A DNA stretch of 40,144 nt from an uncultured Lachnospiraceae bacterium (GTDB lineage: Bacteria > Bacillota > Clostridia > Lachnospirales > Lachnospiraceae), in NCBI GenBank assembly GCA_947631665.1, contig CANRMF010000018.1, forward strand, positions 1 through 40,144, written 5' to 3'. The position numbers and the translations under genes are program-made. The notes under the pieces were generated by a model that was not told where the DNA came from, did not search any database, and saw only the letters and a list, made by a program, of their open reading frames with translations. Shown one piece after another: positions 1 through 40,144 of this stretch (positions are counted from its first letter, which is position 1; each line of letters begins with the position of its first letter).

Positions 1-7
1 AACAAAT

Positions 8-61
8 GTGACTGTTCAAGAGAAAAAAGCAAGTTAAAATTTGCCTCTTGACAAAGGTCAC
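8..61 (+). promoter_or_regulatory. Leader stem-loop upstream of pfp
   Basis: Nested inverted repeats lie just upstream of the phosphofructokinase ribosome binding site: GTGAC (8-12) pairs with GTCAC (57-61), TCAAGAG (16-22) with CTCTTGA (45-51), and GCAA (29-32) with TTGC (41-44). No U-run follows, so it is not a standard terminator. It may be a leader structure or an incomplete regulatory site. The true promoter is not visible with confidence and may lie before the window. Confidence 0.4.
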
Positions 62-83
62 TTCATAACAGGAGGAATAACAG

Positions 84-1319
84 ATGCATAATTGTTTAGT
101 CGCGCAGTCCGGAGGGCCTACGGTCGCAATCAATTCAAGTCTTGCCGGCGTCATTCAGGGCGCCATTGACAGCAGACAGTTTGACAGGGTTTATGGCTCT
201 TTGAACGGAGTGCAGGGATTACTGAACGGAAAACTGATGGATTTATCCCAAAAGACAGAAGAAATTCCGATGTTTATTGAACTTCTCAAAAAATCACCGT
301 CCATGTATCTCGGCTCATGCCGTTACCAGCTGCCGGATTATACAGATGACGATGCGCCTTATGCTTTTATTTTCAATAAATTCAAACAGTTCGACATCGG
401 AGCGTTTTTTTATATCGGCGGAAACGATTCTATGGATACGGTAGCAAAGTTAAGCGCCTACGCAAAACAGATTAACAACCCGATTAAAATTATCGGAATT
501 CCGAAGACCATCGACAACGACCTCTGTGTCACAGACCACACTCCGGGTTATGGCTCTGCCGCAAAATATATTGCGTCTACCCTGCTTGAAATCGGACATG
601 ATACGTCCATCTATCCGATTAACAGCGTGACGATTGTGGAAATTATGGGAAGGGACGCCGGCTGGCTGACCGGCGCGTCTGCGCTTGCCCGCAACGAATA
701 CAATTCTGCGCCGCACCTGATTTACCTTCCGGAGGTGCCTTTCCATGAAACGGAATTTATCGAAGACGTCAAATCTGCCCTTAAAAAATACAACAATATT
801 GTCATTGCAGTTTCAGAGGGAATTAAAGATGAAAGCGGACGCTACATCAGCGCCACGTCTGCGGTGGAAGATACTTTCGGGCACAGCCAGCTCAGCGGTA
901 CCGGAAAATGTCTTGAATATATTATCAAACAAAATCTTCAGGTGAAGGTTCGCTCGGTGGAAATTAACATTCTGCAGAGAAGCGCTGCGCACCTGTCCTC
1001 TGTCACCGATATCGGCGAGGCGTTCCGTCTTGGTATGCACGCCGTAAAGACGGCTATTGAAGGAAAAACCGGCATCATGGTCACTGCTGTGCGCCGGACA
1101 AATAATCCCTATGTCGTTGACATGGGAGAGACCGATGTCAAAAATGTCGCCGGTCTGATTAAGCATGTCCCAAGAGAATGGATTAACGAGCGCGGGAATG
1201 ATGTGACGCAGGACTTTATAGATTACGCCTATCCGTTGATTTTAGGCGAACCGGTTGTAAAATACCAGCGCGGTATTCCGGATTACCTGAACATCTCCCA
1301 TTTATATCCAAATCCGTAA
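84..1319 (+). CDS. pfp: Pyrophosphate-dependent 6-phosphofructokinase
   Basis: This 411-residue cytoplasmic enzyme phosphorylates fructose 6-phosphate to the 1,6-bisphosphate in glycolysis. The family is clear from GGNDS (112-116), PKTIDNDL (140-147) and MGRDAGWL (188-195). Two specificity positions argue for PPi rather than ATP as phosphoryl donor: Asp115, where ATP enzymes have Gly, and Lys141 in PKTIDND, where ATP enzymes have PGTIDND. The donor is inferred from these family rules. The start ATG follows a perfect AGGAGG at 71-76. The gene stands alone on the plus strand and ends at a strong bidirectional terminator. An ordinary ATP-PfkA is unlikely given both residues. Confidence 0.93.
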   Translation: MHNCLVAQSGGPTVAINSSLAGVIQGAIDSRQFDRVYGSLNGVQGLLNGKLMDLSQKTEEIPMFIELLKKSPSMYLGSCRYQLPDYTDDDAPYAFIFNKFKQFDIGAFFYIGGNDSMDTVAKLSAYAKQINNPIKIIGIPKTIDNDLCVTDHTPGYGSAAKYIASTLLEIGHDTSIYPINSVTIVEIMGRDAGWLTGASALARNEYNSAPHLIYLPEVPFHETEFIEDVKSALKKYNNIVIAVSEGIKDESGRYISATSAVEDTFGHSQLSGTGKCLEYIIKQNLQVKVRSVEINILQRSAAHLSSVTDIGEAFRLGMHAVKTAIEGKTGIMVTAVRRTNNPYVVDMGETDVKNVAGLIKHVPREWINERGNDVTQDFIDYAYPLILGEPVVKYQRGIPDYLNISHLYPNP

Positions 1320-1351
1320 TGTAACAAACGGACGCCACTGATAATCAGGGC

Positions 1352-1395
1352 AAAAAAATGCGGCTTACCTTTTTAACAGTAAACCGCATTTTTTA
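1352..1395. terminator. Bidirectional terminator between pfp and the nad-operon lipoprotein gene
   Basis: AAAAAATGCGG (1353-1363) pairs with CCGCATTTTTT (1384-1394). An inner TTAC (1365-1368) pairs with GTAA (1379-1382) across one mismatch. A/T runs on both sides let it stop pfp on the plus strand and the convergent minus-strand operon. Confidence 0.85.
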
Positions 1396-1413
1396 TTTTA
1401 TCGGGATTTCATC

Positions 1414-2514
1414 TTAAAGTCCAAGTCCGATGCCCGCATTTTTAATCTGGTTCATATATGTAATGAATAAAGTCGTAAGGTCGGAAGCATTTTCCGGAAT
1501 CAACGCATCAATCTGAGCGCTTCCCTCCTGAACCTCTGAGTTCATTGCAACGCTTACCGTAAAATCTAAATCATCACTATCCACCGTAATATCTCCGGTG
1601 TCAAAATTCATTACCGCTTTCCGTTCTCCCTCGTCTCCCGTTATGGAAACTTCGCCGGCAATATCGGCTTTGGAGTCTTTGATTGCGCGAATCATGGTAT
1701 CTCTTTCGCCGCTGATCTTTTTAACAACGTCTTTTACATCAGAAGTATCCTGTTTGATAGTTTCAAACTGCTGCCCTCTCGCACTGTCTTTTCCATAGAA
1801 CGTAATACAGTAATCCAGAATTTTTCCGTACAGTTCTTCGAGATGATTGTCACAGAATGAAATCAGTTCGTCTACCGCTTTATCTGCGTTTTCTTCATTG
1901 ACGGTAATCGTATAGCTGTCGCCGTCCGTTCCCTGAATTTCCTTGAAACTGTCATTAAGTATATCAAAAATCTCATTGGATAACGTCAAACTCTCTGTTT
2001 TAACTTTGGACATATCCGGAAAACTTTCTCCCGTCGCTTCTGCCAGCTTCTTTATATCCAGAGAAACCGTTCCAGTAATCCCCATCTGTCCCAATACCAT
2101 TTCGAGATCGCCGACCATGCTCTCGTCAATCGTTTTGACAAAATCGACAATGGACTGGACATCTATGTATAACATAGAGCCGTTAATCGCAATTGTCGTA
2201 ACTTCCTGATAGTCGTTTTCCCCTGATTTTGCAGAAATTTTTACAACCTGCTTTGTCTCCGTTTCGACGGTGGACTCTAATTTAATTTTCAAATCAACCT
2301 TTCCGTCTTCGGATAAAAACTGCTCCGGAATCTGCTCCTGCTGCAAATCAAGCTTAACTCCCATTTCCATAGTGGAAGTTCCGCTTTCTATTGTGGATAA
2401 CTTTTGAACTTCCTTAAAAAATGTACTGTTGCTTTCTTCTTTGCTGCCACAGCCGCTCAATAACGTCATCACCATCACCAGCGCCATAACAACGGACATC
2501 AATTTTCTTTTCAT
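1414..2514 (-). CDS. Secreted lipoprotein of unknown function in the nad operon
   Basis: The product is 366 residues with a lipoprotein signal peptide: charged N-terminus, hydrophobic stretch and an LLSGCG lipobox with Cys22 as predicted lipidated residue. The mature part is acidic and mostly alternating hydrophobic/polar, compatible with an extracytoplasmic beta-rich binding or scaffold protein. I recognise no catalytic motif. The start at 2514 is preferred because GGAG lies 8 bases upstream; a TTG at 2532 reads in frame but overlaps niaR and lacks such a site. It begins 14 bases after niaR stops, so it is probably the last gene of the NAD operon, which is an odd position for a lipoprotein. 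A role with a NAD precursor would be speculation. Confidence 0.8.
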   Translation of the reverse strand: MKRKLMSVVMALVMVMTLLSGCGSKEESNSTFFKEVQKLSTIESGTSTMEMGVKLDLQQEQIPEQFLSEDGKVDLKIKLESTVETETKQVVKISAKSGENDYQEVTTIAINGSMLYIDVQSIVDFVKTIDESMVGDLEMVLGQMGITGTVSLDIKKLAEATGESFPDMSKVKTESLTLSNEIFDILNDSFKEIQGTDGDSYTITVNEENADKAVDELISFCDNHLEELYGKILDYCITFYGKDSARGQQFETIKQDTSDVKDVVKKISGERDTMIRAIKDSKADIAGEVSITGDEGERKAVMNFDTGDITVDSDDLDFTVSVAMNSEVQEGSAQIDALIPENASDLTTLFITYMNQIKNAGIGLGL

Positions 2515-2528
2515 CGTTTTTCTCCTTA

Positions 2529-3083
2529 TCAATCGTTTTTTGCATTGCTCCAGAAATCTACCGGTTCGTAATCCCTGAGAGCGACTAAATACCCCTGCAT
2601 ATCAAGTTCTTTTTGGATTTCATCTAGCGTATCTTCTGAATCTGCGCTCACTGTATGGTAGTGATACTGTGATGTAATCTGCTCAAGGGGTACGGAAACG
2701 CCTCCGTTAATACCATCTACATATTTTTTTGCGTCGCGTCGGGATTTAATATTCATCTCTACTCTCACAACGCCGTAAATTTTGTGGTATACAAAAACAT
2801 CTTCGACTCTGCCGCCGCAGTCCACAATCAGATTTAATTCTTCAAGCATTTTTTCCGGACTGTGTTTTACTTTAAACACCCTTTGCAGATTTCCTTTTAT
2901 CTGCAGAATATAGCCTTTGTGCGTCGATATTATATCATAATTCGCCGCCCTTAGTAAAGCAATATCCTGTACAATTACCTGCCGGCTCACCTGAAAATTC
3001 TGGGCAAGTTTCGTCCCTGATACCGCTCCGTCGCTCTCCTGCAGTATTTTTAATAAATTCTCCCTTCTTTTTTCTCCGCTCAT
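2529..3083 (-). CDS. niaR: NiaR-type NAD biosynthesis repressor (HTH + 3H domain)
   Basis: The protein has 184 residues: an N-terminal HTH_11 DNA-binding domain (about 5-60; SGTKLAQNFQVSRQVIVQD is the recognition helix region) followed by a 3H domain with the expected histidines (KVKHS, VYHKI and YHYHT). In Firmicutes this architecture is the niacin-responsive repressor NiaR/YrxA, which shuts off NAD synthesis and niacin uptake genes. Placement directly after nadB and nadC fits autoregulation of this operon. The ATG at 3083 is preferred over an in-frame GTG at 3095 because GAGG sits 6 bases before the ATG, while the GTG directly abuts the nadC stop and has no site of its own. Confidence 0.9.
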   Translation of the reverse strand: MSGEKRRENLLKILQESDGAVSGTKLAQNFQVSRQVIVQDIALLRAANYDIISTHKGYILQIKGNLQRVFKVKHSPEKMLEELNLIVDCGGRVEDVFVYHKIYGVVRVEMNIKSRRDAKKYVDGINGGVSVPLEQITSQYHYHTVSADSEDTLDEIQKELDMQGYLVALRDYEPVDFWSNAKND

Positions 3084-3095
3084 CTGATACCTCAC

Positions 3096-3950
3096 TTAAA
3101 TTCTATGAAGATTTTTCAATGATATGTCCATAATCGGAGCCGAATGTGTCAATGCGCCGCTGGAAATGTAATCCACGCCCAAATCAATCAGTTTTGCAAT
3201 ATTTTCCTTCGTTACATTTCCTGAAACTTCAATTTCCGCTCTGCCGGAAATGAAATCCACCGCCTGCTTCATTGTATCGTGGCTCATATTATCAAGCATG
3301 ATAATATCGGCGCCTGCCTCCACTGCTTCTTTGACCATGTCAAGCGTTTCGACCTCGACCTCAATTTTCCGTACAAACGGGGCGTATTCCTTTGCCATTG
3401 CAACCGCCTCGCGGACGCCGCCCGCCGCGCCAATGTGGTTATCCTTTAAAAGCACGCCGTCCGTCAGGTTATAACGGTGATTGTTTCCGCCGCCGATCCG
3501 CACTGCGTATTTTTCAAAAATACGGTTGTTCGGGGAGGTTTTTCTCGTATCGAGCAGTTTTATCCCGCTTCCCTCTAACAACGCCGCAATGGAATGGGTA
3601 TAAGTGGCAATCCCGCTCATTCTCTGAAGATAATTCAGACCGGTGCGTTCTCCCACAAGCAGCACGCGGATATCTCCGGTCACGCGCCCCATCAACTGTC
3701 CGTTTTTTACCTGTTCTCCATCTTGAACAAAAAGTTCTACGTTTACTTTTTCGTCCAGCAGTTCAAACGCCCTTGCAAACACCTGAAGTCCGCAGATAAT
3801 ACCGTCTTCTTTACAAATCAGATCCACACTTCCCTGACACGCCTGCGGCATGACGGAATTTGTCGTGACGTCCTCGCTTGTCACATCTTCTTTAATCGCG
3901 CTTAATATCAGCGGATCAACACTTAATTTTAAAGTAATCGGATCAAACAT
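3096..3950 (-). CDS. nadC: Quinolinate phosphoribosyltransferase (decarboxylating)
   Basis: NadC converts quinolinate and PRPP to nicotinate mononucleotide, CO2 and PPi in de novo NAD synthesis. Family signatures run in order over 284 residues: ERTGLNYLQRMSGIAT (101-116), DTRKTSP (134-140), RIGGGNNHRYNL (151-162), LKDNHI (168-173), then the barrel segments with EVEVET, MLDNMS and EVSGNVT. The ATG at 3950 has GGAG 7 bases upstream. A reading that extends upstream to 3995 adds only a basic stretch that is not typical of the family. It lies 54 bases after nadB and directly before niaR. Confidence 0.95.
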   Translation of the reverse strand: MFDPITLKLSVDPLILSAIKEDVTSEDVTTNSVMPQACQGSVDLICKEDGIICGLQVFARAFELLDEKVNVELFVQDGEQVKNGQLMGRVTGDIRVLLVGERTGLNYLQRMSGIATYTHSIAALLEGSGIKLLDTRKTSPNNRIFEKYAVRIGGGNNHRYNLTDGVLLKDNHIGAAGGVREAVAMAKEYAPFVRKIEVEVETLDMVKEAVEAGADIIMLDNMSHDTMKQAVDFISGRAEIEVSGNVTKENIAKLIDLGVDYISSGALTHSAPIMDISLKNLHRI

Positions 3951-4004
3951 TTTTCTTCTCCTTTTTCTTCGCTTTATTGGTCTTTGATTGCTCAATTTTT
4001 CTTC

Positions 4005-5306
4005 TTATTGTTCTGATGCTTCTGATTGTTCAATACATCTGCTAATCTCGTCAAAAATCAACTGCCGGTATTCTTTTGCCAATTTCTGACTGTCCAGATA
4101 CGGCGTAAAATCAACATGGTCAAACGTTTTTCTTTGCGTCTGCGCCTCATGCGCCGTCATATGCAGCGCCGCCCGCTTTGCAAAAATCATGCTCTCCAGC
4201 AGGGAATTACTCGCCAGACGGTTTCTTCCATGCACGCCATTGCACGCCGTCTCTCCGATTGCATAAAGCTGCTCCATTGAAGTCTTCCCGTTTAAGTCCA
4301 CCTGAACGCCTCCCATAAAATAATGCTGGGCGGGAACAACGGGAACAAAATCTTTCGGAACGTCCAGTCCATGCTCCCTGCAGTGTTTTACGATATTCGG
4401 AAAATGCGAATAGAGCTGTTCTTTCTCAATCGTCCTCATGGAAAGCCACACATGCTCGCTGCCTTCCTTTTCCATTTCCTTTTTAATATTGCGCGTCAGA
4501 ATATCGCGCGGAAGCAGTTCGTCCGTAAACCGCTGTTTTTTATGATTAAACAACTGCGCCCCTTCGCCACGCACAGATTCCGAAATCAGAAAACTGCGGT
4601 CTTTCTCGTCTTTATTGTAAAAAGTCGTCGGGTGAATCTGAATATAATCGACATGCTCGCAGCGCACGCCGTTTTTCAGCGCCACTGCCACACCGTCTCC
4701 CGTCAGGTGCCTGTAATTGGTGGAATGTCTGTAAATCCCGCCAATTCCGCCGCACGCAAGAACCGTATACTGCGCAGTAATGGTGTCGAGTGTTCCATTC
4801 TCTTTGCGCACAACGACTCCGTAGCAGCGATTGTCCTCGCACAATAAATCCACCATAGACCAATGCTCCCGAATCGTCAGGTTTTTAAGAAGCTTCGCCT
4901 GCTCGTAGAGATGGCTCGTAATCTCACGTCCGGTAATATCCTTATGATACAAAATTCTGTTGCGGGCGTGCGCGCCCTCTTTGGTATATTGGAGATTGCC
5001 GTCCTTATCCCGCTGGAAATCAACGCCGAATTTTAATAAATCCTTTAACAGCGCCGGAGATTCTTTAATCATAACCTCTACCGCTGCGGTATTATTTTCA
5101 AAATGACCGGCTTTCATCGTGTCGTAAAAAAAGCTGTCAAAGTCGTCCTCATTCTGAAGCATACAGATACCGCCCTGCGCAAGATAAGAATCACTGTGCT
5201 CCACAATATCTTTGGTAATCATCAATATCTTTTTGTCACTCGGAAGATTTAGCGCGCAATAAAGCCCCGCGCACCCGCTTCCGACAATTAAAATATCTGT
5301 TTCCAT
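4005..5306 (-). CDS. nadB: L-aspartate oxidase
   Basis: This FAD flavoenzyme oxidises L-aspartate to iminoaspartate, the substrate of quinolinate synthase. Visible features are the FAD-binding GSGCAGLY near the N-terminus, SYLAQGGICM, HARNRILYHKDITGREI, IQIHPTTFY, SESVRGEGAQLFN, LPRDILTRNI and the C-terminal FAD site GVHGRNRLASNSLLESM. At 433 residues it is about 100 shorter than the E. coli enzyme, because the C-terminal helical domain is reduced; short NadBs are common in Firmicutes. It is the first gene of the operon, behind a near-consensus promoter. No nadA is present in the window, although NadB needs NadA to make quinolinate. Confidence 0.94.
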   Translation of the reverse strand: METDILIVGSGCAGLYCALNLPSDKKILMITKDIVEHSDSYLAQGGICMLQNEDDFDSFFYDTMKAGHFENNTAAVEVMIKESPALLKDLLKFGVDFQRDKDGNLQYTKEGAHARNRILYHKDITGREITSHLYEQAKLLKNLTIREHWSMVDLLCEDNRCYGVVVRKENGTLDTITAQYTVLACGGIGGIYRHSTNYRHLTGDGVAVALKNGVRCEHVDYIQIHPTTFYNKDEKDRSFLISESVRGEGAQLFNHKKQRFTDELLPRDILTRNIKKEMEKEGSEHVWLSMRTIEKEQLYSHFPNIVKHCREHGLDVPKDFVPVVPAQHYFMGGVQVDLNGKTSMEQLYAIGETACNGVHGRNRLASNSLLESMIFAKRAALHMTAHEAQTQRKTFDHVDFTPYLDSQKLAKEYRQLIFDEISRCIEQSEASEQ

Positions 5307-5364
5307 AAAAACTCTTTCTGCCGTCCGGCTGTCTTAAAACCTACTTTGTGCTTAAATTTTTGCT

Positions 5365-5400
5365 ATTATAGCACAAATATCCGAAACTGACAAGACAGTT
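5365..5400 (-). promoter_or_regulatory. nadB promoter with overlapping inverted repeat (candidate NiaR operator)
   Basis: Read on the minus strand: -35 TTGTCA (5388-5393), a 17-bp spacer and a perfect -10 TATAAT (5365-5370), about 60 bases before the nadB ATG. An inverted repeat AACTG-acaaga-CAGTT (5385-5400) covers the -35 box. A repressor bound there would block RNA polymerase, and NiaR encoded downstream is the obvious candidate. The promoter is seen; the operator identity is inferred. Confidence 0.7.
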
Positions 5401-5493
5401 GTAAAGTCAATTTGTTTTCACACTTTCCTTCCTGAGCTGCGCTTATTGTAAAATCAATTTGTTTTCATATTTTCCTTCCTGAGCTGCGCTTAT
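5400..5493. repeat. Tandem 47-bp duplication upstream of the nadB promoter
   Basis: Two adjacent 47-bp copies, 5400-5446 and 5447-5493, differ at only three positions; a third copy breaks off after TGTAA. On the minus strand each copy holds an AGGAAGG ribosome-site-like sequence followed by a four-codon reading (ATG or GTG, AAA, ACA, AAT, TGA). The array sits between a terminator and the nadB promoter, outside any gene. Confidence 0.9.
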
Positions 5494-5503
5494 TGTAATC
5501 ATA

Positions 5504-5536
5504 AAAAACCGCCATCTTTCCCCGATGGCGGTTTTT
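5504..5536. terminator. Terminator after the zinc-ribbon membrane protein gene
   Basis: Perfect stem AAAAACCGCCATC (5504-5516) / GATGGCGGTTTTT (5524-5536) with a 7-base loop and T/A runs on both sides. On the minus strand it ends transcription from the gene at 5592-6362 before the nad operon begins. Confidence 0.9.
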
Positions 5537-5591
5537 GTAAAAGTTATTTCCGGTTTTATTTTATTTTTCTATAAAAAGCGAAAGCCTCCGA

Positions 5592-6362
5592 TTACTGTGC
5601 ATCGGACTCCTCGACAGACGCCTCCGGCTCTGTTGTCGTCTCCGGCGCAGCCTGCGTCGTCTCGATTTTCTCTGTCTTCGGTTCTGTCTGCCGCTCTGTC
5701 GTTTCAATCTTTTCTGTCTTCGGCTCTGTCGTCTCCGGTTTTGTTTTCTTTTCCTTCGTCTGTTTTTCCGTCGGTCTTTCTGTCGCCACTGCTATGGATT
5801 CCTCCTCAGTCTCCTCTGTGTCTTCTTCCTCTGTTGTTTCTTCTGTTTCAGTGGTACTCTCAACCGTTGTCGTCGTTTCCTCCGGCTCTGTATTTTTTCC
5901 AAAGGACTGCGAAAGAGCCACAGACACAATCACGATAATAAGCACGACAATGACGGAAACAGATATCGCGATGATATTGAGTTTTTTACTCTTATTTGTC
6001 AATTCCATTTTTTCGAGAGCATTGTCTTCGACGTCGTCCTCATCATCATCGAAATCAAAGTCATCTTCCACAAAATCGGGCGCAGGCTTCTGTTCAGGAA
6101 AATCAAAACTGTCTTCGTCCGGAAAATCAAAGAGCGTAACGTCCTCATCTTCATACGCTATTTCTTCTTTAAAATCGGAATCGTCAATAATATTGACATC
6201 TGACGTATTTTCTTTCTTTTCAAATGCTGTTTCCAATTCCTGTCCGTCGTTTTCATCGAAAATCTTTGTTTCCCCGAAACTGTCTGCATCAACAGGCGTT
6301 CCACAGTAAGGGCAGAACTGCTTGCCCGATTCAATATACTTTCCGCATTTTTTACAAAACAT
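5592..6362 (-). CDS. Zinc-ribbon, single-pass membrane protein with acidic and Thr/Glu-rich regions
   Basis: The 256-residue protein begins with a zinc ribbon (Cys3, Cys6, Cys17, Cys20; CxxC pairs). A strongly acidic, disordered stretch (about 35-120; DDFDFDDDEDDVED) follows, then one transmembrane helix (about 128-150) and a C-terminal tail of about 105 residues dominated by Thr, Glu, Lys and Pro. The tail contains a duplicated block around KTEKIETTE. Proteins with an N-terminal ribbon and one helix are common in Clostridia and mostly uncharacterised; the ribbon would be cytoplasmic and the tail outside. The tail looks like an unstructured spacer. It has its own terminator, and CarD lies upstream behind another. 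No enzymatic domain is visible. Confidence 0.8.
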   Translation of the reverse strand: MFCKKCGKYIESGKQFCPYCGTPVDADSFGETKIFDENDGQELETAFEKKENTSDVNIIDDSDFKEEIAYEDEDVTLFDFPDEDSFDFPEQKPAPDFVEDDFDFDDDEDDVEDNALEKMELTNKSKKLNIIAISVSVIVVLIIVIVSVALSQSFGKNTEPEETTTTVESTTETEETTEEEDTEETEEESIAVATERPTEKQTKEKKTKPETTEPKTEKIETTERQTEPKTEKIETTQAAPETTTEPEASVEESDAQ

Positions 6363-6439
6363 AAATTTTCTCTCCTCTAAATCTGTATATTATATGTACG
6401 AAATTTTTCCGGCGTTTATTTCAAATTATTTAAAAAGCA

Positions 6440-6469
6440 AAAAAATCAAAGAAACAAATTTCTTTGATT
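6440..6469 (-). terminator. Terminator downstream of the CarD-like gene
   Basis: AATCAAAGAAA (6444-6454) pairs with TTTCTTTGATT (6459-6469) around a 4-base loop. On the minus strand it is followed by a run of T, 17 bases after the carD stop. Confidence 0.85.
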
Positions 6470-6485
6470 CTCCCGCTGCGAACGT

Positions 6486-6983
6486 CTATTTAATATGACT
6501 GGATATGTATTCCTCCACATCGTCCTGACTAATATTCAGCACCACTGAAAACTCGTCGTACAGATTTTTTTTGGCTTCTTTCATATATCTGTCGTCCACA
6601 AAAGTGATGCGTTTTCCCTGCGCCATGCGTTCCTGATTTCTCTCGTAAAGCGCCTTGATAACGCTGATTAACTGCCTGCAGTCACACGAATTGATTGCTT
6701 CTTTATAGATGATTTCACGCTGTCTTTCATTTTCAATCCATATTGGTTCGATGTCCCGCACTCCCGCTATAATCTGCTCTAATTCCTCTTTGGTTAAAAT
6801 AGCTCTCATGACCACGCGGTCGCTGTCGACCGGATAATAAATCCTGCTTCCCGACGAGTGAATCGGTACCAGAATATAGTATAACCGGTTTTTATCCACT
6901 CCATCAATATCAATATGCGCAATGTCTGCAATTTCACAGACACCATTCCTGCCATGAACGACATAATCTCCTACTTTAAACAT
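6486..6983 (-). CDS. CarD/CdnL-family RNA polymerase-binding regulator
   Basis: The 165-residue protein opens with a CarD/TRCF RNA-polymerase interaction domain (about 1-65; FKVGDYVVHGRNGVCEI, then YYILVPIHSSGSRIYYPVDS). A helical C-terminal domain follows, which in relatives binds DNA near the promoter -10 region. The family tunes open-complex stability, mainly at rRNA and stress promoters. The ATG at 6983 is chosen because GGAGG lies 5 bases upstream and the RID domain starts exactly there; upstream in-frame residues are not part of the fold. It is a single gene with its own promoter and terminator. Confidence 0.88.
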   Translation of the reverse strand: MFKVGDYVVHGRNGVCEIADIAHIDIDGVDKNRLYYILVPIHSSGSRIYYPVDSDRVVMRAILTKEELEQIIAGVRDIEPIWIENERQREIIYKEAINSCDCRQLISVIKALYERNQERMAQGKRITFVDDRYMKEAKKNLYDEFSVVLNISQDDVEEYISSHIK

Positions 6984-7074
6984 TTCTGCCTCCTGTTTTC
7001 TGAAGACACCAAAATATGTCTTTCGACGCTTTTGGAATGATACCACTCCGAAAGTTTACGATAAATATATTACT

Positions 7075-7104
7075 ATTATAACGCAATTTTTTAAAAATTG
7101 TCAT
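7075..7104 (-). promoter_or_regulatory. Promoter of the CarD-like gene
   Basis: On the minus strand: -35 ATGACA (7099-7104), an 18-bp A/T-rich spacer and -10 TATAAT (7075-7080), roughly 90 bases before the chosen start codon. Confidence 0.6.
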
Positions 7105-7160
7105 AGACATATTAAACAATCTTTTTCTATTAACCGTCTGATTTCTTTTATATTTAGTTT

Positions 7161-8165
7161 TTAAAACTCCTCAAAATCCCCGTCCGGTTCTTCCTCCTGC
7201 ATTTCCTCCTTTTCCGCCAGATGTCTGATAAACATCGCTTCCGCATTTTTCTCGTCCGCCTCCATAATCCCATTATGGTTTACGTCAAACTCGCTGTCAT
7301 ACGGGCCGAAATTTTTTTCTTTCTCAATAAACAGCACGCCCAGTGTTCCCGGGCCGCAATGGCTTGAAATCACACCGCCTGCCCGCGTGATAAATATTTC
7401 CTTAAAATGCTGAAGTCCTTTCAGATATTCCTCCACACCATGCACCGTCTCCTCATTACAGCCCGAATGGGTAATAAATACGCGCTCCTGTCTGGCGTTT
7501 AACAGCGCCGGCTGCATATCTTTTACATACTGCATAATCACTTTATCAATCGAGCCGCGATATTTTTTCCCCGCGTCCATTTTTCCATCTTCTACATAAA
7601 TGCGTGGTTTAATTTTGAAAACGCCGCCCACTAAAGCGGAGGTAGCTGAACACCTTCCTCCCCGATGTAAAAATTTCAGGGTATCCACCACGAAGCTTGC
7701 CCTGACATTCGGCCGCAGCGCTTCCATTACGCTGACGATTTCCTTTGCAGACTTTCCGTCAAGCGCCATTTGCGCCGCTTCCACCACAAGCAGTCCGACG
7801 CCCGTAGAAAGATTCATGGAATCCACGACATAAATATGTTCTGCATATCCCATGTCCTCCGCCACCATCGAAATGACATTCATGGTCGTAGACATTTCAG
7901 AGGAAATCGTAAACACAATGATGTCGTCGCCATTGTCCACATAAGGTTTTAAAATCCGTTCAACATCTTCCACCGACGGCGCTGCCGTCTTCGGCGTCAG
8001 ATTGGTTTCCCCTGACCACCGGTAAATATCCTCCGGCGTAATGTCAATCCCATCTTTATATTCTTTTTCGTCCATGCGGATACACAGCGGAATAATATCT
8101 ACCTGATACCGTTTGCGCAATTCTTCTGATAAATCGCATGTACTGTCTGAAATAATTTTTACCAT
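7161..8165 (-). CDS. DegV-family fatty-acid-binding protein with EF-hand-like C-terminal tail
   Basis: DegV proteins bind a fatty acid between two domains and, as FakB, present it to the kinase FakA for phospholipid synthesis. Family features are ISDSTCDL (5-12), TAAPSVED (60-67), FTISSEMSTT (85-94), FLHRGGRCS and the C-terminal SSHCGPGTLG. The ATG at 8165 has GGAG 6 bases upstream; a TTG two codons earlier is less likely. At 334 residues it exceeds the usual 280 or so by a tail of about 50 residues. The tail carries a loop D-V-N-H-N-G-I-M-E-A-D-E (294-305) with acidic/Asn ligands at EF-hand positions 1, 3, 5 and 12 and Gly at 6, then a Glu-rich end. It begins 47 bases after metA and is probably co-transcribed with it. 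Confidence 0.9.
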   Translation of the reverse strand: MVKIISDSTCDLSEELRKRYQVDIIPLCIRMDEKEYKDGIDITPEDIYRWSGETNLTPKTAAPSVEDVERILKPYVDNGDDIIVFTISSEMSTTMNVISMVAEDMGYAEHIYVVDSMNLSTGVGLLVVEAAQMALDGKSAKEIVSVMEALRPNVRASFVVDTLKFLHRGGRCSATSALVGGVFKIKPRIYVEDGKMDAGKKYRGSIDKVIMQYVKDMQPALLNARQERVFITHSGCNEETVHGVEEYLKGLQHFKEIFITRAGGVISSHCGPGTLGVLFIEKEKNFGPYDSEFDVNHNGIMEADEKNAEAMFIRHLAEKEEMQEEEPDGDFEEF

Positions 8166-8212
8166 AACCAACTCCGTTCCGGACTTTCTAATTTCTCTTG
8201 AAATTCCGTATT

Positions 8213-9139
8213 TTATTTTTCAAATTCAACGTTATTTACATCATAAGGCGTCGTCTGATATACATAATAATTGATCCAATTCGTCCACAAAAGCTGTCCG
8301 GCAGAACGCCAGTTGACAACCGGCTCTTTTTTCGGATCATTATCCGGAAAATAGTTGACCGGAGGCTCAGGGTTCATGCCTTTTTCCAAATCCCTCTCGT
8401 ATTCGAGTTTCAGGGTGTCCGCATCATATTCGGAATGGCAGAGTACATAAAACTGCCTGCTGTCCTCTGATTTTACGATAGCAACCCCCGCCTCATCAGA
8501 CTCCGCCATCAACTCCAGCTTCGGCTCGGCAAGAATCTGTTCTCTGGTAATTTCCGTAGCGCGGGAATGTGGCGCATAAAACACATCGTCAAACCCACGA
8601 AACAGCGGTGATTTTCTGTTTAATATTTTATGGCTGTAAATGCCCGACAGTTTTGGAACCCTGTCGCGCTTCCGAATCCCGTAGTGATAGTAAAGACCTG
8701 CAAACGCTCCCCAGCATAAGTAAAAAGTACAGTGTACATGCTTTTTAGACCACTCCATAATCTCACATACTTCGTCCCAGTATTCCACGTCTTCGTAATC
8801 GACAAAATCAAGCGGAGCGCCTGTAATAATCAGCCCGTCATAATAATTCCCGTTGATTTCATAAAAAGTTTTATAATATTCGTCAAGGTAACTCTTGTCG
8901 GCATGTGTCGCCTGATAAGTCGCCGTCTGGAGAAATTCTATTTCAAGCTGCAGCGGCGTATTGGACAATTTTCTGAGAATCTGCGTCTCCGTCACAACTT
9001 TTGTCGGCATCAGATTTAACACCAGAATTTTTAACGGTCGGATATCCTGCGTGATTGCCCGATGCTCCGTCATCACGAAAATATTTTCCTGTTCTAAAAG
9101 TTGTCTTGCCTGAATATTCTGTCTGATTTTAATTGGCAT
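8213..9139 (-). CDS. metA: Homoserine O-acyltransferase (MetA), probably acetyl-CoA specific
   Basis: MetA acylates homoserine, the first committed step of methionine synthesis. The 308 residues align without gaps to the E. coli numbering at the active site: nucleophile Cys142 (LCWGAF), His235 and Glu237 (CHSEYD), with FYAPHSR around 187-193. Residue 111, which in the family switches substrate (Gly for succinyl-CoA, Glu for acetyl-CoA), is Asp here (TGAPLDF). An acidic residue favours acetyl-CoA by analogy, which is an inference. GAGG lies 7 bases before the ATG. No SAM or T-box riboswitch fits in the short intergenic region to the divergent transporter gene. degV follows closely. Confidence 0.95.
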   Translation of the reverse strand: MPIKIRQNIQARQLLEQENIFVMTEHRAITQDIRPLKILVLNLMPTKVVTETQILRKLSNTPLQLEIEFLQTATYQATHADKSYLDEYYKTFYEINGNYYDGLIITGAPLDFVDYEDVEYWDEVCEIMEWSKKHVHCTFYLCWGAFAGLYYHYGIRKRDRVPKLSGIYSHKILNRKSPLFRGFDDVFYAPHSRATEITREQILAEPKLELMAESDEAGVAIVKSEDSRQFYVLCHSEYDADTLKLEYERDLEKGMNPEPPVNYFPDNDPKKEPVVNWRSAGQLLWTNWINYYVYQTTPYDVNNVEFEK

Positions 9140-9223
9140 ATTTTTACCTCGCTTTCCTTGTTATTTTAACACACTTTAGTTAATTGTGGAACCCATGAAA
9201 GCTTGGAATCCTGACGTTTCTGT

Positions 9224-9252
9224 TTGACTGCCTTTTCAAACCGCGTTATACT
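9224..9252 (+). promoter_or_regulatory. Promoter of the EamA transporter gene
   Basis: TTGACT (9224-9229), 17-bp spacer, TATACT (9247-9252), about 30 bases before the start codon and upstream of its AAGGA ribosome site. Confidence 0.8.
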
Positions 9253-9282
9253 CATTAGGAATTTTACATAAGGATTACAGAT

Positions 9283-10221
9283 ATGAAAACGAAACAACTT
9301 CAAAAATCAATGCTATTACTGCTGACGGCCCTGATCTGGGGCGTTGCCTTTGTCGCGCAGAGCAAAGGCGGCGACGCTGTCGGCCCTTATACGTTTAACA
9401 GTGTCCGTTCTTTTATCGGAGCGTTTGTTCTAATTCCGGTAATTCTTTTTATGAAGAAAAAAGGATACGCAGACAAACTGCCGAAAACAAAAAAAGATTG
9501 GAGGCTGCTCCTTACAGGCGGGCTTTGCTGCGGCGTTGCCCTCTGTGTCGCTTCCAATATCCAGCAGCTCGGTCTTTATCTCGGCGCCGGCCCGGGAAAA
9601 GCCGGTTTTCTCACTGCGTGTTATATTCTGATTGTCCCGATTTTAGGAATTTTTGCAAAGAAAAAATGCAGATGGAATATCTGGGTTGGCGTGTTTACTG
9701 CGCTTGCCGGTCTCTATCTTTTATGCTGTCCAAAAGGCGCGCTGCGGCTGAATTTTGCAGACGTCCTTCTGCTGCTGTGTGCTTTTACGTTTTCTTTTCA
9801 TATTTTGATTATCGACTATTTTTCTCCGAGAGTGGACGGCGTCAGCATGTCGTGTATTCAATTTCTCGTATGCGGCGCGCTCTCTGCAATTCCTGCGGTA
9901 TTTTCAGACATTCCCCACATGGGCCTGCGGCAATGGCTTGTAAGTTTTACGTCATGGAACGCATGGATTCCGATTTTATATGCGGGAATTTTCTCATGCG
10001 GCGTCGCTTATACCTTACAGATTATCGGTCAGAACGGCTTAAACCCTACCATCGCCTCGCTCATGATGAGTTTTGAATCAGTCTTTTCCGTTCTTGCCGG
10101 CTGGATTATTTTAGGAGACCAACTGAACTTCCGCGAAATTTCCGGCTGCGTCCTGATGTTTGGAGCCATCGTTCTGGCGCAGCTTCCGATTGGCAATAAG
10201 AAAAAAACAGCGATTACCTGA
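9283..10221 (+). CDS. EamA/DMT-family membrane transporter
   Basis: The 312-residue integral membrane protein has about ten hydrophobic segments in two EamA repeats of five helices. It shows the typical first helix ALIWGVAFVAQS and a second-repeat end with TIASLMMSFESVFSVLAGWIILGD, the characteristic DMT signature. Family members export amino acids or other small metabolites; the substrate cannot be told from sequence. AAGGA lies about 11 bases before the ATG. It is a single plus-strand gene, divergent from metA and convergent with the ABC transporter, with its own promoter and a shared bidirectional terminator. Divergence from metA is suggestive but not evidence for methionine-related transport. 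Confidence 0.9.
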   Translation: MKTKQLQKSMLLLLTALIWGVAFVAQSKGGDAVGPYTFNSVRSFIGAFVLIPVILFMKKKGYADKLPKTKKDWRLLLTGGLCCGVALCVASNIQQLGLYLGAGPGKAGFLTACYILIVPILGIFAKKKCRWNIWVGVFTALAGLYLLCCPKGALRLNFADVLLLLCAFTFSFHILIIDYFSPRVDGVSMSCIQFLVCGALSAIPAVFSDIPHMGLRQWLVSFTSWNAWIPILYAGIFSCGVAYTLQIIGQNGLNPTIASLMMSFESVFSVLAGWIILGDQLNFREISGCVLMFGAIVLAQLPIGNKKKTAIT

Positions 10222-10245
10222 ATTGATAACCATTCAGCCATGCAC

Positions 10246-10306
10246 ATAAAAACGCAGATATTTGGAAAAACTGCCTGCAACAGTTCCAACATATCTGCGT
10301 TTTTAT
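10246..10306. terminator. Long bidirectional terminator between EamA and glnQ
   Basis: AAAAACGCAGATAT (10248-10261) pairs with ATATCTGCGTTTTT (10291-10304). The stem extends inward through TTGGAA/TTCCAA and ACTG/CAGT with small bulges. A/T runs flank both sides of the convergent gene pair. Confidence 0.9.
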
Positions 10307-10329
10307 ATATTTGGGAAACCTAATGAAAC

Positions 10330-11079
10330 CTACGCATTCAACACCGCTTTTAGGAAGTTCTGCGTTCTCGGATTCTGCGGGTGGTCAAAAATCTGTTCCG
10401 GAGTTCCCTCCTCGATAATTTTTCCTTCGTCCATAAAAATGACTCTTGTCGCCACTTCTCTGGCAAATCCCATTTCATGCGTTACGACAGCCATCGTCAT
10501 GCCGTCCCTTGCCAGTCCTTTCATAACATTTAATACCTCTCCAACCATTTCCGGATCTAAAGCGGAAGTCGGCTCGTCAAAAAGCATAATGTCCGGATTC
10601 ATGCAGAGCGCCCTTGCAATCGCAACCCTCTGCTTCTGTCCGCCGGAAAGCTGCGACGGATACGCCATTGCCCTGTCAGAAAGATTGACGGTTTCGAGCA
10701 GTTCTCTCGCTCTTTGCTCCGCTTCTTCTTTTGTTTTTTTCAAAAGTTTTACCGGCGCGATTGTCATGTTTTTTAACACCGTCATATGCGGAAACAGATT
10801 AAAATGCTGGAAAACCATGCCCATTTTTTGTCTGTGCTTATTGATATCTGTCTTTTTATCTGTAATGTCAACGCCTTCCACAATAATTTTGCCCTCTGTC
10901 GGAATTTCAAGAAGATTGAGCGAGCGGAGCAGGGTGGACTTGCCGCTTCCGGAAGGTCCGATAATTACAACGACTTCTCCTGCCTGAATTTCCAAATCAA
11001 TGCCGTCCAAAGCCTTGATTGCTCCATCTTTATAATATTTTTTCACATGGTCTACTACAATCAGATTACCGTTCGTCAT
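10330..11079 (-). CDS. glnQ: Polar amino acid ABC transporter, ATP-binding protein
   Basis: The 249-residue ATPase energises amino acid import at the inner face of the membrane. All motifs are intact: Walker [10 protein letters not shown] (41-49), Q-loop Gln91, signature LSGGQ (144-148), Walker B IMLFDE (164-169), D-loop SALD and switch His201. The sequence belongs to the HisP/GlnQ group of polar amino acid transporters. The symbol is by family; the substrate could be glutamine, cystine, arginine or another polar amino acid. A strong AGGAGG precedes the ATG, and the gene overlaps the end of the permease gene by 14 bases, which suggests translational coupling. Confidence 0.93.
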
Positions 11080-11818
11080 TTCGGAGCCTCCTTTCCAGTT
11101 TTCCTATCAGCCATGTAAAGAACACGACAAGAATTAAATAGATGACCGCCACCGTAATCAACGGCATAAACGGTGAATAGGTTGCCGCCCTGATTTTGTC
11201 TCCGGCCTTCGTCAAATCCATCAGGGCAATGTAGCCGCTGACGGCAGTTTCCTTCAAAAGCACAATAAATTCGTTTGCCAATGCAGGCAGCACATTCTTT
11301 AACGCCTGCGGAACAATAATATAGAGCATCGTATGTAAATAGTTAAACCCGAGACTCCGTCCTGCCTCAAACTGTCCCTGATCAATCGACATAATACCGC
11401 TTCGGATAATTTCTGCCACATAAGCGCCTGAATTAACGCCAAATGCCAGCGCCGCAATCAAAATCTTGTTATTTGATGTGACAAAGATAATGTAGTACAT
11501 AATCATAATCTGTACGACTACCGGAGTGCCACGAATAACAGTCAGATAGATTTTACAGATTGTATTAAGCAACAGCAGAATCAATTTCCCAATTCCGGTT
11601 CTCATTTCGCTGTATGTCTTGTCATAGGTTGACCGGACTGCCGCAATGACAGCGCCCAAAAGAACGCCGATGAGCAGCGCAAAAAAAGTGACAATCAGCG
11701 TGTTTTTCAACCCCTCTAAATACAGCAGCCAGTTGTCGTTATCAATAAATGTCAGTTGAAACTGTTCCCTAAGCGACAACGCCATATTCGCATGAAAACA
11801 ATGAACTAATCCAAGCAT
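11066..11818 (-). CDS. Polar amino acid ABC transporter, permease
   Basis: The 250-residue inner-membrane protein belongs to the HisM/GlnP permease family. It has about five transmembrane helices, and the first long one starts near [17 protein letters not shown]. The EAA loop that contacts the ATPase is recognisable at [14 protein letters not shown] through [17 protein letters not shown]. Only one permease gene is present, so the channel is probably a homodimer. GGAGG lies close before the ATG at 11818. It follows the binding-protein gene after an attenuator-like hairpin and overlaps the ATPase gene. Confidence 0.92.
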
Positions 11819-11913
11819 GTCTTCCTCCTGTTTTTATTATGTTCTTTTATAAAGGCAATTGTTTGTACATTGGAACTTTGTAGAAATCAACAGGCGTCCG
11901 CCCTCTATAAAAA

Positions 11914-11944
11914 TGAAAGAGTTTCCAAAAAGGAAACTCTTTAC
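11914..11944 (-). terminator. Attenuator between the binding-protein and permease genes
   Basis: Perfect 11-bp stem AAAGAGTTTCC (11916-11926) / GGAAACTCTTT (11932-11942) with a 5-base loop, followed on the minus strand by CATTTTTATAG. It lies inside the ABC operon just after the binding-protein stop, so partial termination would give more binding protein than permease. Confidence 0.8.
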
Positions 11945-11947
11945 AAA

Positions 11948-12727
11948 TTATTCTGCCTTGATATATTTATCTACAATTTTCTGTAATGTGCCGTCCTCTT
12001 TTAATTCCTTGAGCACAGTATTGATTTTGTCTTTTAACTCGGCATTGTCCTTAGAAACGGCAATTGCATATTCTTCTGTGACATATTCCGTATCCAGAAT
12101 TTTCAATCCCTCATTTGCCTCAACAAATTTCTTTGCCGGCTCATTATCAATGACAACGCAGTCAATCTTTCCGGAAACAAGCGCCTGCACTGCGTCAGCG
12201 CCCTTGTTGTATTCTTCTACCGTACCGGACTTATTTTTCTTAAAATCATCTGTGACAAAGATATCTCCGGTCGTGCCAAGCTGTACCCCTGCTTTAATGC
12301 CTGCACCTTTCACAGACAAATCATCGACACTCTTAATCTTAGAGTCTTCCTTTACAATAATTACCTGAACTGCCTGCGCATAACTGTCTGTAAAATCTAC
12401 GCTCTTTAAGCGGTCTTCGGTAACCGTCATGCCGGCAACGCCAATATCCTGTTTTCCGGATACAACTGCAGGAACAATACTGTCAAACTCCATGTCTTCA
12501 ACCACAAGTTCCATATCAAGTTTGTCAGCCACAGCCTGCGCCATTTCCACATCAATTCCTACGATATCCTGTCCCTCACGATACTCATACGGTGGAAATT
12601 CAGCATTCGTAGCCATCTTTAACTGTGCCTTTTTTCCGGACTCCTCACTCTTTTCATTACTGCCGCAAGCAGTAAACATCGCCATGGTCAGAGCCATCAC
12701 GAGAAGCAACGATAAAATTTTCTTCAT
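11948..12727 (-). CDS. Polar amino acid ABC transporter, substrate-binding lipoprotein
   Basis: This 259-residue family 3 (SBP_bac_3) binding protein has a lipoprotein signal with predicted lipidated Cys21 (FTACGS). Family motifs include ATNAEFPPYEY, GIDVEMAQAVADKL, DIGVAGMTVTEDR and YNKGADAVQALVSGKIDCVVID. It captures an amino acid outside the membrane and delivers it to the permease encoded next. The exact ligand is not decidable by eye. GGAGG precedes the ATG, and a good promoter lies upstream. Confidence 0.93.
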   Translation of the reverse strand: MKKILSLLLVMALTMAMFTACGSNEKSEESGKKAQLKMATNAEFPPYEYREGQDIVGIDVEMAQAVADKLDMELVVEDMEFDSIVPAVVSGKQDIGVAGMTVTEDRLKSVDFTDSYAQAVQVIIVKEDSKIKSVDDLSVKGAGIKAGVQLGTTGDIFVTDDFKKNKSGTVEEYNKGADAVQALVSGKIDCVVIDNEPAKKFVEANEGLKILDTEYVTEEYAIAVSKDNAELKDKINTVLKELKEDGTLQKIVDKYIKAE

Positions 12728-12772
12728 AATTTTCTTCCTCCTATAAATTTTCGTTCAAAATAATACTCCATT

Positions 12773-12801
12773 ATTATACAGAATTTCCTATTTCATTGCA
12801 A
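12773..12801 (-). promoter_or_regulatory. Promoter of the amino acid ABC transporter operon
   Basis: Minus strand -35 TTGCAA (12796-12801), 17-bp spacer, -10 TATAAT (12773-12778), about 45 bases before the binding-protein start. Confidence 0.75.
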
Positions 12802-12841
12802 GCAAAAGGGGAAGATTGAATTTAAAACATATCCCTATCAA

Positions 12842-13771
12842 TTATGGTAGTTTACCCTGTTCTATCTGCTTTAGTTCTTCTTCCGTTAGCCCTGTGACAG
12901 TCAAAATCATCTGCCGGTCTGCGCAGTTTTCTAAAAGTTTTTTTGCCATAGTGATTTTTTCAAGGTACCTTCCTCGCTCCTCTCCGATCTGTATTCCTTC
13001 TTCTTTTCCGATTTGTATTCCTTCTTCTCTTTCATGTGCTTTGACCGTTTCCAGATATTTCTCCTCATCAAACTCCTCCAGAATCATTCCACACACCTCC
13101 GCTTTATGGACTGTCAGAAACTTTTCCAAGATACCTTCTTTGATGCATTCATTTACTGCCAGATTGACGGCTTCCTCCATAGTTCCCACAGTCTTTCTTT
13201 TTTCTCTTATCGTATCTATCAGTATAGCATATTCCTCCAAGATTTTACACCTCGCAAACAGCTTTTTGTTTTTTCCGTAATTGATATTTAACAGATGCGC
13301 CGTCCACTCACATTCTCCCGGCGCCTTATTCTGCATAAAGCAGTCCGAAAGTTTTAAGAGGACTTCATCTGCAGTTTCCGGCTTTCCGTTGTAGAAGATA
13401 TAGTATCTCGGCTCCGGAATCTTCATCAGTGTACTCCCGTAGATGTTCAGATCGAACTGTGCGATGTATTTCTCCATCAGTTTTGCAAAGTATATCAGTC
13501 CCCGCAGGGGCATGTTCGGGTTGTAACTGCTCATGTGCTCATACAGGTTCATTTCGCTGTACAGCAGGAACGAGACATCGTTTTTGTAGCCCATGTAGAT
13601 GACGTCCTCAATGGTGTTGATATGTAAATCACCTGTGTCTGTGTAGTCGGTGCCGTTTAAGGCATTGTAGAGGGCAAGGAGGTTTTCCTTATACTCCCCG
13701 CTGCCGAACAGTTTAATAAATACCTTATCCTTATGCTTTCTGTTAATCCTGTTGTTTTCTGGTTCTCCCAT
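12842..13771 (-). CDS. Rpn/PDDEXK-family putative nuclease (transposase-like)
   Basis: The 309-residue protein resembles the Rpn (YhgA-like) recombination-promoting nuclease family: N-terminal KHKDKVFIKLFGS, then a PD-(D/E)xK-like core NDVSFLLYSEMNLYEHMSSYNPNMP, in which Asp and Glu would be catalytic, and RYYIFYNG. The C-terminal part is helical and highly charged. It includes a direct repeat of EEGIQIG (24 bp at DNA level, around 12985-13030) and ends with a helical segment including LTEEELKQIEQG. Such genes occur in many copies in Lachnospiraceae genomes; their role in DNA transfer or phage defence is uncertain. GGAGG lies 7 bases before the ATG. The upstream 400 bp form an unusually long leader. 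Confidence 0.8.
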   Translation of the reverse strand: MGEPENNRINRKHKDKVFIKLFGSGEYKENLLALYNALNGTDYTDTGDLHINTIEDVIYMGYKNDVSFLLYSEMNLYEHMSSYNPNMPLRGLIYFAKLMEKYIAQFDLNIYGSTLMKIPEPRYYIFYNGKPETADEVLLKLSDCFMQNKAPGECEWTAHLLNINYGKNKKLFARCKILEEYAILIDTIREKRKTVGTMEEAVNLAVNECIKEGILEKFLTVHKAEVCGMILEEFDEEKYLETVKAHEREEGIQIGKEEGIQIGEERGRYLEKITMAKKLLENCADRQMILTVTGLTEEELKQIEQGKLP

Positions 13772-14178
13772 ACTCTTTCCTCCATCTTCATGTTTATATT
13801 TTCATAACTGTAATCCGGACAGCATTGACACCCTGAAAGGCAGTTTCCGGAAAATCCGCCTGCCTCCATATCCCAGAGGGATAGCAAAAAGAGAAATCGC
13901 GAAAAACCAGATGATATCCGGCTATTCTTCCGGCTATCTTTCCTGCCGTCTGTCCGGTATCCGTAAACAGAAAAGAGGAGACAAAAGCGGGCATGGAATC
14001 TCTTTCCACGTCCCTTATCTTTTATCTCCTGTACTTCTGTTTATGTTATCTTTCGTGTTACATATCATTTGTTACATCATCATTCTAACACAACTATTTA
14101 GATATTGCAACAGTTTTCGACAAAAAAATTCAACATTTTCGGGCAAAGAAGTCAGTAAAAAAACTGCTGCCCAATTGA
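13772..14178. other. Intergenic stretch between bioY and the Rpn-family gene
   Basis: I find no intact gene in these 400 bases. On the minus strand there is a plausible promoter, TTGCAA (14106-14111), 17-bp spacer, TAGAAT (14083-14088). It would give the Rpn gene a leader of about 300 bases. The leader contains repeated TGTAACA and CCGGCTATC-type short motifs but no hairpin I would call a riboswitch. Confidence 0.45.
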
Positions 14179-14754
14179 TTACTTCTGCGCCCTGCCGACG
14201 CACTCCACTACAACCAACGCAACCAGCATTTTAATCAAATCCGGTATGATAAACGGCACTACACAGACTGACAATGCCTGCGCTACATTCATCTGCCATG
14301 GATTAAAAAGCACAAACCAGACGGTGCCAAAGAAAAAGCACACCGCATCTCCCAAAAACATTCCCGCAAACAATAAAGCCGCTCTGAGCCATTGATTAGA
14401 CATCTTTTGTGCAAGTTTACGAAACAATCCGATAATCACTGCCGTAAAAATAAATCCGAGCAGATAGCCTCCGCTGGCGCCGGTTTCCGTATAAGGTATA
14501 AAACGGGTAATTCCACCGGAAAAGCCGGAAAAAACAGGCAGTCCTATCAGACCGAGCAGCAGATAAATAAAAACTGCCGTCGTTCCCCTCCTGAGCCCTA
14601 ACAGCCCTGCAACGACAAAAATGCCAAATGTCTGCAGCGTAACAGATATTACGCCAATTGGAAAACTAATCCATGAACATACCGCAAGCAGCGCCGCCGC
14701 TATTGCGATTAGTACAAGATTTTGTGTTGAAAAAATTTGATTACGCTCTGTCAT
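14179..14754 (-). CDS. bioY: Biotin ECF transporter S component BioY
   Basis: The 191-residue membrane protein has about six helices and typical BioY motifs: SWISFPIGVISVTLQTFGIF, GLLGLRRG, LLLGLIGLPVFSGFSGG, then GYLLGFIF and the C-terminal PFIIPDLIKMLVALVV. It binds biotin and pairs with the shared ECF energising module, whose genes are not in the window. The ATG at 14754 follows GGAG with a 7-base gap; the in-frame extension to 14808 has no ribosome site. The promoter overlaps a BirA-like operator, and birA is encoded 5 kb away. No biotin synthesis gene is visible, so uptake may be a main biotin source. Confidence 0.92.
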   Translation of the reverse strand: MTERNQIFSTQNLVLIAIAAALLAVCSWISFPIGVISVTLQTFGIFVVAGLLGLRRGTTAVFIYLLLGLIGLPVFSGFSGGITRFIPYTETGASGGYLLGFIFTAVIIGLFRKLAQKMSNQWLRAALLFAGMFLGDAVCFFFGTVWFVLFNPWQMNVAQALSVCVVPFIIPDLIKMLVALVVVECVGRAQK

Positions 14755-14837
14755 AATGTTCTCCTTTTCCTGTATTTTATTGAGATATATTCCGGTACAG
14801 AGCGCCAAGATAAACGCTGTCTCTGTATCCGCAGAAT

Positions 14838-14890
14838 ATTTTATGACAGAATTGTTTAATTGTCAACCTATCATTTATATAGGCTAACAT
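14838..14890 (-). promoter_or_regulatory. bioY promoter overlapped by a BirA-type operator
   Basis: Minus strand -35 TTGACA (14861-14866), 17-bp spacer, -10 TAAAAT (14838-14843). An inverted repeat TTGTCAACC (14860-14868) and GGCTAACAT (14882-14890), 13 bases apart, resembles the Firmicutes biotin-repressor box (TTGTTAACC/GGTTAACAA type). One arm covers the -35 box, so biotinyl-AMP-loaded BirA would block transcription. Confidence 0.7.
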
Positions 14891-14909
14891 TTTCCATTGC
14901 GTCACGCCG

Positions 14910-15641
14910 TCACTTCCGCAGCGCGCCCAAAACCAGAAATCTGGCGTCCTTTCCTCCTTGATTGTCGCAGGTCGACAGCGTCAAAATCTGCGTTCCATAC
15001 TCCGGCATGGTTTCCGTTTCATACAGCATATGCTGTTTTACCTGATTGATAAAACGCTCATACTCCGCCTTATCCTGCGCCGCAACAAATTTCCAATAAG
15101 GAAATAACCTCTTATTCACGCGAAGTACGGCAAAAATTTCATATCGCTTTTTTGTGTCGGTAATTAAAAATATTTCCTTATGATTTCCATAAAAATTTTC
15201 CTCTCCATATTGAAGCAATGCGCCGAACATTTTCCCTCCGTTAATGTTATGCCCGTAAACAATCAGCTGATCCGAGCGTTGCAGGTCGCAGTACGCTGAC
15301 AGATACGGTGTTCCGTAAAAACTGTTTTCTTTATCTATGTTATGCGTAAGGTAATAATCAGGATTTTCTTTCGTCTGCATCACCGGATAACTGATTGTGG
15401 TATCAGGGATTTCCAGATACCCGACCATGTCCCGATTTCTCTGTTTCATTACGTCGGGAAGTTTATTTTTTGGAGACATATAAAGCACCTTTTTCATTTC
15501 CAAAAACTGTTGTTCCGTTTCCTTGTCCTCTTTCAAGGCTTTGATGGCCATGAACACCGCTGCCGCAAAGACTCCGGCAGACAACAGAATGACTGCGCAG
15601 GAAACAATTTTTTTACCTCTCATCTTTTTTCTTCTTTCCAT
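14910..15641 (-). CDS. srtB: Class B sortase
   Basis: The 243-residue membrane-anchored transpeptidase has one N-terminal helix (about 12-34) and a sortase B core. Catalytic residues are in place: His131 (YGHNINGGKMFG), Cys225 (TLSTC) and Arg234 (DARFLV). It cleaves a sorting motif and links the protein to peptidoglycan or a pilus subunit. It overlaps the 3' end of the thioester/Cna-B adhesin gene by up to 29 bases, which strongly suggests that adhesin (motif TPQTG) as substrate. The start is uncertain: ATG at 15641 or at 15623 (six codons later); neither has a strong ribosome site, consistent with translational coupling. Confidence 0.92.
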   Translation of the reverse strand: MERRKKMRGKKIVSCAVILLSAGVFAAAVFMAIKALKEDKETEQQFLEMKKVLYMSPKNKLPDVMKQRNRDMVGYLEIPDTTISYPVMQTKENPDYYLTHNIDKENSFYGTPYLSAYCDLQRSDQLIVYGHNINGGKMFGALLQYGEENFYGNHKEIFLITDTKKRYEIFAVLRVNKRLFPYWKFVAAQDKAEYERFINQVKQHMLYETETMPEYGTQILTLSTCDNQGGKDARFLVLGALRK

Positions 15642-18600
15642 GACCTTTCATTCGGTAATAACCTGCAATCAATTCAACTGCTGCAAACACGATAAAGACT
15701 GCCGGAAATCTGCTTCTTCCGGTCTGCGGCGTGTCGGGCACCTCCAAAATCCGTTCGTCCACAACTTTTACCTTTTGCACTTTTCCCGTATCTTTTACGG
15801 TAATCCGGATTTCTTTTGCCCGCTGATAATGCTCCGGCGCCTGTTGCTCCACAAACGTATAAGTCTCTCCGACCTTCAAAATTCCGTCAAGCAGAACCGC
15901 CCTGCTTTCCGACGTGGTAAATGTCCGAACCTTTCTTCCCTGTTTGTCATAAATGCCATACTGCGCTCCCTTCAGCAGTTTTCCCGTATCCGATGCAATT
16001 TTGGAAAACTCAATTTTAGTCGTGTCATCGTACATTACAATCCGGTTGTCATCGCCGTTGTTATCTGTTTTTGCGCCGTCCTCAAATAAAACCTTTGTCG
16101 ATAGCTGCGCATTTTCCATCACCTTTTTCTCAAGCCTGAATAAAATATCCGGCGCCGTTGCAAAACCGTCGGCAGGCTTTTGTTCCCTTAACGTGTACTC
16201 CATATCTTGCAGAAGTCCGCAGATTACAAGACTTCCGTTTTCATCAAAAGACGCCTCTAAGTTTTGATACCCCAGCGTATCTGCATTGCGGATAAGCGTT
16301 ACGGAAGCCTTATCTCCCGAAACCCAGCTTACAATTTCATGATTTTGACTGTCTGCGACTGCAAGATGACAGCCTGCAACTTTTTTGTCTGAGCCGGTCT
16401 TCATCTTGTCTATTTTTACCTCCGTCTGCGTGTCCTTCATAACTGCTTCAGCCCTGATACGCGCCGTCTGCTGGTCTGCATATTCCAAATGAACCTCCAC
16501 CGGAGTTTTATCTATAAAATAACTGCCGGAGACCGACTCCTCTACAAAATAGTAATCGCCGGAATTGTATGGTAAACCATCGTCTTTCATATGTTCCAAA
16601 CCGGGCGCGTCCTGACCGTCGTCTTTCATATGTTCCAAACCGGACACGTCCTGACCGTCGTCTTTCATATTTTTCAAACCGGACTCGTCCTGACTGTTGT
16701 CGTTCATATTTTCCAAACCAGAGGCGTCCTCGCCGTCCGCTTTTACAGCTTCTTTTGACATCACCGGAACGGAAAACGGAACTGCTGCAATGCCATTTTC
16801 ATCAGTAACCACTGTGGCAAGTTTTTCTCCTTCATTCACAATGACCTCTCCGTTTCTGTCATAAATGCAGTTTTTGGAATAAAACCCGAAGACTGCCCCT
16901 GACACTGCCCTTTCCGTTTTGCCGTCCTTTTTCTGAATGACAATTTCCGTCTGAGGCAGTTTATTTTCCACTGTCAAAATTCCGTCTTTCGTATTTCCTG
17001 AACAGTCCAATACATACTCGTCATACTGACTGTTCCACCGAAACTCCAAATCCCACTTGTTTTCATCGGGAAGCACATATCCGTACAGGGTACGGACTTC
17101 TCTTAATTCATAATGTCCCAGCGGCAGATTGACCGTCACGCCGCCTGTCGACGGATCAAGGCTGTAAGAACAGATGCCCGCGCAGTCACGCTTAAACTCC
17201 GCACCCCTGCCTGTAATAATGGTCGCAACTTTTTCTCCGGCGTCAAACCAGTTTTCACCCTGATTATCCTGCGTCACAATATTTTCCTTTGCATACAGTT
17301 CAAAAATCACATCATTCAAGTATATATCTTCATAAGTAAACTTCCCATGACTTTGGGTGGCGCCGTCGATATTGCCGTCCTGCGTTTTCTCAAATCCGCT
17401 GATGACAGCGCCTTTCTTTTCAAGCGTAAATTTTCCATAAGTCTCATTGTTGAAATACTCACATTCGGCGACCTTGTACTCGCGCCCGTCGGCGTCAACC
17501 TCCGTTTTGTATGATTGTCCGGTTATGACAATTTCAATAACCTTTCCGGCATTGAAAGTCCCCTCAGGGCCCTGCACCTCGCGAATTTTGTACCTCCCCG
17601 CTTTTAACGGCTCATACGTCAGAATTTCCCCCTGCTCGTCCGACACGAACTTATCCACAGTGACAAACCGGTTTCCGTTGCTGTAAGATTGTTTTACAAT
17701 CGTCTCGTTTCCGTTTTCGTCAACACTGAAAATCTGATATACCGCCCCTGCCTTCAAGACAGTTTTCTTTGTCTGTGCGTCTTTTTTGATAATCTTTAAA
17801 TATGCTGTAAAAGACGGATTGTTTAATATATACCGGTAAGTTTTTCCATCTTCTTTGATGTCTGCATAAAAGTCGGATACATACGCTGTTTCATCGGCTC
17901 CCTTCACCTGATGAACAAGATATGTGCCATAGGGCAGGCTTTTGCTCTTTGCATAACCGTCGGCATCTGTCCGGAGATAATCCCTCTCCGTATCCTTTGC
18001 TTTTTCATAACTGCCCGCTTGCGCAAGATAAATCTGAAACTCCGCGCCCGCTTCCGGCTTTGTAATTCCCACAGCGCCGTTTGTCATAATTTTAATCAGC
18101 TCGACACTGCCTTTGATTACCCTGTCCTGAACGCTGTAATCCTTTTCGGCTTTGTTGTATTCCGCCGTATAACTCTGCCCGTCTTCATGGACGGTATAGA
18201 CCGTATCGTTTTTCAAATAGCCTGTCGGCGGAACAATTTCCTTTAAATAGTAGTCTGTTCCGCAGCGGAGATTTTCCGTTTCAAACTGCCCGTTTGCATC
18301 TGTCACATACCGGTTTAACAGAACACTACAGCCGTAATCCTGATATATTCCATACACTGCGCCGGAAAGCGTGGCGTTTCCCTGCGCCGCTCCGGTTTCC
18401 GCATCTTTTTTTACGGCCGTCAGTTTTACCTTTTTATATTGATTCGTCGCCTCCAGACGATACGCTTTTTCATAATTCTGCCTGCCTTCTTCCATGTCCG
18501 GCCACGAACCGTCCACTTTTGTCCAACTGAGCGCTTCCCCGATGGTGACAACCATTCCTTCGGCAATCTTTCCCGTAGCAATCAGGTTTGGATTTCCGGT

Positions 18601-19662
18601 GTCCGTTTCCCTGATCAGATATTGATTGCTGATTTCGTGGAGCTGCTGCTCCAAGTCTTTCTGCGCCAATTCCTCTGCGTCCTGCTTCGTAAGGCTGGCG
18701 GCATACTTCATTCCGTCGTTTTTTAACTGTTCCTTTGCTTTCGTCTTGTCGTCCTTAGACATCTGCGCCAAATCCGAATCGCTGTAATAGTAGTAATCCT
18801 CAGACTGCAACTGATAATCGAACCGGAATGCGATTTCTCCCTTGCTGTCCGTCAGGGCAGTCGTGACAAAACGGGTTTCATCGTCCTCAACATTATCCTC
18901 CTCCGGCGAGCCCCAGCCGTTCGTCCGATAGGAATACAACTCCTTAATATTTTTTGCCTCCAGTTCAAACGCCGCCTTTGACAGCGACTTTCCGTCCTCG
19001 TCCTGTTTATGCAGGGTAATCCTCTGGCGATACCTGATTTTTTTATCGACGCACGCAGGTATCTTTTCGTCCGTTCCGGAATCAATCTGCATCAATCTCT
19101 GCACATACTTCCGGTCTGTTGTCCCGGCATATTCCCATTCGATGACGTCGCAGGTTACAACGTCCTTTTTTGAAAAAATATCTGCATAGACAGAATCCTC
19201 CGGATAGTAACCGGTATTATTTCTTACCTGCCGGATAATATTTTTCAAGCCGTCCTCATCTGTAATTCCTTCCTCCACGCCCCAAATCAGGCATTGCGCG
19301 TAAACCCACGCTTTATTTGCCCCTTTCTTTGTTTTGGCATACCAATATCCTATTTTTGCTTTCATGGACGCCGCCGTATTTTTACTGTCGCTCGACAACT
19401 GCTCCTCTTTCGATTCGTAGACATATCCCGTATGGCAGGATTTTCCCAAGTCCCTGCAGAAAACTGCCTTTCCATTGACCTTCGTTTTCAGCCAGTTTCC
19501 GCTCTCGTTCTTTTTTCCGATTGTCACCGTACCAAGTTTTCCTAAATTGGAAAACGACGCATACCCCGTTGCCGCCTGAACCGTTCTCTCCGACAGTGGC
19601 ATCGCCGTAATCAATAAAATAACCGCTAAGATAACCGTAAATTTTTGTTTTATTTTGTTCAT
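15613..19662 (-). CDS. Thioester-domain, Cna-B (SpaA-type) repeat cell-wall adhesin
   Basis: The 1349-residue surface protein has a signal peptide (1 to about 30, cut near VQA). Next is an N-terminal thioester domain with the reactive pair Cys69 (VFCRDLG) and Gln123 (YAQCLIWG). About eight Cna-B/SpaA beta domains follow, each opening with a Lys-bearing strand (KLTAVKKD, ELIKIMT, LKIIKKD, FTLEKKG, IVIQKKD, VKIDKMK, IEFSKIA) and carrying a conserved Glu in xEx patterns such as LKEIVPP or IREVQGP. These are the usual isopeptide-bond residues. The end is a sorting signal: VPDTPQTG, hydrophobic helix, KGHGKKKK. The ATG at 19662 has GAGGTGA 8 bases upstream; a GTG at 19674 is too close to it. A 13-residue tandem repeat interrupts the sixth domain. 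It is probably a thioester adhesin anchored by the following sortase. Confidence 0.9.
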   Translation of the reverse strand: MNKIKQKFTVILAVILLITAMPLSERTVQAATGYASFSNLGKLGTVTIGKKNESGNWLKTKVNGKAVFCRDLGKSCHTGYVYESKEEQLSSDSKNTAASMKAKIGYWYAKTKKGANKAWVYAQCLIWGVEEGITDEDGLKNIIRQVRNNTGYYPEDSVYADIFSKKDVVTCDVIEWEYAGTTDRKYVQRLMQIDSGTDEKIPACVDKKIRYRQRITLHKQDEDGKSLSKAAFELEAKNIKELYSYRTNGWGSPEEDNVEDDETRFVTTALTDSKGEIAFRFDYQLQSEDYYYYSDSDLAQMSKDDKTKAKEQLKNDGMKYAASLTKQDAEELAQKDLEQQLHEISNQYLIRETDTGNPNLIATGKIAEGMVVTIGEALSWTKVDGSWPDMEEGRQNYEKAYRLEATNQYKKVKLTAVKKDAETGAAQGNATLSGAVYGIYQDYGCSVLLNRYVTDANGQFETENLRCGTDYYLKEIVPPTGYLKNDTVYTVHEDGQSYTAEYNKAEKDYSVQDRVIKGSVELIKIMTNGAVGITKPEAGAEFQIYLAQAGSYEKAKDTERDYLRTDADGYAKSKSLPYGTYLVHQVKGADETAYVSDFYADIKEDGKTYRYILNNPSFTAYLKIIKKDAQTKKTVLKAGAVYQIFSVDENGNETIVKQSYSNGNRFVTVDKFVSDEQGEILTYEPLKAGRYKIREVQGPEGTFNAGKVIEIVITGQSYKTEVDADGREYKVAECEYFNNETYGKFTLEKKGAVISGFEKTQDGNIDGATQSHGKFTYEDIYLNDVIFELYAKENIVTQDNQGENWFDAGEKVATIITGRGAEFKRDCAGICSYSLDPSTGGVTVNLPLGHYELREVRTLYGYVLPDENKWDLEFRWNSQYDEYVLDCSGNTKDGILTVENKLPQTEIVIQKKDGKTERAVSGAVFGFYSKNCIYDRNGEVIVNEGEKLATVVTDENGIAAVPFSVPVMSKEAVKADGEDASGLENMNDNSQDESGLKNMKDDGQDVSGLEHMKDDGQDAPGLEHMKDDGLPYNSGDYYFVEESVSGSYFIDKTPVEVHLEYADQQTARIRAEAVMKDTQTEVKIDKMKTGSDKKVAGCHLAVADSQNHEIVSWVSGDKASVTLIRNADTLGYQNLEASFDENGSLVICGLLQDMEYTLREQKPADGFATAPDILFRLEKKVMENAQLSTKVLFEDGAKTDNNGDDNRIVMYDDTTKIEFSKIASDTGKLLKGAQYGIYDKQGRKVRTFTTSESRAVLLDGILKVGETYTFVEQQAPEHYQRAKEIRITVKDTGKVQKVKVVDERILEVPDTPQTGRSRFPAVFIVFAAVELIAGYYRMKGHGKKKKDER
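16581..16736 (-). repeat. Four 39-bp tandem repeats inside the adhesin gene
   Basis: Four adjacent 39-bp copies (16581-16619, 16620-16658, 16659-16697, 16698-16736) encode 13-residue units of the form SGLEHMKDDGQDx. The two copies nearest the 3' end of the gene are almost identical and the others have drifted. The reading frame is kept. The acidic insert sits in a loop of a Cna-B domain. Confidence 0.9.
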
Positions 19663-19743
19663 GAATTTAATCACCTCGATATAAAATTTTTCATACCGGC
19701 GCGCTTTTGATAAACCGCCTTTACGCAGCCGGCATTTTATGAA

Positions 19744-19772
19744 TTGCAGTGAAAAATAATCAATGCTATAAT
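19744..19772 (+). promoter_or_regulatory. birA promoter
   Basis: TTGCAG (19744-19749), 17-bp spacer, TATAAT (19767-19772), about 40 bases before the birA start. The divergent adhesin gene has no equally clear promoter in the shared 150-bp region. Confidence 0.75.
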
Positions 19773-19813
19773 GTAAAAAAAATTTGTGAGGGAACTTTTT
19801 AAGGGAGATGCCA

Positions 19814-20803
19814 ATGAATATCCGCGATGAAATATTAAAAGAATTAGAAAATCATAAGGGAGATTATGTATCCGGCGGACAGCTTTCCAAAACTTTATCT
19901 GTCAGCAGAAACGCCATTTGGAAGGCAATCAACCGTTTAAAAAAAGACGGATACGACATTGCCGCCGTCCCAAACCGGGGATACTGTCTGTCGCCCGACA
20001 ACGATATTCTTTCTGTGCAGAGCATCTCAAAATATTTAAAACATTCTCTGGATATTGAAGTGGTGCCCGTCGTTTCTTCCACAAGTACCGTATTAAAAGA
20101 AAGGGCGGCGCAGGGCGCGCCTCATGGCACTGTCCTGATTGCAAAGGAACAGACTGCGGGACGCGGCCGAATGGGCAAACAGTTTTTCTCGCCCGTCGGA
20201 ACCGGTATCTATTTCAGCATTTTACTGCGTCCGGATATTCCCGCCGCAGAGTCCTTATTTTTGACGACTTCTGCCGCTGTCGCCGTTGCCAGAGCCATTG
20301 AAGACGTCTCCTCCCGCAAAGCGGGAATCAAGTGGGTAAACGACGTATATATTGAAAATAAAAAGGTTTGCGGGATTTTAACGGAAGCGTCATTTAATAT
20401 CGAAACCAACCGGCTGGATTATGCAGTCGTCGGAATCGGTATCAATATCTGCGCTCCTGAAGGGGGATTTCCAAAAGAAATAGAAAATATCGCCACCGCT
20501 GTCTTTGAAAATCAGGCAGAATCCGTCAATCAGAGCAGCGTCTTAATAGCCCATGTCCTGAATTATTTTTTTGATTATTATAAAGATTTCCAAAATCAAT
20601 CCTATGTCGATGAGTATATCCGCCGTTCTATCATCATCGGCAAAGACATCTGCGTAATAGATGGGACTCAGAAAACAGATGCCCTTGCCCTTAAAATAGA
20701 TAAGAACTGTCGGCTGAAAGTCCGTTTTGATAACGGTACGGAAAAGTGGATTCATTCAGGCGAAGTCAGCATAAAACTGCAAACTTCTGAAAATCCAATG
20801 TAA
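19814..20803 (+). CDS. birA: Bifunctional biotin-protein ligase / biotin operon repressor BirA
   Basis: BirA activates biotin to biotinyl-AMP and attaches it to carboxylase carrier proteins; with bound biotinyl-AMP it also represses biotin genes. The 329 residues contain an N-terminal winged HTH (about 1-60; GGQLSKTLSVSRNAIWKAINRLKKDGY), a catalytic domain with GRGRMGKQFFSP and KWVNDVYIENKKVCGILTE, and the C-terminal SH3-like domain ending in WIHSGEVSIK. Presence of the HTH means a regulator as well as an enzyme. The ATG at 19814 is preferred because GGGAG lies 6 bases before it; the ATG at 19808 directly touches that site. Its probable target is the operator at bioY. Confidence 0.95.
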   Translation: MNIRDEILKELENHKGDYVSGGQLSKTLSVSRNAIWKAINRLKKDGYDIAAVPNRGYCLSPDNDILSVQSISKYLKHSLDIEVVPVVSSTSTVLKERAAQGAPHGTVLIAKEQTAGRGRMGKQFFSPVGTGIYFSILLRPDIPAAESLFLTTSAAVAVARAIEDVSSRKAGIKWVNDVYIENKKVCGILTEASFNIETNRLDYAVVGIGINICAPEGGFPKEIENIATAVFENQAESVNQSSVLIAHVLNYFFDYYKDFQNQSYVDEYIRRSIIIGKDICVIDGTQKTDALALKIDKNCRLKVRFDNGTEKWIHSGEVSIKLQTSENPM

Positions 20804-21507
20804 CAGAGAATGTTTTTTCCGTCTTACATACCCGTACGCTGATTTATTCATACCCAGCCCCATTCCGTTATTCAATTTTGTACCCGCGTCGATAAAATAC
20901 GGGCGAAGCGCCTGTTTCTGTCCGGTGTCCGACATCTCAGAGAAGGTCTGTCACCCTGTGACGTTACCAGCCGCTTTCCTCCCTGTCCTTTCCCACCCGG
21001 CAAATCCAATGTATGATTTAATCGCATAACTTCTGAAAACACCTGCTGATAAACCTGCCGCCGGAAAACGCAAAGATAAACCGATTGGTATATGGATCAC
21101 ATAAATTCAATTCTGACTGTCCGGACAAAGCGCCGGTCATAAATTCATACCCTTTTACCCCTGACTTGTTTTAATGGGGAACTTTACTTTTCAGATTAGA
21201 TGGTGAACGCTCTTTTTCGTTTGGAAGCCTTTTTGAAAAATTTTGAAAAAGAGCCAATCCACGATATCATTATGGAAAAAGAATCATACTGCCTCCCCCT
21301 TTCGTAATCTCAAACGGTAACAGAAGAAATAGGACAAAAGATATGTAATGTATAACGCACAAAACATCACATAAACTGAAACGAATACTGTTTTGAAACT
21401 CCTGCTTTCGTTTGGTAATGCAGATACTATCACGTTTTCTCAAGGCAGTCAATACTTTTTACAAAACATCACATAAAAAACTTATAAAAATTTATGTAAA
21501 CTTATTT
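20804..21507. other. Long intergenic region without an intact gene
   Basis: No convincing reading frame or RNA gene is seen over 700 bases. Between about 20830 and 21160 the minus strand shows short protein-like stretches (for example CDPYTNRFIFAFSGG) broken by stops and frame changes, so a decayed gene is possible but unproven. A 10-bp inverted repeat GCTCTTTTTC/GAAAAAGAGC lies at 21209-21218 and 21245-21254. A 17-bp direct repeat ACAAAACATCACATAAA lies at 21359-21375 and 21461-21477. The last 150 bases are A/T-rich. Confidence 0.5.
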
Positions 21508-22482
21508 TTAGTCCTGCGCGACAACTTCTTTATAAAATTCCGCGTAGTCTTTGCGCGCTTCTTTAGTAAACTGAATTGCAGTGCGCGGGTGCTGGTTTAA
21601 TATTCCCGTCATCAGATATTGAAGGTCATAGCCCCATACGACGCCCGCCTCCTGCATCGGCACTATATGCTCCTGAATAAATTGAATGACCGGATAAATG
21701 TTATATTTCGGATTGCGCAAAAACCCTAACAGCAGCTCCATAGAGCAGTTTCCTGCGCCCCGCCCCATAGCGGCGTATGTCGCGTCCAGATAATCGACGC
21801 CGTCCCCTGCCGCTTCAACAGTATTTGCAAACGCCATCTGCTGATTATTGTGGGCATGAATTCCTATTTTCTTTCCATATTTTTCCGCCGCGTTAAGATA
21901 TAAATCTGAAATACGCGCTATCTGCTCCGGATAGAGCGCTCCATAACTGTCTACAATGTAAATCACATTAACCGGCGACTGTCCTAACGTTTCCAACGCT
22001 ATTTTAACGTCGCTTTCCTGCGCATTGGAAATAGCCATAATATTACAACTGGTTTCATACCCTTTCTTTGCAGCGTCCTCAATCATATCCACAGCGGACG
22101 GAATCGTGTTGATATAAGTCGCTACCCGTACCAAATCAATGGGACTGTCCTTTTTCTCAATCAAATCCTGCCTGTAATTGCACCGTCCGACGTCAGCCAT
22201 CACTGCAATCTTTAAATCCGTATCGTTTTCGCCTACAATACTGCGGATATAATCGTCGTCACAAAACTTGCTCTTTCCAAAAGAATTTACGTCAAACATT
22301 TCCTTATCCGCCTTATAGCCGAACTCCATATAATCGACGCCCGCCTTGAGATTTGCCTTGTAAAGTTCTTTTGCAAAATTCTCCGGAAAATAAAAATCAT
22401 TGACCAGACCTCCGTCCCGCAGGGTTGCGTCGACAACCTTAATGCCTTTTCTATATCCCATCAGTTCCGATAATTGTTTCAT
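21508..22482 (-). CDS. HMGL-like (DRE-TIM) aldolase family protein
   Basis: The 324-residue TIM-barrel protein has the HMG-CoA lyase-like signature: metal-binding DATLRDGG (18-25) at the first strand and HAHNN near residue 205, with MGRGAGN following. The closest family I can name is the group related to 4-hydroxy-2-oxovalerate aldolase, a divalent-metal enzyme that splits or joins 2-oxo acids. No acetaldehyde dehydrogenase partner lies nearby, so the classical catechol meta-cleavage role is unlikely and the substrate is unknown. The ATG at 22482 follows AGGAGG. A 33-bp terminator separates it from rubrerythrin upstream. No strong terminator is seen after its stop. Confidence 0.82.
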   Translation of the reverse strand: MKQLSELMGYRKGIKVVDATLRDGGLVNDFYFPENFAKELYKANLKAGVDYMEFGYKADKEMFDVNSFGKSKFCDDDYIRSIVGENDTDLKIAVMADVGRCNYRQDLIEKKDSPIDLVRVATYINTIPSAVDMIEDAAKKGYETSCNIMAISNAQESDVKIALETLGQSPVNVIYIVDSYGALYPEQIARISDLYLNAAEKYGKKIGIHAHNNQQMAFANTVEAAGDGVDYLDATYAAMGRGAGNCSMELLLGFLRNPKYNIYPVIQFIQEHIVPMQEAGVVWGYDLQYLMTGILNQHPRTAIQFTKEARKDYAEFYKEVVAQD

Positions 22483-22511
22483 TTGCCTTTTCCTCCTGTC
22501 TTTCCTCAAAA

Positions 22512-22544
22512 GAAAAACCCGCCAGTTGAAACTGACGGGTTTTC
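22512..22544 (-). terminator. Terminator after the rubrerythrin gene
   Basis: AAAACCCGCCAGT (22515-22527) pairs with ACTGACGGGTTTT (22531-22543). The single mismatch becomes a G-U pair in the minus-strand RNA, which ends in a U-rich run. Confidence 0.85.
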
Positions 22545-22565
22545 ACTTTGCGTTAAAAACTCATC

Positions 22566-23225
22566 TTAATAATTTTCTGCGTGAATTTCAAAATAACTCT
22601 GTGGGTGTGCGCATACCGGACATACCTCCGGAGCCTTTGTGCCGACAACAATATGTCCGCAGTTTCTACATTCCCAAACTTTTACTTCGCTCTTTTCAAA
22701 TACCTTTGCAGTTTCTACATTGTCAAGCAATGCGCGGTATCTCTCCTCGTGGTGCTTTTCAATCGCTCCGACTGCGCGGAATTTTTCTGCAAGTTCACTA
22801 AAGCCTTCTGCCTCAGCGGTCTTTGCAAAATCTTCGTACATATCTGTCCATTCGTAGTTTTCGCCTTCTGCCGCTGCGGTTAAGTTTTCAGCAGTCGTTC
22901 CAATCCCTGCCAACTCCTTAAACCACATCTTTGCGTGTTCCTTTTCATTGTTTGCAGTCTGAAGGAAAATCGCTGAAATCTGCTCATAACCTTCTTTCTT
23001 TGCTACACTGGCAAAATATGTATATTTATTTCTTGCCTGTGACTCTCCGGCAAAAGCTGCCTGTAAATTTTTTTCTGTCTGTGTTCCTGCGTATGGATTT
23101 TTGCTCATTTCTTCTCCTCCTATCGTTTCTAAATTATCTCCTTCTGCTTTGCAAAGCGGACACTGCGGCGTCTGACCGTCCGGAACTTCAAATTCCTGTC
23201 CGCAAATCTTACATTTGTATTTCAT
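22566..23225 (-). CDS. Rubrerythrin with rubredoxin-like domains at both ends
   Basis: Rubrerythrins reduce hydrogen peroxide in anaerobes. The 219-residue protein has an N-terminal short rubredoxin-like site (Cys5, Cys8, Cys22, Cys25). The ferritin-like diiron domain (about 45-180) has Glu/His ligands in [22 protein letters not shown] and [14 protein letters not shown]-terminal rubredoxin-like site follows (Cys186, Cys189, Cys202, Cys205). Classical rubrerythrin has only the C-terminal one. The ATG at 23225 follows AAAGGAGG and fits the promoter. An in-frame ATG at codon 40 (23108) has a perfect AGGAGG 7 bases upstream, so a second 180-residue classical form may also be made. Confidence 0.92.
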
Positions 23226-23260
23226 AGAACCCTCCTTTTCCTTTATTTCACTATTTATAG

Positions 23261-23289
23261 ATTTTACTTGAATTGCTAAAAAAAAGCAA
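23261..23289 (-). promoter_or_regulatory. Rubrerythrin promoter
   Basis: Minus strand -35 TTGCTT (23284-23289), 17-bp spacer, -10 TAAAAT (23261-23266), about 35 bases before the start. This position excludes the in-frame upstream extension of the coding region. Confidence 0.65.
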
Positions 23290-23337
23290 GATGTATCTGC
23301 GAATTCGGGTTGGTATAACTGAACAGTTTCGCACAAC

Positions 23338-23370
23338 GCAAAAAGGACAGGTTCTATCCTGCCCCTTTTG
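23338..23370 (-). terminator. Terminator after the CAP-domain protein gene
   Basis: AAAAAGGACAGG (23340-23351) pairs with CCTGCCCCTTTT (23358-23369) around a 6-base loop, using two G-U pairs in the minus-strand RNA, followed by a T-run. Confidence 0.75.
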
Positions 23371-23391
23371 TCTTTCTACTGCCTCCTCTCT

Positions 23392-24300
23392 TTAATATGT
23401 GAACAATTGTGACCAATATTTTCTGCCGTTTGCCGCTTTATAATATCCCACTCCAATCTTTGTAAAATTTGCATTTAAAATATTGGCCCTGTGTCCTGCG
23501 CTGTTCATCCAGCCGTTCATCACTTCCTCCGGCGTATTCTGTCCCCACGCAATATTTTCTCCACAACCGCGATAACTGATATTGTATTCGGAAAGAACCG
23601 TACTGAAGCTCGTCCCGTTCGGTCTGGTATGGGAAAAAGACGTCACCGTTTCCTTTGCTCTGGTCATGGCTGCATTTTTTAATGTATTGTCAAGCGTCAC
23701 CGCTCTCAGACCTGCCTTCGCGCGCTGTTCATTGACCAGTTCGACAATACGCGCTACATATTGGCTTTCCGTACTTGTAGGCGCCGCCGTCGTTTCCTCT
23801 GCCTTTTTGGCAGTCGTTTCTTCTGCTTTTTTCGCAGTTGTTTTTTCCTCCTTTTTCGCAGTCGTTTCTTCTGCTTTTTTCGCAGTCGTTTTTTCCTCCT
23901 TTTTCGTAGTCATTTCCTGCGTCTTTTTCGCAGTCGTTTCCTCCTTTTTTTGAGATTTTGCAGTGGTTTGGCTTTTCTTAGCTGATGAATTTTTCTTCTG
24001 TACTTTTTTTACGGTCTTTTTATTCTTTTTTGCCGTTTTCTTCTTTGTGTTCTTTTTTACAGATTTTTTTGTTTTACTTTTCTTCTTTGTCGTCTTTTTT
24101 GCAGTTTTTTTCTTCACAGCCTTTTTGACTGTATCCTTTAAAGCGTCTGCCGCAGAAGTATTACAGTTGTTTCCCACACATGACGTGCGGCCCGCGCAGG
24201 GAACCTGAATAACTACCGCGTCTGCCTGAACCGATTGCATAGCGCCTGCGACCATCAGTATGGACATCGCCACTGCCAGCATTTTTAAAAATTTATTCAT
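23392..24300 (-). CDS. Secreted CAP/SCP-domain protein with Lys-rich repeat linker
   Basis: The 302-residue protein has a signal peptide (about 1-26, cut near VQADA), a short Cys-containing segment (CAGRTSCVGNNC), an extremely Lys/Ala/Thr-rich region (about 58-172) and a C-terminal CAP domain of the YkwD type (about 178-302). CAP hallmarks are VNEQRAKAGL, SFSHTRPNGTSF, GENIAWG, NSAGHRANILN and the terminal YWSQLF. The linker contains six 8-residue units such as KKAEETTA. The basic region probably holds the protein to anionic wall polymers. CAP proteins are common in spore formers and gut Clostridia, but their biochemical activity is unclear. AGGAGG precedes the ATG. Confidence 0.88.
   Translation of the reverse strand: MNKFLKMLAVAMSILMVAGAMQSVQADAVVIQVPCAGRTSCVGNNCNTSAADALKDTVKKAVKKKTAKKTTKKKSKTKKSVKKNTKKKTAKKNKKTVKKVQKKNSSAKKSQTTAKSQKKEETTAKKTQEMTTKKEEKTTAKKAEETTAKKEEKTTAKKAEETTAKKAEETTAAPTSTESQYVARIVELVNEQRAKAGLRAVTLDNTLKNAAMTRAKETVTSFSHTRPNGTSFSTVLSEYNISYRGCGENIAWGQNTPEEVMNGWMNSAGHRANILNANFTKIGVGYYKAANGRKYWSQLFTY
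23783..23935 (-). repeat. 24-bp tandem repeats in the CAP-protein linker
   Basis: About six 24-bp units encode 8-residue repeats alternating between KKEEKTTA and KKAEETTA. In-frame copy-number change would only lengthen or shorten the spacer. Confidence 0.8.
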
Positions 24301-24453
24301 TTTAAATCCTCCTAAACCCTTTCTTCTTTCTCTTTAGAAATATGTTCGCGCGATTTTGTAACAATTTAGAAATATTTCATGTCACAACTAGATACTAACA
24401 CACGAGTTTACATAAAACTACAAGTAATATCTGGCAATCAAAGGATTTTTTTC

Positions 24454-24490
24454 AAAAAAAGAAATGCCCCGCAAATGAAGCATTTCTTTG
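24454..24490 (-). terminator. Terminator after the aldo/keto reductase gene
   Basis: AAAGAAATGC (24458-24467) pairs with GCATTTCTTT (24480-24489), followed on the minus strand by a run of seven or more T. The remaining bases between 24301 and 24453 are A/T-rich and should hold the CAP-gene promoter, which I could not fix. Confidence 0.85.
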
Positions 24491-24503
24491 ATTTATAAAA
24501 AAT

Positions 24504-25634
24504 TTAATTTTCAAAACTTGCCGCGCAGTCCTTTAACCGGTTGATTACATCAATCTGCTGCGGACACGCCCTCTCGCACTGCCCACAGGCAATACAGGCT
24601 GACGCCTTCCCCGCCTTTTTAATGAGTTCCTGATAATCCTGCTTTCCTTCCTCCAACCGTCCCCAGACGAGCTGTTTATTTCTCGCGGAGAAAATATCCG
24701 GAATCGGAATTCCCATCGGACAATTCTCAGTACAATAACGGCACGCCGTACATGGAATCGAATGAATCCCGTTGAGCGCCTCCTGTGCTTTCCGGATTGC
24801 CGCCTGCTCCTGCGTATCTAACGGTTGGAAATTTTTCATGTAAGAAAGATTGTCCTCCATCTGCGCAAGATTGGACATTCCCGACAGCACCGTAATAATT
24901 CCCTCCAAAGACGCCGCATAGCGGATTGCCCATGAAGCAAAGGACATCTCCGGTCTTGCTTCCTTTAAAATCTGCTGCACTGCTTCGGGTGGATTTGCCA
25001 ACTGGCCGCCTTTGACCGGCTCCATGACAATAATGGATTTTCCATGCTTTCTCGCCACCTCGTAACATCTGCGGGAAGCAACGTCAGGATTTTCCCAGTC
25101 AGCGTAATTTAACTGCAACTGGACAAATTCCGTATCGGGGTGCTCGGTAAGCAGTTGATCCAAAAGCTTCGGCGACGCATGAAATGAAAATCCCCAATGC
25201 TTAATCACGCCCTTTTCCTTCTGCTCCTTCACAAAATCCCAGATACCGTACTCCTCATATTTTTTATAGTTATCCTCCTGCAGCGCATGTAACAGGTAAA
25301 AATCAAAATATCCCGCGCCGGTACGCCCCAGACTCGTATCAAGCTGCCGCTTCGCCGCTTCCGCGTCAATATTTCCAAGCCACGCATTCAGCTTTGTCGC
25401 CAGATAATAACGTTCTCTCGGATAACGCTCGACCAACGCCTGTTTTGCCGCCTTCTCAGAGGCTCCGTCCGTTCCATAAACATACGCCGTATCAAAATAA
25501 TTCAACCCTGCGTCCATAAAAGCGTCGACCATCTTTTTGACCTGTTCAATATCAATCGTTTCATCTTTCAACTGTGGAAGACGCATCAGGCCAAACCCCA
25601 GTTTCGGTATGCTTTCCCCAAAATATTTTTCCAT
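24504..25634 (-). CDS. Aldo/keto reductase with C-terminal 4Fe-4S ferredoxin domain
   Basis: The 376-residue enzyme has an aldo/keto reductase barrel with the catalytic tetrad in place: Asp48 and Tyr53 (FDTAYVYG), Lys81 (ATKLN) and His116 (YLLHAL). A C-terminal segment follows with two cysteine clusters, CTACRYCTENCP (from 295) and CIACGQCERACP (from 347), typical of two 4Fe-4S clusters. This fusion is common in anaerobes, but its substrate and electron partner are unknown. The ATG at 25634 follows AAAGGAG with a 7-base gap. The gene starts 24 bases after the PHP-type phosphatase gene and probably shares its transcript. Confidence 0.92.
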   Translation of the reverse strand: MEKYFGESIPKLGFGLMRLPQLKDETIDIEQVKKMVDAFMDAGLNYFDTAYVYGTDGASEKAAKQALVERYPRERYYLATKLNAWLGNIDAEAAKRQLDTSLGRTGAGYFDFYLLHALQEDNYKKYEEYGIWDFVKEQKEKGVIKHWGFSFHASPKLLDQLLTEHPDTEFVQLQLNYADWENPDVASRRCYEVARKHGKSIIVMEPVKGGQLANPPEAVQQILKEARPEMSFASWAIRYAASLEGIITVLSGMSNLAQMEDNLSYMKNFQPLDTQEQAAIRKAQEALNGIHSIPCTACRYCTENCPMGIPIPDIFSARNKQLVWGRLEEGKQDYQELIKKAGKASACIACGQCERACPQQIDVINRLKDCAASFEN

Positions 25635-25658
25635 ATCGCTACTCCTTTCCAAATATCT

Positions 25659-26378
25659 TTATCTCTGTTGAATCAGTTCAATCAACTGCCTCCCCAGTTG
25701 GTCTATCTGTTGAAGCTGTTCAATCCCTGCTTTGCGCTCAATCAGTTTGCGCGCAGGCTGGAGATTCGGTCTCCGGTTTACCGTATTATGACAGTCCGAA
25801 CCCAAAACCACCCTGTCAAGCCTGTTTAAAAGTTTGAATTGAAGCCTTCCGGTCGTCCATTTTTCCAAAAACGGGCCGGCATTTAATTGAAAGAATACCG
25901 GAAGCTGTAACACCTGATTCCAGATATCCTTCTTTTGCTGATACCTATAATAACGCTCCATATGGGCAATCACCACTTTGATTTTTTTCTGATGAATTAA
26001 ATGCTGTAAATCCTCTATCAGCATATGATTCCATTGAAAAAAAGGAAGTTCCAAAAGCATGACGCTGCTCTCATCAATACACAGCGCGGATAAAATGTCC
26101 GACTGTCCAATCCCCTGAAAATAGCACACCTCAGCGCCCAGATATGTATTGATATCACCAAGCCCTTTCTGCCGCATAATCTCCGCCGTCTGTTCAAAAC
26201 AACAGTTCCTCTGCGTCAGAAACTTTTCCAAGCGCTGCTGCTCCGCATAAAAATGAGGAGTAAATATAATATCCGTAACGCCCTGCTCCTTTTCCATTTC
26301 CAACAAAGCGGCTGTTTCCCCGACGTCTGCGCTCCCATCGTCAATTTCCGGTAAAATATGGCAGTGAAAATCTATCAT
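25659..26378 (-). CDS. PHP-domain protein, CpsB/YwqE-type tyrosine-protein phosphatase
   Basis: The 239-residue protein is a polymerase-and-histidinol-phosphatase barrel that uses metal ions. Metal-binding motifs are DFHCHILPEIDDGS at the start, FTPHFYAEQ, GAEVCY, IAHMERY and the late GSDCHN. In this family (CpsB, YwqE) the enzyme dephosphorylates bacterial tyrosine kinases that control capsule or exopolysaccharide export. No kinase or capsule gene is nearby, so that role is by family only. The ATG at 26378 has AGGAG 10 bases upstream; the in-frame residues before it are not part of the fold. Confidence 0.85.
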   Translation of the reverse strand: MIDFHCHILPEIDDGSADVGETAALLEMEKEQGVTDIIFTPHFYAEQQRLEKFLTQRNCCFEQTAEIMRQKGLGDINTYLGAEVCYFQGIGQSDILSALCIDESSVMLLELPFFQWNHMLIEDLQHLIHQKKIKVVIAHMERYYRYQQKKDIWNQVLQLPVFFQLNAGPFLEKWTTGRLQFKLLNRLDRVVLGSDCHNTVNRRPNLQPARKLIERKAGIEQLQQIDQLGRQLIELIQQR

Positions 26379-26461
26379 TTCATCTGTTCTCCTGTAATTT
26401 TCCCATGTTTTTTCTTTCTCTTTTATCATAAATCATTTTAGAAAAAAGCGCCACCCTGTTT

Positions 26462-26545
26462 CTTTTACGCCTGCACCATCAACGCCAAACCGCGCAAAAC
26501 TCTTACGCCTGCGCCATCAACGCCGGATTGCACAAATCCTTAACG
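26462..26545. repeat. Imperfect duplication of the tcdA 3' end
   Basis: The last codons of tcdA and its stop are repeated about 38 bp downstream. ACGCCTGC(A/G)CCATCAACGCC occurs at 26467-26486 and 26505-26524, with weaker similarity in the flanks. The distal copy is outside the gene. Confidence 0.75.
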
Positions 26546-27261
26546 ACTTCCCCACCGATAATCAGCCCCGCGACTGACGGGACAAAAGCATTGCTGCCCG
26601 GAACCCGTTTCCCTTCCGGCTGTTCAGAGCCACTACAACTTTTTTCGCCCGCAGCCTGCATATCGTCCATCGGTTTCAACGCTTTCTCTCTGGAATAAAC
26701 GACCTTTAATTTTTGAACGCCTCTTTTCTTCAGTTCGCGCCGCATTACCTTTGCCAGCGGGCAGACGGAAGTCCTGTAAATATCGGCAACCTCAAATGCA
26801 GCGGGATCCAGTTTGTTCCCCGCACCCATCGAACTGATAATCGGCGTTCCCGTCTGTTTTGCCGCCAGCACCAGTTGTATTTTTCCGGTCACCGTATCAA
26901 TGGCGTCGACCACATAATCATACTCTGAAAAATCAAACTGCTCCGCCGTATCCGGCATATAAAATATTTTGTAGGTATTGACGACCGCGTTGTGATTGAT
27001 TTCCAAAATCCTCTCTTTTGCCACATCGACTTTATACCGTCCCAAAGTCTTTTCTGTGGCAATAATCTGACGGTTTATATTGGTAAGGCAGACCTTATCG
27101 TGGTCAATCAAATCTAACGTCCCCACGCCGCTTCTCGCCAGCGCTTCAACGACATATCCGCCTACCCCTCCGATACCGAATACCGCTACTCTTGCTTTTT
27201 TTAAGCGGTTCATATTTTCTTTTCCTAATAACAATTCCGTCCTTGAAAACCGGTTCTGCAT
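26503..27261 (-). CDS. tcdA: tRNA threonylcarbamoyladenosine dehydratase (TcdA/CsdL-type E1-like enzyme)
   Basis: TcdA uses ATP to close the threonylcarbamoyl side chain of t6A37 in tRNA to the cyclic form ct6A. The 252 residues begin QNRFSRTELLLGKENMNRL, a family hallmark. The Rossmann nucleotide site GIGGVGGYV, DHDKVCLTNINRQ, DAIDTVTGK, SSMGAGNKLDP and the C-terminal VPSVAGLIIGGEVV follow. The ATG at 27261 is supported by a promoter at 27341-27369, which would lie inside a longer reading from 27369. AGGA lies 4 bases before the ATG. Other ThiF/HesA-type E1 enzymes are less likely because of the N-terminal signature. Confidence 0.93.
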   Translation of the reverse strand: MQNRFSRTELLLGKENMNRLKKARVAVFGIGGVGGYVVEALARSGVGTLDLIDHDKVCLTNINRQIIATEKTLGRYKVDVAKERILEINHNAVVNTYKIFYMPDTAEQFDFSEYDYVVDAIDTVTGKIQLVLAAKQTGTPIISSMGAGNKLDPAAFEVADIYRTSVCPLAKVMRRELKKRGVQKLKVVYSREKALKPMDDMQAAGEKSCSGSEQPEGKRVPGSNAFVPSVAGLIIGGEVVKDLCNPALMAQA

Positions 27262-27340
27262 CTTATCCTTATATCTCCATTTACCTCTTATTTTTCCGTT
27301 CACGCGGACGTATGCCGCAACATATGTCTGTCCGGTTTTT

Positions 27341-27369
27341 ATTTTATCATTCGGGGAGATATCAGTCAA
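27341..27369 (-). promoter_or_regulatory. tcdA promoter
   Basis: Minus strand -35 TTGACT (27364-27369), 17-bp spacer, -10 TAAAAT (27341-27346). A T11G8 tract (A11 preceded by C8 on the minus strand) lies about 30 bp upstream of the -35 box. Confidence 0.75.
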
Positions 27370-27399
27370 TTTTCTGTATGAGGGGAGGAAGATATCGTA

Positions 27400-27545
27400 T
27401 TTTTTTTTTTGGGGGGGGAGATATTGTATTGGGGTGAAAAGAGATATTTTATTGGGGTGAAAAAGAAATATTGTATTGGAGTGAAAAGAGATATTTTATT
27501 GAGTGAAAAGAGATATTGTATTAGGGTGAAAAAAATATTGTATCC
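27400..27545. repeat. Degenerate 23-bp minisatellite with a T11G8 homopolymer junction
   Basis: After 11 T (27400-27410) and 8 G (27411-27418), about six units of the type GAGATATTGTATTGGGGTGAAAA repeat with a 22-24 bp period; they differ by T/G and A/G changes and in the length of the A-run. The array ends at the terminator of the discoidin-protein gene. The 280-base gap between tcdA and that gene contains nothing else. Confidence 0.9.
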
Positions 27546-27548
27546 CAA

Positions 27549-27598
27549 TAAAAAAAGAATATTGCTTTATGTACCTAAGATACAATAAAGCAATATCC
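27549..27598 (-). terminator. Terminator of the discoidin/CotH gene cluster
   Basis: ATATTGCTTTAT (27559-27570) pairs perfectly with ATAAAGCAATAT (27585-27596). On the minus strand the stem is followed by TCTTTTTTTAT. It would end the three-gene transcript from 40136 down to 27650. Confidence 0.85.
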
Positions 27599-27649
27599 TC
27601 TTAAATTTATTTTAATGTGATAAATCCGACTATTCAGCCGCGCCTTCAG

Positions 27650-29905
27650 TTAATCTGCGCTTTGTCCGGTGTAAAGTTTCGCTTCCGGCTGGTATAAACT
27701 GCTGTTCCAGCCATATTCCCTTGGAGATTCCTCATAGAACTTATTACTTACTGCCTGTAAGAGCGGACTGTTTAAAATATCCTGATAAAGGAAATCATGC
27801 GCCTCTACATTTTTGGACATATTGTTTTTATATAGATAACTTGCGATGTCAGCGACAGAAGTCATCAACGGCTTTGCGCTGTAAATAATTTTCTTGTCCT
27901 TCGTAACAATAAACGCCCTGACATAAATGGCGTTACCCAGCAGTTGATTTAACCCGGTCATTGTTCTGGAATAATACGTACAGTCTTTGCTTTCATCCCA
28001 GCCGTCAATAACTCCGAGCGGCGTCGCTTCATATCCATATGCCACGACACTTCCGCCATAATTATTTACTCCTTTATAGCATGGTACGCCATTTGGATCA
28101 TTGCTGAGATTATCATCCAACAAGGTATGATAAGGCTGTAATTTGCTGTTTTCATAATCCCCTGCCACATTTGCCTTGTCAATCGCATAAATCGTACCGT
28201 ATTTTTCTACAGTATACTCCGTACCATCACTTGCCCGGAATGTCGCTCCCTTGTTTGGCGCTTTACATACCGTTCTGAAATTGATGTCATTGACGCCTGC
28301 CTTTGTAGTCGTTTGCATATAGGTCTGAATCTGGAATCCTTCGACCGAAAGAATTTCTTCTGACACAGTGAGCACATCCTCTTCGTTTTTTTTGATTGTA
28401 TCAAGACACTCTTGCGTCCCATACACTGCCAGTTCAAAGATTGAATAGCCCTGCTCTGCCACTCTTGCCTGACACGAAATCCGGATATATCTTCCGTCAT
28501 GTGCTTTGTTAAACACAACATGGTCATATCGGTTTGCCTGATTTTTATTCCTATCAGTAATGACGGCGATGGTCTCAAATACCTTGTCTTCGCCCGCAAT
28601 TTCAATCATATAATCTTTTGCGCTCGCCGCTTCCCATGTGATATCCACTGCACAAACCGGTCTGGAAGCGCCTAAATCAAGGGTAATCCAGTGATTGTCA
28701 CTATCGGCTGCCGTCTTCCATCTGGTAGTAATCTTCTTATCCACCGCATTCCTTGCGGGATGTTCTTCTGTTTCACTATCCGCTGTGATTTCTCCCATGC
28801 CTACATAATCCGTATAATCGTACCATGTCTCATTCCCCGTTTCATCAGTCGGGCCAATTTCTTTCGGAAACGCTTCTGTTTGAGTTGCCTCCTTGTCGTT
28901 AATTGTATAGTCATTGCCATAGGTTAGCGATGACGGTGTTCCAAAAACAGCTACTTCATAAATGGAAACGCCCCACTGTTCCGGAGTGCCATTCATGTAA
29001 AGCATCAGATAACGTGCGGTAACTTCGCTTAAGGAAACCATGTTGTTTGTTTCATCTTCCGCTGTATTTCCAACGGTCGGCATGATACTTTCTTGTGCCA
29101 GTTTCCAAACCTTAGTATCCACTGCTCCGATTGCCGTTGTATCTCCGGCAAGATTGTTGGCATAATAGATGGAATATCCCCCACTTGGGGCATTGTTCCA
29201 TAACGAAACAACTTCGTTAATCTGATATACGCCGCCTAAATCGACATAAATCCATTCGCCGTCTTTTAAGTTGTGTCCCTCATTTTCTGAAGCGGCTGCC
29301 CACCGGTAATTCAGATTCTTTGCTATATCGTCCGATGCAGCGGACTGATCTCTGATTTTTTCCGGACTATAATCGCCTGCCGTGCTCGAAGCAACGACTG
29401 CTGCCGCTTTAGACATCAGATTTTCCTCTGACTCGAACCGGTACTTCGGCTGTTCCGGTTCTGTTCCCCCGGAAACCGTTATAGTGCCTTTTCCGTAAAA
29501 GGATATTTGCTCTTCACCACTGCCCGTTGCTGTAACGCTCAGGGAATGTTCCCCGACAGTTAAGCCATCAGCAAAATCTTTGAAAAAAATATTTAAATGA
29601 TTTGCACTTTTATCTTCTGAGTTAATTATTTTCTCATCAATTTCTACTTGAATCGAATTTGGCTCAATAACACTTTCCCACGCAAAACCAATTCGTTCTC
29701 TTTCAGAAATAGTCATATCGTAAACTCCTGTAAGAAAAGCGCCTGAAATATTTGTACTTGTAATGTTAATTGTATACGTTCTGTTGTTATATGTGCCGGA
29801 AACCGAAGACACTGCGTTTACCCGAATCGGATATCCGGCGGTAGAGCTTATTACAAACGCTATCACACTGAGAACCGCTATTATTTTTTTACACCTGTTA
29901 CTCAT
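27650..29905 (-). CDS. Secreted protein with two discoidin (F5/8 type C) domains and unknown terminal domains
   Basis: The 751-residue protein has a signal peptide (about 1-31, ending VNA). An N-terminal beta domain follows (about 32-145) that resembles the start of the giant CotH protein. Two F5/8 type C/CBM32-like domains lie at about 156-321 (DGEWIYVDLGGVYQINEV to YEVAVFG) and about 363-496 (ITTRWKTAADSDNHWITLDLG to FELAVYG). The C-terminal domain (about 521-725) is shared with the giant protein and contains VEGFQIQT, YGTIYA, YVRAFIV and HDFLYQDILN. No catalytic residues, anchor motif or membrane helix are seen. Discoidin domains usually bind glycans. AGGAG lies 6 bases before the ATG. It is the last gene of the cluster. 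Confidence 0.88.
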   Translation of the reverse strand: MSNRCKKIIAVLSVIAFVISSTAGYPIRVNAVSSVSGTYNNRTYTINITSTNISGAFLTGVYDMTISERERIGFAWESVIEPNSIQVEIDEKIINSEDKSANHLNIFFKDFADGLTVGEHSLSVTATGSGEEQISFYGKGTITVSGGTEPEQPKYRFESEENLMSKAAAVVASSTAGDYSPEKIRDQSAASDDIAKNLNYRWAAASENEGHNLKDGEWIYVDLGGVYQINEVVSLWNNAPSGGYSIYYANNLAGDTTAIGAVDTKVWKLAQESIMPTVGNTAEDETNNMVSLSEVTARYLMLYMNGTPEQWGVSIYEVAVFGTPSSLTYGNDYTINDKEATQTEAFPKEIGPTDETGNETWYDYTDYVGMGEITADSETEEHPARNAVDKKITTRWKTAADSDNHWITLDLGASRPVCAVDITWEAASAKDYMIEIAGEDKVFETIAVITDRNKNQANRYDHVVFNKAHDGRYIRISCQARVAEQGYSIFELAVYGTQECLDTIKKNEEDVLTVSEEILSVEGFQIQTYMQTTTKAGVNDINFRTVCKAPNKGATFRASDGTEYTVEKYGTIYAIDKANVAGDYENSKLQPYHTLLDDNLSNDPNGVPCYKGVNNYGGSVVAYGYEATPLGVIDGWDESKDCTYYSRTMTGLNQLLGNAIYVRAFIVTKDKKIIYSAKPLMTSVADIASYLYKNNMSKNVEAHDFLYQDILNSPLLQAVSNKFYEESPREYGWNSSLYQPEAKLYTGQSAD

Positions 29906-29921
29906 AACAAACTCCTTTCTA

Positions 29922-30101
29922 CTACCCTTCGATGCTAGGGGGTCTTTGTGATCTGGTGGTGCTCGGAATCTCCAGTGATTCGCTCACTACTTCCGATACA
30001 AATTCGCCCGAGATGGGAACAGTCACATCCATGACCGGCTTTTTTATTTCAAATCTTGTCACTTCCATTTCAGGTGTTTCATAGTTCTTTTGATGTTTCA
30101 T
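29922..30101 (-). CDS. Small protein between the two giant secreted protein genes
   Basis: The 59-residue product starts KHQKNYETPEMEVTRFEI and continues with an acidic, Val/Ser-rich half, without signal peptide, helix or cysteine. The block YETPEMEVTRFE has the feel of a conserved motif. I recall similar short proteins (YexPxxEVxxFE) in Clostridia but cannot verify this. The ATG at 30101 has AAGGAG 7 bases upstream, better than the ATG at 30107, which touches it. Its stop lies 16 bases before the discoidin-protein start, so the two are translated from one message. Function unknown; it could be a regulator, chaperone-like partner or peptide precursor. Confidence 0.7.
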   Translation of the reverse strand: MKHQKNYETPEMEVTRFEIKKPVMDVTVPISGEFVSEVVSESLEIPSTTRSQRPPSIEG

Positions 30102-30137
30102 TTTCATTCTCCTTTTTTATGATATTTATGAGTAAAC

Positions 30138-30194
30138 CTCCAAGCCCGTATCAACCAGCCATCTGTAATGGCTGATTGACACAAGTCTTTGGAG
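30138..30194 (-). promoter_or_regulatory. Long RNA stem-loop between the CotH gene and the small protein gene
   Basis: In the minus-strand RNA a stem of about 24 pairs forms from 30194-30168 and 30162-30138 around a 5-base loop. It is built from the core CAATCAGCCAT/ATGGCTGGTTG with G-U pairs, a few mismatches and a closing CTCC/GGAG. No U-run follows, so it is not a classical terminator; an mRNA processing or stability element is more likely. Confidence 0.65.
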
Positions 30195-30212
30195 CACTTA
30201 TAAATCACCGTT

Positions 30213-33200
30213 CTATGAAGACTGGCTTTTTTCCACTGCAGGTTTAATACTATTGCCCCAATTGTAGTCTACTTTTTGATAAAATCCTTTGTATCCACTC
30301 AAATCGAGGTATTCATCCACACGGGTTCCCACATAGGTGTCAATCCAATCATACAGCGTATCAATTTTCTGCTCCGGATACGTATATGCGGTTTCTTTCT
30401 TTAATGCTGCCAGCAATTCTGCCGCCTGTTCCTCTGTAATCGAGCGGCTTGCAAACTGCTCACGGTTTTGGTATGAGTAGCCTCTGCTTGTAGTCGCATA
30501 GTAAATCAAGTCTTCATATACTGATTGAATTGTCTTATATAAAGGATCGTCTGTTGAACTCACATAAGTAGTCCATATCAAAGACTCTCCAATACTGTAT
30601 GCATTCTTGTAAATATTTACAATGTTCAGCACATCATTATATAAGAAATCATGCCCTTCTTTGGTACGCATCTGACGGTTTTTATAAAGATTTTCTGCAA
30701 TTTCATATACATTTACCTCATAAATCCTGTCTCCATAAACCACCTCTTTATTATCCAATACCGCATAGGCTCTGTAACAATAATTGGTCTGCAGTTCCCG
30801 GTACTCATATGCCAGTTTTTTCAGGCTGACCGCATAATAGTAATAATCCTCACTGTTTTTTTCCGTCCAATCGATTGTTTCGGTGGACTCAACGTCAAGG
30901 ACTTTATCATTTGTCGCTGCGCTTTCCCTTGTCATAGTATCTTTTGTAATTTCGCTATCATTACTTGATAATGCAAGAATTGTGCCGTACTGTACTACCG
31001 CATGGATTTTCTTATCTGTTCCTACCATACGGGTGCTTGTTCTGGAAACAACCCTCATAGATGGCATAAACTCTGAAACTCCGCCTTCTTCTTTGTTCGT
31101 ATTCATCTGGAAGCCTTGTACATTGATATCAGTCTCCGGCGTTTCATTTTCATAAATCATTTCCTTCGCAATAGACTGATAATGCGATGCTCCGTCATAA
31201 TAGTGATTTGTGTCGGTTTCATCCTTATTAAAACACCATTTAGAGACGACTTTGACCTTAAATTTCTCACCAACCGTCTGTAATCGTCCGGCAGCGATTT
31301 CTGCTTCTGTAAGCGGTATTTCGTATCTGCCGCCCTCTTCAACGTTTTCAAGCACCGGCGTTCCTTCATTTCCATATTTTCCTTCACCGTCTCCCAGATA
31401 GTAAATATCGTAGACATATCCGTCTTTCTTTCCGGTTTCAGATTCCTCCAGATTAACATATAATTTATCTGCGCTCGGCACGACGCCCACACGTTTAACA
31501 TTTACAATTTCCGGAATATTGACCTGAACCATTAACGGAAGTTTAATATACTCCTCCGGATATTTTTGTGTGTCATAGTAAATTCTCATCATATAATAGA
31601 AGTTCTGAGAGCCGCTTTCTCCGCTATGGGCAATCAGTTTTTCGTCTTTCATGAGACTGTACATTCTCAACTGAATATCATTATCACCGGCATGACCTAC
31701 ATCCCGACCGGAAGGCCCTCCATTGAAAGTTGCGTATGCATCAGGATCCTGCGGCTCAATAACTTTCTTATCCTCGCCCAGAGACGACCTCGCAATTTCA
31801 ATCTTCCAATAATCTTTGCCATCGGTATTCTTTCCTGCAGAATTTAACGGTTTGGAGGAGTCAATCGTCACGGTCATATAGCCTGCATCATAATTTGACG
31901 CATGGGACAGATAGAAGTCACTGGCATCAAAGTAAAATCTTGAATTGAGTACATGATTGGTATCATGATAATAAAACTTCATTTCATTTTCTGTCGGGCC
32001 GGCTACACGGTACCACTCGGATTCATCTGTACACACTCTGTAGGCAACACGTACAAAAATGTGATCCTCTTTATTGTTGAGTTCTACAATATAGTATTTT
32101 CCAAGTCCCCATGCCTGCGCAAAAATCTGTGTCTCATTTGCACCATATCCCCAGTTGGACGTTCCACCCGGAAATACAGTTTCCTCACCGTTCTCATCAT
32201 AGTTCTCATCATACACCAGCGAATATCCATTACCGTTTAACGGTCTGGCAGTCACTGTTTTCGGAAGTTCTTGGTTTGAGCCTGCTACATAATTTTCACA
32301 ATACTCTTTTGACACCTGACCAAACATGAGAGGCGCTTTAAAGCAGCTTACGGTTTTGTCTTTTCCACCCGTTTCTCCTTCACCATCAGTTTCGTCCTCA
32401 CCGCCTGCTTTGCTTTCACCTTCGCTTTCGTTTTCACCGACTGCTTCGCTTTCACCATCGGTTTCGTCTTCACTGCCGGCTCCACCACTTTTTGCGCCGT
32501 CATACGGCATATCCTTTTTGTCAAACAACTTTGCGCACTTCTGGTTATACTTCGTGGAAATCCACAAGTCACCTGAGCCATATCCGTTCGCTCCGGTAAT
32601 GATATCTCTGTAATGTACATCTGTAACTGAAGAATCCAAAACTTTGTATTCAATATGGACTTTTTGATTTGCAATTGGGAAATCCCATGGTTTAGAACCT
32701 GCCCCATCTGTAATCGGCGTCCAGTCCATCTCTGTTTCCTGCCAGAACGGCGTGTCGTCTGCAAAGACTACCACGGTCTCCTTTTCTTCGTTATCCACAT
32801 ACACAACAGCGATTGTCACTGCACTGTCTGAATCAATATGATTTACCTTATCTTCTTCATCTTCGTGTGGCAGCGTTACCTGATAGGTTGGCTTATCATA
32901 TCCCTCAAGTCTGCTCAATTCACTATTTGCAATTCTGCATTTTTTCAGTTCACCATGGTCGGAATACTCAAACTCGAAGTATTTTACCTGACCTTGGAGT
33001 TGTCCTATATCGGTACCACTATTCCAGATACCTCCCGCCGGTGAAAAGATTGCCGTATAAATATTGCGTTCGCTATCCCATTCAATCTTTAGGCTTCCTT
33101 CATAAGCTGCCGCAATATCATAATCCTGCGTATTATTTGTATCCTGATCCAATTCATAAATCGTATGCTTCGGATCAATTACAGCCGTAAAATAGCATAC

Positions 33201-36200
33201 TTTCCTGTCTTTGAATACATGGTCGTGTGTTGCCTCAATTACCTGCCCCGGCAGAACGTTGTGCTCATTCGTCAAGTTATAGTTTATATCATGTGTTCCG
33301 GCAGATGTTTTTCTGTCTGCGTCTGTATATTCCGTTACTGAAATGAGCAGATTGTTATCTGTCGCCAATGCTTTCGTTGCCACTGCCGCTGTTCCGATAT
33401 TGATTACGGAAAAGACAAGCGTAGATGGCTTGCTGTCACTGACATAAGCACCTGTTTTTGTCGTTGGAAGTCCATAGAACGTAAGCTCTGCCTGACCTAC
33501 CGCAATTCCGACTTCTTCTCCATATTCTGCGCCGTCGGAATCAATCACCGGAACAACCCAGATTTCGGTGTTGGATCTTAAATATATTCCATTCTCCGTC
33601 AGATGATAAGAAATGTTTCCATCCCCATCAATCTCATAATCATCACCCTCTTTAATCCATACTACCCTCTCTTTGTTTGTTTCCGGTGCGTTTGGATTGT
33701 AATCATCGCGATAATCATAGTAATGCAGTTTGTATCCATCATTTGCAATCTGCTTTGGATCTGTCCATGTCAGGACGACATGACCGTCTTTATCCGGCTT
33801 TCCATCAGTGGTCTTGTCCGCTACGTATTCCAAGTCAGCAGTTTTGTAATCTTCATTATTCAATTTAACCAGGAACGTTTTTAAAACCTGACTTCCATTC
33901 ATTGTTCCTGAAACTGTGATTGCAAAAATTCTCTCCCGGACATTAACATCTACCGGGAATAGCTCATGGCTCAGATAAATCTGGTCACCCGCATGGTAAA
34001 CCTGTTCGTCTGTATTTCCTGCTGCGCCTTCTGCAACCGGATAAGTAACACCGTTAATCGTAACCTGCGTAGCAGGATTTAGATGAGCTCCAGTACCATT
34101 TTCTGCAATAATTACCCGGAAATAGAGACCATTGTCCGTAATTCTTGGGCCAAAGTTTGCATCTTCAAAGATTTCGTTTCCATTCATATATCCTTTTGCA
34201 TACCACCATGTATCATTATCGATATCCTGTGTTCTTCCGCTAGTCCACTGCGTCCAAACCAGTTTGCTCTCATCATACACGGTCACATAAGTCGCTGCGG
34301 TTGCTGATTTCTGCCCTTCTCTCGTCCGAATGACTGCAAGTCTATGTGTGCCTTCCGGCAGATTTCTCAATGTCACTAAAAGTCTTTGCTGAGCTGCATA
34401 TTCTCTAACCGTAAGATTTTTCTGCTGTATGCCGTCTACATAAATTTCATATTCATATCCTGCCTCTTTTTCGTCCTCTGCCGGTTTCCAGTTTAACACA
34501 ACCGTGTTTTCTGTCTGCGCCAGATATGCGTTTAATCCCTCTACCGGAGGAATGTCGAGTTGTTTTACGACTTTATAGTACATCTCGCAGACTTTTTCTT
34601 CCTGTCCGACCTGATATGTGATAGTCACATGGAAGACTTTGCTGATTTCCTGATCAGATAACTGGAATAGGCTCTGCGCAATCAGAATTCGGTCATTATC
34701 GTAACCTGCATTTGTCCCATCCAGTGTATATTGTGTCCCATCAATATCAATCCTGGTATTATTGTTGTCCCAACCACTGTGTTTAAAGCAAATTTCCAGA
34801 CAAGGAACATCTCCCGGAAATGTGCCTCTTCCACCATCGTTTCTCAGTCCGGCATACCCATCGACACGTTTCGATAATTCAGGATTTACAAACGTTGAAC
34901 CATCTGGGGACAGTTCCATTCCGTAACCGTTATAGTAATACCACACATTTCCATAGACATCTGTATCATGTCCTGATCCATTATTACCGGAACCGGTTCC
35001 GTTATCCCAAAGAATCCATTTATCGTCATCCAGTACCCCTTCCGGCAGATATTTAAAGGAAACCGTATCTGATGTGGCAAGAAGTTTTCCTTCCTGGTCA
35101 TATGCCTCAATGACTACCCGGTGTTCTATATTTTCTTCAATTCCTCCTTCCGGAGTCCATGTAAATGTGCCAGCACCCGTAACGCTACCGACTTCTGTAT
35201 CATCAATTTTTACTTTATAATTACAGCCTGACAGTTGTTTCAAATCTTCTGACGGAACCCATTGGATTACTGCCTGTTCATCTGTAATCTCCGTTACGGT
35301 AACGCCGGTAATGGTATAATCATACTCCGGCGGTACGTCTTTCTTATAGTAGAAAATTGCTTTTGTACCGTTGTGGTCTGTAATTTCTACTTTGTATATT
35401 CCGTTTTTACTTAGAGACTCGCCATGCAGAGAAAACTGCAGTCCATCTCCAGCCACTTCTCCACCTACCGATGTAATGTCGACACCATTGATTACTACAG
35501 ATGCCAGAGGCGGTTCGATGTTTTTGCCCTGCTCAGAGGATTTTCCACTCAAGCCACATTTTAAGATTCCTGTCGTTCCTTCCACGGTACCAGTCGTTCT
35601 GACACCATCAGGATCATAAACATACAAGTTACTGGTTGCATCAATTGGGTCTCCCCAATTAACACCTTCCGTAAGGTTTGAATCTGCTTCAATTTGTTCC
35701 GGAGTCATCGGATCAATTTCCGTAATCGGCTTTGCGTCCAGATTTTCATCAAAGACTGCAACTTCCGTTACCTGAGCACCATATCCTACCTCTTTCGGCC
35801 ATAAAATTCTAACATAGCGCACAGTTGATACTGCAGACGGATCCAACAACTGATTTTCTCTTTCTTTCTGATTAGACTCCACGGAAATCGCAAACGGTGC
35901 AGCGTTTCCGTTTTTCTGACTGTTAAATTCCTGTTGGCTTACAGTCGCCACGGTCGTAAACTTTTTATTATCTGTGGAATACTGGACAAGCTGCGCCTCC
36001 GCTCCGGCATTCTGCGGGCCACATCCGTCGTTATCTGACCTGAACCAGACAGAAACACTGTCAATCTGCGCTGCCGGATACTGCTTTCCTAAGTCAATCG
36101 TAAAATAAGTCCCCTCGAAATTTATTTCCGGAGTCGCAAAATCACCTGCCGTTGTTCCCAGTTTACCGTCTGTAATACTTCCTGTTCCCTCAGCACTGCT

Positions 36201-39200
36201 ACCATTTTGAGCGCCATCTTTATCTACCAGTTTGCCATCTTCCAGTCTGGAAATCCAATAGGACTTCTCATATGCGAGATTATATTTGCCTTCCTGTTGC
36301 AGCATTTCTTCCGGAAACAGGTCTGTCGTCGCATTAACGGTTACAGATACCGATTCCGTCTTTTCTGAAAGATATTCCTGATAATCTGCTGCTGCGCAGA
36401 CCTGATATTCTCCGATGAATAAACCTTCAATCTTGAAGTTTCCATCTGCATCGACTTCCACATCATCTCTGCGCTCACCATTCAGATAAATGACATATGT
36501 TGTGCCTTCCACTGCATCTGTTGCAGGCACTACTTTTCCGGTAATTGTCCGGTCTGTGTCACTCTTTACGTCTGTTAAGGTCGGAGCCGGAACAGACGTC
36601 GGCGTCACGGTCTGCGGATTGTCTGCAAGCACGGCAATTTCCGTAATCTGCATTCCATATCCTGCCACTGCAGGATAATATACCCTGACATACCTGACTG
36701 CCTCTGTTTCTGCGGTTTGGTTTGCAGAATCCATCGTATAACGGACTCCATCATATTTTCCGTCATCGGTCGCACTAATCCATCCGTCAGCCTCATCATT
36801 CCATTTCAGGCTTTCCGCCTTAAGTTCATTGCCCGGTTCCACGGTAATTTTTCTGTTTACAATTTCATGGTACGTAATATCATCCGTTGAGTATTGGATT
36901 TGATAGGATTTTCCGCTGACCGAGGTATTATTCTGTGCATTCCGATACTGGATAAAGATATTATCCAATGAAGATACCTTATAATAATCTCCCAAATCAA
37001 TCGTAATCGAAGCCGGTTTTCCTTCTCCGTTATTCACCGCTGAAGCACACAGCGCACCATATCCTGCCGGTGTAGAGCCTTGGTCTGTGCTGACCACACT
37101 CGTATCCAAATTGATTTTTCCATCGTTGATATTTGTAATAGAGCCCTCGCCAATCCGTACATTTGGAATCGCTGTTTTTCCTTTAGCAAGGTTTGTGACG
37201 GTGCTGTCGATTTTTGCAGAGAGCTCATCATCGATGTGCCATTCTTTGTCCAAAAATGCCACACGCTCTTGCATATAAGTCTTAAACGCTCCAATCGCTG
37301 TGTCCATGTCGGCCCACTCATTGGAATTGCTCCATCCATCGCCATTCTGTCTGCCCTGGAATGTCCAGCCTGCGCCGCCCTGATCTTCTGAAAGATAATT
37401 TCTCGTTGCTGAGGCGTTAATTTCCGCTCTTAAGGTATCAATGGTTCCATCTTCTGCATATATCTGTGTAATCTTGTCATGCATTTCACGATACTTTGCA
37501 ACGACCTTGTTTTTAAAGTTATCATTTTGCATCAGCGCTTTGAACCATGTCAGTTCCTGCGCCGTCATATCTGTCGCTTTTGCGTCCTTTACATTGCCGC
37601 TGGATAAATCATGATCCCACATCGGCCCTGCATAGATTTTTCTATCTTTTACATAAAATCTCGTAGAACTTTGGGCGATATCTTTGGTCTGGAATAATTC
37701 ATTCATCAGATAATCCGCCACAAAGGAGTCCACATCAATATATTGGGAATACTTATCGTAGTCCCCTGCCGCTAAATCTGTTTCAAATTGGTCAAACAGC
37801 GCCTTAATATCCGTAACCTTTTTTTCTGCAAACGTCTGGTCGCCCACTTTGTTCGTTACCGCTCCACTCTCATCTACGACATTGATATCATCTTCTGTCT
37901 CCGGAGAGCCGAAAATAAATCGCAGGCTTTGATTCAACGGACTATTGCCTTGCTTGTTTTCATCCTGTTTTCCTGTCGCTTTTGTCCAGAATCCTCCATT
38001 TTCTCCAGTCCAGAAATATAATTCGTTATCAATTCCATGGATAACTTCCAACTCCACAAGGGCGTCGGTATTATAAGTTTCGGTATTTTCCGAATCAATG
38101 TCGACTCTGCTCTCTCCTGCTTCCACGGATTCTACGAGCAGATAGTTTCCTAAGTATACACCGTTAAAATATAAATCAACGAAACGGTTTTTACTGTTAT
38201 ATGTGAGTCCTGCATCATATCCAAGATCTAATGCAAGTTTGTTTCTGATTAATGTTTTATCAAACGCATTTGCCAGAAGGCTCCATTTTTTTGCTCCCTC
38301 AGCGTTGTCGTTTCCTTCATAATTGGATAAACCTAATAAATTTTTTGCCTTACTGAAACTGATATTGTAGGCTTTCTTTTCTGCGCCTGCGGTAGAGTTT
38401 CCCCGCACCTTAACGGTTGTCTTTGCAGTATCTTCAAAGACATCCGGAAAACTTCCTTTCTGATCTACTACGGTAAGGGAGGCTGTTTTCTTTCCGCCGT
38501 TTACGCCATCTTTTTCCAATAACTTTTTGCCTTCACCACCGGCGCCTGCCTTTGGCGTGAGGGAAGTATCGTCCGTCTGAATATAAATCTGCGCAATATC
38601 ATTATTGCCGCCTGCACTTTCCGGCAGATTGACAGAAGCCTCTAAGGACTGTGCTGTCTCTGTTCCATCCACCATAGCCGTTATGGTAATCTGATGCGTT
38701 CCCGCTTGAATGCCTGCATCCGTCAATTCCTTACAGGTAAAGTAATCGCCGCTTCCCTGAATTGAAATCTCCGTAGACTTTCCGTCTACATATACTTTGT
38801 AGCCGGAAGCTCCGTCAATATCATCAAATTTGACAATATATTTTCCTGTATACTTTGAATAATCATTGATTAAGAAATTGCTGACGTTATTCGGCGTCTG
38901 AATATAGACTGTATATTCATAGGTATCCGTTCTGGCCGGTGTCTCTGTTCCATCATCAACCTTTGTACCCACGATAAGACCGTCACGCTCATTATAATAG
39001 AATGTCTCTTTTACTTTATAAACATTCAGTCCTGACTGAAATTCAGAATATTTTACCGTAGATTCCGCTGCTCCTACTGCAGTGCTATCTCTCCTTTGAT
39101 ACTTGAGACCGCCGTTAAAGTAAATCTCAATTGCAGAACCCTGCGAACCGGTAGTAACGGAGATTCCTTCCGCTTCAAACTGAATTTTGGCATCAAGATA

Positions 39201-40136
39201 CAGATTTCCTTCCGTCCGATATTTTGCCCCGACACCCAGTCCTGCAGTAAGATTCTGATCGGTCAGCCACTCTATAGTAGGCTCCTCTTCCACAGGTTCT
39301 ACGCTGACATTAGTAATATGGAATGTCGCACCGGCATTGCTATCTTTGTTCAGCGCCATGTAGAATTCAGCGCTTGTCTGAGCATCCTTTGTCGTAAAAG
39401 TCCCTGTTAGCTGTCCTGCCACATCTTTCTGCAATGTTGTTTCTGAAAGTTGGGATTCATTGCTTTCGTGCGCAGAAACAGAAACGCCGTCTTTGTCTGC
39501 TGAAAGCGTAATGGTAAATTTATATTCTTTTTGCGGAGTAAGATCTTGAACAGTTGTTTTTGCCTGAATAGCCCAAATGTCTCCTGTTGCAACAGTCTTC
39601 TCTGTCTTAATCCAAAAATCATTTTGTTTGTCCTGATTTTTGTATGTTACATCGGTTTCTGATCCGGCATAAACCTGCCATGCGCCATTCTCTGACCACA
39701 CACCTGTCTGCGCCGATATCCAAGAGTCGTCCTCTTCGACGGTGACGGTAAGAGGTAATGTTTGAGTATATTCTAATTTTTGCACACTTGTCAGTACCAA
39801 TACATAACTGCCGCCTGTCAGATTCAACGCATCCAAATCAACTGCGGTTAAATTGCCCCCATTGCCTATTGTTGTTATAGTTTGCGTTGCATCTCCTGTT
39901 TGAAGTTCAATTTTTATCTTATCACCTATCAAGCCCCCATTCCATGCAAAATGAAATCCTTGTTCCGGCAACATTTCGAGTACTAATGTGTCTATTATAA
40001 CATTACTCTTATCAATCATATAACTTTTGTTTCCTGATTGTAGTGTCAGTTCCTCCGCGCTTACAGTCTTTGGCGTATAACTGATACTGGTAATCACCAT
40101 CGCCAATGCTAAAAGTACGGATAGCACTTTTTTCAT
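30213..40136 (-). CDS. Giant secreted CotH-kinase protein with discoidin, Fn3 and CBM-like modules
   Basis: The 3307-residue protein has a signal peptide (1-27, ending TVSA). In order (approximate): an N-terminal domain related to that of the 751-residue protein (30-135); a CBM4/9-like module (142-285); an Ig/Fn3-like part (430-510). A CotH kinase domain follows (about 515-970) with KVRGNST near 580, WSLLANAFDKTLIRNKLA, VDLYFNGVYLGNYLL and MWDHDLSSG near 841. Then come discoidin domains (984-1171 and 1286-1463); two copies of an unnamed module (1708-1860, 1958-2093) separated by Fn3; a CARDB-like domain (2219-2336); an acidic 12-residue repeat (about 2549-2593); and the C-terminal domain shared with the 751-residue protein (from 3008). 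CotH proteins phosphorylate proteins in spore coats. No wall anchor is seen. The start ATG is 8 bases from the window edge, so its ribosome site is outside. Confidence 0.88.
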   Translation of the reverse strand: MKKVLSVLLALAMVITSISYTPKTVSAEELTLQSGNKSYMIDKSNVIIDTLVLEMLPEQGFHFAWNGGLIGDKIKIELQTGDATQTITTIGNGGNLTAVDLDALNLTGGSYVLVLTSVQKLEYTQTLPLTVTVEEDDSWISAQTGVWSENGAWQVYAGSETDVTYKNQDKQNDFWIKTEKTVATGDIWAIQAKTTVQDLTPQKEYKFTITLSADKDGVSVSAHESNESQLSETTLQKDVAGQLTGTFTTKDAQTSAEFYMALNKDSNAGATFHITNVSVEPVEEEPTIEWLTDQNLTAGLGVGAKYRTEGNLYLDAKIQFEAEGISVTTGSQGSAIEIYFNGGLKYQRRDSTAVGAAESTVKYSEFQSGLNVYKVKETFYYNERDGLIVGTKVDDGTETPARTDTYEYTVYIQTPNNVSNFLINDYSKYTGKYIVKFDDIDGASGYKVYVDGKSTEISIQGSGDYFTCKELTDAGIQAGTHQITITAMVDGTETAQSLEASVNLPESAGGNNDIAQIYIQTDDTSLTPKAGAGGEGKKLLEKDGVNGGKKTASLTVVDQKGSFPDVFEDTAKTTVKVRGNSTAGAEKKAYNISFSKAKNLLGLSNYEGNDNAEGAKKWSLLANAFDKTLIRNKLALDLGYDAGLTYNSKNRFVDLYFNGVYLGNYLLVESVEAGESRVDIDSENTETYNTDALVELEVIHGIDNELYFWTGENGGFWTKATGKQDENKQGNSPLNQSLRFIFGSPETEDDINVVDESGAVTNKVGDQTFAEKKVTDIKALFDQFETDLAAGDYDKYSQYIDVDSFVADYLMNELFQTKDIAQSSTRFYVKDRKIYAGPMWDHDLSSGNVKDAKATDMTAQELTWFKALMQNDNFKNKVVAKYREMHDKITQIYAEDGTIDTLRAEINASATRNYLSEDQGGAGWTFQGRQNGDGWSNSNEWADMDTAIGAFKTYMQERVAFLDKEWHIDDELSAKIDSTVTNLAKGKTAIPNVRIGEGSITNINDGKINLDTSVVSTDQGSTPAGYGALCASAVNNGEGKPASITIDLGDYYKVSSLDNIFIQYRNAQNNTSVSGKSYQIQYSTDDITYHEIVNRKITVEPGNELKAESLKWNDEADGWISATDDGKYDGVRYTMDSANQTAETEAVRYVRVYYPAVAGYGMQITEIAVLADNPQTVTPTSVPAPTLTDVKSDTDRTITGKVVPATDAVEGTTYVIYLNGERRDDVEVDADGNFKIEGLFIGEYQVCAAADYQEYLSEKTESVSVTVNATTDLFPEEMLQQEGKYNLAYEKSYWISRLEDGKLVDKDGAQNGSSAEGTGSITDGKLGTTAGDFATPEINFEGTYFTIDLGKQYPAAQIDSVSVWFRSDNDGCGPQNAGAEAQLVQYSTDNKKFTTVATVSQQEFNSQKNGNAAPFAISVESNQKERENQLLDPSAVSTVRYVRILWPKEVGYGAQVTEVAVFDENLDAKPITEIDPMTPEQIEADSNLTEGVNWGDPIDATSNLYVYDPDGVRTTGTVEGTTGILKCGLSGKSSEQGKNIEPPLASVVINGVDITSVGGEVAGDGLQFSLHGESLSKNGIYKVEITDHNGTKAIFYYKKDVPPEYDYTITGVTVTEITDEQAVIQWVPSEDLKQLSGCNYKVKIDDTEVGSVTGAGTFTWTPEGGIEENIEHRVVIEAYDQEGKLLATSDTVSFKYLPEGVLDDDKWILWDNGTGSGNNGSGHDTDVYGNVWYYYNGYGMELSPDGSTFVNPELSKRVDGYAGLRNDGGRGTFPGDVPCLEICFKHSGWDNNNTRIDIDGTQYTLDGTNAGYDNDRILIAQSLFQLSDQEISKVFHVTITYQVGQEEKVCEMYYKVVKQLDIPPVEGLNAYLAQTENTVVLNWKPAEDEKEAGYEYEIYVDGIQQKNLTVREYAAQQRLLVTLRNLPEGTHRLAVIRTREGQKSATAATYVTVYDESKLVWTQWTSGRTQDIDNDTWWYAKGYMNGNEIFEDANFGPRITDNGLYFRVIIAENGTGAHLNPATQVTINGVTYPVAEGAAGNTDEQVYHAGDQIYLSHELFPVDVNVRERIFAITVSGTMNGSQVLKTFLVKLNNEDYKTADLEYVADKTTDGKPDKDGHVVLTWTDPKQIANDGYKLHYYDYRDDYNPNAPETNKERVVWIKEGDDYEIDGDGNISYHLTENGIYLRSNTEIWVVPVIDSDGAEYGEEVGIAVGQAELTFYGLPTTKTGAYVSDSKPSTLVFSVINIGTAAVATKALATDNNLLISVTEYTDADRKTSAGTHDINYNLTNEHNVLPGQVIEATHDHVFKDRKVCYFTAVIDPKHTIYELDQDTNNTQDYDIAAAYEGSLKIEWDSERNIYTAIFSPAGGIWNSGTDIGQLQGQVKYFEFEYSDHGELKKCRIANSELSRLEGYDKPTYQVTLPHEDEEDKVNHIDSDSAVTIAVVYVDNEEKETVVVFADDTPFWQETEMDWTPITDGAGSKPWDFPIANQKVHIEYKVLDSSVTDVHYRDIITGANGYGSGDLWISTKYNQKCAKLFDKKDMPYDGAKSGGAGSEDETDGESEAVGENESEGESKAGGEDETDGEGETGGKDKTVSCFKAPLMFGQVSKEYCENYVAGSNQELPKTVTARPLNGNGYSLVYDENYDENGEETVFPGGTSNWGYGANETQIFAQAWGLGKYYIVELNNKEDHIFVRVAYRVCTDESEWYRVAGPTENEMKFYYHDTNHVLNSRFYFDASDFYLSHASNYDAGYMTVTIDSSKPLNSAGKNTDGKDYWKIEIARSSLGEDKKVIEPQDPDAYATFNGGPSGRDVGHAGDNDIQLRMYSLMKDEKLIAHSGESGSQNFYYMMRIYYDTQKYPEEYIKLPLMVQVNIPEIVNVKRVGVVPSADKLYVNLEESETGKKDGYVYDIYYLGDGEGKYGNEGTPVLENVEEGGRYEIPLTEAEIAAGRLQTVGEKFKVKVVSKWCFNKDETDTNHYYDGASHYQSIAKEMIYENETPETDINVQGFQMNTNKEEGGVSEFMPSMRVVSRTSTRMVGTDKKIHAVVQYGTILALSSNDSEITKDTMTRESAATNDKVLDVESTETIDWTEKNSEDYYYYAVSLKKLAYEYRELQTNYCYRAYAVLDNKEVVYGDRIYEVNVYEIAENLYKNRQMRTKEGHDFLYNDVLNIVNIYKNAYSIGESLIWTTYVSSTDDPLYKTIQSVYEDLIYYATTSRGYSYQNREQFASRSITEEQAAELLAALKKETAYTYPEQKIDTLYDWIDTYVGTRVDEYLDLSGYKGFYQKVDYNWGNSIKPAVEKSQSS
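32355..32490 (-). repeat. 36-bp acidic linker repeat in the giant CotH gene
   Basis: Three to four degenerate 36-bp units encode 12-residue Gly/Glu/Asp/Ser repeats (GESEAVGENESE, GESKAGGEDETD, GEGETGGKDKTV). The frame is kept. It is probably a flexible linker between the CARDB-side modules and the C-terminal third. Confidence 0.8.
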
Positions 40137-40144
40137 GCTTTTTT

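Follow-up and report, generated by a model that had tools for sequence, protein, structure and literature searches.

Why should two neighbouring genes, encoding secreted proteins of very different size, have ends that look alike, and what would such ends do? The question is raised by a giant and a short ORF located on the minus strand of the 40,144 nt stretch of Lachnospiraceae DNA analysed here (the window). Both ORFs were found as given in a preliminary description of this DNA (Table 1). The giant protein comprises, in order, a signal peptide, a weak N-terminal domain, a CotH kinase domain, two F5/8-type stretches, other beta domains, several of them sub-threshold in the Pfam scan, the C-terminal domain of interest (hereafter CTD) and a C-terminal extension. 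The CotH match exceeds the curated Pfam cut-off (114.7 bits versus 23.8), and the domain features the motifs RGNST at residue 578 and WDHD at residue 840. The extension is conserved across species, as phmmer detects it in seven of the 11 further giants, at E 2e-13 to 5e-4. The short protein is made of a signal peptide, an N-terminal domain, F5/8-type domains and a CTD.

Table 1. Coordinates of the features of the giant-short locus in the window
Feature	Position	Strand	Evidence or remark
Short protein, secreted, 751 aa	27650..29905	-	Pfam F5_F8_type_C, E 5e-28, two stretches
CTD of short protein, residues about 514-738	27692..28366	-	leave-out profile, E 2e-13
N-terminal domain of short protein, residues 31-150	29456..29815	-	five-member family
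Small gene between giant and short, 59 aa (59 codons)	29922..30101	-	small-gene profile
Gap between giant and small gene, with predicted RNA stem-loop lacking a U-tract	30102..30212 (stem-loop about 30130-30200)	-	folding
Giant protein, secreted, 3307 aa	30213..40136	-	Pfam CotH, E 8e-33; F5_F8_type_C, E 2e-9
Extension after the CTD of giant, about 120 aa	30216..30575	-	phmmer
CTD of giant, residues about 2999-3187	30576..31142	-	leave-out profile, E 9e-23
CotH kinase domain of giant, residues 575-958	37263..38414	-	Pfam
N-terminal domain of giant, residues 29-140	39717..40052	-	possible remote relative of that of the short protein; 36.6% by profile

Shared domains had been claimed at both ends of the two proteins, and the claim holds for the C-terminal part, where it even understates what was found. 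The two CTDs are aligned by blastp at E 5e-10, with 31 identical residues out of 83; their Smith-Waterman score of 136 was equalled by none of 1000 shuffles, of which the 99th percentile is 56. By sequence they are homologous. A profile of 74 other CTDs, from which both window rows had been left out, recovers the two proteins (Table 1); the higher scores given by another profile match by construction, because it contains both. The N-terminal domains show no significant pairwise likeness, as their score of 32 was reached by 289 of 1000 shuffles. The N-terminal domain of the short protein belongs to a small family of five members, including the short protein in locus L164. The five-member profile ranks the giant's N-terminus over 174 of 175 background windows, and the single window scoring higher, in L092, also matches the N-terminal profile by hmmsearch (E 8e-4). 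The N-termini of five other giants and of six of the seven other short proteins tested give no match (probabilities 0.1-3.8%). The N-terminal domains may be remote homologs lying outside the conserved system, and are not an established common part. The view that both ends make up one system is unsupported. The N-terminal similarity is weak and not conserved.

Members of the CTD family are about 175 residues long. The preliminary description could not assign the domain to a named family, and no convincing sequence match was obtained in Pfam or NCBIfam. In the window pair Pfam found nothing over either CTD, and NCBIfam nothing near its cut-offs; when 76 CTDs were scanned with NCBIfam, six families were hit by one member each, with a best E of 0.001. 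The predicted fold is a fibronectin-III-like beta-sandwich followed by a C-terminal helical hairpin (pLDDT 95); the model of the short protein's CTD has a pLDDT of 81 and a pTM of 0.80. CTDs are acidic, with a median pI of 5.3 (n=76). While the predicted sandwich is of the fibronectin type III kind, the CTD differs from fibronectin type III in the added helical hairpin and in a terminal Y-x-W segment. No Pfam fn3 match covers the window CTDs, the only one in the pair being located at residues 1864-1939 of the giant, below cut-off. An unnamed clostridial beta domain, marked by GAQVR and ARPY (L177, G465), is perhaps a distant relative, judging from an hhalign alignment to the CTD in a plausible register at 22% probability. 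Domains of this sort, featuring GAQVR, GLRF, ARPY or TATPY, and RSIYQVA, were noticed in L200-L213 (G465) and in L177 (G590), one genome yielding 14 matches.

The window's own genome, a 2.0 Mb assembly of 74 contigs, hosts a third carrier, a 1420-aa ORF with the CTD at its extreme end, which looks like a GH18-type chitinase. The CTD of this ORF was the query of a first search in 60 genomes, 23 of which are from the window's genus. At E 1e-3, matches were found in 21 of these 23, the own genome included, and in none of the 37 other genomes. The richest in the genus are G004, G006, G007 and G009, with 41, 39, 37 and 35 matches, respectively. G019, a single-contig genome of the same genus, has no CTD match, and in G010, G015, G018 and G021 the best match is a partial domain only. 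The latter four genomes feature ORFs of 437-455 aa (L021-L024) ending in a shorter relative of the CTD devoid of the helical hairpin; two of these ORFs were scanned, and both are GH16 enzymes. A 22-row CTD profile, run at E 1e-5 on 299 Lachnospiraceae genomes, detected the domain in 2 of 298 genera, in the own genome and in G342. Nothing convincing was found beyond the two genera when a CTD profile was run on 391 genomes of the class. In the second genus, matches number 58, 66 and 59 in the three genomes G342, G721 and G722. Named relatives appear under the labels Eubacterium sp., Eubacteriaceae or Lachnospiraceae, and their isolate names suggest that they come from the rumen and from the gut of rabbit and mouse.

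It had been predicted beforehand that a profile would hit the C-termini of varied secreted multi-domain proteins, often clustered, and this is what was observed. In the fetched loci, from which carrier ORFs were counted, the CTD ends at most 13 residues from the C-terminus in 132 of 142 unique complete carriers (145 of 157 ORFs when repeats are included). The other ten, six giants, three short-type proteins and one second-genus protein, extend for 74 to 243 residues beyond the CTD. Three carriers have two CTDs each, in tandem. By a simple custom rule, signal-peptide-like N-termini were assigned to 108 of 115 complete carriers and, among the complete ORFs of these loci that carry no CTD, to 196 of 618. 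In contrast to sortase-anchored proteins, none of the 142 unique complete carriers has an LPxTG-like motif in its last 60 residues. Domain content was scanned in 40 carriers, 39 of the 48 representatives of body clusters plus the GH18-like carrier of the own genome; nine representatives were not part of this set, and seven of these, namely the window pair and five giants, had scans of their own. For the largest body cluster, of 22 members, the longest member, a giant, is the sole representative. Among the matches listed for the 40 carriers, covering 25 of 48 families, F5/8 domains were found in eight, GH18 in six, CBM6 in five, CotH in four, GH81 and CBM5/12 in three each, GH43 and GDSL in two each, and GH115, GH5, GH16, S8 peptidase, M64 peptidase and LRR_5 in one carrier each. 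The bodies are too varied for one substrate. Large secreted ORFs with F5/8-like starts and fn3-like tails also recur beside CTD genes; L090 11587-18834 and 29 similar ORFs, from 18 of 79 loci, make a loose grouping.

The giant and the short gene of the window are separated by a small gene, which the preliminary description passes over; ahead of it the sequence shows GGAG, resembling a ribosome-binding site. Its product carries YETPEMEVTRFE near the N-terminus. Of the 26 genomes of the two genera, 20 are matched by a profile built from 15 such genes, the match in G014 being partial and located in a longer ORF. Short-type CTDs were found, among the matches listed, in 15 of the 23 genomes of the window's genus, and are missing among these matches in the other eight. 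The order giant, small gene, short is kept in all 12 genomes having upstream sequence, one of which, G011, has just the last 98 residues of the giant in view; three others end at a contig edge. In a tree of 101 CTDs, drawn with a midpoint root, all 15 short-type rows group together (100/99), as do the 11 giant-type rows with one second-genus row, L078 (96/90). The two groups are joined at 100/99, and the remaining 74 rows lie outside them. The placement of L078 is unsure because of its long branch; a small gene lies also just before the L078 ORF. G009, with its 35 CTD matches, has no short-type CTD among the matches listed and no small-gene match, hence the cassette may be dispensable for other carriers. 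Small genes of a second class (L165 8988-9164, L162 19022-19213, L121 1362-1541) end in the motif GD-x(3)-NP(W/F)-x-x-LF, which is found in 11 ORFs of the loci scanned. In six neighbouring small secreted proteins (L121, L162, L165, L173) the same motif is located just after the signal peptide.

The gap between giant and small gene is predicted to fold into a stem-loop of -42 kcal/mol (z -6.5), a stability reached by none of 200 shuffles. Strong stem-loops lacking a U-tract are predicted in 8 of 12 homologous gaps (z -4.3 to -6.5). These are all the eight gaps of at least 97 nt; the other four measure 45-57 nt and are unstructured. Among 119 ordinary co-directional gaps of 80-160 nt taken for comparison, z < -4 was reached by 25, of which 16 lack a T-tract. 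As evidence the excess is modest, since the eight gaps come from related species and are not independent. Stem-loops between co-directional genes for large extracellular proteins are described in operons of the cip-cel type, in the cited part of PMC4423207; the stem-loop of the window differs in being known from computed folding. In C. cellulolyticum, a preferential link is reported between genes bearing RNA processing sites and protein-complex subunits, and such RNA elements set the ratio of these subunits (PMC4423207).

The relation of the CTD to known means of surface attachment was monitored in the same genomes. Sortases are present in all 23 genomes of the window's genus, so these cells have another means of anchoring proteins. 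Dockerins were found in 5 of the 23, three of the matches being in the own genome, which has also two cohesin matches. No dockerin and no cohesin match was obtained in the four genomes of the genus richest in CTDs (G004, G006, G007, G009), and in this they differ from a cellulosome; the second genus has a few. G721 and G722 have 5 and 6 cohesin matches and three dockerin matches each, versus 66 and 59 CTDs, and G342 has no cohesin and one dockerin match. Given the few dockerins and cohesins of the own genome and of the second genus, the CTD is not simply their replacement. G721 and G722 both encode a 407-residue protein with a signal-peptide-like start, a CTD at residues 36-206 (E 1e-45 and 2e-45) and then a cohesin. 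The cohesin is over cut-off in both copies; in the L245 copy it spans residues 276-406, with 35.5 bits versus 24.1. In G722 this gene precedes those of two more cohesin proteins and of a 1525-aa protein with a dockerin. Anchoring scaffoldins, in the part of PMC12484212 drawn on here, join cohesins to SLH modules or sortase signals, that is, their anchors are joined to a cohesin as the CTD is. The CTD occupies the place of the scaffoldin anchor, and is found on proteins of unrelated activity; attachment is therefore suggested. Two other loci (L109 9431-10513 and L120 9470-10513, of SIG293 and Tb.RUG.215) encode a protein of about 1788 aa with a dockerin at its end, followed immediately by a CTD protein having a domain that may be cohesin-like. 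The cohesin likeness is weak in this case (14 bits, hhalign 0.7%).

The CTD was compared with both dockerins and WxL domains and, by the features tested, is neither. Type I dockerins have a small, helical, calcium-binding fold, whereas the CTD, at about 175 residues, is predicted to be a beta-sandwich plus helices, and has no sequence match to them. Dockerin (PF00404) was not matched in the window proteins at E up to 1 in Pfam, and is not among the matches listed (25 of 48 families) for the 40 carriers. What the two share is the presence of one module on dozens of varied secreted enzymes, as reported for dockerins and anchoring scaffoldins in the cited part of PMC12484212. CotH proteins of cellulosomes are, in the same part, likewise secreted multi-domain proteins with an attachment-type module, which in the giant is the CTD and not a dockerin. 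The WxL surface domain, as presented in the section used of PMC10599100, is similarly lineage-limited, C-terminal and found on co-encoded secreted proteins; it serves surface attachment, as the CTD may do. In contrast to WxL domains, two Trp-x-Leu motifs are found in none of 76 CTDs, and one in four of them. Pfam detected no WxL match in the window pair, and no DUF916 or DUF3324 partner in nine neighbouring window ORFs.

As the CTD is found on the ends of very different secreted enzymes, in up to about 60 per genome, it probably serves to retain them, on the cell or within a common complex. We would give an even chance to the view that it is an attachment module specific to this lineage, with a mode of action like that of dockerin, SLH or WxL modules. 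Points against this view are the acidity of CTDs, which disfavours direct binding to an anionic wall, the 4 of 12 gaps without a stem-loop and the lack of a CTD match in G019. The preliminary description had envisaged a signal for retention, export or assembly. Retention or assembly is the best fit; a signal for export or sorting that is read or cleaved off in the course of secretion suits the C-terminal place of the domain in 145 of 157 ORFs, and is nonetheless highly improbable. It fits badly because carriers have signal-peptide-like N-termini (108 of 115), and because complete CTDs are also found away from the end of the protein: in tandem, ahead of another 74 to 243 residues, or N-terminally.

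The CTD might instead be a carbohydrate-binding module, in which case enzymes would be directed to a substrate outside, for example the wall polysaccharide of plants or fungi, and not to the cell. We hold this unlikely, as the domain is also found on proteases, GDSL proteins, an LRR protein and the cohesin protein, some carriers have carbohydrate-binding modules of their own (CBM6 in 5 and CBM5/12 in 3 of 40, among the matches listed), and nearly invariant CTD positions look structural. A structural cap, binding nothing and stabilising large secreted proteins or guarding their C-terminus, would agree with a very common fold (many fibronectin III rows), with the extreme C-terminal position and with the unrelated proteins involved. 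Such a cap is quite unlikely: the CTD is found in 2 of 298 sampled genera of the family, yet has expanded to about 60 copies, other secreted proteins of the same loci end in other domains, and tandem CTDs and the protein with an N-terminal CTD and a cohesin are further points against it. A narrower form of attachment would make the CTD the dockerin-like partner of a dedicated, cohesin-like scaffold receptor, in a second type of cellulosome. The dockerin-like spread over enzymes and the possibly cohesin-like CTD protein following a dockerin protein in SIG293 and Tb.RUG.215 point this way; this too we find improbable, since none of the loci read showed a candidate scaffold bearing repeated receptors, the CTD protein just named resembles a cohesin weakly (14 bits, hhalign 0.7%), and the predicted fold is a beta-sandwich and not a dockerin.

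If the CTD is an attachment module, carriers would leave the cell by the ordinary signal-peptide route, and the folded CTD, usually at the C-terminus, would bind a putative receptor, holding them on the surface or in a surface-bound complex. Varied polysaccharide-active and other enzymes would thereby be kept together near the cell. The giant, with its CotH kinase, and the short protein carry two old, separately conserved versions of the CTD; this, and the co-encoding with a small protein, makes it likely that the two belong together as a fixed pair, which may be the core of the system. The two might be made in unequal amounts via processing at the predicted stem-loop between them. A bolder scheme, which we regard as a long shot, would place the giant, small and short proteins at the core of an extracellular complex distinct from the cellulosome and so far undescribed, in Lachnospiraceae of rumen and gut. 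The paralogous CTDs of giant and short proteins would build or organise the receptor, CotH would phosphorylate it, the small protein would be a dedicated partner and the stem-loop would set the ratio; dozens of enzymes would plug in by the canonical CTD, and the CTD-cohesin protein would be an adaptor bringing in the remaining dockerin proteins.

With about 60 secreted proteins in a genome bearing the same unannotated module, these uncultured gut bacteria reach the scale of a cellulosome. By the family models tried, the enzymes involved would look free and unrelated. An attachment role would change the view of how these fibre degraders hold their enzymes, and the CTD could possibly serve as a surface-display tag.

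Other features of the window are worth reporting. A pilus-like locus is located at 14910-19674 on the minus strand, where a sortase gene adjoins that of a 1353-aa protein with four stretches of SpaA pilin-type domains. Tandem repeats are found at four sites: 39-bp units in the SpaA-type gene (16576-16737), 24-bp units at 23785-23950, 23-bp units after the short gene (27418-27543) and 36-bp units inside the giant gene (32351-32481).
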